This document shows, piece after piece, positions 1 to 43,128 of a DNA stretch of 43,128 bases (position 1 is its first letter; the number at the start of each line of letters is the position of its first letter). Source of the DNA: a virus; the IMG/VR virus record IMGVR_UViG_3300047994_000120, positions 1 through 43,128 of that record; one strand, 5' to 3'. Under the pieces are notes generated by a model. It ran no database searches and was not told where the DNA came from. It was given only the letters and a program-made list of their open reading frames with translations. The position numbers and the translations under genes are program-made.

Positions 1-127
1 CCCCCACCGTCGATCTCACCCCCTTCGCAGCCTCCCGTTTCGGCTGATCTCCCAAAACCTGTCAAGCCCCCAAATCTCTGCAAATCCCCGCAACCCTCTC
101 ATTCCAGATCAGATAAATCTCCCTCCC
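1..127. other. Left flank, probably host DNA
   Basis: No gene is visible. The stretch is C-rich intergenic-looking sequence lying left of the repeat cluster taken here as the prophage left end. The boundary at 127/128 rests only on the TG dinucleotide (TGTGG) just outside the repeats. No 5-bp target duplication could be matched at the other end, so part of this stretch could still be phage. Confidence 0.35.
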
Positions 128-193
128 TGTGGCCGACAAACTTATTTGGCACCACTCCGCAAACTTATTTGGCACCAGTGGTGACAAATATCT
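128..193. repeat. Left-end repeat cluster, candidate transposase-binding sites
   Basis: Two identical 18-bp direct repeats (137-154 and 160-177, core ACTTATTTGGCACC) lie 23 bp apart. The second runs into a 25-bp palindrome at 166-190 whose arms pair at 11 of 12 positions, so a third, inverted copy (GGTGACAAATATCT, 180-193) is present. An almost identical GGTGCCAAATATCT (13/14) lies at 42947-42960, and its GGTGCCAAATA is the exact reverse complement of the left direct repeats. Mu-family elements begin 5'-TG and carry several transposase sites per end, inverted between ends; the TGTGG at 128-132 would suit a terminus. The palindrome also follows the stop of the last late gene (197-199), so a transcriptional role is possible, although no T-tract follows it. 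Confidence 0.55.
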
Positions 194-196
194 ATG

Positions 197-3169
197 TTAC
201 TGGACGGTTTGATGGGGGCCATCGCCACCGCCCGGCTCACCGGGAGAACCACCTCCTGCAGTGCCGCCGCCGCCCGATCCACCTGATCCGGTGTCGCCCG
301 ATCCGCCAGATCCACTACCGCCAGATCCACCCGATCCAGAGCCTCCAGATCCGCTGGTGCCTGAGCCGCTTGTGCCCAGCCACGGCGACGTAGGATTCGC
401 GCTGACAGGGGTGCCTCCCAGAGCTGCGGTTGCCGTGTCGCAAAGCAGCCCAAAAACACCCGACGATCCGTACCAGATATTGCCCTCGCCGTCCTCGAAG
501 CTGCAGTAGGAATTGTCGCCGTCGACAAAGCATTGTTTGACGCCATGCGCGGGGTGGCCACCGCCGTTGAGCTGGAAGCCGTTTGGTCCCGTCATGACCT
601 CCAGCGTCGCCGAGGGCATGCCTGCGAGAACCGGAATCTGACCGAGGTTCGCACCCGTTTCCGGCACCGGATAGAGGGTGATGTTTGTGGGCTGAACACG
701 GAACAGGCCAGGGTTCTGCTCAGCGCGGGCATCCCAGATCGAGAAGCCTCCGATCGCGAGCGTTTGGCCGTTCGGCAGAGGGCAATAAAACCAGCCGTTC
801 GGCATGACATTCCACGTCGCCATATTGTTCTGGAACGCGAAGATCATCGTCTGTGCTGAGCCTGGCCACTGATTTCCGTTGTCGTCGTTCAGAAGGAACA
901 AAACCGTGCCGTCCGCCTGGACGAATGCACCCACACCTTGCGTCGGCGAGCCGACCTCATAAGACTGTTTCGGGAACGCCAGCGCGACGGCCGTTGCGCC
1001 GGTGTAACCAGCCGGCAGCGGTGCAGGAGGATAGTTCGGGCCGCCACCGATCACGACACCGCCAAGACCCTTGCCAAAGATGATCTTTTCGCCGCCTAAC
1101 AACGTCAGCTCGACAAACTGGAAGGGTGTTGGATTCGCACCCGACGAAGTGACCGTCGATACAGTTGCAGAGTTCTTTGTGCGCCAGGCGATCGCGCACC
1201 AGTTCACGTCGCCAACCCACTCGGTGCCGGAACCATCGTTGTAGATCATCGCGAGTTTGCGGGTAGCGTAGGCGTCACAGTCGGTGACGTAGTGGAGGTG
1301 GGCCTGGCCGTCGACGAAGCCCTGGGGTGATGCCCAGCAGATCATGTTCGCCTGGCTAAAGCCCGAGGGCATTTGGAAGGATTCACTGTCGGCATTCGTA
1401 CCTGTGAAGAAGATGGCTTCGCCATCTGCAAGCGGAATTATGGTTCCAGTCGTTCCACCTGGAAGCAAAGGAACGTCCGGCCAGCCAGGCTCAGCGAACG
1501 GCACGTCGTCAGGATAGTTCGCATCGCTGTAAGGGCGCAGCGAAAGCTCCACGCTGCCGGCGACAGGAGTTCGATCACCGGAGACTCCAGAGCTGTCAAG
1601 CAGCGTGATCGGCGTCTTCATCACTTCGTACAGACCCGCATACGTGGTGGTGAGTGTGTCGTCGATAGCGACGATGTCACCAGGCTCGATCAGGATCGCC
1701 AGCGCGCCCGATCCATCTACGTCTTCTGCGAAGAGCGGAGCCTTTAAGGTCGCTGCAATCGGACTTATATACGGCTGCACATCCGGTCCCAATGCTACGG
1801 CACGTTGCCAGTTGCTTACCCTCGCCACTTGATCCCAGGTCGAGTTCGCGAAGTCCGTAGGAGAGAGCACACGGTTGCGCTGGCGCGGGATGCCGATTCC
1901 GACAGCACCTTTTGCAAGCTGATGGGCCTTGTGCTGGAACTGTGGAGAGCGAGCTTTGAAGCGGCTGTAGCGGAAGCCGATGAGCCCACCGACAGAGCCC
2001 ACGGCAGCGGGATAGTTGCTGCCCCGCGACTTCAGCGTCATCTGGTACACGTTGCCCAGGCCATCCGGAGCAGGCACGCTGTCCACTTGCCAATAGGTGT
2101 CGTACTTCGTGCCGGTTTTACCGATCAGAACGTAGTCTCCACCCGTCGCGCAGTGGGGTGCCACCGTTGTGACTACAGGCGCGGCGAGATCAGGAGCGTT
2201 GATGGAAGCGATCGTCGCGAAAGCTGGAGCGAGAAGGTCCTTGAAGTTCGAAACGTAGGTGTTGGGCGCGGCCTTCAGATCGGCATCGGTATGCGTGAAC
2301 GAGTCCGAGTTCTGCCGGCTGAAATGGAAGACGCTGGCGCGAGGCCGATCCGCGACGATGGAGAACTTTCCGGAACGTTCGCGTTGATAGCTCCGGCAGT
2401 TGGTCAGGAGCTGAGTGACACAGGCCTGCAGCGTGGTCTGCTGGGTGAAAGAAACATCGCTCGTAAACCGAGGGCGGCCGGTCGACGGAAGGATCTCGTC
2501 GAAGTAGGCGGCTGAATCAGCGAGTGCCGACCAGTCGAACCTCGCCTTCACGGCGGCCGGTAGATCCTGCGCTCCAGCGATGGAGTCGATCAGGTACTCG
2601 GGAAAGAGCTTGCGACGGCATAACAGATCAACGTACTGCCAGACGGCGTTGCGACTAAAGGCATAGCCCGTCATATTGCCGCTGTCATCGAACAAGCGGC
2701 AGCGCGTCGTGCGCCAGAGACCGATCGGATTGATATCGGCCCACACCGTGGAGTCGTTCTGATTCTGGTTGGGCGGGTTATTGATGAGCTGCTTCAGCTG
2801 GATCGCATAGTAGGCCCAGCGGTTGTAGTGAAGCACCTGCTGGCCGGAGAGGAGGTTGAGCCAGAAAGCATCCACGCCCTGGTCATTGCCGGTCGAGACC
2901 GGTACCTGGCCTGAGCCAACGACGGAGTCGCAGCCCGGATGGAAGTGGAGCTGGGTCAGGTTATCGTTTTCGTTCTGGTACAGAAGACGGCCGAGGCCGG
3001 TGTCCCACATCTCATCCAGGCCGTCCCACTCACCTTCAGCCAGCAGCCAGAAGCCAATGCGCGTGAAGTCGAGGTTATCGTTGCCCGTGTCTTCAAGCAT
3101 GCGGCTCTGAATCTTCTGTCCGGTTGCCCAGGCCAAGCCATAAGAGAGTGGTGCCACTGAGTTCGCCAT
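197..3169 (-). CDS. Tail tip / receptor-binding protein with Gly-Ser-rich C-terminus
   Basis: This is a 990-residue protein, the last gene of the late operon and directly downstream of two tail-tip genes (TAG stop then ATG, no gap). The N-terminal ~450 residues look like a tail hub or tip scaffold. The middle is beta-rich with repeated Gly/Pro/aromatic blocks, and the final ~60 residues are almost pure Gly, Ser and Thr. Its position after the tape measure, distal-tail-like and Cys-rich tip proteins is where siphophages place the central fibre or receptor-binding protein. I do not recognise a named family across its whole length. The tail-tip role is inferred from position and size; the low-complexity end is seen directly and could be a flexible tether. 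Confidence 0.75.
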   Translation of the reverse strand: MANSVAPLSYGLAWATGQKIQSRMLEDTGNDNLDFTRIGFWLLAEGEWDGLDEMWDTGLGRLLYQNENDNLTQLHFHPGCDSVVGSGQVPVSTGNDQGVDAFWLNLLSGQQVLHYNRWAYYAIQLKQLINNPPNQNQNDSTVWADINPIGLWRTTRCRLFDDSGNMTGYAFSRNAVWQYVDLLCRRKLFPEYLIDSIAGAQDLPAAVKARFDWSALADSAAYFDEILPSTGRPRFTSDVSFTQQTTLQACVTQLLTNCRSYQRERSGKFSIVADRPRASVFHFSRQNSDSFTHTDADLKAAPNTYVSNFKDLLAPAFATIASINAPDLAAPVVTTVAPHCATGGDYVLIGKTGTKYDTYWQVDSVPAPDGLGNVYQMTLKSRGSNYPAAVGSVGGLIGFRYSRFKARSPQFQHKAHQLAKGAVGIGIPRQRNRVLSPTDFANSTWDQVARVSNWQRAVALGPDVQPYISPIAATLKAPLFAEDVDGSGALAILIEPGDIVAIDDTLTTTYAGLYEVMKTPITLLDSSGVSGDRTPVAGSVELSLRPYSDANYPDDVPFAEPGWPDVPLLPGGTTGTIIPLADGEAIFFTGTNADSESFQMPSGFSQANMICWASPQGFVDGQAHLHYVTDCDAYATRKLAMIYNDGSGTEWVGDVNWCAIAWRTKNSATVSTVTSSGANPTPFQFVELTLLGGEKIIFGKGLGGVVIGGGPNYPPAPLPAGYTGATAVALAFPKQSYEVGSPTQGVGAFVQADGTVLFLLNDDNGNQWPGSAQTMIFAFQNNMATWNVMPNGWFYCPLPNGQTLAIGGFSIWDARAEQNPGLFRVQPTNITLYPVPETGANLGQIPVLAGMPSATLEVMTGPNGFQLNGGGHPAHGVKQCFVDGDNSYCSFEDGEGNIWYGSSGVFGLLCDTATAALGGTPVSANPTSPWLGTSGSGTSGSGGSGSGGSGGSGSGGSGDTGSGGSGGGGTAGGGSPGEPGGGDGPHQTVQ

Positions 3170-3832
3170 CTACCAGGCCCTCGCTCTGTTGATCGTCGTG
3201 GTGAGCGTCGCTGCTGCAGCGGAGGGATTGTTCACCTCGAAGGCGGTCTGGATACCCACGAAGCGCTCCACCACCTGGCAGCTGGAGTAGGTGTAGAGAC
3301 ACTCCGTATCGCCGGCCGCGCTGCAGCGTGCCTCGCCCCAGTTGAGCTGGCAAGTCTCGCTTACCTGCTGGTTGGGTGTGTCGTCAGAGCCCGCGAAGAG
3401 CTGCTGCAGATTGAGCTGCACTACTGTGCCGGCGTCGCCGCAGGATAGCGTCCCATGCTGCTCGATCCACGCGAACTGAAGGTCGACCGAGTAGTAACGG
3501 AAGACAAACAGCGATCCCTCCAGCGTCGACTTCCGCATGATGCGTTCGAAGTCGCGCTGAAGCACATCGCCCGAGACGTTCTGCACCATCAAGGTGCCCG
3601 TGTCGGTGATCGTGGAGCGGTTGTAATTCAGGGTGCCGGTGCCCATCAGCCAGGCCGTGTAATCCACCGTCGCTCCGCCAGCTGCAGGCGGAATTACAGG
3701 GACGATGTTCCGCAGTCTACGGTTGCTCCAGTAGTAGGTGTCGCCGCTCGGTGTTTGCACATCGAGCAGCAGCGCTGGAGCTATACCAGAGCGTGCGCGA
3801 GAAGCCCCACCACCGGGCGGAATCGTCCTCAT
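3170..3832 (-). CDS. Tail-tip protein, DUF2163-like Cys cluster
   Basis: This 220-residue protein overlaps the upstream gene by four bases (ATGA) and abuts the tail-tip gene. The N-terminal ~150 residues are beta-rich and resemble hub-type tail proteins. The C-terminal third carries a cluster of cysteines around CQLNWGEARC and CLYTYSSCQV, followed by an ERFVG segment. This recalls the C-terminal domain of the DUF2163 / BR0599 phage tail proteins, which use such cysteines for metal or disulfide stabilisation. The family match is from memory of the motif pattern. A structural role in the tail tip is well supported by context. Confidence 0.7.
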   Translation of the reverse strand: MRTIPPGGGASRARSGIAPALLLDVQTPSGDTYYWSNRRLRNIVPVIPPAAGGATVDYTAWLMGTGTLNYNRSTITDTGTLMVQNVSGDVLQRDFERIMRKSTLEGSLFVFRYYSVDLQFAWIEQHGTLSCGDAGTVVQLNLQQLFAGSDDTPNQQVSETCQLNWGEARCSAAGDTECLYTYSSCQVVERFVGIQTAFEVNNPSAAAATLTTTINRARAW

Positions 3833-4662
3833 CGCATCACCTCAAACTTATCCAGCAGCATCCCATTGCCAGAAGACGCTAGGTTCTTCGTTGCTGGAAG
3901 GATGAGTTGCACACGGTGGATGTCGAGCGCCATTGAGGCATTCTCATAGACAATCGTCACACCCTGCTCGGCAGCGTTATAGAGGTCGATCAGTTCGATG
4001 AAGACGCCGTCGACGTAGAGATTCACCTGGCCGTATTCCGGGCCGACACCGGCCCACAGGCGGAAGCCATATCCGCGATATTCGTGAGTCGCCCAGTCAC
4101 CGGCCGCTGGCGCAAGATTCTGCAGCTGGCGGGGTCGAGGGCCGAGCGAGCCGCTGTCGTCAGCGACGGCAGGGGGACGCACCCAGTTGCCGGAGTTCAC
4201 CGCGGTACGCGCCTCACCGTAGTCATCGACAGGATATTGGAAGATCGCCCAGCGGTCCCAGTCGGAAGGGTATTCCAACATCGGGCAGCCGGGGATCTCC
4301 ACAAACGTCCACGACGTCGACGAGAAGCGGCCGTTCACATCGAAGGTCTGCGGCATGTCGCCTACGAAGTTGCCCACATAGTGACGCTTCGTATCCCAGT
4401 CGATGAAGGTGAAGAAGCCATCCTCGAACTGCTCGAAGAATCGCTTCAGACGGTCGGTGACCAGGCAATTGCGTCGGGTGTAGTTGAGCGTGTACGTGTG
4501 GCCGGTGTTGGCTGTTTCACGCTGGTACGGGCGACCGAACGCAGGCTTGGCGATCGCGAGGGTGCTCTTGCGCGTGCGCTGCCAACCGATGTTCGGATTC
4601 ATCGAATCCTTGAACTCAGGGTCGTAGCCCTTCCTGGGGTTGAGGATGTCGGTCTCAGACAA
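3829..4662 (-). CDS. Distal-tail-like protein
   Basis: This 277-residue protein lies directly downstream of the tape measure, overlapping it by 8 bases. The first ~130 residues have the look of a distal tail or DUF2460-like domain: a basic N-terminus, then FFEQFEDGFFTFIDWDTKRH and a beta-rich stretch ending FVGDMPQTFDV. The C-terminal half (about residues 180-277) contains YGFRLWAGVGPEYGQVNLYV and HRVQLILP and looks like a jelly-roll or lectin-type beta sandwich. A distal tail protein with an added carbohydrate-binding-like domain is the best reading. The first part rests on position and pattern; the second is inference. Confidence 0.65.
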   Translation of the reverse strand: MSETDILNPRKGYDPEFKDSMNPNIGWQRTRKSTLAIAKPAFGRPYQRETANTGHTYTLNYTRRNCLVTDRLKRFFEQFEDGFFTFIDWDTKRHYVGNFVGDMPQTFDVNGRFSSTSWTFVEIPGCPMLEYPSDWDRWAIFQYPVDDYGEARTAVNSGNWVRPPAVADDSGSLGPRPRQLQNLAPAAGDWATHEYRGYGFRLWAGVGPEYGQVNLYVDGVFIELIDLYNAAEQGVTIVYENASMALDIHRVQLILPATKNLASSGNGMLLDKFEVMR

Positions 4663-7600
4663 GGTCAGATCCTCCAGAGTTCTCCGCGTAGCTCGCGTTA
4701 TAGGCCCCGCGAACGCTGTGCTTGTTCGCCATCATCGCGTCGGCAAAGCTCTTCGTGTCGATCGCGTTGACGTGGTTGGTGTCGCCGTAATTGAAGGTAT
4801 GGCCACCGCCGCCGAAGGCCCCGTTCTGCATCGTGGAGCGGAACGCCGGCTGCATCTGCTGTGCGCCGTAGAAGCCAGCCATCTGCTGGCGATTTGCGCC
4901 TGCAAGCATGAGCCCTAGGGCATCACCATGCATGTCGGTGGCTCCCTGGTGCATCACAGTCTCACCGGCCTTCGCGTGGATGAAGCCTTCAGTGGAGCTC
5001 GTCGCGTAGTCGCCGAAGCCACGAATCAGGCCGCCGTCATGGAACTGCCCGGCGGTCATGCCGTACTGGCTACGCCCTGCCTTCTGCTCGCTGGTGAGCT
5101 TGTTCTGCGCCGCCGTAATCTCAGGCTTGATGCGGTTGTTGTACTCGCCAGTTCCTCCAAAGCCCCACTGCTTGGTGGCCTTCTTTGCCTCCATATCGAG
5201 CGAGGTGAGATCCGCGTAGGCCGACTGATAGTCCATCGATCCCATGCCGAAGTCGAGGCTGTCCTTCTCGATGCGTGGCCGCACCTGGGTCTTTTCATAC
5301 TGCTTTGCCTTCTCGGCTCCACCGAAACCGACGAGGCCGATGATGGCACCTGCACCCGCACCGATCAGAGTGCCAGCGGGACCGAAGAGGCTGCCGAGCT
5401 GTGCGCCGGCCGATGCGCCCGTCATCGCGCCGCTGAAGCCGCCATTGCTCTCCACCGCAGAGAACATGCCCATGCCGCCGCTGGCAGCAGTGCCAAACTG
5501 GCCCATCAGCTTGGAGCTGCTGGAGGAGTCGGCAGCCTGTGCGCTATGGCCGTCCTCATGCATCGCGCTGGAGGCACCATTGACGGTGCTACCCAGGCCT
5601 ACGACACTCTGCTCCATGCCGTAATACTTCTGTGCACTATCCAATGCCTGCTCGCCGCCATCCTTGGTGAGACCAGGAATCGCAGCGCCCACGGTCGTAA
5701 CGTCGCCCGTGCCGGGGATGCCCATAGGGCCAGCGCCAGTGATACCTGCATCGGTGGCTGCCGTAGGGGCAGTTGCATCGGGAAGGCCGAGCATGCCGTA
5801 GGGACCACCACCGCCGCTGCTCGTTGTGGAGTCAGGCAGGCCCAACATGCCCAGGCCACCGCCGCCGCCAGCTGCAGTACTCGACGTCGACGTCTTTCCA
5901 GTGACGCCCGTCGAGGTGAAGCTCGAACCGCTGATGCTGCTGGCAACGCGGCCGGTGCCCGAGCTGATACCAGCCACATTGCCGCCGCCGGAGACGCCAG
6001 GCATAACCAAGCCGCCCTCGGCCGCGCCGCCACCGCCGACGCCCATCGCGTGGCCGTTCACATAGACCGTCGTCGCAGTAACGGTCATCGACGTCATGGC
6101 GGCCTTCGCGGAATCGGCAGCAGAACCCACGCCAGGCATTCCTTTGCTACCGTGTTTGCCGAACATCGGCACATCGAAGATGCTGCCCTTCTTACCTCCG
6201 CCGAGACCTGCATTCGGGCCAGCGAAGTGGGTGAGCGCGGAGGCCGCATACTGCGATGCCATCTTCTCGCCCAGGGCTATTGCTGCGCCCTGCGGATTCT
6301 TCATGAATGGTTCGATCTCGCTGGCAAGACGATCGCGCTGGGCCTTTGCCTCCATTGCGAGTTGTTCATTCATCTCACGGGCGGCCGCCACAGTGCGACG
6401 ATTCGCATCGTCCTGGCTGAGCTCCTGAGAGTCCACCATCTTCTGATACGCCGCCACGCGGTCATCGTAGGCGGCGCGGATCTCCGCCTCTCGCTGCTGA
6501 GCTTGGGGGAGACTGCGAGCGGCAGCATCGCGCTCGATCTTCGCGGTTTCCTCCGAGTTCTTCTGTGCGAGGTCGCTGGTCTGGCTGGCCGTGCCGGCGT
6601 TGATCGCGGCAACGCCCTTTAGATAGGTGGGGTTGTTAGCGAAATGGTCTTTGCCGTAAACCTCTTCGGCTTTCCTTGCAAGATCGTCGAGCTGTTTCTT
6701 TCCCTCAGCAGTGATGCGCGCGAATCCCTGAACCTGCTTCTCAGCCGAGGTATTTGCCAGGCTAAGGACGTCATCCTGGAAGCGCTTGTCCGCTTCGGCC
6801 ATCTCTTCATTGGACTTGGCGTGGTTTGCAGACTTTTCCCGTTCGGCAGCAGCCTGCTTCTCTGCATCGCTGCCATAGGCATCGAACTTGCCCGACGCAA
6901 GATCATCGTCGATCTTGCTGTCATTGGCTCTGCTCCGAGCTTCGAGCTGAGGAATGGTACCGTGGACGCTAGAGAGAGCCGCCTCCCTTGCGTTGGCCAC
7001 GAGGGAGCGAGTAAGTTCATCGCTCGCCTTCTTCGCTTCCTTGTCGTAGCGCTCGTTGATGGCCTTGAGGGCTGAAGTGGATCCGCCGTACTCGCGAACG
7101 AAATCCGCGTAGGCCTGCTTCTTCTCAGCCATCAGAAGCTGGTAGCCCTTCAGGTCCGCATTGTTGGCCTCATTGTTCAGCTTCGCGATTGACTGGGCTT
7201 CTTGGCGGTCGAATTCCGTCTGCTTCGCAGCAGTCTCCGCGTCCGCAATCGAGTCGGCGCGTTGGCGGTCCTCGTCGCCCGCATTCTTTGCCACGTTGAT
7301 CTGGCTGTACTTGTCGCGGCCGCGATTCGCAATAGTGGCAGTGAACACCAAGTCCTGGTGGTTGTGACGCTGATCTTCACTGTCTTTGTCGTGGGCGAGA
7401 CTGTTCTCTCGAAGAGTGCGCGCCCGAACATCCTGCATTGCAGCGGCCTTCTTTGATTCGATCTCGATGTTCGCCATGACTTGCTTATGGCGATTTTCCT
7501 CCGCCTTGATCGTATCGTTGTCTAGACCCGCCTGGTCCTTATTGCGCGCGGTAGCAGTGAGCGACCTGGCTTTTGAATCTCGCGTGGCGTCGTAAGCGAG

Positions 7601-8299
7601 CTTCAGTATGCTGGAGGGATCACCCAACAGGGCCATACCTCCGCTAGGAGACTTTAGGAAATCCTGACCAATGGATCCCGCAATCGACTGCGGGAGCTTC
7701 GCGCGATAGGCGTCTAGGCCAGCCATATCGGTGCGAAGATTCGCGAGCGATGCCCGCACGTCCTCGATCGACTGTGTGTCCATGAACTTCTTCCCAGCGG
7801 CCTCCGCCATGTCCTGGTTGAACTTCTTGACCTCGTCGTCGGCCTCGAATATCTTCCTTCCTACCTTGTAGAACTCTTCTCCCAAAGCCACGCCGATCCC
7901 GATCGCTCCGAGCCCGATCATCGCGGTTTGCATGCTATTGAGGACGCCCATCACCAGCTGAGACTGGGCCATTGTCTTTTCCATGGAGCGCGGGATGTGG
8001 ATCCCGAACTCGTCGCGGAAGAGACGAACGCTATCGAGAGAGGTGAGGGCGTGCTCTCCCACATGATCCATCGCCGCCGAGCCAGCCGAACCAGCCGTCT
8101 TCGCTGCCACCGCCGTTGCGTTCAGCGCGGCCGTGGCCTGGCCAGCCCCGCCAGCGACGGCAGTCCCCATCTGCGTTCCAGACGTCGCTACGGCCTTGAT
8201 CGTCGTCTGCACCTTCGTGCCGGCAGCATCAAGCGAGCGGAAGCCTGTGACGGCTCCGCTCGCATCCATTGTCAGCTCGATTTTGACGACGTTTGCCAT
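4655..8299 (-). CDS. Tail tape measure protein
   Basis: At 1214 residues this is the longest gene in the window, and it lies just after the two tail assembly chaperone genes, the invariant position of the tape measure in long-tailed phages. Residues ~1-150 are Ala/Gly/Thr-rich with a hydrophobic segment near 130-155 (MIGLGAIGIGVALGEEFYKV). Residues ~160-660 are charged, Ala/Lys/Glu-rich and predicted helical. Then comes a long Gly/Ser/Thr-rich region and a second hydrophobic Gly-rich block (GTLIGAGAGAIIGLVGFGG). The protein sets tail length and is thought to enter the cell envelope during DNA ejection. By the usual rule of about 1.5 Å per residue it would suit a tail of roughly 170-180 nm. 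Confidence 0.92.
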   Translation of the reverse strand: MANVVKIELTMDASGAVTGFRSLDAAGTKVQTTIKAVATSGTQMGTAVAGGAGQATAALNATAVAAKTAGSAGSAAMDHVGEHALTSLDSVRLFRDEFGIHIPRSMEKTMAQSQLVMGVLNSMQTAMIGLGAIGIGVALGEEFYKVGRKIFEADDEVKKFNQDMAEAAGKKFMDTQSIEDVRASLANLRTDMAGLDAYRAKLPQSIAGSIGQDFLKSPSGGMALLGDPSSILKLAYDATRDSKARSLTATARNKDQAGLDNDTIKAEENRHKQVMANIEIESKKAAAMQDVRARTLRENSLAHDKDSEDQRHNHQDLVFTATIANRGRDKYSQINVAKNAGDEDRQRADSIADAETAAKQTEFDRQEAQSIAKLNNEANNADLKGYQLLMAEKKQAYADFVREYGGSTSALKAINERYDKEAKKASDELTRSLVANAREAALSSVHGTIPQLEARSRANDSKIDDDLASGKFDAYGSDAEKQAAAEREKSANHAKSNEEMAEADKRFQDDVLSLANTSAEKQVQGFARITAEGKKQLDDLARKAEEVYGKDHFANNPTYLKGVAAINAGTASQTSDLAQKNSEETAKIERDAAARSLPQAQQREAEIRAAYDDRVAAYQKMVDSQELSQDDANRRTVAAAREMNEQLAMEAKAQRDRLASEIEPFMKNPQGAAIALGEKMASQYAASALTHFAGPNAGLGGGKKGSIFDVPMFGKHGSKGMPGVGSAADSAKAAMTSMTVTATTVYVNGHAMGVGGGGAAEGGLVMPGVSGGGNVAGISSGTGRVASSISGSSFTSTGVTGKTSTSSTAAGGGGGLGMLGLPDSTTSSGGGGPYGMLGLPDATAPTAATDAGITGAGPMGIPGTGDVTTVGAAIPGLTKDGGEQALDSAQKYYGMEQSVVGLGSTVNGASSAMHEDGHSAQAADSSSSSKLMGQFGTAASGGMGMFSAVESNGGFSGAMTGASAGAQLGSLFGPAGTLIGAGAGAIIGLVGFGGAEKAKQYEKTQVRPRIEKDSLDFGMGSMDYQSAYADLTSLDMEAKKATKQWGFGGTGEYNNRIKPEITAAQNKLTSEQKAGRSQYGMTAGQFHDGGLIRGFGDYATSSTEGFIHAKAGETVMHQGATDMHGDALGLMLAGANRQQMAGFYGAQQMQPAFRSTMQNGAFGGGGHTFNYGDTNHVNAIDTKSFADAMMANKHSVRGAYNASYAENSGGSDLV

Positions 8300-8325
8300 T
8301 GGCTTCTAGATTCCCGGTTTCGCGG

Positions 8326-8754
8326 TTATCTCTTTATCTCCTTCCCGCAGTGATGACACGAGAACTGATAGACATCGTTGGGCATGCCGCAACCCCAGCA
8401 CGGCGGGTGGCTGCGTTGGAAGCGGTTGCGGGCGCGGCGGAGAACACTGAGGCCTTCGATCTCGACGGCTGTGTATTGCATCTCCGGTGCCAGCTCGCGG
8501 ACGCCATCAAGCCATACCAGGTACCGCAACCAGGAGAAGTAGCCCTCGGTCTGCGAGCGGCGTGGAAGCATCTCACGGATGGCCTCAGCCCGGAGCTCGT
8601 CGGGAGTTTCTTCGATCTCGCGGCGGTTGAGCTGGTACGCATATCCCTCTTCCAGGAACTCGTCGATCGCCAGCTCTAGGGCGGTGAGGTTGAGCCCGGC
8701 CTGGCGGAGCTGAAGCCGGCCGGGCTTTGCACTACTCGGCGTCGGTGTCGGCAT
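8326..8754 (-). CDS. Second tail assembly chaperone-like protein with zinc ribbon
   Basis: This 142-residue protein overlaps the end of the first chaperone gene by 23 bases in the +1 frame and precedes the tape measure. It has its own ATG with GGAG about 10 bases upstream, so it can be made independently. The body is helical. The last ~30 residues contain CWGCGM and CHHCGK, a clear CxxC…CxxC zinc ribbon that is unusual for a tail chaperone. In many phages the two chaperones are joined by a programmed frameshift; I see no convincing slippery run in the overlap. The chaperone role is inferred from position, the zinc ribbon is seen directly. Confidence 0.6.
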   Translation of the reverse strand: MPTPTPSSAKPGRLQLRQAGLNLTALELAIDEFLEEGYAYQLNRREIEETPDELRAEAIREMLPRRSQTEGYFSWLRYLVWLDGVRELAPEMQYTAVEIEGLSVLRRARNRFQRSHPPCWGCGMPNDVYQFSCHHCGKEIKR

Positions 8755-9535
8755 CGGGCGTGGGCTCCGTCACAGGTGAGCCGACCAGGATGTCTTCCTC
8801 GTTGCGGTCAAAGAGTTCCATCACCGCGCGCGCCTTGTGCATGCCGTCCATCGCTACCTTGATGTCCTCGACGTCCACCAGCGGAGCACGGTTGAAGCTG
8901 TAGCCGTCGACTTCGGCGATCATCTCGTCATAGAGGCCCAGCGCGACCGCCAGGCGTGAAGGGTAGACGGTGACACCATTGTCAGCGTCGCCGCTTGTAA
9001 GGTTGCGCGCAGTGCCCAGCCGCCACTTGCGGTACTGATCCAGCGAAGGTTGTTTGAAGCGATGCACGAGGCCGGTGAACATCTGCATCTGGCCGGCCTC
9101 GTCGGCGGTCCAGGGACAATCAAGCTTCACCTCGGAATAATCCGAGAGTGTTGCCTCGTCTGTGGCGGAGCTCACAGAGACGGCCCGGAGCACCTGGGCG
9201 ACGGCCACGCGGTGACGGAATGGGACGCGTGCGACGATCTGGGGCAGCGTCATGGCATCCGTACCCTTGTAGCCCATGATTTCGCGGACGCACCTGGTGA
9301 ATAGCTCTGCCAGGGCCGGGGCTTCGTCGTTCGACCGAATACGCTCATCGCCAGTCTGCTCGACCTTGGTGACGGCCGCTTCCATGCAGCGCCGCCACTC
9401 CTTCTCGCCGATGGGATTGAACTCATAACTGATCTGCGTTTTGCCCACCGTCAGGCGAATGACGCGAGACTCGTCGAGCGCTAGCAGAGCTGGCGGTGTC
9501 GAAGTGGGATTGTCGAGGATAGCTTCAGTGCTCAT
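8732..9535 (-). CDS. Tail assembly chaperone
   Basis: A 267-residue protein between the tail tube and the second chaperone-like gene. The frame is open further upstream, but the ATG at 9535 (MSTEAILDN) follows an AAAGG and is the natural start. The sequence is acidic at the C-terminus (…PTPDADTDAE) and contains helical segments such as VAVAQVLRAV and KARAVMELFD. Proteins in this slot bind the tape measure during tail assembly. No diagnostic motif is seen, so the call is positional. Confidence 0.65.
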   Translation of the reverse strand: MSTEAILDNPTSTPPALLALDESRVIRLTVGKTQISYEFNPIGEKEWRRCMEAAVTKVEQTGDERIRSNDEAPALAELFTRCVREIMGYKGTDAMTLPQIVARVPFRHRVAVAQVLRAVSVSSATDEATLSDYSEVKLDCPWTADEAGQMQMFTGLVHRFKQPSLDQYRKWRLGTARNLTSGDADNGVTVYPSRLAVALGLYDEMIAEVDGYSFNRAPLVDVEDIKVAMDGMHKARAVMELFDRNEEDILVGSPVTEPTPDADTDAE

Positions 9536-9600
9536 GCGGTGGCCTTTCGTGGTTGCGGATGAAGGTGGAGGGCGCGGCAACCTCGCCGCGCCCGTTTGGG

Positions 9601-10638
9601 TTAGGGAGCGACGTAGGTCTGCAAGTACTGCGGAGCGGAGTTCAGGAGCGTCAACGTCACCACTTCGCCGTTGGCGGGCTTCAAGATCGACTGCTCGTCG
9701 AGCTCGATGGTGTAGCCAACGTACTTGCTTGCCATCTCGCTCAGCTTGTCGTTCGGGAGAACGATGCGCGGATATGTGATGGTGAGCATGTTGCCGGCCG
9801 TGCCGATCGGGATCACCAGCTGCATACCCAGCTCGGTATTGTTCTCCGCGTAGTCACGGATGTCGCTGGTGTCGTTCGCATCGAGCATGATCTTCAGCTT
9901 TAGCGTGGGGTTACCGTTGGCAACGAAGGCTGCATAAACGCCAGCTCCGCAGCGCCGCTGCACTTCCACGCCAGAATCGAACGTCAACTCAAAGCTCCGG
10001 ACGCGAGGATAGAAGCTGGTGAGAGCTCCGCCAGCTGGGCCGAGAGAGAACTGGGCATCGCTACCGCGAAGATATGTGGGAGCAGCCTCGAGCGCGGGAG
10101 CAGCGGTTGCGAGCGCCCCATCTTCGAATCGCCCAGTGCTGATCCAGCTCGACTTGAACTTGATCGATCCACTTTCGCTGGCAGTGAGGACCAACGTCTT
10201 CAGCGCCATATCCAGGTAGCGCCGCTTGATGGCGGTGGTGTCGTAAAGCAGGATGTTGGTCATCGCGGCCAGGTTAGTATTGTCCGCGAACGTGAAGACG
10301 TGGGAGTTGGGCGCTTGATTGACGCCAGCCGTAAACGTATCGACTCCCATGACCATCGAGAGCAGGTAGCCTACGTTCCACTCGTTGAGGCGAGCGCCCC
10401 AGCTCCAGGAGCCGTCCATTTCGACCGTCTCGATGTCCGTGGCGAAGGAATGGCCTTTACCGGCGTACTCATAGTCGGATTCCTTCTTCGGATCGATCTG
10501 GGCGAAGTCGCCGGTGCCCATGAGCTCCGCGCGCGTGAAGGCCGCATCGGGCAGAATGACGTCGGCATCGGATTGCAGCGTCGGGGCCAACGCGAGATAT
10601 CTGGATTTTGACCGCTGCATCTTGTAACTGTTGGGCAT
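9601..10638 (-). CDS. Major tail tube protein
   Basis: This is a 345-residue, beta-rich protein with many short strands and few cysteines. It lies after the tail completion/terminator genes and before the tail assembly chaperones, the standard place for the tube protein. The N-terminus (KMQRSKSRYLALAPTL) and the segment MDGSWSWGARLNEW resemble large tube proteins of transposable siphophages. It would polymerise as hexameric rings around the tape measure. There is no adjacent sheath gene, which points to a flexible non-contractile tail. The name rests on size, composition and order. Confidence 0.75.
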   Translation of the reverse strand: MPNSYKMQRSKSRYLALAPTLQSDADVILPDAAFTRAELMGTGDFAQIDPKKESDYEYAGKGHSFATDIETVEMDGSWSWGARLNEWNVGYLLSMVMGVDTFTAGVNQAPNSHVFTFADNTNLAAMTNILLYDTTAIKRRYLDMALKTLVLTASESGSIKFKSSWISTGRFEDGALATAAPALEAAPTYLRGSDAQFSLGPAGGALTSFYPRVRSFELTFDSGVEVQRRCGAGVYAAFVANGNPTLKLKIMLDANDTSDIRDYAENNTELGMQLVIPIGTAGNMLTITYPRIVLPNDKLSEMASKYVGYTIELDEQSILKPANGEVVTLTLLNSAPQYLQTYVAP

Positions 10639-10655
10639 GACGTCTCCTTATGACT

Positions 10656-11138
10656 TCAAAAAATGGGTGAGAATGTGACTTCGACGCTGATGCGGACGTA
10701 GTGCACGAGCACCTGTCCGAGCTTGCCGATGCGTGGACCTTCAACTTTGGGGGCGGCGCTCCAGTCGAGGCCGGTGGTATCGAGATCGAGCTCTTCCGCC
10801 TCGGCGAGGAACTGGCGCAGACGGGGCGGGTCGAACGCGGCGCAGATGGCGTCGACTTCGGCCTGGAAGGTCGGCTCACTAAGGCCTTCCTGCCAGCCGA
10901 GATAGCCATAGATCACGACGTTCTCAGCGCGAGAGATGGCCTCGGACGACTCGCCCTCGATAGGCATCGATCCCTCGCGTGAAATCTCATAGGCATGGAT
11001 GCTGGAGGCATTGAGGTAGCGATCCTTGAAACCTTTCTCCGTCGTCGGGTTGCCGAGCATGTCGTAGACGTTTGCCGTCTCGCCGACCACCGTCTTCATC
11101 CGTGCGGCCACCAGGGCGGTGGCGATCTGTCCGCTCAT
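10656..11138 (-). CDS. Tail terminator-like protein
   Basis: This 160-residue protein overlaps its upstream neighbour by four bases and precedes the tail tube gene. It has a mixed alpha/beta pattern ending in LGQVLVHYVRISVEVTF, a long terminal strand pair of the kind seen in tail terminators (lambda gpU fold). Such proteins cap the tail and join it to the head. No catalytic motif is present. The call is from gene order and secondary-structure impression only. Confidence 0.5.
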   Translation of the reverse strand: MSGQIATALVAARMKTVVGETANVYDMLGNPTTEKGFKDRYLNASSIHAYEISREGSMPIEGESSEAISRAENVVIYGYLGWQEGLSEPTFQAEVDAICAAFDPPRLRQFLAEAEELDLDTTGLDWSAAPKVEGPRIGKLGQVLVHYVRISVEVTFSPIF

Positions 11139-11662
11139 ACTGCACCCGCCATCATCATGCGGCTGGCGATCGCGCGCTCCAGAATAGGCGGAGCCATAGG
11201 CTCCAGGTCGATCAGGGCGCGTTCGAAGTCCTCATGCCCGGTGGTGCCCTGCTTGCGCATCTTTGTTGCGATGGCCCAGGCGATCGAGAGGGCTTGCTTC
11301 TCATCCTTCGGATCAAGCTTCCGCATCACCCAGGGAACGAGGGCCTCGACCGGCGGCATGTGCGGCCGCGCGCCAGTCTCGACAGGGGCCGCGTACTTGT
11401 CGGCTCCGCCCGTCTGGCTGACACCGACGACGAGCCGCGTCAACGCCTGCTCGTCATACACGTCGCTCACGATCGAGTTGAGGTAGACCTGCGTATCCAT
11501 CGCGGCGGGCTTACCGTTGAAAGGTGAAGCGATGTTGTCCTGCACCATGCGCTGGCCTTCGACGCCCAGCAGCTCCATGCCGTCATGGATACCCAGCCGC
11601 GCGGCCGCCTGCAACTCTGGAGAGAGTCCGGTGAGGCCGTTGATTTGGGCAGTCCAGCTCAT
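11135..11662 (-). CDS. Head-tail joining protein, virion morphogenesis / gp10-like
   Basis: A 175-residue protein with a helical N-terminus (LSPELQAAARLGIHDGMELLGVEGQRMVQD) and a central segment with YAAPVETGARPHMPP. The YA..vE.GtrphmpP pattern is a signature of the HK97 gp10 / Mu virion-morphogenesis type of tail completion protein. It overlaps the next gene by an ATGA and follows the connector gene closely. The family motif and the position agree. Confidence 0.75.
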   Translation of the reverse strand: MSWTAQINGLTGLSPELQAAARLGIHDGMELLGVEGQRMVQDNIASPFNGKPAAMDTQVYLNSIVSDVYDEQALTRLVVGVSQTGGADKYAAPVETGARPHMPPVEALVPWVMRKLDPKDEKQALSIAWAIATKMRKQGTTGHEDFERALIDLEPMAPPILERAIASRMMMAGAV

Positions 11663-11668
11663 CGTTTC

Positions 11669-12421
11669 CTACCTGCTGTACTTCGTATGGATCAGCCGGC
11701 CGACACCCGCCTGCAGATCCTCAAACTGTTGGCCGATCGCCATCACTGGCTTCGCTTCATCGGCACCCGTGTTGCTCTCGTCGACGCCCACATGGGTGAA
11801 GTAACGGCGGCGGAGCATCTTCGCGAGGCTTTGATACTGCTGGCCCTTGTCGCGGTAGTTGACGACGTCGGCGTTGAAGATGGGGTCGCTGGTCTGGGTG
11901 TAGATGGTGGCGAGCTGCTCGGCCGCGTAGGCGGCGGAGAGATCCACAACGGCCAGAAAGTCTTTGTTCGGGATCGTCGATCCGTCCGGAGCGTGGCGGG
12001 CCGTCCAGGTGAACCGCATCACGTCCTGAAGCGTCGGTGTGTCCTGGGTGAGCAGGATGAAGTAGCCGGCCGCGGTGCGATAAAGACGGAAGTCTGTGTC
12101 GTCGATGTATTCGGGCGGCTGCTGATCGATTGGGTATTCGATGGAGCGGACGATCGAGAAGAGTGGATCGAAGATGGGTGTGTTCGGGTCGGCGAGGTTC
12201 GCGCCAGGCAGTGCAGGGAGCGGAAGCTTCAGGTTGCCCGCGTAGGGCTGTTCGGTCACGAGCTCCAGCGGGCAGTCCTTCGAATAGCGCTCGATGGCGC
12301 GAAGGACGTGGGGCGTGAGAGCCCAGAGGAGTGTCTGCTCCGTCCACAACTTGCCCGCACTATCCTGAAGGACGCTCGGGATAGCGCTTGCAATGTCATT
12401 GATGGAGTACGGAGCAGGCAC
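11669..12421 (-). CDS. Head-tail connector / adaptor protein
   Basis: This 250-residue protein lies between the decoration-like gene and the gp10-like tail completion gene. It begins with a helical block (INDIASAIPSVL… LLWALTPHVLRAIERYSKD) typical of head-tail adaptors that bind below the portal. The rest is mixed, with many aromatic residues and a basic stretch near the C-terminus (AKMLRRRYF). No specific Pfam family is recognised. The connector role is inferred from order. Confidence 0.5.
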   Translation of the reverse strand: MPAPYSINDIASAIPSVLQDSAGKLWTEQTLLWALTPHVLRAIERYSKDCPLELVTEQPYAGNLKLPLPALPGANLADPNTPIFDPLFSIVRSIEYPIDQQPPEYIDDTDFRLYRTAAGYFILLTQDTPTLQDVMRFTWTARHAPDGSTIPNKDFLAVVDLSAAYAAEQLATIYTQTSDPIFNADVVNYRDKGQQYQSLAKMLRRRYFTHVGVDESNTGADEAKPVMAIGQQFEDLQAGVGRLIHTKYSR

Positions 12422-12507
12422 TGTGTTCCTCGGGTGGAGCAGTCATTGTTGCGGTGGAATAAAAAGAGGCTGGGCCGTCCCAGGTCAAACCGACCCAGCC
12501 AAACTGG

Positions 12508-12897
12508 TTAGGCGTCGCGCTGGGTGAGATCGAGGTACACGACTCCGCCCTTCGGCGGCGTGGTGCCAGGGATCGCGGTGATGTCGATGGTGATGACATC
12601 GCCAGGCTTGAGGCCGATGCCCGCCGGATAGACGGCCGGGGCCTCATTGGACGTCTTCGCGTAGGTGGTGACGCCAGCGGCCGCGCCAGCCACGCTGATG
12701 GCGGGAGTAACGGCCACACCGTTCACCTTGACCACGACGGAGGTCGATCCAGCGCCGACGCCACTGTCAGCGAGCGAAAGCTCTGCGCCAGTCAGCACGG
12801 CCGACTTGCCGACCTTGTAGGTGGCGACCGAGGCGGCGACGGCCAGCGGTCCAAACAGCACCATCGTCAGATGGCTCCTACGAAACGAATCCTGCAT
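12508..12897 (-). CDS. Capsid decoration-like protein
   Basis: A 129-residue, Val/Ala/Gly/Thr-rich, almost cysteine-free beta protein (VVVKVNGVAVTPAISV; PGDVITIDITAI) coded directly after the major capsid. Small beta-rich proteins in this slot are often head decoration or fibre proteins. The ATG at 12897 has AGGAG eight bases upstream; a second ATG at 12864 also has AGGAG, about 11 bases upstream, and would give a 118-residue form. The hydrophobic N-terminus of the shorter form (MVLFGPLAVAASVA) looks a little like a signal peptide, but I treat it as part of the structural protein. Confidence 0.5.
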   Translation of the reverse strand: MQDSFRRSHLTMVLFGPLAVAASVATYKVGKSAVLTGAELSLADSGVGAGSTSVVVKVNGVAVTPAISVAGAAAGVTTYAKTSNEAPAVYPAGIGLKPGDVITIDITAIPGTTPPKGGVVYLDLTQRDA

Positions 12898-12978
12898 GAT
12901 GTAGCTCCTGAAGATGGAAGCGAAGATTGTAAAAAGGACCGAGGCGGCCGTCCTGGCCCGCCCCGGCAGTGGAAAGAC

Positions 12979-14469
12979 TTAGGCGTTGACGTTCTTGCCG
13001 ACGCCGCGATAGTCGGTCATGGTGCCGCCCCAGACGAACTTCACCTTGTACTGGAGCTGGTCCGCGCTGAACTGCGTTCCGACCGTAGGCTGGTTCGCCA
13101 GGAATATCTCCGGCTGCTGCTTGCCGTCGAGGAAGCCGATTTCCATGAAGGGCGCGAGCGAGGTGTCCGTGCCGTAATACCAGTCGTTGGTGTCGGTGAA
13201 CCGCTCGACCACGAAGATGCGCTCGTTGTTCGCACCGAAGCGCTGGAAGAAGGAGTTCTCGCCGGCAGTGTTCGTCTGGTTCAACGCCTGGGCAGCGGCT
13301 TCGAGTTCGGGCGGTACCGCGATCCACCGCAAGGGCAGGCCGAGGAACTCGCCGGAATCCTTCTCCGTCTGCCGGCGGAGCGCCAGCTGTGCAGCCACCA
13401 GCCCGTCATAGCCGAAGGCGTTGCTGCCGAGATTGTTGTGCGCGGCGTGGAAGATGGTGAGACCATCTGCGCCGTACACCGGGTTGTTGGCGAAGAAGTT
13501 CACGATGAAGCTGCGGAGGTTGTTGCGGGCCGCGCGCGACATCTTGCCAGGCCAGCGAGCGATCGCACCGAGATCGTCGTTGCGGATCGTCTCCTCGCTG
13601 ATGGTGAGGATCCCGCCACGCTTCGCCGGCGCGTAGGAGTTCTGCTCATCGGTCGGCTTGCCCATCTCCAAGTACGGCTGCCCTTCAGCAACTACCGGCA
13701 GCTCGCTGAAGTAGCCATCCCGCACGACATGCCGCAGGCGGTAGTCATCCAGATTGGCGCTCTCGTAGACGGTCTCCAGACCGTCAAGCGCATTCTCCGC
13801 GTAGTCCTGCGCCAGCAGCTTATGCATCGCGTCCAGCAGGATGTTCGGGAAGTCGGCCGTCGATACAGCTTCCGATGCCAGCAAGTGGCCATGAAAGCCG
13901 CCGCCGCCCGAGAGCTTCGACAGATCACTGTCGCCGGTGATGGTGACGTAGGCCTGGCGGATACCCCGGAAAGCAGCAACGCCCTGCGCCTTCGCGGTCT
14001 TCACGCCCAACATCGACTCCATTGCCAGGGCGAGCTTGTCGCGGGTGTCGAGAACAACGGAGCCGATACGCGGGCGGCCGACATTCTCGAAGGAGGCAAA
14101 CGCCTCGCGGGTACCGGCGATCTCGGCATCGATCTTGGCATCCGAGAGATCAGCCTCAGACACGAGGACGGCCTCCAGGTGAGTGCGAACCAGCTTGCGG
14201 GCAGGCTCGGCGAGCTTGCTCTCGGTGAGCTTATTCTCGATGCGGTTGCGGGACTGAGCGCGCTGCAGAACGTTCAGGGCAGCGACGGAAGCCTCACTGG
14301 CGATCGCGGTGACAGGCGCGGGAGTCTCGCCGAGTGCGGTGATGACCTCGTCCTGGATCGTGAGCTGCTCGGCCTCGGTGGCGAGGACGGCACGCGAGTA
14401 GAACTCACCCGCCTTCGCCGCATCCTTCTTGCGCAGCGAATCGAGCAACTTCTGAAGAGTCTTGTTCAT
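12979..14469 (-). CDS. Major capsid protein (HK97 fold) with scaffold-like N-terminus, internal start
   Basis: This is an in-frame internal translation start of the fusion gene. The ATG at 14469 (MNKTLQKLLDSLRKK) is preceded by AGGAG at 14477-14481 with seven bases of spacing, the best ribosome site in this part of the operon. It would give a 496-residue protein: about 130 residues of charged helix (a possible delta/scaffold domain later removed by the protease), then the capsid shell domain. Making two co-terminal products would supply many capsid subunits and few protease-bearing ones, comparable in logic to nested head genes such as lambda C/Nu3 and Mu I/Z. Confidence 0.7.
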   Translation of the reverse strand: MNKTLQKLLDSLRKKDAAKAGEFYSRAVLATEAEQLTIQDEVITALGETPAPVTAIASEASVAALNVLQRAQSRNRIENKLTESKLAEPARKLVRTHLEAVLVSEADLSDAKIDAEIAGTREAFASFENVGRPRIGSVVLDTRDKLALAMESMLGVKTAKAQGVAAFRGIRQAYVTITGDSDLSKLSGGGGFHGHLLASEAVSTADFPNILLDAMHKLLAQDYAENALDGLETVYESANLDDYRLRHVVRDGYFSELPVVAEGQPYLEMGKPTDEQNSYAPAKRGGILTISEETIRNDDLGAIARWPGKMSRAARNNLRSFIVNFFANNPVYGADGLTIFHAAHNNLGSNAFGYDGLVAAQLALRRQTEKDSGEFLGLPLRWIAVPPELEAAAQALNQTNTAGENSFFQRFGANNERIFVVERFTDTNDWYYGTDTSLAPFMEIGFLDGKQQPEIFLANQPTVGTQFSADQLQYKVKFVWGGTMTDYRGVGKNVNA

Positions 14470-15357
14470 GGTGATGCTCCTGGAGGCACTTGCCGTGCCG
14501 GGGCTGGGGCGTTGCGGAGCAATCGCCGTGGAGTTGGGTTTGACCGCAGCCGATTGCGCTGCAGCGAGATCGCCGCCCATAACGCTGGCAGCGGCCAAAA
14601 ACTGTCCGCCCGCACCTGCACGAGCGCAAAGATCGACGGAGTGCAGCTTGACGAGCTTGTTGATGACTAGGGCCTGCTTGCCTTCGATCACGCCTGGCTG
14701 CCCGGCAACGTGCGCCAACATGCTCAAACCAAACACGCCGAGTGTCTTCGCCTGGCGAGCCTGATTCAACTTCGAGCGAAGCTCCGACTCTGCCGCGAAC
14801 AGCGTGAGGTTGCCCTTCGCAATGCCACCTTCCAGGCGGCCGTCCGTGACGTATCCGGCGATGCGCTGCGCATCGTTCGCGCCGGTTGGATCTGGGCCCT
14901 TCTGGTCCGGATGGATGCGTCCAAACGGAACGCCTTGGGCCGACTCCGCCACTTGCCCGCAGAAGTCTTCGGTGTAGTAGTGGGGCATGGCGACGCCGTT
15001 GAGTCCGCCAGTAGCCCAGCCCGGCTTGATGATCGCGATCGGGAAAGTGGTCGCTTCCTCGGCGGCCTCCGACTCCAAGGCAATAAAGCCGCAGGACTCA
15101 GCCACCGCGACATAGGCGGTCTCGACTTCCTGGGCGTTGCCGAACGTAACGTCGTCACCAGCGAGCGTGTACGTTGCGCGATACAGCGCACCGTTGGGCC
15201 CACGCGCGATCACGTAGTCAGGGAAGGTCTCGTAGAGGTAGAAGCGGGGGCAGCCGTCTTCGTCGCGGCCAAACTGAGCCAGCAGCGCCTCGGACAGACG
15301 CGTGCGGATTTCATCGAAGGACAGGTCGCTCTCTGCTGCCAGGTAGATACGGTGCAT
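12979..15357 (-). CDS. Prohead protease - scaffold - major capsid fusion, full length
   Basis: A single 792-residue frame covers what most phages split into two or three genes. Residues 1-250 look like a prohead protease: GRIHP (His149), FGLSM (Ser212) and KLHSVDL (His239, Asp242) follow the His…Ser…HSVD order of the T4 gp21/HK97 gp4-type serine proteases. Residues 250-296 are a low-complexity Ala/Ser/Pro linker. From residue 297 the protein begins again with a helical, charged scaffold-like region and then a capsid-like domain (GILTISEETI, NNPVYGADGLTIFHAAHNN, YYGTDTSLAPFMEIGFLDG). The first ATG has no convincing ribosome site, whereas Met297 does, so the full-length form may be the minor product. 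The protease would mature the head from inside the procapsid. Catalytic residues are proposed from motif order. Confidence 0.8.
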   Translation of the reverse strand: MHRIYLAAESDLSFDEIRTRLSEALLAQFGRDEDGCPRFYLYETFPDYVIARGPNGALYRATYTLAGDDVTFGNAQEVETAYVAVAESCGFIALESEAAEEATTFPIAIIKPGWATGGLNGVAMPHYYTEDFCGQVAESAQGVPFGRIHPDQKGPDPTGANDAQRIAGYVTDGRLEGGIAKGNLTLFAAESELRSKLNQARQAKTLGVFGLSMLAHVAGQPGVIEGKQALVINKLVKLHSVDLCARAGAGGQFLAAASVMGGDLAAAQSAAVKPNSTAIAPQRPSPGTASASRSITMNKTLQKLLDSLRKKDAAKAGEFYSRAVLATEAEQLTIQDEVITALGETPAPVTAIASEASVAALNVLQRAQSRNRIENKLTESKLAEPARKLVRTHLEAVLVSEADLSDAKIDAEIAGTREAFASFENVGRPRIGSVVLDTRDKLALAMESMLGVKTAKAQGVAAFRGIRQAYVTITGDSDLSKLSGGGGFHGHLLASEAVSTADFPNILLDAMHKLLAQDYAENALDGLETVYESANLDDYRLRHVVRDGYFSELPVVAEGQPYLEMGKPTDEQNSYAPAKRGGILTISEETIRNDDLGAIARWPGKMSRAARNNLRSFIVNFFANNPVYGADGLTIFHAAHNNLGSNAFGYDGLVAAQLALRRQTEKDSGEFLGLPLRWIAVPPELEAAAQALNQTNTAGENSFFQRFGANNERIFVVERFTDTNDWYYGTDTSLAPFMEIGFLDGKQQPEIFLANQPTVGTQFSADQLQYKVKFVWGGTMTDYRGVGKNVNA
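14477..14481 (-). promoter_or_regulatory. Internal ribosome binding site for the short capsid product
   Basis: On the minus strand AGGAG lies seven bases before the ATG at 14469, inside the 792-residue frame. It stands out because the upstream ATG at 15357 has no comparable site. Confidence 0.7.
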
Positions 15358-15443
15358 ACGTCGAAGCTAGAAGCAGAGATGCCCCGAGAGCGGCGCACTC
15401 GGGGCATCTGATGAAGCTGCTGTAGATGACGCACTTCTGTGGG

Positions 15444-15761
15444 TTAGGCTGCTTTCTTCTTCTGGGGGAACGCATACTTGCGTCCATCGATCGTGATGGC
15501 GGTGAGGTGTTCTTCGCCATCGATGATGCGCGTCCCCTTCTTCAGCACTTGCCAGGCCGGGAGCTTGTCGATCTCGGCGGCCGACGTGGGCGCGGGAACC
15601 GCCAGCGTCTTGTTCGCTTCCTTCAAAGCAGCAGTGTGCTGAGCCGATTCGTTCTCCGGGATGTTGACCTTCGCCTGCTTCAATGCGCCATCATAGACGC
15701 CCTGCCACTTCTTCTTTTCCTCGACGGGGAGAAACTTCGGTGCTACGTGTGGTTTTGCCAT
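15444..15761 (-). CDS. ChaB-like small protein in head operon
   Basis: A 105-residue basic protein between the F-like head gene and the capsid gene. The N-terminal part (FLPVEEKKKWQGVYDGALKQ… AALKEANKT) has the spacing of a ChaB-type helical domain, which commonly appears in phage head operons. The C-terminus (LTAITIDGRKYAFPQKKK) is a short beta hairpin and a lysine tail. Its function in phages is not established; a head or packaging accessory role is inferred from position. Confidence in it being a gene is high, in ChaB moderate. Confidence 0.6.
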   Translation of the reverse strand: MAKPHVAPKFLPVEEKKKWQGVYDGALKQAKVNIPENESAQHTAALKEANKTLAVPAPTSAAEIDKLPAWQVLKKGTRIIDGEEHLTAITIDGRKYAFPQKKKAA

Positions 15762-15778
15762 GACGGTTGTGAGCCTCC

Positions 15779-16681
15779 TCAGCTCGGGTGGGTAGTGACG
15801 GAGATGCCATACCGCTTGAGCAGGTCGCGCTCCTGGTCACTGGGTTGAAGTAGAGCCGGATCCAGCTTTGCGCGGAGCAGGCAGTGGCAGAAGATCGTAT
15901 TCATCGCAGATCCGCTTGGATCGCGTGGATACATCAACGCCTCGCCGCCAACGAGGAACGGCTCGTCGACGGGTCGAGTTTGACCGCTGGCCGCAATGTG
16001 CGTGAGGCGTGGCACACGGGCGCGGAGAATATGAAGCCATTCTTTCTCCAAGCCATTATGGCGAGTGGAGAGATCTTTGATCCTGGTAAATGACGCCAGC
16101 GAATGGATGCGCAGGATCTCATTCGAGGCGATGCCTTCGGCGCGCGCACCCGTCTCGGAGAATAGGCCGGAGAATTTGCCTCCGTTGAGCGCGCCGCCAA
16201 TCTGCTCGACGAGCTGCTGGTGCGTGAGGCCGCCCAGTGCTGAGCGCTGGATCGCATTGTTGATCTTTGACGCTGTCTCCGTCGACAAACCCGTCACCAG
16301 GTCTGCTGTGTATCCCTGCGCGATCGATATCGCCCGCGTATCGATAACGGTGTGGACGGGCGTCGTCTGCGTCGCTATGGCCACCGTAGCGTTCACGTTG
16401 CCGGCGGCGTCGACATACATCTGCTTCTGGGCCCTGGCCACATCGGCCGAGGCCTGCTGGGCGAAGCTGTCCATCGTGCGGTCGATCTCTGCCTTCAGCG
16501 AGCGTAGGCGATTGCTGGAGAAGCTGGAAGGATCACCCTTGGCCAGGGCCTGGGTGATCTCTCGCGAGGCATCCCGGAGCTGCGCCAGTACAGCCTGGCG
16601 CGCGGCGGCCGGCAGTGTGGTGGCATCGTCCACCATCTGCTGCAGCTTGTCCGCATACTCCTGTGCCCTGGTCTCTGCCAT
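15779..16681 (-). CDS. Phage Mu F-like minor head protein
   Basis: A 300-residue protein translationally coupled to the portal gene (TAATG overlap at 16681). The N-terminal ~110 residues are a helical region rich in Ala, Gln, Asp and Arg. The C-terminal half has EILRIHSLASFTRIKD, then a stretch with HIAASGQTRPVDEPFLVGGE and a terminal block NTIFCHCLLRAKLDP. This is the Mu F / SPP1 gp7 head morphogenesis pattern (…H…D…F..gge…P.dP…..iNCrC). Such proteins sit near the portal and are needed for head assembly and DNA ejection. Confidence 0.85.
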   Translation of the reverse strand: MAETRAQEYADKLQQMVDDATTLPAAARQAVLAQLRDASREITQALAKGDPSSFSSNRLRSLKAEIDRTMDSFAQQASADVARAQKQMYVDAAGNVNATVAIATQTTPVHTVIDTRAISIAQGYTADLVTGLSTETASKINNAIQRSALGGLTHQQLVEQIGGALNGGKFSGLFSETGARAEGIASNEILRIHSLASFTRIKDLSTRHNGLEKEWLHILRARVPRLTHIAASGQTRPVDEPFLVGGEALMYPRDPSGSAMNTIFCHCLLRAKLDPALLQPSDQERDLLKRYGISVTTHPS

Positions 16682-18270
16682 TACGCCGCGTCCTGCAGAC
16701 CTTCGCCGGTGTCATCGAGCGTGGCCGATCCAGCTGGCTTCGGTGCGTTCGGATCCACGCCGTCGCCGAGCTGCAGCTTCGCCAGGGCGGCCGCCAGTTT
16801 GGTCTGATCGCCCAGGCTATTCTGGTCCTTCTTCTTCTGGTCCTCCAGCTCCTGCTGAGCCTGGTCGAACTCCTCCTGAGAGTCGGGAATATCGCAGCCG
16901 ATCTCGCCCAGGATGTTGTGGAAGGCGCGCGCGGCCGTGGCCTTCGTCACCCAGCCTTCCTGTTGCCCGGTGAGGAGCGCGGTAGCAATTCCTTGCAGAA
17001 CCGCCGCGCCCTTCTGCAGATCCTTGACCGCAATCTCGGGAAAGTCGAGCGTGAAACCTCGCTCGATGGTCTTCGGCAACACACCAGTCTGGACCGCTCG
17101 GTCGATCACATAGTTCAGGATCCCCGTCAGCAGCTCATTCATGTTCTTCTGGCGGCCCTTGAACTTCTTCACCGCCGGCGCATTCATTTCCAGTGCGGAG
17201 GCTTTGTTCGCGTCGTCACCATCTGCAAAGAACGTACCAGGCAGCCCGGCGCCTCCCATGCCGTACTTCTTCAGAGCTCCGGCGATCTCCGTCATATCGG
17301 CTCCGTGAAACTCCGGAGTCTTCGGCTCCATCGATACCTTCTCGTTGGTAACGTAGACCCCGCCCTGCTTCGGAGGATTCTTGGTGAGGTTGTCCTTGAA
17401 CTGGTTGACGCTCTTCTCATCGCCACCCGTCAGCACGTAGTGCCAGACCATCGCATTCGTCAGGCGAACCTTGTCCGCGAAGTCGAACATCATCTGGTCG
17501 AACACGTCGATCCAGTCGGCCAGATTGAAGAGCTCGGAGAAGCCGCGGCTCGCAGACTTGGCCTTGTTGATGGTGTGGTAGAAGCACTCACCCTGCAGCG
17601 TACCGAAGGCTGGATCGTTCACGTCCTCGCAGGTGCGAACGATCGGGAGCACCTTGGTTGAGACCTCTCCGATCTCTCGGCGGAGCTGCACACCCCACGG
17701 GAAGCTCAGCGTCGCCGTACCCTGGCTCGTGTCCATCTCGGCGAAGCGGATCCCGTCGATGTTCATCGGATCGACGTAGCCCATGCGCACGAAGCCATCC
17801 GTCTTGCGCTCCGAGAACGGAAGGCAGATCTCGCCGAACGTCGTTAGCTCATCACACCAGATCGGGATCTGCTGGTCGATCTTATTGATCTCGTCATTCC
17901 AGAACTTGTCGACGACGTCCTGCACCTTCGGATCCTTGCACGTCACGCGAACGCCATCGCCCACGGAATAGTCCGTGATGATCTCCACGATCCGCTTGCC
18001 GTAGGGCGTGGTCACGCGCAGGTAGTAGCAAACCTGCTGCATGCGGTCGTGCATCATCGGGTTCAAGTCGCGAAGCGTAGGCAGCGACGTGATGCGGCGG
18101 AAGCCGGCGTCCTCGCCATCACCCGAGGTGAGCGAGAAGAGCTGGGGTGCAACGGCTTCGGCCGCTAGTGCCTTCACCGGGCCCTGGGGAGCGATCGAGA
18201 TGGGCGCGGGCTGCGGTTTGGGCTTGAGCGCCAGGATGGCGGCTTTGAATCCAGACAGGCTTATCGCCAT
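16681..18270 (-). CDS. Portal protein, Mu gp29 / DUF935 type
   Basis: A 529-residue protein following TerL with a short overlap, and starting at an ATG with GGAGG five bases upstream. The clip and wing regions read as in phage portals: RITSLPTLRDLNPMMHDRMQ, YGKRIVEIITDYSVGDGV and WHYVLTGGDEKSVNQFKDNL, with an acidic, Gln-rich C-terminal tail. It forms the dodecameric DNA channel and docks the terminase. The place between gp28-like TerL and F-like protein is the Mu order. The portal call is firm; DUF935 membership is by context. Confidence 0.85.
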   Translation of the reverse strand: MAISLSGFKAAILALKPKPQPAPISIAPQGPVKALAAEAVAPQLFSLTSGDGEDAGFRRITSLPTLRDLNPMMHDRMQQVCYYLRVTTPYGKRIVEIITDYSVGDGVRVTCKDPKVQDVVDKFWNDEINKIDQQIPIWCDELTTFGEICLPFSERKTDGFVRMGYVDPMNIDGIRFAEMDTSQGTATLSFPWGVQLRREIGEVSTKVLPIVRTCEDVNDPAFGTLQGECFYHTINKAKSASRGFSELFNLADWIDVFDQMMFDFADKVRLTNAMVWHYVLTGGDEKSVNQFKDNLTKNPPKQGGVYVTNEKVSMEPKTPEFHGADMTEIAGALKKYGMGGAGLPGTFFADGDDANKASALEMNAPAVKKFKGRQKNMNELLTGILNYVIDRAVQTGVLPKTIERGFTLDFPEIAVKDLQKGAAVLQGIATALLTGQQEGWVTKATAARAFHNILGEIGCDIPDSQEEFDQAQQELEDQKKKDQNSLGDQTKLAAALAKLQLGDGVDPNAPKPAGSATLDDTGEGLQDAA

Positions 18271-19919
18271 GAGTTCCTCCGGCTGGGCTGTACCAGCTCC
18301 CCTCCGCGTTCGTGGCGGCGGGGGTCGAGTCGTGAAAGTGTGCGGGGAGCGGCGTCGCCCATTGAGCGGCCGGAGCTGTCGCGGTTGCCGACCTGGACAT
18401 CGCCGGCAGATGCGGCGGGCTTGAAGGTGTAGTTACGCGCCAGGCCGACAGCTCCCTGCAGGGCGTCCGCGAGATCGTCCTTGATCTTGCCCAGGAAGAG
18501 CAGCTGCGAGATGAGCGTCTTTTGTGTGCCGTCCAGGCAAAACCGGATGGTGCCGTTTTCAACCAGAGGACCCATCGTGGAGATCCGCAGGAACTTGTCG
18601 GTGAGGTTCTTCACGCCCACGACGGAGATGTAGCGCCCGGTTTCGCGACTCTTCTCCTCCAGTGCCTGCTTCAACGCGGCCTGGTAGGCCTGCTCTTCTA
18701 CACCCAGCGCCTGGGGCTTGTCCTGGTCGTAACGATTCAGCAGGAAGTCCAGCTGCTTCGTAAACGGCATCCGGTCCTGCTCGGCGCGGGTGATGAGGAT
18801 GAAGCCCTTCGAGTCAACTCGGATCGTCACGTAGGCGAAGAAGTCAGCCTTCTCCCGAAGTGAGATCGCCGGATCCGCGTAGCTCAGCGTTACGAACTCC
18901 TCGCCGGCCAGCATGCGCATCGCCAGCTCATCTCGCGTGAAGGCGTGCTGGATGATGAAGTTTTCTTTGAAGACCTGGGTGCTCTCGGAGATCGGCAGGT
19001 TGCGGAACTCCTGATTGAACATCACCTCGCCGATGTCTTCGGCCTTCTCCTGGAGACTGGTGATGTCCCACTTGGCGGGCCAGAGAACCGAGCCAGTGGT
19101 GAACTCCTGGTCGACCGCCTCATACGTTCGCTTCTTGAAGCGCTTGAACTCCTCGGGGTTGAGCAGATGCGAGAGCAGCGAGTCGTAATGAAGGATGGTG
19201 CCGATCACGAAGATCTGGCAGCCCTTCCCTAGATTCATCACCGTACCCTTGAACCAGCGGAGCAACGCCTCGCGAGTGTCAGGGTTGGCTACGCCCTCTT
19301 CCGTCTCCAGATCGTCGGCGATGACCAGGTCAGGACGCCACGCCCGATAGCGCAGACCACGCAAGCTCTGCCCAGCTCCGCGAGCGCTGAGCGAGATCTC
19401 GGTGGTGGTGCGGATGTCATTGATGTCCCACTTCTTGTCCCCGACCAGGTCGCCGAACTCCTGGCGAAGATCGTCATTCAGTTCCAGCTCGGCCTTCACG
19501 GCCGCCATCTGCAAAGCAGCCTGGTTCTGCGTGTCCGAGATGATGATAATGAAGCGCCGAAGCTTGTAGCAGATGCAATACAGAACGAAGATGACGGAGA
19601 CGATGGTGGACTTGGCATGCTCGCGCGGCGCGGCGATCGCGGCCAGCTGCTCAGTCAGCAGCATCTCGTACAGCTCAGCGTGGAACTGTGCCGGGGAGAT
19701 GAATTCGCCGGTCTCCTGATTCTTCATCAGGTGCGAGCAGTACTTTACGGCGAAGTCGGAGACGTCCTTCGAAACCTCGAAGGCAGCGGCCAGCAGATCC
19801 TTCTCTGGGATGAGCCGGCGCTTCGCACGCGCGACGACGCCGAAGGCCGCCCGCAGCTGCTCACGGTTGGCCTCAAGCTGTTGCTTGTGCGATTTGTCTT
19901 GCGAACGCTTCAGCGCCAT
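18261..19919 (-). CDS. Terminase large subunit, Mu gp28 type
   Basis: This 552-residue protein is the DNA-packaging motor and headful nuclease. The ATP-binding region has APREHAKST as a deviant Walker A and LVIADDLE as Walker B, the form typical of Mu gp28-like enzymes. The C-terminal RNase H-like nuclease shows SYADPA, then LGVEEQAYQ, with a further DDL.DAL segment near the end. The frame opens a little upstream at a TTG, but the ATG at 19919 with AAGAG seven bases before it is preferred. It overlaps the gp27-like gene by about 47 bases. The last ~50 residues are basic and Ser/Arg-rich and may be dispensable. Confidence 0.92.
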   Translation of the reverse strand: MALKRSQDKSHKQQLEANREQLRAAFGVVARAKRRLIPEKDLLAAAFEVSKDVSDFAVKYCSHLMKNQETGEFISPAQFHAELYEMLLTEQLAAIAAPREHAKSTIVSVIFVLYCICYKLRRFIIIISDTQNQAALQMAAVKAELELNDDLRQEFGDLVGDKKWDINDIRTTTEISLSARGAGQSLRGLRYRAWRPDLVIADDLETEEGVANPDTREALLRWFKGTVMNLGKGCQIFVIGTILHYDSLLSHLLNPEEFKRFKKRTYEAVDQEFTTGSVLWPAKWDITSLQEKAEDIGEVMFNQEFRNLPISESTQVFKENFIIQHAFTRDELAMRMLAGEEFVTLSYADPAISLREKADFFAYVTIRVDSKGFILITRAEQDRMPFTKQLDFLLNRYDQDKPQALGVEEQAYQAALKQALEEKSRETGRYISVVGVKNLTDKFLRISTMGPLVENGTIRFCLDGTQKTLISQLLFLGKIKDDLADALQGAVGLARNYTFKPAASAGDVQVGNRDSSGRSMGDAAPRTLSRLDPRRHERGGELVQPSRRNSWR

Positions 19920-20637
19920 GAGCAATCTCTTCGATCAGTTCGTTCTTGATGGGTTCCAGCACGCCCCGTAGAGCCTTGCGTGTATTCAGCTTCTTCAAAA
20001 CATCCTGGGCGGCGAGCATGTAGATCTCGCGGGGGTTGCCGGCCTCGGCCTCGAAGCGGGCCTTGTCGGCGTCAGCCTTGGCGATCTCCGCCGCGACCTT
20101 CTGCTGCTGTAGCTGCACCCGCTGCAGGCGCATGAGGACCAGGCTCACGTTGTTCAGCGCCGAGGCCATGCCGATCCGGTTGCCATCACTGGCCGTCCGG
20201 ATCATCCCGAAGACCTCGCGGGTCATGGCGTTCATCACGGCGTCGTTCATGCCCTCGATCTTCAGCTCGCCAAGCTTCTCGATGAACTCCTGCGCCGCAT
20301 TACCGTCGTCGATGACTTCCTCACGCGCCTCTGCCACCTTCGCGTGATACCAGTTGTGGAGTGTGCTCTTCGAGAGCTTCATCTCCGGGAAGAGCTCCAG
20401 CGTCTCCAGCGGCAGAGCTTCCCAGTCGATGAATCCGCCCTTGTCCTTCGCCCAGTCTTTTGAATACGGCTTGGCTGAGCGCGCCTCCAGTTGCTGCCAG
20501 GTCAAGCCCTCGGGGCCGTTCCGCAGGAAGCGGATGGCGTCGTGGATCGCTTCCGGCAGCCGATCGATGTTGAAGGGCTGATGCGTCTGCCTGGGCTCAC
20601 CGGTCTTCGGGCGGGGCTTACGTTCTGTTTTGGCCAT
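19873..20637 (-). CDS. Terminase small subunit-like protein, Mu gp27 / DUF3486
   Basis: A 254-residue protein, basic at its N-terminus (KTERKPRPKTGEPRQ), then INRLPE-like NIDRLPEAIHDAIRFL and a helix-turn-helix region with LSKSTLHNWYHAKV. This matches the DUF3486 family that includes Mu gp27, always next to the gp28-like terminase. The middle and C-terminal parts are long helices (LMRLQRVQLQQQKVAAEIAK), as expected for an oligomerising DNA-recognition subunit. It probably recognises the packaging site near the phage left end and hands DNA to TerL. Confidence 0.85.
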   Translation of the reverse strand: MAKTERKPRPKTGEPRQTHQPFNIDRLPEAIHDAIRFLRNGPEGLTWQQLEARSAKPYSKDWAKDKGGFIDWEALPLETLELFPEMKLSKSTLHNWYHAKVAEAREEVIDDGNAAQEFIEKLGELKIEGMNDAVMNAMTREVFGMIRTASDGNRIGMASALNNVSLVLMRLQRVQLQQQKVAAEIAKADADKARFEAEAGNPREIYMLAAQDVLKKLNTRKALRGVLEPIKNELIEEIAHGAEAFARQIAQATA

Positions 20638-20957
20638 TAGAGGAAGCTCACGGCGGGGTGGTGGGTCAACTCGTCGGCCAAGTCCTGGCCCTCGGGACAG
20701 ATTTCGATACGGTAGAGCATCACCCGCCGCGTGACCTGGTTCCGCTCCTGCTCAAACTTCACCCAGTTGCGGCCCTGCATATCCTGCAGGATCGTGACCA
20801 CGTCTTTCATCTCGCAGTCCCAACCGTTCGACTGCAGAGCCGCGCATACCTGCAGATCGTCCAGGCGAGATCCCTGGGCGAGGTGCCGCCCGGCAAGGAT
20901 CGTCAGAACCTCACCGCGAAAGCGGCTCTTTTTGCGCGTGCTCCATTCGGACATCAT
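20637..20957 (-). CDS. Winged-helix-like protein, Mu gp26 position
   Basis: A 106-residue protein whose stop abuts the gp27-like start. The pattern (GEVLTILAGRHL… DLQVCAALQSNGWDCEMKDVVTILQDM… VMLYRIEICPEGQDLAD) suggests a winged helix with a beta wing. Small proteins of this type lie in the same place in Mu-like genomes (gp26 region). The function is unknown; a packaging or regulatory role is inferred. There are two adjacent ATG codons; the first overlaps the previous stop. Confidence 0.6.
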   Translation of the reverse strand: MMSEWSTRKKSRFRGEVLTILAGRHLAQGSRLDDLQVCAALQSNGWDCEMKDVVTILQDMQGRNWVKFEQERNQVTRRVMLYRIEICPEGQDLADELTHHPAVSFL

Positions 20958-21472
20958 GCTTCGTCATCTCCCTCGTCGGCGGCGGGCTCGGCTGGCCGGT
21001 TGATTCCCATCTTGTCTTCCAGGCGTTCCAATGCCCGGTCCTGCGCGTGCAGCTTCCTTAGAACTCGCTTGCTCTGCTGTACCCCTGTCGAGATCAGGAT
21101 CTGGAGCGCCTCAAATTGACGATCATCCTTGGCTGCTGCCGTCTCGGCCGCCGTGGCCAGCCGTTCCTGCTGGGTGGACATCCGGTCGATCGCCGCAGAC
21201 ATCAGCGCGTCCGACTTCTCCCTGGCGCGGATGGAGGCGACGGCGATATTGTTCAGCACGTAGAGAAAGCCTCCAGCCAGGAGCGCCTGCGGTCCCCAGG
21301 CCCTCAAGAGCGACGACCAGGTCTCCGGGTCCGACCGCAGCAGCTCCACGACCGCCAGGACAAAGGAGCCGCCCCCGATGAAGGCCGTACCCTTCAAAGC
21401 GAATTTGCCGAGCTGCGCAATCGGCGAAGGTGATTCCCCAGTCGGGGCCGAATTTAGGTTCAAGAACGTCAT
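20954..21472 (-). CDS. Membrane protein with coiled coil, lysis-accessory candidate
   Basis: A 172-residue protein with two hydrophobic segments (about residues 27-45 and 60-77, the second with LLAGGFLYVLNNIAVASI) followed by a long polar helix rich in Gln, Ala, Arg and Glu up to residue ~155. The ATG overlaps the stop of the holin-like gene (ATGA). It could be a spanin- or holin-associated protein, or the equivalent of Mu gp25 (DUF2730), which also combines a membrane segment and coiled coil before gp26/gp27. I favour the second because of the order. Confidence 0.55.
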   Translation of the reverse strand: MTFLNLNSAPTGESPSPIAQLGKFALKGTAFIGGGSFVLAVVELLRSDPETWSSLLRAWGPQALLAGGFLYVLNNIAVASIRAREKSDALMSAAIDRMSTQQERLATAAETAAAKDDRQFEALQILISTGVQQSKRVLRKLHAQDRALERLEDKMGINRPAEPAADEGDDEA

Positions 21473-21828
21473 TTAGCCGGCGTCTCCTTCTGGATCTCGT
21501 CGACCAGTTGCCCGGCGTCCGTCACCAGCGCGATCCCCGCAACGCCCGCCAGCTTCGAATTCTTGCCCAGGACAGCCTTACCCAGGACAGCCGTGTCCGT
21601 CAGCACCTCCAACACCTGCGCCTGGTGCGCCGCCAGGGCGGAGCGGAAGCTCGCTGCGAACAGCCCGAGGGCGACCAGGGCGACCGTCGATGCCGTCGTC
21701 GGGGTGAGCTTCCCGAAGAACACCAGGATGCCCGTTACGGCGATCACCAGGACGGCCACCAGGTACGTCTTTTTCCCTGCGAGCGCCGCCCGAAGGGCAG
21801 CTACCAGGAATCCGAGGGTGTTTCTCAT
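21469..21828 (-). CDS. Holin-like membrane protein
   Basis: A 119-residue protein with one strong transmembrane segment (TYLVAVLVIAVTGILVFFG, about residues 21-39) and a second hydrophobic stretch (STVALVALGLFAASF, 46-60), then an amphipathic Ala/Leu-rich tail. Size, two membrane segments and closeness to the endolysin point to a holin, which would form the inner-membrane lesion at lysis. No sequence family is recognised, so this is a positional and topological call. Confidence 0.55.
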   Translation of the reverse strand: MRNTLGFLVAALRAALAGKKTYLVAVLVIAVTGILVFFGKLTPTTASTVALVALGLFAASFRSALAAHQAQVLEVLTDTAVLGKAVLGKNSKLAGVAGIALVTDAGQLVDEIQKETPAK

Positions 21829-21897
21829 GCTGCAACCGCTTTCTGCGACGGGCCGCCGTCGCGCGTAAATAGGTCTGTCAGGGCTGGCGCACCTTAT

Positions 21898-22143
21898 CTA
21901 GGTACTCAGCGACACCCCGTTCGCCACGAGCGCGTCCTTGATCTTCGACTCAGCAACACTTTTCATCCCGAACGGGGCATGTGTGACCTCGATGCTCAGG
22001 ACGGATCCGTCGAAGCTCCAGTTCGCCTCCGCGCCGGCCTTTTTGATGACCCCGCCTTTGCCGTCCAGGCTGATCCCTTCGGCTGCCCGGAACTTTTCCG
22101 CCAGCCCGTCAAACTGCTCTTGCGTCAATTTCGCTGTAATCAC
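21898..22143 (-). CDS. Small hypothetical protein
   Basis: An 81-residue protein starting at a GTG that overlaps the previous stop (GTGA) and has GGAGG five bases upstream; an ATG further upstream in the same frame lies inside the previous gene and is less likely. The sequence (LTQEQFDGLAEKFRAAEG… NWSFDGSVLSIEVTHAP) looks like a small alpha/beta domain. Similar short proteins occur in lysis regions of many phages, without known function. Confidence 0.6.
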   Translation of the reverse strand: MITAKLTQEQFDGLAEKFRAAEGISLDGKGGVIKKAGAEANWSFDGSVLSIEVTHAPFGMKSVAESKIKDALVANGVSLST

Positions 22144-22361
22144 TTCAACCTCCGGCCGTTGCCGATATGCCACTCTGTGCAGCTGCTGCATGGGTACGTC
22201 TCCAGCCAGCAGGTTCGCTTTATCGTTCCTTCAGCCCGTATCCGCTTCAGGTCTGCCTCGGCGGCAGCTTCGGACGGATAGGGATCCTTCCCCGCGCACT
22301 CAGCCGCCCAGCGCCGCTCGTCGACAACGTTCACGACTGGCGACCGAGAAAGCTGAGACAT
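22140..22361 (-). CDS. Small Cys-containing hypothetical protein
   Basis: A 73-residue protein with a terminal motif TCWLETYPCSSCTEWHIG. The three cysteines and one histidine could hold a zinc ion. An AAGGAAAGG stretch lies before the ATG. The pattern Y.C..C..WHiG is common in small phage proteins of unknown function. It is co-transcribed with the lysis genes. Confidence 0.6.
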   Translation of the reverse strand: MSQLSRSPVVNVVDERRWAAECAGKDPYPSEAAAEADLKRIRAEGTIKRTCWLETYPCSSCTEWHIGNGRRLK

Positions 22362-22378
22362 AGAGCCTTTCCTTCTGG

Positions 22379-22408
22379 GGCCGGAGATCGTGGTTGCGAT
22401 CCCCGGCC
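22379..22408 (-). other. Hairpin in the lysis operon
   Basis: An inverted repeat with 12-position arms and one mismatch (GGCCGGAGATCG / CGATCCCCGGCC) and a 6-base loop lies between two minus-strand genes, about 20 bases upstream of the ATG at 22361. No T-tract follows on either strand, so it is probably not a strong terminator. It may slow transcription or set relative expression of the genes on each side. Confidence 0.45.
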
Positions 22409-22460
22409 GAGCCCGCTACATCCGACCGATGCCCATGAGGCGCGGCCGAGCTTCATCCCG

Positions 22461-22628
22461 TTACACCATCCGGTCAACGACGGCCTCGAAGGCCGAGTCT
22501 TCCAGCTCCTTTAGCCAGGCGTCGCGCTCATCATGCGTGAACACCAGCTCGTTACCCTTGGCGTCAACGCATGCCTTGCCGCGTTCTGCCTGGCACTTCG
22601 GGCAGCCGACCGTGAGCGACTTCCCCAC
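22461..22628 (-). CDS. Small phage zinc-finger protein
   Basis: A 55-residue protein starting at a GTG nine bases after the previous stop, with AAAGG upstream. It has CPKC, then GKAC and a following HDER, the C-x2-C…G-x2-C…H..R arrangement of the small phage zinc-finger proteins common in siphophage genomes. The longer open frame upstream overlaps the exported-protein gene and is not needed. It probably binds nucleic acid or a protein partner; function unknown. Confidence 0.6.
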   Translation of the reverse strand: MGKSLTVGCPKCQAERGKACVDAKGNELVFTHDERDAWLKELEDSAFEAVVDRMV

Positions 22629-22636
22629 GGCGGCCT

Positions 22637-23146
22637 TTACTTGCCCCAGCCGACCAGCAGGCCAATGACCGGCTGGTAGCCAGAGCCCGAGTTGACGGAC
22701 GACTTGAGCACTCGCGCCGTAGGCATCAGGTACCATGCACCGCCGTCCTTACTGGTTCGGAATTTGAAAGGGACTCCCACGCCGGTCGAACAGGCCCAGC
22801 CCGTATTCGTTCCGGTGTAGGAGATGCCCGCCGCAGTTGGCACAAAGATCGAGAAGCCGTCGATCGTGGCTACTCGCTGGGCGATGCCGATGGCGACGTT
22901 CGTCGTCACAGTGAAAGGCTTGGTCGTTGCCGGCAACGCGTCGATCATCGTGAAGGCGTAGGTGCCCGAGGCGTTGACCTGCTTGGCGTACAGCGCCGAA
23001 CCAGCGAAGGCCGGGCTCGCACCCGCACTATAGGAAGCGCCGCCGAGGTAGAGGTTCGAGACGTCCTGAGCGGCCGCATACTGGGGGCCGCAACTGGAAG
23101 CGAGGGCTGCGATGAAGAGCAGCGAAATACGGAGTAGACGGTGCAT
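22637..23146 (-). CDS. Exported protein, candidate lipoprotein or spanin partner
   Basis: A 169-residue protein whose ATG at 23146 follows GGAGGTACC exactly. The N-terminus (MHRLLRISLLFIAALASSC) is a signal peptide. The Cys after LASS may be a lipobox (weak, Ala-Ser-Ser-Cys), or cleavage may follow AAA before Gln. The rest is Ser/Gly/Thr-rich beta sequence ending PVIGLLVGWGK. It lies in the lysis module, where an outer-membrane spanin lipoprotein would be expected, but 169 beta-rich residues is not a typical o-spanin. It resembles the exported fibre-like proteins at 38951-42748 in composition. Confidence 0.65.
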   Translation of the reverse strand: MHRLLRISLLFIAALASSCGPQYAAAQDVSNLYLGGASYSAGASPAFAGSALYAKQVNASGTYAFTMIDALPATTKPFTVTTNVAIGIAQRVATIDGFSIFVPTAAGISYTGTNTGWACSTGVGVPFKFRTSKDGGAWYLMPTARVLKSSVNSGSGYQPVIGLLVGWGK

Positions 23147-23180
23147 GGTACCTCCAGCCGGATCGCCGGCGCGATTTTGT

Positions 23181-23357
23181 TCAGGAAGACGTTGCATCCT
23201 GAAGAGCTTTGGACTGGTCGCCGTGGAGAAGAAAGGAGTCGCCGGAGATCATCCTGACTACCGTCCCCCAGGCAACGACCTCGAAGGACTCGACATGGTC
23301 GGGGTTCACGTAGACCCTGCGAGGGCTCATCGCCGGTAGCTCCAGAAACCTGACCAT
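23181..23357 (-). CDS. FlbD-like small protein
   Basis: A 58-residue protein (MVRFLELPAMSPRRVYVNPD…) with an AGGAG seven bases before the ATG and the endolysin stop just upstream. The sequence VYVNPDHVESFEVVAWGTVV followed by MISGDSFLLHGD follows the pattern of FlbD (…LNpd.Ie.ie..pdT.i.l.nG..y.V.e). FlbD-like domains are found in flagellar operons and as small stand-alone phage proteins. Its role in a lysis operon is unknown. Confidence 0.55.
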   Translation of the reverse strand: MVRFLELPAMSPRRVYVNPDHVESFEVVAWGTVVRMISGDSFLLHGDQSKALQDATSS

Positions 23358-23365
23358 CGCCACTC

Positions 23366-23914
23366 CTAGGCTTCGTTCGTCGAGAGCGGTGAGCCGTTGG
23401 CGGCCAACAGGACGGGCTGGCCGGCGGGATTGACTTCGCTGGGCCAGCGGATCGCCACACACCGCGCCTTGGCAACACGCGTGATGCAGACCGAGTCCGA
23501 CTGGTTCCCACCGAGGACGTGATACGCATCAGCATCTTCGGCGACGTAAAAGCCGACATGGCCGCCGCCGAGCCGCTGGAAGACAAGCACCGCACCAGGC
23601 ACACCCTTCGTCAGGGCCTGCCCCCAGCCGCGCCAGTTGAGCGCGCCGAGGCTCTGATCGCCGGGCGTATGGAAGCCCGCCTTGGTCATCACCTCGTCAG
23701 CGAACAGCCCACACCACGGAATGGTGTGGGCGTTCGTGAAGTACTTGGCGATCCATCCGCCCAGGGACTTGGCCCAGCCCACGATCTTCGCGTTGTCACG
23801 AATCTCCTGGTCGCCGATCTCGGCGCGAGCGATGGCCATCCAGGCAGGTTCTCCTGGTGCGGGTTGCCGCAGGTCAATCGAGGTAGGGGTTGGGCCGGTA
23901 ACTACGGGTGCCAT
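23366..23914 (-). CDS. Endolysin, CHAP/NlpC-P60-like (TIGR02594 type)
   Basis: A 182-residue cell-wall peptidase and the first gene of the late operon. The catalytic set is visible: Cys68 in TIPWCGLFAD, His119 in GGGHVGFY and Asn137 in LGGNQSD, with NWRGWG and PGAVLVFQR between, the TIGR02594/CHAP layout. It would cut peptide bonds in peptidoglycan. There is no signal peptide, so it should depend on the holin-like protein for release. The ATG at 23914 has AGGAGAG six bases upstream. It follows the non-coding control segment directly, so it probably leads the late transcript. Confidence 0.88.
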   Translation of the reverse strand: MAPVVTGPTPTSIDLRQPAPGEPAWMAIARAEIGDQEIRDNAKIVGWAKSLGGWIAKYFTNAHTIPWCGLFADEVMTKAGFHTPGDQSLGALNWRGWGQALTKGVPGAVLVFQRLGGGHVGFYVAEDADAYHVLGGNQSDSVCITRVAKARCVAIRWPSEVNPAGQPVLLAANGSPLSTNEA

Positions 23915-23953
23915 CGCATCTCTCCTGGGCGCTCACGCTGGGCCGGTTGAGTT

Positions 23954-23984
23954 GCCGCGTTCCGGTATCTAATCGGAACGCGGC
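23954..23984. promoter_or_regulatory. Perfect 11-bp inverted repeat upstream of the late operon
   Basis: Arms GCCGCGTTCCG and CGGAACGCGGC pair perfectly around a 9-base spacer (GTATCTAAT). It lies about 40 bases before the endolysin ATG and after the lysogeny-operon terminator. Neither strand has a T-tract next to it, so a terminator is unlikely. It could be an operator for a late regulator or a 5' leader hairpin of the late transcript. Confidence 0.55.
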
Positions 23985-24140
23985 TTCTCGGTCGCCTGCT
24001 CTGGCTGTGAGTCCACTTTCCTTTCGTGACCGATCGGTGTAGTGGGTGCTTAGGTTGGAGAGTAGGGTTGCGGCCGCCGCGCCCGAGGCGCAGCCGCGAC
24101 ACATGAATCACCCGCCGTAATTGACGTACTTACAAACAAG
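23985..24140. other. Non-coding control segment before the late operon
   Basis: This stretch has no convincing gene. It lies between the terminator of the lysogeny operon and the late-operon inverted repeat, so it should contain the leftward late promoter. I found no good sigma70 -35/-10 pair on the minus strand, which would be expected if an activator is needed, as with Mu late promoters. Confidence 0.45.
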
Positions 24141-24170
24141 AGAGCCCGAAGCTCTAAGGCTTCGGGCTCT
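24141..24170 (-). terminator. Rho-independent terminator of the lysogeny operon
   Basis: A perfect 12-bp stem (AGAGCCCGAAGC / GCTTCGGGCTCT) with a 6-base loop lies 19 bases after the methylase stop. On the minus strand it is followed by CTTGTTTGT. It separates repressor-operon transcription from the late operon, so the two can be controlled independently. Confidence 0.85.
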
Positions 24171-24188
24171 GGTCTGTGAAAGAGCGTA

Positions 24189-24977
24189 TCACGCGGCGGC
24201 GGGTAGCTCGATCGGATAGTTCGCGATGAGCAGCTCAGCGGCGTCGCTGCCCTTGTGTCCGCCGGCAATCGTATACGGCACCGACACCTCACAGACGTGC
24301 AGCTTGTGCTTCGCCGCCAGCGCTCGGATCTCCGGGTGGTCATCAAAGCTCACCAGGCACTTGCCCTTCAGCTTCGCGATGGCACGGAACATCTCAACTC
24401 GACGGGCACCGTCAAGCGGATCATAACGCCCGTTGCCCTGGAACTCCACATAGGGCGGATCGAGATAGAGGAAGCTCCCCGGCGAGTCATACCGTGCAAG
24501 GATGTCCGCGAAGTCGCGCTGCTCGATCTGCACCGAAGCCAGCCTCTCGGCCGTGCGCTGGAGCGTCTCTCGCACCGAGGCTAGGGAGCGGCGGTTCTTG
24601 CCGGGCTTCGCGTTGCTGCTGGCGAAGTGCTCGCCCTTGGCGCTGAAGCTGTACCAGGTCAGATAGACGAAGCGCAGGGCGCGATCGACCTCGCACTCCG
24701 GATCCGCCGCCCGCAGCTCACGGAAGCGGCCGGCATGGATGCATTCCAGCTCCAGGCGCTCGGCCAGCTCGGCCGCGCGGTGCTTCACCACGCGGAAGAA
24801 GTTGGTTACATCGCCGTTCAGGTCGTTGATGACCTCGCGGCGGCTGGGCTCTTTGGCGAAGAGCAGCTTAGCGGAGCCGCAGAAGACCTCGACATACAGC
24901 GAGTGCTCCGGCAGCAGCTTCAGGAGAGTTGGAAGGAGGGCTCGTTTCCCCCCCGGCCATGCAAAGGCAGAGTTCAT
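24189..24977 (-). CDS. DNA adenine N6-methyltransferase, Dam / D12 class
   Basis: A 262-residue enzyme. SAM-binding motif I region: FAWPGGKRALLPTLL near the N-terminus and VEVFCGSAKLLFAK. Catalytic motif IV: LYLDPPYVE. KGSDAAELLIANY closes the C-terminal half as in Dam-like proteins. A TTG-started form from 25013 is possible, but the ATG at 24977 has GGAGAG upstream. It probably methylates adenine in a short site, guarding the phage or host genome or altering regulation. It is the last gene of the repressor operon and so likely expressed in the lysogen. No cognate nuclease gene lies beside it. Confidence 0.9.
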   Translation of the reverse strand: MNSAFAWPGGKRALLPTLLKLLPEHSLYVEVFCGSAKLLFAKEPSRREVINDLNGDVTNFFRVVKHRAAELAERLELECIHAGRFRELRAADPECEVDRALRFVYLTWYSFSAKGEHFASSNAKPGKNRRSLASVRETLQRTAERLASVQIEQRDFADILARYDSPGSFLYLDPPYVEFQGNGRYDPLDGARRVEMFRAIAKLKGKCLVSFDDHPEIRALAAKHKLHVCEVSVPYTIAGGHKGSDAAELLIANYPIELPAAA

Positions 24978-25021
24978 ACCTGCAATACTCTCTCCACACA
25001 GAGGCGAAGACAAGGCGAAAG

Positions 25022-25849
25022 TTATGTGGCGCTGTTTCTGATCTCAGTGACCAGGGCGTGAGAGAACCAACCTTCGTCAACACCAGTGAGATACATCTCG
25101 TTTCGGGATCCGCGAGTGCAAAAGACGAAGCCATTCTTCACACACTGCAGGTAGGTGATATCCGCAAGGAGTGTTCGCTGGATCCCATGCGGCCCCTGGA
25201 ACCAAAGCGCACGATCAGTCACCACGAGATTGCCTTCGGCGATCGGAACCATGCCCTCCACCGTCGCTCCTGGTTGATAACTCCCAACCCTGGAATAGAG
25301 GCCTGGCACAACTTGCATGCTGACTCCTGCATAGAAGCCGCGCTGATGTTGGACTTCGTCCCGCTGATACTGCGCTCCTCCGAATACCCATGCCAAGCGT
25401 TCGCCGCGCTCATACATAAAGCCGAGATTCGGATTCTCGACGCGGTCAGGAAATTTACCCGCCGCAAAGTCTGCAAGTGTCACCAGCATCACAAAGCGCG
25501 GCCAGGCACGGTCGGGCACGAAGGCCGGGTTGAAGTCGAAGGCAGCGCGGAAGTCGGCCATCGGCATTAGCTGTTCGAGGGTTGGCCGTTCACACCTCAC
25601 GACAAGTCCGGTGACCGCATCTGCGAAAACTGATGCCGCCATCAGTGCCGCTGGTTGAAGGCCGAGCGCAGCGCGAGCTTCGCTTACTACGCTCCGAAGA
25701 TCAGACGTCCTGGATTGAAGTACAGCCTGCATTGCGCGCCGGTGCCTGGATTGCATCTCCAGCTGCTCCTGTTCACTCTTATCAATACATGCCTGGTGGG
25801 CCTTCTTGAACATCCCAGCGGGAAGTCCGCAGAGCGAACACGTCGCCAT
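25022..25849 (-). CDS. Zn-finger / GRAM-like (bacterial PH) protein in lysogeny operon
   Basis: A 275-residue protein starting 3 bases after the repressor stop, so translationally coupled with it. The N-terminus has CSLCGLPAGMFKKAHQAC, a compact zinc-binding knuckle (two Cys at residues 4 and 7, then His/Cys). The middle is helical. The C-terminal ~100 residues, from GLYSRVGSYQPGATVEGMV through EGNLVVTDRALWF to VFCTRG, follow the bacterial PH/GRAM pattern (…eG.lvvTd.rl.f.g…i.l.di..v….). GRAM-like domains bind lipids or proteins. A role in superinfection exclusion or defence is plausible from its place beside the repressor but is not shown by sequence. Confidence 0.65.
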   Translation of the reverse strand: MATCSLCGLPAGMFKKAHQACIDKSEQEQLEMQSRHRRAMQAVLQSRTSDLRSVVSEARAALGLQPAALMAASVFADAVTGLVVRCERPTLEQLMPMADFRAAFDFNPAFVPDRAWPRFVMLVTLADFAAGKFPDRVENPNLGFMYERGERLAWVFGGAQYQRDEVQHQRGFYAGVSMQVVPGLYSRVGSYQPGATVEGMVPIAEGNLVVTDRALWFQGPHGIQRTLLADITYLQCVKNGFVFCTRGSRNEMYLTGVDEGWFSHALVTEIRNSAT

Positions 25850-25852
25850 TCA

Positions 25853-26566
25853 TTACCTCTTCTTCGGCGGTGGTGGTGGCTCGCCGATCCATTTCACAAC
25901 TTCGCCTACGATCGACCAATCCCCGTGCGCCTGCAACACCTGCACCTGGTGGCGAGGGGATGTGTGCTGAGGTACGAGCAGGTACATATCTGCGTTCTGC
26001 CGACGAAGCCACTTGATGGTGACTCCATCGCCGTCCCTGGCGGCGACCATCTTTCCATCCAAGCTCTCCGGCCTCCGAGTGGCTGTATCGACCAGGACAA
26101 TGTAACCGCTCTCAAGGATCGGCGACATCGAGTCACCTTCGACCTCCAAACCGATGAGCTTCCCTCTGTGGCGAACCAGATGCTTAGGCAGTTGTAGAAC
26201 GTAATCAATCTCCGACTCGTCGATTGAACGCGTTGTGCCGGCGGCAGCAGAGTCGCGCAGGACTGGAATCTGGAGCATTTCGACCATGCTCGCGGCCGCC
26301 GTCTCCTCAAAGCCGGCCTCAGCCATCCACATCTGCTTATCCGCTTCAGGAGCAAGCTTCGCGAAGATCAGGAAAACCTTTGGCGTCGGTACATTGACAC
26401 CCTTTTCCCAGAGCGAAACCTGCCCCTGAGTGACCTTGCAGGCAATGGCGAATTCCGTCTGATTCCAACCAGCCGACTTACGCAAAGCCTTGATGCGCTC
26501 TTTGAGCGGGGGAATCGAGTTATCCACCGATTTATTTATTCCTGAACTCTTATTTGTCGTTGACAC
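25853..26566 (-). CDS. LexA-like phage repressor (HTH-XRE + S24 peptidase)
   Basis: Up to 237 residues. HTH at about 20-75 (IKALRKSAGWNQTEFAIAC; GQVSLWEKG). The self-cleavage unit has a cut site Ala109-Gly110 (SAAAGTT), catalytic Ser146 in EGDSMSP and Lys185 in VTIKWL, with spacings close to those of LexA and CI. It should repress the early promoter and be inactivated by RecA after DNA damage, so the prophage is likely SOS-inducible. The GTG at 26566 overlaps the early -35 box and lacks a ribosome site; a GTG at 26527 (AGGA about 12 bases before it, 224 residues) is an alternative. It is first in an operon with the GRAM-like and methylase genes. Confidence 0.93.
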   Translation of the reverse strand: MSTTNKSSGINKSVDNSIPPLKERIKALRKSAGWNQTEFAIACKVTQGQVSLWEKGVNVPTPKVFLIFAKLAPEADKQMWMAEAGFEETAAASMVEMLQIPVLRDSAAAGTTRSIDESEIDYVLQLPKHLVRHRGKLIGLEVEGDSMSPILESGYIVLVDTATRRPESLDGKMVAARDGDGVTIKWLRRQNADMYLLVPQHTSPRHQVQVLQAHGDWSIVGEVVKWIGEPPPPPKKR

Positions 26567-26588
26567 GTTATTAGTTCACTCGTAATGT
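26560..26588 (+). promoter_or_regulatory. Early promoter, sigma70 type
   Basis: TTGACA (26560-26565), a 17-base spacer and TAATGT (26583-26588) form a near-consensus promoter reading into the early operon. Transcription should start near 26595, leaving a leader of about 20 bases with AAGGAG at 26601-26606 before the TTG at 26615. Confidence 0.85.
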
Positions 26589-26602
26589 GAGGGAGTCACT
26601 AA
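26571..26602. promoter_or_regulatory. Candidate repressor operator over the early promoter
   Basis: An interrupted dyad, TTAGTTCACTC (26571-26581) and GAGTCACTAA (26593-26602), spans the spacer, -10 box and start site of the early promoter. A smaller TCAC…GTGA dyad lies inside it (26576-26590). Binding here would block the early promoter. It is the only such structure in the divergent gap, so both the S24 repressor and the small HTH protein may compete for it. Confidence 0.55.
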
Positions 26603-26614
26603 GGAGCACGGATT

Positions 26615-26836
26615 TTGGCGCGACAGAAAACACCTCCCGAGAATACCAAGACGCCGCCCGAAGCACGGCGGGCAATCGAATATGTCGGGTTATTTACTCG
26701 CGTAGCGCAGAAGGTGGGCGTAACCCCCAGCCACGCCGTCCAGGTAGCCAAGAACAAGAGGACCTCTAAGCGGGTGCTGGAAGCCATCGTCACAGAAGTG
26801 CGTCGCATCGAGCGGGTCTCGGGGCGTGCTGCATGA
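26615..26836 (+). CDS. Small HTH protein, Ner/Cro-like candidate
   Basis: A 73-residue basic protein, first gene of the early operon. The start is TTG at 26615 with AAGGAG eight bases upstream. Residues 27-65 (FTRVAQKVGVTPSHAVQVAK) form a helix-turn-helix, and the last 30 residues are basic helix. The place right after the early promoter is where Mu has ner, which turns down early and repressor transcription. It resembles the next gene's C-terminal HTH, so the two may be paralogues. Confidence 0.7.
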   Translation: MARQKTPPENTKTPPEARRAIEYVGLFTRVAQKVGVTPSHAVQVAKNKRTSKRVLEAIVTEVRRIERVSGRAA

Positions 26837-27168
26837 AGACGTCCCTTGAGAAGGCAGTAGCCAAAAGAGACCGCGCGCTGGCGAAGCACGAGCGTTTTGT
26901 TGCGAAAGCGGCGAAAGCTCGCGAGGAATGGATCAAGTGGTCCGCAGATGCAGCGGTACTCGGCGCAGCTGCTTCGCCAGCTAAGCTTGCTGTCGTAGCT
27001 GCCCGTGCAGCACACCATGCAAAGCCTCACTTCAGCGCCATCGCCCGTAGAGCTGGCGTAACACCGCAGCATGTCCGCCGCGTATTCCTTGGGCTGAGCA
27101 CGTCGGCCCGCATCATGGCGGAGATTCAAGCCGATTTGGCTTCGCGGGATTCGGGGGTGGCGGCATGA
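26833..27168 (+). CDS. Second small HTH protein, paralogue of the first
   Basis: A 111-residue protein overlapping the previous gene by ATGA. The N-terminal ~60 residues are Ala/Lys/Arg-rich helix. The C-terminal HTH (FSAIARRAGVTPQHVRRVFL… ARIMAEIQADL) matches the preceding protein (FTRVAQKVGVTPSHAVQVAK… KRVLEAIVTEVRR) position by position, with VGVTP/AGVTP in common. A tandem duplication with a new N-terminal arm is likely. It probably binds DNA in the control region. Confidence 0.65.
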   Translation: MKTSLEKAVAKRDRALAKHERFVAKAAKAREEWIKWSADAAVLGAAASPAKLAVVAARAAHHAKPHFSAIARRAGVTPQHVRRVFLGLSTSARIMAEIQADLASRDSGVAA

Positions 27169-27653
27169 GCAATTCATCGCACCCCCACTCTCGCAGTACG
27201 GCCCACCGCCCGTCATCGGCTAATTTGCCGTTCCAGATTTCCGGTACGACGGTAACTTCCAGGGCTGGGGTCGACGCGCAGGGCTCTTATGACGACTCAA
27301 CAGTAATCAGAGAGTTACTTGTTCGCAGCATCAAGAAGAGCGGTCTAAGCCGCCTATCCATTGCAGAACGAATGACTTACCTGTTGGGACGCTCGGTAAC
27401 GGAAAAGATGCTGAACGCGTTTACCGCAGAGAGCCGCGATGACCGCCGCTGGCCCGCAGAATTCGACCGCGCCTTCTGCGAAGCCACCGGAGACAACTCT
27501 TTACTCCTCGACCGTGCCCGCCGCGCCGGCCTCATCGTCATCGACGAGGAGCAGTTGAAGCTACTGGAGATCGGCCGAGCCTACGTCGAGCGCCAGCGCG
27601 CTGTTGCAGAGTTTGATCGCCTCGAACGCGAAATGAATGGAGGTGGCAAATGA
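27165..27653 (+). CDS. Pre-transposase regulatory protein
   Basis: A 162-residue protein overlapped at both ends by its neighbours (ATGA junctions). After a Ser/Thr-rich N-terminus (1-45), residues 48-110 contain RELLVRSIKKSGLSRLSIAE and RSVTEKMLNAFT, an HTH-like helical core, then RWPAEFDRAFCEATGD and a C-terminal helical coil. I recall proteins of this form just before MuA-type transposases in other transposable phages. The function is not established; DNA binding or transposase partnering is likely. Confidence 0.6.
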   Translation: MSNSSHPHSRSTAHRPSSANLPFQISGTTVTSRAGVDAQGSYDDSTVIRELLVRSIKKSGLSRLSIAERMTYLLGRSVTEKMLNAFTAESRDDRRWPAEFDRAFCEATGDNSLLLDRARRAGLIVIDEEQLKLLEIGRAYVERQRAVAEFDRLEREMNGGGK

Positions 27654-29839
27654 GCGCCGCCCCAGCACTCGTCGTAAAGCAGAACTGGCCGAACACGGCC
27701 CACATCGGGCCACCTGCCCCGGAGCAGTGGATTAGCCGTGAGCGCTTCCTCTCCCTAGCCGACCGCACCCGCCAGTGGCTTTATATCGAAGAGACGGCGG
27801 GGCGCATCCTTAGCCGCGACACCTCTGACAAATTGTCGAACGGCCGCTTCGCCCGCGAGTATGCCGTGTCTTCTCTCCCCGCCCAGGCCCGGCAGCGATA
27901 CGAGGCGGAGCAGTCCAAGCTCCCCGTCGCCATCCAGCCATCACTCCCATTCTTCGGCACACCCCGGCTGGTGAAGGAAGCCCCCCGCGTTCGCCTTCAC
28001 CCGGCGAAGTCTACCGAGGCCGAGCGCAAGCAGCAGGTATTGGAGCCCATCCTCGCGATGCGCAACGAACATGCCCGCCGGATCTACGCGCTCATCTACA
28101 AGCTCATCGACGGCACACCCGTCGACAGCCAGAACCGGATGATCCAGTACCAAGTCGAGAAGTATGGCCTGCAGGGCGAAGAGTTGAGCACCCGCACCAT
28201 CAAGCGCTGGATCGCAGCCCACGACAAAGAAGGCATCGCCGGTCTCGCTCGCCGCCAGCGCAAGGACGCCGGCAGCAGCCAGTACTTCACCAAACCGGAG
28301 AACCTTCGCGCCGCCTGGCTGGTGGCCTACCTTCACCTGGGCGACGGCATGACGCCCGGCCTGAGCGTTCAGGCCTGCTATGACATGCTCACCGTGCAGC
28401 GCGGCCTGGTCGGGCTGGAAGAGGCCGACCTGCCGCACTACAACACCGTGCGCAACTTCCTCGCCGCAATCACTCCGGCGCTGAAGGTCTACGCCACGCG
28501 CGGCCGCAAGGAATACGCCGAGCGCATGTTGCCGTATCTCAGCCGTGCCCACTCCGAGCCGGCGAACTCCATCTGGGTGTCGGACACGATGGTCTCGGAT
28601 GTGGAAGTCCTCAACGATATCTACTCTGGCACGAAGCTGGGAGCGCCCGTCCGTCTCCGCCTGACGGCCATCATCGACTACCGCAGCCGCTACCTGGTCG
28701 GCTACAGCTGGGCCTGGGAAGGTTCCAGTCAGAGCATCGCGTCCGCTCTGCGTATGGCGATCAGCCACCACGGCCCCTGCGAGCTGTTCTACGTCGACAA
28801 CGGCAAGGACTTCGTCAAGGTCGCCGCAGGCGCTCTGCCTGGCTACGTCCAGCCCGGCGACATCGAGGGTTGGTTCGCCAGCGAGATGCGTCGGATCGAC
28901 CAGACCGGCATCCTCGCCCGTCTCGGGATACGCGTCACGCATTGCATCCCGCACCACCCGCAGTCGAAGCACATCGAGCGCTTCTTCCGCACTCTCCACC
29001 TCACGTTCTGCAAGTACTGGCACACCTACACCGGGGGCAAGCCCAGCGAGCGCCCGGACAACACCGCGGCGCTCATGATGCACCACCGCAGGATGCTGGC
29101 GGCCGGAACCATCGAGAAGTCGCACCATCCGCTTGCCAGTGATTTCATCCGCACGTTCGAAGCCTGGGTGGAGAAGTATCACGCTCATCGCGGCCATCGC
29201 GGCCAGGGCATGAACTTCCGCTCCCCAGCCGAGGTCTTTGACCAGGAGCGCAACCCGAAGCAGAAGCCGAAACCGGATGCCGAGGCTCTCGCCTGGCTGC
29301 TCTGGGATCATAAGCGCCCCGTGGTGCATGAGTGCCAGGTGCGTGTGAACAACCACGACTACGCCCCGGTGAACGAAGTCCAGGCCCAGCGGATGTTCGA
29401 GCTCAACGAGCAGAAGGTCACCGTCGCCTTCGATCCGCTCGACCCTTCGATGGTCGCTGTGCTCGACGAGGACAACCGCCTCATCACGACGCTCGAAGCC
29501 AAGCGCCTGGTGCGGATGGCTCCGGACGATCCCGAGACCCAGCGCCAGATCGCCGCGATATCCCAGATGCGCGGCTCGCTCACCAGGACTGTCCGCGAGC
29601 AGCGCACCTCGCTGATTCGCACCGGCAAGGAGATCGGCGTCCTCCACCCGATCAAGCTGCTCGCCAGTTCCGCCGAGGCCGGCATGACGCTGCCCTCCAC
29701 CATCGACATCGCCGATGCCGCCGCCAGCCGGATCACACCGCGCAAGCCCCGGCCAGAGGACGAAGAACAACGGGCCCCTATGTACGCCAACGATCTCGGC
29801 GCAAAGATGTTCCGCCGCCTGCAGGAGAGGAAAAAGTAA
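27650..29839 (+). CDS. MuA-like DDE transposase
   Basis: A 729-residue transposase. The N-terminal Mu-type DNA-binding domain (WISRERFLSLADRTRQWLYI… SLPAQARQRYEAEQ) is followed by helical DNA-binding domains and the RNase H-like core: Asp312 (SIWVSDTM), Asp383 (FYVDNGKDF) and Glu443 (HPQSKHIERFF). The C-terminal part has a Mu_transpos_C-like beta barrel and a basic tail. It cuts and joins phage ends to target DNA, both at integration and in replicative transposition. It ends TAATG into MuB. Unlike Mu, the gene lies about 27.6 kb from the left end of the window. Confidence 0.97.
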   Translation: MSAAPALVVKQNWPNTAHIGPPAPEQWISRERFLSLADRTRQWLYIEETAGRILSRDTSDKLSNGRFAREYAVSSLPAQARQRYEAEQSKLPVAIQPSLPFFGTPRLVKEAPRVRLHPAKSTEAERKQQVLEPILAMRNEHARRIYALIYKLIDGTPVDSQNRMIQYQVEKYGLQGEELSTRTIKRWIAAHDKEGIAGLARRQRKDAGSSQYFTKPENLRAAWLVAYLHLGDGMTPGLSVQACYDMLTVQRGLVGLEEADLPHYNTVRNFLAAITPALKVYATRGRKEYAERMLPYLSRAHSEPANSIWVSDTMVSDVEVLNDIYSGTKLGAPVRLRLTAIIDYRSRYLVGYSWAWEGSSQSIASALRMAISHHGPCELFYVDNGKDFVKVAAGALPGYVQPGDIEGWFASEMRRIDQTGILARLGIRVTHCIPHHPQSKHIERFFRTLHLTFCKYWHTYTGGKPSERPDNTAALMMHHRRMLAAGTIEKSHHPLASDFIRTFEAWVEKYHAHRGHRGQGMNFRSPAEVFDQERNPKQKPKPDAEALAWLLWDHKRPVVHECQVRVNNHDYAPVNEVQAQRMFELNEQKVTVAFDPLDPSMVAVLDEDNRLITTLEAKRLVRMAPDDPETQRQIAAISQMRGSLTRTVREQRTSLIRTGKEIGVLHPIKLLASSAEAGMTLPSTIDIADAAASRITPRKPRPEDEEQRAPMYANDLGAKMFRRLQERKK

Positions 29840-30828
29840 TGGGACGTGTCACGGAAGAGAAGATGCAACAACTGAGCACCACCCTGCCGCCACTGGAGCA
29901 GACCGTCGCCCGCGCTCGCGCCTACATGGCGATGGCAGACATCCGCATGCCGCAGTTCGCCCAGCTCGTCGGCTACGCCACCACAGGCATCGTCGCGGTT
30001 CTCAACGGCACCTACACCGCCAACGGCCGCACCGATCTGCTGATCCGCGAAGCTCTGGAGTCGGCGATGGATCGCCACCCGATCGGCGACCTCACCAAGG
30101 CATCTGCAGGGCGGATGTACGAGACCGAGAACGTCAAGCAGATGCGTGACATCTTTACCTTCTGCCACAAGTACCAGGCGCTCGCGGTCGTCTACGGGCC
30201 TCCAGGCTCCCAGAAGACCTTCGTCCTGGAGCAGCTCGTCGCAGAGTTCAACCAGCGCGAGCTGGGCGACGAGCACACGCGCAATCTCGCCTTCCTCGTC
30301 CGGGCCTCCATCGGCATCCGCCCCCGCGACCTGGTCGCGAAGATCTGCAGGGAGGTCGGTGCCTACTCAGGCGCCACTCTGCAGGGCTGCATGAGCGGCC
30401 TTCGCCAGCGCCTGCGCGGCACCAAGACGGTCATCGTGCTCGACGAGGCCCAGCTCTGCGGCATCGATTCCCTGGAGGCCCTGCGCGAGCTGCACGACAC
30501 CGACCCCAAGCTGGGCATCGTCCTCGCCGGCAGCCATCAGCTGAAGAAGTTCTTCGACGGCCGCGCCTCCGAGCTAGAGCAGTGGAACTCTCGCCTTCAC
30601 GCGGTGACGGAGCTCAGCGGCGTAAGCGACGCCTGCGCCCGTGCCATCCTCGCCGCCGAGTGCCCGGAGCTGAGCGCCGACGACATCGACGAGTGGATCG
30701 CCGACGCCAAGGTTGCCGACAAGTACAGCCGCGATCGCAACAAGAAGTACCTCTCGGTTCGCCGCCTGTTCAACAGCATCGCCACGTTGCACCGCCTCAC
30801 CGCAGAGGCAGAAGGAGCACAAGCATGA
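29839..30828 (+). CDS. MuB-like AAA+ target-capture ATPase
   Basis: A 329-residue protein starting at the TAATG junction with the transposase; the longer open frame upstream is not used. N-terminal HTH (about 30-70, MPQFAQLVGYATTGIVAVLN), Walker A GPPGSQKT (120-127), Walker B VIVLDEAQ (198-205), sensor region GIVLAGSHQL, and a C-terminal helical DNA-binding part. MuB coats target DNA, directs the transposase and prevents self-insertion. The stop overlaps the next ATG. Confidence 0.95.
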   Translation: MGRVTEEKMQQLSTTLPPLEQTVARARAYMAMADIRMPQFAQLVGYATTGIVAVLNGTYTANGRTDLLIREALESAMDRHPIGDLTKASAGRMYETENVKQMRDIFTFCHKYQALAVVYGPPGSQKTFVLEQLVAEFNQRELGDEHTRNLAFLVRASIGIRPRDLVAKICREVGAYSGATLQGCMSGLRQRLRGTKTVIVLDEAQLCGIDSLEALRELHDTDPKLGIVLAGSHQLKKFFDGRASELEQWNSRLHAVTELSGVSDACARAILAAECPELSADDIDEWIADAKVADKYSRDRNKKYLSVRRLFNSIATLHRLTAEAEGAQA

Positions 30829-31412
30829 GCGCAGAACGGATCGTCATGGAACCTAACCCCCACGAAGAGTTGCTTAGCCTCATCAACAAGGGTGCTGCCA
30901 GCTCCGAGCCCACTCGCATCGATCTCACCCTCGAAGATCTGAACAAGGCCCGCGTCGAAATGGGCTATCCAGCCATGACGCTCGACGGCACTCTGATCAG
31001 CACCCACCCCGACAACATCGAGCGCTGGCTCCGTCGCCCGTATGGTATCCACGAGCGCCACTGGATCGAAGAGGCCGCCAACGGCACCTCCAAACCCTGC
31101 CCGTGCGATCAGTGCATCCGGGCGCGCTGCCTCCAGGAGCAGGCTGATGAAGCCCGCCTGGCGCACTACAGCGACTGGGAACAGCGCCACCCTCGCCTCT
31201 ACGGTCTCGTCACTGTGCTCGCGACAGCTATCGGATGGACTCTGTCCCTGCCCAGCCGCTTCGAACGCGCCGTGGAGGAGATGGATGCCCGCAAGATCAT
31301 CCGCCACCTGGACGTCTTCTTCGCCTTCCTCTTCGGCCTAATCCTCATCGCCTTCGGCGTCATGATGGTCGGCGGCCTCATCCGCATGATCGCCGAAAGC
31401 TACCCCAACTAA
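30825..31412 (+). CDS. Membrane protein with Cys motif, downstream of MuB
   Basis: A 195-residue protein overlapping MuB by ATGA. Residues ~80-105 hold CPCDQCIRARC, a likely metal site. The C-terminal third has a possible weak hydrophobic segment (VLATAIGWTLSL) and a clear transmembrane helix (FFAFLFGLILIAFGVMMVGG) close to the end, with a short RMIAESYPN tail. An early membrane protein next to the transposition genes could alter host physiology or exclude other phages. I do not recognise the family. Confidence 0.6.
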   Translation: MSAERIVMEPNPHEELLSLINKGAASSEPTRIDLTLEDLNKARVEMGYPAMTLDGTLISTHPDNIERWLRRPYGIHERHWIEEAANGTSKPCPCDQCIRARCLQEQADEARLAHYSDWEQRHPRLYGLVTVLATAIGWTLSLPSRFERAVEEMDARKIIRHLDVFFAFLFGLILIAFGVMMVGGLIRMIAESYPN

Positions 31413-31451
31413 CCTCCACGCCCCACCAACCCAGAAGGAGCCGTATCGACC

Positions 31452-31961
31452 ATGACAGCCACGATGTCCACCCCTCCCACTCCCGAGCAGATTGACAAGC
31501 TCATCCTGCTCTATGAACAGCAGCAGGACCAGGCAGACGCCGCCCAGGCCGCCGCCGACGTCCTCGCCGAAGGCCTCACCAAGGTTGTGCGCGAGTTTGG
31601 TACAAGGCCCGAGAGCGCGGCCCAGTCCATACGCTTGCAGGGCGTCCACAGCGAAGCCCTTGTCACGATGGGCGTCACCCGCAGCCTGCACGAACCGTCG
31701 ATCCAGCACCTCCGCGAATACATGAAGGCCCAGCAGCTCCTGCGCTACTTCAGCAATATGTTTGCTGAGAGCACGAAGTACTCGCTGATCGACGGGGCCC
31801 GCGATGTCCTCAACGGCCTGGAGATACCCAAGCGCACCCGCGAGAAGGTTCTCCAGCTCTTCGGCATGTGCATCACCGTCAAGGATCAGAAGCCGAAACT
31901 CACGATCAAGGCCGTCAAGCCCGTCGCGCCGAAGAAGTCGCGCGGAAAGAAGGCTGCATAA
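31452..31961 (+). CDS. Early hypothetical protein, helical
   Basis: A 169-residue, mostly helical protein with AAGGAG 11 bases before the ATG. Residues 10-55 are Gln/Ala/Asp-rich (YEQQQDQADAAQAAADVLAE), suggesting a coiled coil. The C-terminus is a lysine-rich tail (KPVAPKKSRGKKAA). It ends TAATG into the next gene. DNA association is plausible from the basic tail. No family recognised. Confidence 0.55.
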   Translation: MTATMSTPPTPEQIDKLILLYEQQQDQADAAQAAADVLAEGLTKVVREFGTRPESAAQSIRLQGVHSEALVTMGVTRSLHEPSIQHLREYMKAQQLLRYFSNMFAESTKYSLIDGARDVLNGLEIPKRTREKVLQLFGMCITVKDQKPKLTIKAVKPVAPKKSRGKKAA

Positions 31962-32401
31962 TGGCGACCGCCAAGCAATACGCCGAAGCCCACGCGTTCC
32001 TTCGTGAGTTTGCGGCCATCCACAACATCGGCAAGAAGACGCGGCCCTTTGCTCTCCATCAGCGCATTCACGCCTGGCTGCAAGCGAATCCCGATCCTCA
32101 CCCCTATGTGGAAGGTCACATCAACCGACTCGCTGAGATGTCCTTAGCTTACGAGCGCGCTGCTGGCGTGATCGAGAGTTCGTGCAGCACCGCCAGCGAG
32201 GCGGAGCAGGACTTCATCGCTGGCCTCTGGTACGACCTCGACAACGTCGATGAGATGGTCGGCGACGTCACCGACGAGGCCGAATACCTCGACTCGCGCA
32301 GTCTGCTGGAGCACCACCCAGACAATCACCGCTGGGTGAGGATCTGCGACGAAGGCGAGCCTCTGGCGATCTCGATCCCTGTCCTGGGGGTGATCGATTG
32401 A
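31961..32401 (+). CDS. Early hypothetical protein, acidic
   Basis: A 146-residue protein starting at the TAATG junction. The first half is basic and helical (IGKKTRPFALHQRIHAWLQA), the second half is acidic (WYDLDNVDEMVGDVTDEAEY) and ends in a small beta segment (PLAISIPVLGVID). No motif recognised. It is part of the same early transcript. Confidence 0.55.
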   Translation: MATAKQYAEAHAFLREFAAIHNIGKKTRPFALHQRIHAWLQANPDPHPYVEGHINRLAEMSLAYERAAGVIESSCSTASEAEQDFIAGLWYDLDNVDEMVGDVTDEAEYLDSRSLLEHHPDNHRWVRICDEGEPLAISIPVLGVID

Positions 32402-32460
32402 TCCTCGCCACTAACAATCCCGCCGCCGAGCTCCAGGAGCTGCAGGCCGGCATGCTTCGT

Positions 32461-32709
32461 CTAGGCGTCGCCGAGTTTCTTGACCTGGTGATGGTCATGG
32501 AACATCGCGTCGTCGTCGCCTGTAAAGCCAACCGAGCCGCTCTGTCCGCTCCCTTTATCGCCGTACCCGTAGATACCGCCGCAGTGCGGACACCTCGACC
32601 GCTCGGAATCAAGCCGGGCGATCAGGGACGGCGGTATGAGCTTCCCGCACACTGTGCAGGTGTCGGAGAGGCTTTCGATCGGGATGCTGTATCGCGAGCG
32701 CCGAGGCAT
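32461..32709 (-). CDS. Antisense small zinc-ribbon protein inside the early operon
   Basis: An 82-residue protein on the strand opposite to every neighbour. CTVCGKLI and RCPHCGG form a clean CxxC…CxxC zinc ribbon, codon third positions are G/C-rich as in other genes here, and AGGA lies nine bases before the ATG. The overlapping plus-strand frame (32398-32751) has ordinary codon use only in its first ~20 codons and then becomes unconvincing. I therefore take the minus-strand frame as the gene. It could be an inserted accessory gene (a moron) with its own promoter, which I could not identify. Confidence 0.5.
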   Translation of the reverse strand: MPRRSRYSIPIESLSDTCTVCGKLIPPSLIARLDSERSRCPHCGGIYGYGDKGSGQSGSVGFTGDDDAMFHDHHQVKKLGDA

Positions 32710-32747
32710 GCCAGCATCCTACCCGACCCGCCTGTGGAGGCGCTCCG

Positions 32748-33125
32748 TTGAACGCCGCCATCCAGCGCTGTGCTCATCTCCGCAAAACCGGGCGGGGAAC
32801 GCGGACTGTGATGGCTATGGATTTGAGCGTCGAGCTCTGCAAGCGATGTGTCCGCGAACTGGATACCCGCCTGGCAGAGGTCGCCAAAGCAGCAACACCC
32901 ATTGAGCAGTTAGCCAGCAATCAGGAGGTCATTATGGGAAACGGATGCACCTACATCGTCAATAAGGCTTTTACGAAGCCCTGCGGAATCATCTGCGACG
33001 CCGGGCAAACGCTGTGCCCACGTCACATCTTGCTCCGCCAGTTGGAAGTCCAGAAAGCTCACCAGAAGGATCAGGAGAAGCACGCAAGGAAGGTCGCCGC
33101 GCTGAAGGGCAAGGTGGCCGCATGA
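32748..33125 (+). CDS. Cys-rich early protein with strong internal start
   Basis: Up to 125 residues from a TTG at 32748 (GGAGG seven bases upstream). The first part has CAHLRKTG and ELCKRCV, the second GCTYIVNKAFTKPCGIICD and CPRH. An ATG at 32934 has AGGAGG only five bases upstream, so a 63-residue short form (MGNGCTYIV…) is probably the main or a second product. Both parts look like small zinc-binding modules. Function unknown. Confidence 0.55.
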   Translation: MNAAIQRCAHLRKTGRGTRTVMAMDLSVELCKRCVRELDTRLAEVAKAATPIEQLASNQEVIMGNGCTYIVNKAFTKPCGIICDAGQTLCPRHILLRQLEVQKAHQKDQEKHARKVAALKGKVAA

Positions 33126-33574
33126 GCCACCTCACGCACTTCGCCATCCAGGTACTCAACCACGTCGACAACGTTCTTGCCGGCCGCGACTGCCCCTGGC
33201 CGCTCAGCCAGCACGAGCGCGATGTCCTGCAGGCCGTTCGCGGCCGCTCCGGCAAGAGCAACGCGATCGCGCTGTCACGGCTGATGGAACTTACCGGCAT
33301 GGATGAGCGGGGCGTGAAGGCCGCTGTCAGCGATCTCCGCAAGAACTTCAAGATCCAGCTCGGCGCATCGCGTGGCACCCCTGGCGGCTACTACCTGATC
33401 GCCACCGCCGCCGAAGCGCACGAGTCTGCCCACCACCTTGTGCACCAGGCCACCAGCATGCTCTCCGTCGCCCGCGTCCTGCTCGGCCGCCAGGCGATGG
33501 CTGAGCTGCACGGCCAGCTCGCCATCAAGCTCGATCTCGCCGAATCCAAAGAGGAGAACCTCCATGCCGCGTAA
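33122..33574 (+). CDS. Winged-helix early protein
   Basis: A 150-residue protein overlapping its neighbour by ATGA. Residues 27-95 (LSQHERDVLQAVRGRSGKSN… LMELTGMDERGVKAAVSDLR… GYYLIAT) form a clear winged helix with the recognition helix and beta wing. The C-terminal ~50 residues are helical. Such proteins in phage early operons act as replication or transcription regulators; which one is unknown here. Confidence 0.6.
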   Translation: MSHLTHFAIQVLNHVDNVLAGRDCPWPLSQHERDVLQAVRGRSGKSNAIALSRLMELTGMDERGVKAAVSDLRKNFKIQLGASRGTPGGYYLIATAAEAHESAHHLVHQATSMLSVARVLLGRQAMAELHGQLAIKLDLAESKEENLHAA

Positions 33575-34331
33575 GTCTCACGTCACCTACTACGACCTGC
33601 TGCAAGAAATCGCCATCGTCCTCCTCCTCTTCGTTCTGGCGGTCGGCTCGTTCGTCGTCAGCATCAGCCAGACGCCCACTCCGCCGTCCGACACTCGCGA
33701 GGTTCTGCAGGCCCGCTATGACGCCCTCAACCATCAGTACTGGCGCACCACGGACACGCGGGAGATGACGCTCATCCTCGATCAGCTCGACCAGGTCGAC
33801 GCGAAGCTCACCGCGCTGAACATCGCCAGGCTCGATGCCAACACGAACGTCTTCCTCCGTCTCTACGGCCAGATCACCGCCACCACCGGGCAGGGATCGT
33901 ATGCGACCTTCCGTATGCATGACGCTGCCGTGCTCAACGATCTCACCTGGACGCCAGGAGCGACCGGCACCACTCCACAGGCGACGCTCTGCAGCAAGAG
34001 CTTCCACACCGGAACCGTGCGCAATGTGCCCGAGAGCATGAAGCAGCGCGTCTGCCGTAACTACGGTATCGCGCGGGCCGACTGCACGGGCAAGAAGTAT
34101 GAGATCGACCACCTCATCTCCCTGGAGCTGGGCGGCTCGAACGATGAGGCCAACCTCTGGCCCCAACCCTACTTCCCAAAGCCCGGAGCCAAAGAGAAGG
34201 ACGTCGTCGAAAACTACCTGCATCGCAAGGTCTGCGCCGGCCGCCTCACCCTCGCTGAGGCTCAGCACGAGATCTCCACCGACTGGTACCAGGTCTACCT
34301 CGATATCAACGCGGCAGGAGGTTCCCGATGA
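33564..34331 (+). CDS. Membrane-anchored HNH-type endonuclease
   Basis: A 255-residue protein; ATG with GAGGAG upstream. One N-terminal membrane anchor (about residues 11-34, IAIVLLLFVLAVGSFVVSIS) and no second segment, so the rest should lie outside the inner membrane. A helical spacer (40-100) precedes a C-terminal nuclease domain: cysteines at CSKSF, VCRNYG and ADC, then YEIDHLISLELGG (Asp182-His183), NLWPQPY (Asn197) and a terminal helix with YLHRKVCAGRL. The EIDHliSLElGGsn…NLWPq pattern belongs to HNH nucleases. A periplasmic DNA nuclease could degrade incoming phage DNA or host debris; that role is inference. Confidence 0.75.
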   Translation: MPRKSHVTYYDLLQEIAIVLLLFVLAVGSFVVSISQTPTPPSDTREVLQARYDALNHQYWRTTDTREMTLILDQLDQVDAKLTALNIARLDANTNVFLRLYGQITATTGQGSYATFRMHDAAVLNDLTWTPGATGTTPQATLCSKSFHTGTVRNVPESMKQRVCRNYGIARADCTGKKYEIDHLISLELGGSNDEANLWPQPYFPKPGAKEKDVVENYLHRKVCAGRLTLAEAQHEISTDWYQVYLDINAAGGSR

Positions 34332-34633
34332 GCAAGACAATTTATCTTGTAACGCGCACTACCGGAGAGTACGAAAGTCGGGACACCGTGAACCTGGTTG
34401 CGTTCACCGTGGAGCAGGAAGCGGCCGATAGAGTGGCGGCCATCCAGAGTTGGTTTTCAGCGCACCCGCGCCCCAGCTTCGATGAAGTATGGGATGAGGA
34501 GGCATGTGAGATCACTGGCGAGAAGATGAAGGATTTTATTTGCCCGCTTGATCCCGATCACTTCAACGCCGACAGATTCGAAGAGCCTCGGTACGGCTAT
34601 CACTCTGTCGAGCTCATAGAGGAGGCGCGATGA
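34328..34633 (+). CDS. Early hypothetical protein
   Basis: A 101-residue acidic protein overlapping the nuclease gene by ATGA. It starts with a beta strand (TIYLVTRTTGEYES), followed by a helix (EQEAADRVAAIQSWF) and acidic loops. No motif recognised. Small size and position suggest a host-takeover or accessory function, but nothing in the sequence shows it. Confidence 0.5.
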   Translation: MSKTIYLVTRTTGEYESRDTVNLVAFTVEQEAADRVAAIQSWFSAHPRPSFDEVWDEEACEITGEKMKDFICPLDPDHFNADRFEEPRYGYHSVELIEEAR

Positions 34634-34812
34634 GGGTCATCAGGCCAGGAGTACTCCCCGACACCAAGGAATACTACGGCCATTGCGTCTACTGCCATTG
34701 TGCCTTCACCTTCATGCGGGGGGAGGCGAAGTTCGAGTCCACCTGCCGCAATGAGGACTACCTCAAGATCGCCTGCCCCACCTGCAAGCGGGAAGTGTGG
34801 GTGCGGCTGTGA
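34630..34812 (+). CDS. Small zinc-ribbon protein
   Basis: A 60-residue protein with CVYCHC near the middle and CPTCK near the end, the CxxC…CxxC pattern of a rubredoxin-like or zinc-ribbon fold. It overlaps both neighbours by four bases. Small zinc ribbons in phage early operons often bind host RNA polymerase or nucleic acid; which applies here is unknown. Confidence 0.6.
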   Translation: MRVIRPGVLPDTKEYYGHCVYCHCAFTFMRGEAKFESTCRNEDYLKIACPTCKREVWVRL

Positions 34813-35099
34813 TTCTGCCCGGCTATATCGGCCCTCTCGAAAAGTGGCAGGTCGAGCTGCGCAAGGCCTCGAAGAGCGGCATCCTTGAGCGCCTTGAATG
34901 GCTCATCTTCGTGTTCAACATCACGCCCGAGAAATGCCTTGCGATAGCTAAGGAGGCGAAGAAAGAGGGCCGCTGGATCGACCATCACAATGCCCACCTG
35001 AAGTTCATGCAAAACCCCAGCGCCGCTCTTGAGGCATCGGTCAAACGTTCAAAGGCGGCCAAAAAAGCCGCCCGCAAAAGAAAGAAGGCCACACGATGA
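34809..35099 (+). CDS. Early basic hypothetical protein
   Basis: A 96-residue protein starting at a GTG that overlaps the previous stop (GTGA); a GTG at 34797 would add four residues. The body is helical (LEKWQVELRKASKSGILERL) and the C-terminus is strongly basic (SKAAKKAARKRKKATR), typical of nucleic-acid binding. No family recognised. Confidence 0.5.
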   Translation: MILPGYIGPLEKWQVELRKASKSGILERLEWLIFVFNITPEKCLAIAKEAKKEGRWIDHHNAHLKFMQNPSAALEASVKRSKAAKKAARKRKKATR

Positions 35100-35419
35100 C
35101 GAATCCCAGAGAACTCCACGAAAGACCCGCCGCGGACGAGGCTGCAAAAACCGAGGACTCAAAGTACCCACTAAACCACTACGTCCGTCCGCTCAAGCAA
35201 ATCACGATTCGTATCTTCCGCCCTGGCGGCAAGAAGTCGAAGACACATCTATACCGCGCGCCCAACGGCAAGGCATTCACCGAGACCGGCCTTGCGAGCT
35301 TGTTGGAGCAGACCATCACCAACATCGAGACGCATCTGCCCGATGAAGACTACGCCATGCGTCAGGTCGGGCGCGGAGCCTTCAACTTTGTGTGGATGGG
35401 GAAGAAGGAGGCAGCCTAA
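35096..35419 (+). CDS. Early hypothetical protein
   Basis: A 107-residue protein overlapping the previous gene by ATGA and the next by TAATG. The middle (QITIRIFRPGGKKSKTHLYR) is a basic beta hairpin region, followed by a helix (TGLASLLEQTITNIE) and a terminal strand. It could be a small nucleic-acid-binding protein. Unrecognised. Confidence 0.5.
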   Translation: MTNPRELHERPAADEAAKTEDSKYPLNHYVRPLKQITIRIFRPGGKKSKTHLYRAPNGKAFTETGLASLLEQTITNIETHLPDEDYAMRQVGRGAFNFVWMGKKEAA

Positions 35420-35856
35420 TGGGATTCTCACTTCCACGCGACCGCTACGAGATGAAGCGCGCCGGATACACCTTCCAGAAGCTCTCGACCTGCAAAGGCT
35501 GCAAAGCCACGATCGAGATATGGAAGACGACGAGGGGCAAGACGATGCCCTTCGATCCGCCATCCGCGCCTGGCCAGGACCGCGAAGACGCCGTAGTTCA
35601 CTACGACTCCTGCACGACAAATCCGCGCAATAAGAAGGCCGCCCAGACCCCGGCCAGCGGTGCACCGAAGATGAGCGACCTGAAGCGCCACACCATCGCC
35701 TTCGCCGAAGCCAACAATGCCCGCGCCGTCCTGGTGCTCTGCGATGGTGAGCTGCACTCCTGGGCTCTGCGCGACGGAGAGAACGCCGAGGATCTCCGCA
35801 GCGACCTCATCACCCTCGCCAACATGGCCAAGCGCCAGACGGAGGCAACACGATGA
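35419..35856 (+). CDS. Early two-part protein with Cys motif
   Basis: A 145-residue protein from the TAATG junction. The N-terminal part has CKGCKATIEIWKT, MPFDP and YDSC. This Cys set with 'mPfdp' is common in small phage proteins that bind zinc. The C-terminal part (HTIAFAEANNARAVLVLC… ENAEDLRSDLITLANMAK) is a small alpha/beta domain. Function unknown. Confidence 0.55.
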   Translation: MGFSLPRDRYEMKRAGYTFQKLSTCKGCKATIEIWKTTRGKTMPFDPPSAPGQDREDAVVHYDSCTTNPRNKKAAQTPASGAPKMSDLKRHTIAFAEANNARAVLVLCDGELHSWALRDGENAEDLRSDLITLANMAKRQTEATR

Positions 35857-36401
35857 ATGCGTCTACGCTCGATCCGTCCATCCTTCCCATCTCCATCGAT
35901 CGCGAGACACCCCACGGCGATCCGCGCCTCTCCAACCCCTTCGAAGACTTCGAGACGATCTACCCCGCGCCGGTCGTAAAGGCGTTCGTCATCACCGAAG
36001 AGATGCGCCAGCGAGATGCCGTCGAGCAGCGCGAGAAGGAGATCAAGCGCCAGGCGTCGATCACCTGGACGCCGCCCTTTCCGCGTCGCGTCGTCGAGCA
36101 GGTAGCATCCGCGCCCTACATCCTCGCCCCAGGCCGTGGACCCAAGCAGCGCGTCATCCGCACCCTGAAGTTCTGCGAGGCGGGTTGCGGTGCCGAGGTG
36201 ATGCAGAACACGAAAACCGGCATTTGCCGGGCCTGCTATATGAAGCGCGGCAGCGCGGTTCTCCCGAAGGAGATGTGCAGCGCGGGTTGCGGTAAGCCAT
36301 TGACTCGCCGATCGAGTACCGGCAAGTGCAGAGGTTGCGCTCTCAAGGGCAATCCCCAGCGCCATAAGTTTCGCCACCGCGTAACTGGGAAGAAGGCTTA
36401 G
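35853..36401 (+). CDS. Early protein with tandem zinc-finger repeats
   Basis: A 182-residue protein overlapping its neighbour by ATGA. After ~100 residues of Pro-rich and charged sequence, the C-terminal half carries two similar Cys modules: CEAGCGAEV…TGICRAC and CSAGCGKPL…TGKCRGC. The shared C-x3-C…TGxCRxC spacing points to an internal duplication. The protein ends in a basic tail (RHKFRHRVTGKKA), so nucleic-acid binding is likely. Confidence 0.6.
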   Translation: MNASTLDPSILPISIDRETPHGDPRLSNPFEDFETIYPAPVVKAFVITEEMRQRDAVEQREKEIKRQASITWTPPFPRRVVEQVASAPYILAPGRGPKQRVIRTLKFCEAGCGAEVMQNTKTGICRACYMKRGSAVLPKEMCSAGCGKPLTRRSSTGKCRGCALKGNPQRHKFRHRVTGKKA

Positions 36402-36405
36402 CGAC

Positions 36406-36825
36406 ATGAGCCCACGCACCCGCAAGCCACCTGATCCGCGCCACGCTGAAGTGGTGGCCGTCCTTCGGCAGTACTGGGAGGTCGAGCGTAACGAGCTCGT
36501 GCCCGACCTGCCATGGACCGCCGCCGACGCCGGCGCGCTCGGGCAGTTCTTGCGGGGCAATCCCACCCTCACCGTCGACCAGGTGAAGGAGCTCCTCCGC
36601 AACCGGCTCAAGAGCGACGATCACGCCCGAGGCGAACCGATCTTCGTCTGGATCAAGTACCTCACCCGATACGCGGCAGGCCCGCTCGACAAGTACAAGC
36701 AACCGAAGCTCACGACAGAAAGGAGAACCGATGGAAAACCGAATCGCACGGATGAACGGAACGAACAAGCTGCAGACGCTACCCGCGCGGCGCTCGACAG
36801 AATACGCGCTGTGGCTGGCCGTTGA
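36406..36825 (+). CDS. Early hypothetical protein, possible replication accessory
   Basis: A 139-residue protein. The helical body (VVAVLRQYWEVERNELVPDL… LTVDQVKELLRNRLKSDDH… WIKYLTRYAAGPLDKY) resembles small helical replication or loader-associated proteins of phages. The last 31 codons overlap the next gene, which starts inside it at 36731. The two share 95 bases in different frames. Confidence 0.55.
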   Translation: MSPRTRKPPDPRHAEVVAVLRQYWEVERNELVPDLPWTAADAGALGQFLRGNPTLTVDQVKELLRNRLKSDDHARGEPIFVWIKYLTRYAAGPLDKYKQPKLTTERRTDGKPNRTDERNEQAADATRAALDRIRAVAGR

Positions 36826-37381
36826 GATCGGCAACCTGGCGATCTACCTTGGCCAGCAGAATCAGCTCGACTCCCTCGGCTATCGTCAGGCGCAGATGGC
36901 AGACGACATGGTCGACACCAACCCCGTGGCGATGTATCTCGCCTTCGGCCATCTACGCCGCACCTGCAAGTTTCTGCCCACCACCGGAGAGATCCTCGAA
37001 GTCTATGCGCCGATCGCCAAGCGCCTTCGCGATGAGGCCGAGACAGCCCAGCGCATCGCCGACGAGCAGGCCATGAAGGCCCAGCGCGAAGCGCATCCGC
37101 AAGACTTCATATCGGACGCCGACGTCACGGCGGACGTCGCTGCCCTCGCCGAGAAGGCCACCATTGCCCACCGCGCCCGCCACGCTGCCCAGCGGATCAC
37201 GATGCCCGCGCCCACTGTCCAGGACTGCCCACACTGCGGCAAAGCGATCCCTACCAAGGTCGCCGACCTCAGCGCCCTCAGCCCCGCCGATCTCCGCTCT
37301 ATGGCCGACCGCCGCGAGGCCAAGGCGGCCGCCGTCGCCGCCGCTGGCGCGGCAGTACTTCAAGAAAGCAGGAAAGCATGA
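36731..37381 (+). CDS. Early protein with C-terminal zinc motif
   Basis: A 216-residue protein whose ATG has AGGAG five bases upstream and lies 95 bases inside the previous gene. The N-terminal part is helical with YALWLAVEIGNLAIYLGQQN and KFLPTTGEILEVY; the 'fPt.gei' element recalls phage replication-associated proteins. The middle is a coiled, Ala/Glu-rich stretch. Near residue 165 a CPHCGKAIP half-motif is present. It overlaps the next gene by ATGA. Function unknown. Confidence 0.6.
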   Translation: MENRIARMNGTNKLQTLPARRSTEYALWLAVEIGNLAIYLGQQNQLDSLGYRQAQMADDMVDTNPVAMYLAFGHLRRTCKFLPTTGEILEVYAPIAKRLRDEAETAQRIADEQAMKAQREAHPQDFISDADVTADVAALAEKATIAHRARHAAQRITMPAPTVQDCPHCGKAIPTKVADLSALSPADLRSMADRREAKAAAVAAAGAAVLQESRKA

Positions 37382-38091
37382 GCACCATCCACGACACCGC
37401 AATCGCGCTCGCCGATCTTTGCCAGGAGAAGCACGACGCCTACGGCGACTCCATCGGCAAGTCGGCCGAGCTGCTGGCGCTGCTCTATCCCAACGGCCTC
37501 CGGCCCGATCAGTACCTCGACGCCATCATGGCGGCCCGCGACTTCGACAAGCGCGCCCGGCTCGCCCAGGGCAATGATCCCCACGGTGAGGATCCACGTC
37601 TCGACATCGCCGGTTACGCACTAAAGGCCTTGCACTACAGCAGAGAAGGAGCAACAAAGACACCATGCGGATCTGTCAGCGCGGAGGATGCGGCAAAGAA
37701 GTCACCGGCACCAAGCGATTCTGCGGAACAAAGTGCAGCACCGCTGACTACGCCGAGCGCAAGCGAGCCGCTCGAAAGGAATTCCGAGACGCTGTCGTCG
37801 CTGCCCTCGCCGAGCACCTCCGCAAAGTCGGGTGCCCTTGCCTCAACTGCGATGGCCGCTGCACTGTTCGAAAGCGCAAACGTAAAGCACAGTCGCCTAA
37901 AACTCATACGACGCCAGACCATCATTGAGGGGGGCGCAGCTCGTAACTTCGTCGGCCAATGCGCCTTCTGCGGCTGCAACCATGTACTCGATGAAATGAG
38001 ATACACGGCCCGGTTCGACACCTATACGCTCTACTTCGATTTACGTCAGTGCTTGGCGATCTTCGATGACGTATTGGAGCACAAGTCATGA
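37378..38091 (+). CDS. DUF1599-like N-terminal domain joined to C-terminal Cys domain
   Basis: A 237-residue frame in three parts. Residues 1-93 (EKHDAYGDSIGKSAELLALL… DKRARLAQ… DIAGYALKAL) resemble DUF1599/Nmad1, a MazG-like fold linked to nucleotide modification. Residues ~96-180 are a Ser/Pro/Ala-rich stretch that coincides exactly with another gene in the +2 frame (37665-37928). Residues ~182-237 (FVGQCAFCGCNHVLD… YFDLRQCLAIF) are a small Cys domain. The linker's composition looks like the by-product of overprinting. The C-terminal domain may instead be translated separately from a non-AUG start near 37924. Confidence 0.55.
   Translation: MSTIHDTAIALADLCQEKHDAYGDSIGKSAELLALLYPNGLRPDQYLDAIMAARDFDKRARLAQGNDPHGEDPRLDIAGYALKALHYSREGATKTPCGSVSAEDAAKKSPAPSDSAEQSAAPLTTPSASEPLERNSETLSSLPSPSTSAKSGALASTAMAAALFESANVKHSRLKLIRRQTIIEGGAARNFVGQCAFCGCNHVLDEMRYTARFDTYTLYFDLRQCLAIFDDVLEHKS
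37665..37928 (+). CDS. Overprinted basic zinc-finger protein
   Basis: An 87-residue frame lying wholly inside the previous gene. It is cysteine-rich and well patterned: CQRGGCGKEV…RFCGTKCS, then a basic helix (YAERKRAARKEFRDAVVAAL), then CPCLNCDGRC and a KRKRK tail. AAGGAG lies 13 bases before the ATG, longer than ideal. The regular Cys pairs and basic helices argue that this frame is real and that the frame around it is a low-complexity linker here. It probably binds nucleic acid. Confidence 0.55.
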   Translation: MRICQRGGCGKEVTGTKRFCGTKCSTADYAERKRAARKEFRDAVVAALAEHLRKVGCPCLNCDGRCTVRKRKRKAQSPKTHTTPDHH

Positions 38092-38627
38092 GGACCATCA
38101 CCCCCGCCCAGCTCGCCCGCCTCCAGACCCTCTGCTCGCAGATGACCCAGAGCGTCATCGGCTTCGACGGCGGCCGCGAAGGCCGCCTTGCCTGGGCTGG
38201 CACGTTGCTGGGCCGCACAGTGCCCACGTTCAGCGCCCTGGGCTTCCACGACGCTCGGCTGCTCATAGACGCCGCGCAGGGCGAGCTGGGCCACCGTGCG
38301 CCATTGAAGCCCGGCAGCAAGCGCAACCAGGCGCACAAGCACACCGCCGAGGACGCCCTCCGCGCGGGTGTCGATGGCCGCAAGGATGACGTCGTCTTCG
38401 TCCAGCGGCCGGAGATCGTCAGCGCCGAAGACCTGGAGACCATCGCCAGCTACTACCAGCGCCTCGGCTGGGACAAAGCCCGCTTCGATGCCTGGCTCGC
38501 CGGATCCAGCTCGCCGATCAAACCGGGCAAGGTTATCCACACCACGCGCCAGGCAAACAGAGTTCGTTGGGCACTCAAAGGCATGCTGCAGGATGCCGGC
38601 CTCTGGGTAGATTGGAGCAAGGGATGA
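38088..38627 (+). CDS. GemA/Gp16-like (DUF1018) protein
   Basis: A 179-residue protein overlapping its neighbour by ATGA. It starts ITPAQLARLQTLCSQM, as GemA-type proteins do, and its C-terminal half (GWDKARFDAWLAG… ANRVRWALKGMLQ) matches the helical pattern of that family. In Mu, GemA lies between early and middle genes and affects host gene expression and DNA topology. The position at the end of the early operon suits this. Family assignment is moderate. Confidence 0.55.
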   Translation: MRTITPAQLARLQTLCSQMTQSVIGFDGGREGRLAWAGTLLGRTVPTFSALGFHDARLLIDAAQGELGHRAPLKPGSKRNQAHKHTAEDALRAGVDGRKDDVVFVQRPEIVSAEDLETIASYYQRLGWDKARFDAWLAGSSSPIKPGKVIHTTRQANRVRWALKGMLQDAGLWVDWSKG

Positions 38628-38935
38628 AGAAGAATCTGGTCGAAACATACGCGCTCTCACCGCAGCTGCACTTCCCGTGGCATCCGGGCCGCACAACGTC
38701 CGTGTTGCGAGCCGCCGAGTTGCTCGGATGTTCGCAGTCCACCATCATCCGGCTCTGCCAGGATGGCAGCCTGGAGGCGTTCAAACGCCGCCGCAACAAC
38801 AGCCCCTACATCGTCATCTACGATAGCGTCATCCGCATCGCAGATCAGTGGCGCATCGAGAGTGGGGTCTCGTCGCCTCAAAGTACGTCAGGTGCGGCGA
38901 CTGCCGCTGCTGTGGCCAAGGAAGCCGGTCGATAA
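38624..38935 (+). CDS. MerR/excisionase-type HTH protein, candidate late regulator
   Basis: A 103-residue protein overlapping the GemA-like gene by ATGA. Residues ~27-60 (RAAELLGCSQSTIIRLCQDG, then LEAFKRRR and PYIVIYDS) are the AlpA/excisionase HTH with wing. The C-terminus is Ser/Ala-rich and disordered. It is the last early gene, the place where Mu has mor, the middle-gene activator. No Mor/C-type protein is seen elsewhere, so this is the best candidate for a switch to the late operon. Confidence 0.65.
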   Translation: MKKNLVETYALSPQLHFPWHPGRTTSVLRAAELLGCSQSTIIRLCQDGSLEAFKRRRNNSPYIVIYDSVIRIADQWRIESGVSSPQSTSGAATAAAVAKEAGR

Positions 38936-38950
38936 ACCTAAGCTGCGAGC

Positions 38951-39835
38951 ATGCGCCGCAGACTGGCTTCCTCTTTACTCGCGTCACTTATTCTCGCGTC
39001 CGCGCTGGCGACCGCTCCTGCATCCGCAATAGCGCAGTGTCCAACGAACTTCGCGAACATCACCGCAGCCCAGATCGGCGCGAACACTCCACTCCAGACC
39101 GGCAAGCTCTCGGTCACGGCCACAGACTCCAGCCATAACCCCATCAACTTCACCGTTCCGGGCAGCGGCATCGGCCTCATGCGCGCCTGGACGCGCAACG
39201 TCGTCAACGGTGCCATCACGTTGCCGCTCTGCCTCCCTCGCACCGATCGCACCTCCTCCCCTGTCGGCTATCACTTCCAGATCCGCGACACGAGTGCGGG
39301 CGGCGGCAACGCCATCGTTCTCGACCAGTACGACGTCGCCATCCTAGCCGACACCTGGTCGCTCGACACCTACAGCTTCCTGCCCCAGCGCAGCCCCTAC
39401 ACCCTCGCCGCGAACATCGCTCCATGGGCTGGCCCCATTGGGCCGCCTGGTCCCGCTGGCTCCGCCGCCGCCCTCGTCGACTCCGTCACCGGAGCGATCT
39501 ACATCATCAAGAACGGCGCTCTGGTTACCCTCGCCGGCAACGCCTCCTACCAAACCCTCGCATCGTCAGGCGGATCGCTCTTCTCTCTTCGCCTGTACGG
39601 TGCCGTTCCTACCCTCGTACCGGTCTCCTCAACAGCTCCCAACACCGTCATCCTCACCGACCAGAGCGCGGCCAGTACGTACTGGAGCGTCACTGTCGAT
39701 AACCAGGGCGGTGTGAGCCTCGCCCAGGTCTCTAGCTCCACTGGCGCTCTCGCCTCACTTCCCATCGTCGATACCGGCGATGGCGTCACCAAGCTTCTCT
39801 CGATCTCCAACGGCGCTCCAGCGCTCTCCTACTGA
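38951..39835 (+). CDS. Exported fibre-like protein with collagen-type triplets
   Basis: A 294-residue protein with a clear Sec signal (MRRRLASSLLASLILASALA… PASAIA, cut before Gln). Residues 30-155 form a beta-rich domain; about residues 161-170 contain GPIGPPGPAG, a short collagen-like triplet run, followed by a second beta domain. Collagen triplets and such domains are typical of phage tail fibres, but tail fibres do not normally carry signal peptides. No good ribosome site is seen before the ATG. It begins a cassette of four exported proteins. It could be displayed on the lysogen's surface. Confidence 0.7.
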   Translation: MRRRLASSLLASLILASALATAPASAIAQCPTNFANITAAQIGANTPLQTGKLSVTATDSSHNPINFTVPGSGIGLMRAWTRNVVNGAITLPLCLPRTDRTSSPVGYHFQIRDTSAGGGNAIVLDQYDVAILADTWSLDTYSFLPQRSPYTLAANIAPWAGPIGPPGPAGSAAALVDSVTGAIYIIKNGALVTLAGNASYQTLASSGGSLFSLRLYGAVPTLVPVSSTAPNTVILTDQSAASTYWSVTVDNQGGVSLAQVSSSTGALASLPIVDTGDGVTKLLSISNGAPALSY

Positions 39836-39855
39836 CCCTGAAAGGATCACCGTCC

Positions 39856-40614
39856 GTGCTCAAGCGCATACTGATCGCCGTCTCGCTCTCCGTTGCTTTG
39901 CTCGCCGCCGCACCCACGCCCGCCGTTTCCCAAACAAGCAGCAACGTGCCCATCGTGACTTTCCGTGGAACTTACGCTGGCTCGACCGTCTATGGCCAGG
40001 GCGTCATGGTCCTCTATCTGGGGTCGAGTTACATTAGCCTTTCCTCTTCGAACCAGGGCAATGCACCATCGACTAGCCCTACGTTCTGGCAGCTCATCAC
40101 GAGCGCAGCCAGCACAGCCACGCCAGCGGGAAATAACTACTCCCTGCAATTCAATAACGGGGGGGTTCTCGCCGGATCAACGTTCCTCGGCATCCCCGTT
40201 GTGAGCAACCTCGGCCCGCCTCGCACCGCGAATTACCAGGATATTGTCGGCTTCTTCGGCGGCGGGGCATGTTCAGGGCTGCTGTCCTCGAACGGGAGCT
40301 GCGTCAGTGCCGGAGCGACGATCGTGCCCTATAGCTGCAGCGGCGCACTCGCTCTCACGCTCACGCCAGGCGACTCCATCTTCGTCATCACTGCCACCGC
40401 GAACTGCTCCATCACCCTTGCGACCTCAGCCGTTACCAGCATCGCTCAGCGAGGCACTGTCATCATCCAGCCTGGCGGATTCACGGTGACAGTCCCCAAT
40501 TCGAGCAGCTCCCTCGCTTGGTATAGCGGAACGCCTCCGCCCATCAGCACCTCCGCCACCACGATCTTCGATCTCCTCTTCACCGGCAGCGCGCCCACTT
40601 ACGGAAGGTACTAG
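39856..40614 (+). CDS. Exported fibre-like protein with carbohydrate-binding-like domain
   Basis: A 252-residue protein starting at GTG (AAAGGA upstream). Sec signal MLKRILIAVSLSVALLAAAP… AVS, cut before Gln. Residues ~33-84 follow the chitin-binding (CBM5/12-like) pattern: TFRGTYAGSTVYGQGVMVLY, SSYISL, then FWQLI. Residues ~95-112 (GNNYSLQFNNGGVLAGS) match the 'QFNnGG.l.Gs' element common in phage tail fibres. The C-terminal part is a small beta domain. The fusion of a fibre module with a Sec signal is unusual. Confidence 0.7.
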   Translation: MLKRILIAVSLSVALLAAAPTPAVSQTSSNVPIVTFRGTYAGSTVYGQGVMVLYLGSSYISLSSSNQGNAPSTSPTFWQLITSAASTATPAGNNYSLQFNNGGVLAGSTFLGIPVVSNLGPPRTANYQDIVGFFGGGACSGLLSSNGSCVSAGATIVPYSCSGALALTLTPGDSIFVITATANCSITLATSAVTSIAQRGTVIIQPGGFTVTVPNSSSSLAWYSGTPPPISTSATTIFDLLFTGSAPTYGRY

Positions 40615-40673
40615 AACAAGTCTTCAGAGTTTTAGCCCGACCAAGCAAATCACCACATTTTCAGGAGCGCATA

Positions 40674-42455
40674 ATGCGTAAGTTTCTTATCTTCACCCTG
40701 GCTGTATTCTTCGCAGCATCGATTCCTGCGTCCGCTCAGACGGTCGCTACGGACAGCCTTGCAGGTACGGCAGGGACCACACTCGAAGCGCATACATCAG
40801 GGGGCGTCACATGGGTTCGCGCGGCGGCAAGCACCGACGAGTTGGTAATTCGCGCAGGCGGAGGGGTGCGTCAGACGGCTACAAACGGAGCTACATCCTA
40901 TGCCGCCACCTCTCCCGCAACCGCAACGGCGGACTATTACGTTACCGGCACTTTCTTGCCTCAGACTGCAGCCGCAAACAACGTCGGAGTTGGAGTACGC
41001 GTTCAGTCGAATGATGCTGATGGTTATTACGCAATCTATCAGACAGCGGCGTCTTCGCTAGGCCTCTTCAGGGTCTCGGGAAATGGTGCCACATTCACCC
41101 CTCTTGGCTCCTACACCTTCACGGAAACAGTAGGCTCTTCGATAACAATTTCGGTCGGAGCCGTTGGTACCGCGCTGACCGTCCAGTTGAATGGCAGCAC
41201 GGTTATTAGCGGTGTCAGCGACAGCACATATGCCACCGGCATTCCGGGTGTGAATATGTACTCGTCGGGTGACACCGACTCGACTGGCTGGGCTATGACC
41301 AGCTTCAGTTACACCAACGGTGCATTGCCCAACAGCGGAGGCGGTTCGTTCACACTGTCCGCAGCAGCAAACGACAGCAGTTTTCTCTATTCTCCCTGGA
41401 ATTGGGCTCAGGGAACTTATACCAGCGGCACCTACGCGGGCAAGACATATGCGGCAGCGGTGAACCCAGGCGCGTATATCCGCCAGCAGTACCAGTTCGG
41501 CACTTCCGCAGTGTTGCACTTTGATGTGACAAACCTCGGCAGCTTCAATGCGGCCGACATTCCGCACATAGCTGTTCGTGTCGACAATGGGCCATTCGTC
41601 AAGTACTCCGCCGCCACATCCGTTGACATCAGCTCGCAGTTGAATTCCAACACCTCCACCGGCCAGAACCATCTGATCGAGATCCTGTTCAACAGCGTGC
41701 AAGAAGCAACCGGGGGGCAGGAGCGATTCAACGTAGTCTCCGGAACAGGTGTCGTTGCCCCTGTCGCGTCACTGATTTTTCTCGGAACCACCTACAACAG
41801 TGGAGCTACGTGGTCCGCTCCTCCACGTCGAAAATATAACGTCCTTCTCGATGGGGACTCGATCACAGAGGGCGCAGATGCACAGGGAAATAGCACCTCC
41901 GGAAACAGCTACCCAGGCACGAACAATGATGCTTCGGCTGGGTGGGCCTTCAACTTGGCGCAAGCCTGCGATGCGGAAGTCGGCGTTGTAGGATTCTCCG
42001 GCCAGGCCGTCGCGAACACTCTCTATTACGTCCATAACGCGCTCTACACTTACGCCTCGGTCTATCAAGGGGTACCGAGGAACTTCGCCTCGCCAACACC
42101 CGATGCAGTTGGCCTCGACTGGGGAACGAACGATGGCGCTTCCGCGCAGTCGGACTTCGTGGCTGGGATTCAGACGATCCATTCCACGATCGCCACTGCA
42201 GCTCCGCATGCCAAGTTCTTCATGTGGGAGGACTATCGCGCACAGCAAACCCCAGGCGAGGTTGCTGCCATGTCTGCAATCGGGGGCAAGCTCATCACCG
42301 GCTTACTCGACGGCGGATTTATGACCAACGGTATCGCCGATAGCTATGACGGCAATCACCCGACCGCTACCACCCACGCGACCAAGATGCTCCCAGTTAT
42401 TTCGAGCGCTGTTTGCGGTCTTCTTTCCGGCTCTCGCACCCCGACATATTTCTAA
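40674..42455 (+). CDS. Exported SGNH/GDSL esterase with N-terminal beta-sandwich
   Basis: A 593-residue protein; ATG with AGGAG six bases upstream. Signal peptide MRKFLIFTLAVFFAASIPAS, cut before Gln. Residues 30-220 resemble a concanavalin/LamG-like jelly roll. Residues ~225-385 form a second beta domain like the N-terminal domain of CE2 esterases. The SGNH domain follows: block I LLDGDSITEG (Ser396), block III-like WGTNDG and block V DGNHPT (Asp559, His562). It probably removes acetyl or acyl groups from a surface or environmental polysaccharide. In a virion such enzymes help penetrate capsule; with a Sec signal it is more likely secreted by the cell. Confidence 0.85.
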   Translation: MRKFLIFTLAVFFAASIPASAQTVATDSLAGTAGTTLEAHTSGGVTWVRAAASTDELVIRAGGGVRQTATNGATSYAATSPATATADYYVTGTFLPQTAAANNVGVGVRVQSNDADGYYAIYQTAASSLGLFRVSGNGATFTPLGSYTFTETVGSSITISVGAVGTALTVQLNGSTVISGVSDSTYATGIPGVNMYSSGDTDSTGWAMTSFSYTNGALPNSGGGSFTLSAAANDSSFLYSPWNWAQGTYTSGTYAGKTYAAAVNPGAYIRQQYQFGTSAVLHFDVTNLGSFNAADIPHIAVRVDNGPFVKYSAATSVDISSQLNSNTSTGQNHLIEILFNSVQEATGGQERFNVVSGTGVVAPVASLIFLGTTYNSGATWSAPPRRKYNVLLDGDSITEGADAQGNSTSGNSYPGTNNDASAGWAFNLAQACDAEVGVVGFSGQAVANTLYYVHNALYTYASVYQGVPRNFASPTPDAVGLDWGTNDGASAQSDFVAGIQTIHSTIATAAPHAKFFMWEDYRAQQTPGEVAAMSAIGGKLITGLLDGGFMTNGIADSYDGNHPTATTHATKMLPVISSAVCGLLSGSRTPTYF

Positions 42456-42463
42456 GGAGAACC

Positions 42464-42748
42464 ATGCACGTCATCCTTCTTTTTGCAGCTTTCGCAACAG
42501 CCAAAACAAGCCTTCCGTCGACCGAGATTCGCCCCTGTAAAGTCGTCATGCCGCGGCCGAATCCGCTGTCGCCTCCACCCGCCCTCATCATCTACCGGGA
42601 CGGCACCTTTATCCGCGTCCAGAACGCCCTCGCGCCCGAGGTCGAAGCCATCGTGGACTGCTCCTCCGCCGACGCCTACCCGAACAAAAACCGCCCCGCG
42701 ACCCGACTCATCCCCGGCCGCACCCCAAAAACCTCTTCCACCCCCTAA
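42464..42748 (+). CDS. Small exported hypothetical protein
   Basis: A 94-residue protein with AAGGAGA four bases before the ATG, eight bases after the esterase stop. A short signal-like N-terminus (MHVILLFAAFATA) is followed by a Pro/Arg-rich segment, a small beta hairpin (ALIIYRDGTFIRVQN) and a Pro/Ser tail. Two cysteines could form a disulfide. Co-transcription with the esterase suggests a partner or surface role. Family not recognised. Confidence 0.55.
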   Translation: MHVILLFAAFATAKTSLPSTEIRPCKVVMPRPNPLSPPPALIIYRDGTFIRVQNALAPEVEAIVDCSSADAYPNKNRPATRLIPGRTPKTSSTP

Positions 42749-43128
42749 AACCGCCCGCCGCCGCCCACTTTACCCGGACTGCCGCCGGGCCTCAAACCCG
42801 CACCAGTGTTGGGTTTCACGCTCTTTGACAACCAGAGAAACGACCTGTCACTTTCGCCGGGTAAAGACTTTACGTGGATTCCGTCTCCGTCGTCGTCGAG
42901 TTTCGGGGAAAACTGCCACCTCTCCCATGTAAACTTTACCCGGATCGGTGCCAAATATCTCTGCCGCCTCCCACATCCATAACCGCCCGCCGACCTGCCC
43001 TAAACCCACGCCAATCCCGCTATTTCCGACCATTGCCGCTCATATCCCGCTAGTGACACTGATCTTTGTTACTCACACTCCCGTTTGAGCTACTTACACC
43101 CTCGCAGTCGCTACAATTAAATCAGCCC
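42749..43128. other. Non-coding right end and flank
   Basis: No convincing gene; short frames here have no ribosome site or family pattern. It holds the repeat group described separately, the GGTGCCAAATATCT site (42947-42960) and CCACA (42971-42975), which inverts the left TGTGG and could mark the right terminus. Sequence after 42975 is probably host DNA. No 5-bp duplication links 123-127 and 42976-42980, so the terminus is unproven. Confidence 0.4.
42767..42944. repeat. ACTTTACCCGGA repeats at the right end
   Basis: Exact 12-bp copies lie at 42767-42778 and 42933-42944. A 10-bp inverted copy (CCGGGTAAAG) lies at 42857-42866 and is followed directly by a 10/12 direct copy (42867-42878). The last exact copy is two bases from the GGTGCCAAATA site. 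None was seen at the left end. They may be accessory transposase or host-factor sites, or a host repeat. Confidence 0.6.

What the first reader, a model, noticed from the sequence alone, without database searches (positions are those of the whole stretch)
38951..42748. Cassette of four Sec-exported proteins, two built from phage-fibre modules, at the prophage right end
All four consecutive plus-strand genes start with signal peptides. The first two contain tail-fibre hallmarks (GPIGPPGPAG triplets; LQFNNGGVLAGS) and one a chitin-binding-like domain; the third is an SGNH esterase. Tail fibres are normally assembled in the cytoplasm and have no Sec signal. Either the phage exports fibre-like adhesins and an esterase from the lysogen (surface change, receptor masking, biofilm or polysaccharide use), or fibre genes have been captured as host-fitness genes. 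The set lies at the end away from the virion operon, as morons often do.
Basis: partly seen in the sequence, partly recalled or inferred. Interest (0 to 1): 0.8.

Follow-up and report, generated by a model that had tools for sequence, protein, structure and literature searches.

The report
Sec-exported phage tailspike, split into parts
This soil-bacterium virus, like its relatives, makes its tail-fibre-type proteins with an export tag and paired cysteines, so they are probably sent out of the cell's interior before or instead of joining the virus particle; textbook tailed phages are not known to do this.

Summary
p1, p2 and p3 start with strong Sec signals; p4 does not clearly. The window is a Mu-like siphophage of Terriglobia. 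In 13 of 13 relatives with a readable right end, the slot after gemA holds signal-bearing fibre-like genes, usually one 940-1309 aa modular protein. The window's p1+p2+p3 look like a split form of it (N-domain, collagen/CBM5-12 module, CE2-like esterase). Export looks real: intact signal-bearing N-domain proteins have even cysteine counts in 27 of 28 cases (controls 117 even, 92 odd), and two cysteine pairs co-occur perfectly. The same N-domain occurs without a signal, starting at its first residue, in tail operons next to tape measure or J, and also with a signal in those places. Lab-isolated Terriglobia phages (Tunturi 1, 4 and 5; Tunturi 1 without integrase) carry signals on tailspike or fibre-like genes. 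Of 74 other IMG/VR fibres, one passes. So this is not mainly a lysogen 'moron'; it is a Terriglobia-phage tailspike family that goes through Sec. Whether the exported spikes join virions at lysis (favoured) or act free as receptor-modifying enzymes is untested.

The parts
38951..39835 (+). p1: Sec signal (residues 1-28), N-domain ND (about residues 29-145), collagen-like GPIGPPGPAG linker, short fibre-like C-terminus
   Evidence: signal; ND family; homologue in G117 prophage at the same place, 28% E 2e-10, and in L355 38%
39431..39460 (+). GPIGPPGPAG collagen-like triplets in p1
39856..40614 (+). p2: Sec signal (1-25), CBM5/12-like module, LQFNNGG fibre motif, fibre-like C-terminus
   Evidence: matches the stretch after the ND inside the fused G424 protein, 25% over 235 aa E 1e-13, and L348 41%
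39973..40092 (+). CBM_5_12-like module of p2
   Evidence: Pfam E 0.029, below cut-off; phrog_9851 tail fibre E 2e-4
40674..42455 (+). p3: Sec signal (1-21), beta-rich N-terminal part, CE2-like SGNH esterase with GDSITEG (394), GTND (484), DGNHP (559)
42464..42748 (+). p4: 94 aa, unknown; short hydrophobic start, signal doubtful
   Evidence: no family
38088..38627 (+). gemA-like early gene, marker for the slot in relatives
   Evidence: conserved in 14 IMG/VR relatives and G117
38567..38935 (+). HTH/excisionase-like regulator directly upstream of p1
   Evidence: phrog_2907 E 8e-4
27650..29839 (+). Mu-type DDE transposase A: the phage is transposable
   Evidence: tblastn to transposases of Mu-like phages
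197..3169 (-). J-like central tail fibre, last gene of the virion operon
   Evidence: phrog_31 E 1.5e-11
22637..23146 (-). further signal-bearing protein in the lysis region, conserved in G117

Best explanation
The cassette is a split copy of a modular tailspike/tail-fibre gene belonging to a family found across Terriglobia phages, in which the protein is made with a cleavable Sec signal and is exported. Shown by sequence: signals, N-domain, fibre and esterase modules, cysteine pairing, conservation of the slot, and signal-less versions of the same N-domain in tail operons. Inferred: the proteins fold and form disulfides in the periplasm during the lytic cycle; when the holin opens the inner membrane, the finished spikes meet the cytoplasm-assembled virions and attach as the last assembly step, and p3 (a CE2-like O-acetyl esterase) trims acetyl groups from host surface polysaccharide. 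That tailspikes can be added last to finished particles is established for P22 from general knowledge; nothing here shows it for this phage.
For: Signals at the slot in 13 of 13 phages with a readable right end, against 8 of 325 other genes. Intact signal-bearing N-domain proteins: 27 of 28 with even cysteine counts, other phage proteins 117 even to 92 odd, Fisher p 7e-6; two cysteine pairs co-occur 18/0 and 10/0. Same N-domain without signal in tail operons (L352, L353 after tape measure; L357, L366 after J) and in the right-end slot of a related Mu-like prophage (L351); with signal in the same kinds of place (L359, L363 after tape measure; L349, L350 after J) (in L363 the N-domain call is by eye). 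The window's p2 and p3-type modules are fused to the N-domain in G424 (ND + p2-like + SGNH). G423 and G442 carry the signal-bearing gene at the left end beyond the virion operon. Tunturi 1: gp12, gp13, gp14 (tail spike) and gp17 (virion structural) have signals at the depositors' annotated starts; Tunturi 4 and 5 also have signal-bearing fibre-like genes, with four large ones in Tunturi 5. Only J is left in the window's virion operon as another fibre candidate.
Against: No proteomics; attachment to virions is not shown. No tailed phage known to me assembles exported fibres. In the window p2 and p3 lack the N-domain, so they would need another way to attach. The slot lies in the early-gene direction, not in the virion operon. 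J alone could be the receptor-binding protein. The signal test is rule-based, not SignalP. Signal-less N-domain proteins also have mostly even cysteine counts (5 of 6), so parity alone does not separate the two classes.
Confidence: 0.45

Rival explanations
1. Exported, non-virion tailspike derivatives: soluble receptor-binding or receptor-modifying proteins sent to the periplasm or surface during infection or lysogeny. They deacetylate or mask the surface polysaccharide, so that progeny are not trapped on debris and superinfection is blocked.
For: p2 and p3 carry signals but no N-domain; p3 has a complete SGNH motif set and CE2 similarity; SGNH receptor-binding proteins of temperate Klebsiella phages are active esterases (PMC13123978); phage T5 makes a receptor-blocking lipoprotein, Llp (PMC9586334, found).
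Against: The N-domain shared with signal-less tail-operon fibres is kept in most signal-bearing proteins; signal-less and signal-bearing versions occupy the same slots; Tunturi 1 shows no other obvious spike gene.
Confidence: 0.33
2. Lysogenic-conversion genes (morons): secreted adhesins and an esterase that help the lysogen on surfaces or in polysaccharide use.
For: Right-end position away from the virion operon; a conserved chromosomal locus in Terriglobia carries similar signal-bearing fibre-like proteins (72 of 379 genomes match the fibre motif, 16 of 20 examined pass the signal test); p3-like esterases occur in Terriglobia genomes.
Against: Present in all readable relatives rather than sporadic; signal-bearing homologues lie in tail operons and in Tunturi 1, which has no reported integrase; no own promoter or terminator seen.
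Confidence: 0.14
3. The hydrophobic N-termini are not export signals but start-codon artefacts or membrane anchors; the proteins are ordinary cytoplasmic fibres.
For: Signal calls are rule-based; some genes have weak ribosome sites.
Against: AxA-Q type sites recur; even cysteine counts and paired cysteines; start codons fall either 18-38 or 1-8 residues before the N-domain; depositors' starts in Tunturi 1 agree.
Confidence: 0.04

Closest known systems
Phage tailspikes and side tail fibres with collagen-like, CBM-like, SGNH or beta-helix modules (e.g. SGNH receptor-binding proteins of Klebsiella prophages; G7C gp63.1)
   Same: Modules, variable C-termini, esterase chemistry, and homologues placed next to tape measure or J
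   Different: A cleavable Sec signal and paired cysteines; 1 of 74 IMG/VR fibres with the LQAATKQYVD motif passes the signal test, with 22 even to 24 odd cysteine counts
T5 Llp and Cor-type superinfection-exclusion proteins
   Same: Phage-encoded, exported, act at the cell surface
   Different: Small receptor blockers (Llp a lipoprotein); here large modular fibre-like proteins, no lipobox in p1-p3
CE2 carbohydrate esterases (PDB 2wao)
   Same: SGNH domain with GDS, GTND and D-x-x-H motifs; similarity E 8.6e-6
   Different: Phage-encoded, in a fibre cassette; activity untested
Mu-like siphophages such as JBD30
   Same: Transposase A/B, gemA, terminase and portal relatedness, terminase about 30%
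   Different: Virion operon inverted and divergent from the early genes; fibre-like genes at the end of the early side; no N-domain in 40 control Mu-like phages

Membership tests
Tailed-phage tail fibre/tailspike | Fibre modules (collagen triplets, CBM5/12-like, LQFNNGG, SGNH, beta-helix) and fibre-family profile matches | tested here: met
Tailed-phage tail fibre/tailspike | Homologues in tail operons next to tape measure or J | tested here: met
   L352, L353, L357, L359, L363, L366, G423
Tailed-phage tail fibre/tailspike | Cytoplasmic protein without Sec signal | tested here: not met
   baseline 1 of 74
Tailed-phage tail fibre/tailspike | Present in purified virions as trimers | not testable with these tools
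   no proteomics held
Lysogenic-conversion moron | Sporadic among close relatives | tested here: not met
   13 of 13 readable right ends filled
Lysogenic-conversion moron | Own promoter and terminator | tested here: inconclusive
   none found, but the scan is a weak sigma-70 consensus scan
Lysogenic-conversion moron | Outside the virion operon | tested here: inconclusive
   true in the window, not true in several relatives
Llp/Cor-type receptor blocker | Lipoprotein signal (lipobox) on a small protein | tested here: not met
   p1-p3 have SPase I type sites; no lipobox
CE2 SGNH esterase (p3) | GDS, GxND and DxxH motifs in an SGNH domain | tested here: met
CE2 SGNH esterase (p3) | Acetyl-esterase activity | not testable with these tools

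The most novel reading that the evidence does not exclude
Terriglobia phages have moved the making of their receptor-binding spikes out of the cytoplasm: spikes are Sec-exported, folded with disulfides in the periplasm, and attach to virions only at lysis. This would be a previously unrecognised assembly route for tailed phages, with signal gain or loss at a fixed domain boundary.
Probability: 0.4. Interest if true: 0.92.

Novelty: new variant of a known kind. Interest (0 to 1): 0.8.

Why it matters
Tailed-phage fibres are taken to fold and assemble in the cytoplasm. A whole host lineage's phages, including plaque-forming isolates with cultured hosts, carrying export signals and paired cysteines on spike genes breaks that rule. 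Either a new virion assembly route or a widespread exported receptor-modifying weapon exists. It also warns that 'secreted' phage genes need not be morons or auxiliary metabolic genes, and it is testable now with Tunturi 1 and its host.

Tried and rejected
Single-protein scans of IMG/VR and GTDB contigs with the transposase, p2 and p3 found no relatives; DNA search in phages, and p1/p2 in phages and p2/p3 in plasmids, found nothing, and p3 in phages gave only two weak Streptococcus phage hits. A distant terminase alignment gave only 30% relatives; the close clade was reached through the Terriglobia prophage G117. AlphaFold2 on p1 with four sequences was poor (pLDDT 48; N-domain 60-79, all beta) and Foldseek gave nothing reliable, so no fold is claimed. 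The N-domain profile found no credible solved structure. The p3_CE2 row was translated in a wrong frame and is ignored. The idea that the signal-bearing genes are host genes picked up at random was rejected on slot conservation. The second fibre-like cluster next to the G117 prophage was first taken for another prophage; it is a recurrent chromosomal locus. Paper searches found no description of signal peptides on Acidobacteriota phage fibres, within the open-access library only.
Full report
What was checked. The window is a whole IMG/VR record of 43,128 bases. It is a Mu-like transposable siphophage: DDE transposase A at 27650-29839 and a B-type ATPase to 30828 on the plus strand; terminase, portal, capsid, tape measure and J on the minus strand running to the left end. 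The plus-strand early genes end with a gemA-like gene (38088-38627) and an HTH gene (38567-38935), and p1 starts 15 bases later. No sigma-70-like promoter or convincing terminator separates them (weak test).

Observation. p1, p2 and p3 have clear Sec signals under a rule-based test; p4 does not when read from its ribosome-site ATG. p3 matches the CE2 esterase protein 2wao and keeps GDS, GTND and DxxH motifs.

Host and relatives. A Terriglobia genome (G117) carries a prophage with nearly all the structural and core early genes of the window in the same order, at 26-66% identity, and a p1 homologue at the same place. An alignment of the two terminases found 41 IMG/VR relatives at 54-67% terminase identity. 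Fourteen have gemA and were read in full.

The slot. Beyond gemA and the HTH gene, signal-bearing fibre-like genes follow in the window, G117, G434, G430, G424, G420, G432, G426, G435, G407, G438, G415 and G444. Most are one gene of 939-1309 aa with a shared N-domain, then collagen-like or CBM5/12-like modules, then SGNH, beta-helix or other domains. The window, G435, G438, G426 and G420 have sets of two or three exported genes. G424 joins N-domain, a p2-like stretch (25% over 235 aa) and a C-terminal SGNH domain in one protein, so p1-p2-p3 is best read as a split form. Three relatives are the exceptions. The G423 contig runs straight from the HTH gene into a host gene and the last 1.9 kb of G417 show no such gene; G442's contig stops at gemA. 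G423 and G442 instead carry a signal-bearing gene at the left end, in G423 just downstream of J. G417's left end is not in the contig.

Is export real? Only 8 of 325 other genes in the clade pass the same test, several of them holin-like or in the lysis region. Intact signal-bearing N-domain proteins have an even number of cysteines in 27 of 28 cases; other proteins of these phages split 117 even to 92 odd, Fisher p 7e-6. Within the N-domain, two cysteine pairs occur together or not at all (18 both and 0 single; 10 both and 0 single), and none of the six signal-less N-domains has either pair. These are the marks of disulfides. Caution: signal-less proteins are also mostly even (5 of 6).

A natural comparison. 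The N-domain profile (A4) hits 20 of 399 Terriglobia genomes. Start codons lie either 1-8 residues before the domain, with no signal, or 18-38 residues before it, with a signal (one weak non-phage hit, L367, fits neither). Signal-less copies sit after the tape measure (L352, L353), after J (L357, L366), after J and lysis genes (L361), or in the right-end slot of a Mu-like relative (L351). Signal-bearing copies sit after the tape measure (L359; L363 by eye), after J (L349, L350) and in right-end slots (L348, L355). So the signal is gained or lost at a fixed boundary of a true tail-fibre family. The N-domain is absent from 40 control Mu-like phages.

Lab isolates. Tunturi phages infect cultured Terriglobia (PMC11924767). 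Tunturi 1, for which no integrase is reported, has signals on gp12, gp13, gp14 (annotated tail spike) and gp17 (annotated virion structural protein), all at the depositors' starts, with 20, 10, 20 and 32 cysteines in the mature proteins. Tunturi 4 has one and Tunturi 5 four such fibre-like proteins, again with even counts; Tunturi 3 shows none. These lack the N-domain, so export of spikes is not tied to one domain.

Baseline outside the lineage. Of 74 IMG/VR fibres with the LQAATKQYVD motif and a readable start, one passes the signal test, with 22 even and 24 odd cysteine counts among the rest. In Terriglobia genomes the same motif leads to a recurrent chromosomal locus of 550-3065 aa signal-bearing proteins, often beside a HipA-like kinase and a DUF3037 gene, and in G117 also a terminase-like gene.

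How it works, with steps marked. Shown: signals, modules, slot conservation, signal-less homologues in tail operons, cysteine pairing. Inferred: cleavage and periplasmic folding; timing in the lytic cycle; attachment to virions at lysis; deacetylation by p3. The main rival, a free exported receptor-modifying protein, fits p3 well, because p3 has no N-domain. The moron reading fits worst with tail-operon homologues and with Tunturi 1.

Limits. SignalP was not available. Searches of papers cover an open-access library only. Relatives are not independent samples, although the C-terminal parts are mostly unrelated in sequence. Virion content is unknown.

Noticed in passing
L214:1025-8869 (G117) and L506-L525: A recurrent chromosomal locus in Terriglobia: signal-bearing proteins of 550-3065 aa with phage-fibre motifs and even cysteine counts (19 of 20), often next to a HipA-like kinase and a DUF3037 gene, with a terminase-like gene in G117. 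72 of 379 genomes match the fibre motif; possibly a domesticated phage element.
   Followed up: partly
window 22637-23146 (-): A further signal-bearing protein in the lysis region, conserved in the G117 prophage at 39%; G434 has an N-domain protein with a signal at a similar position.
   Followed up: partly
window 137-177 and 42947-42957: Two direct copies of CAAACTTATTTGGCACCA near the left end and an inverted GGTGCCAAATA near the right end, probably transposase end sites; short host DNA may flank them.
   Followed up: partly
L351:7822-10260 (G299): A related Mu-like prophage whose right-end fibre gene has the N-domain but no signal: a ready natural control.
   Followed up: yes
window 197-26566 versus 27165-42748: The virion operon is divergent from the early operon, unlike classic Mu order, and this layout is shared by the clade.
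   Followed up: partly
L382 and L373 (Tunturi 5 and Tunturi 3): p2-like stretches occur in these isolates as well (25-41% identity); the encoding genes were not examined one by one.
   Followed up: no
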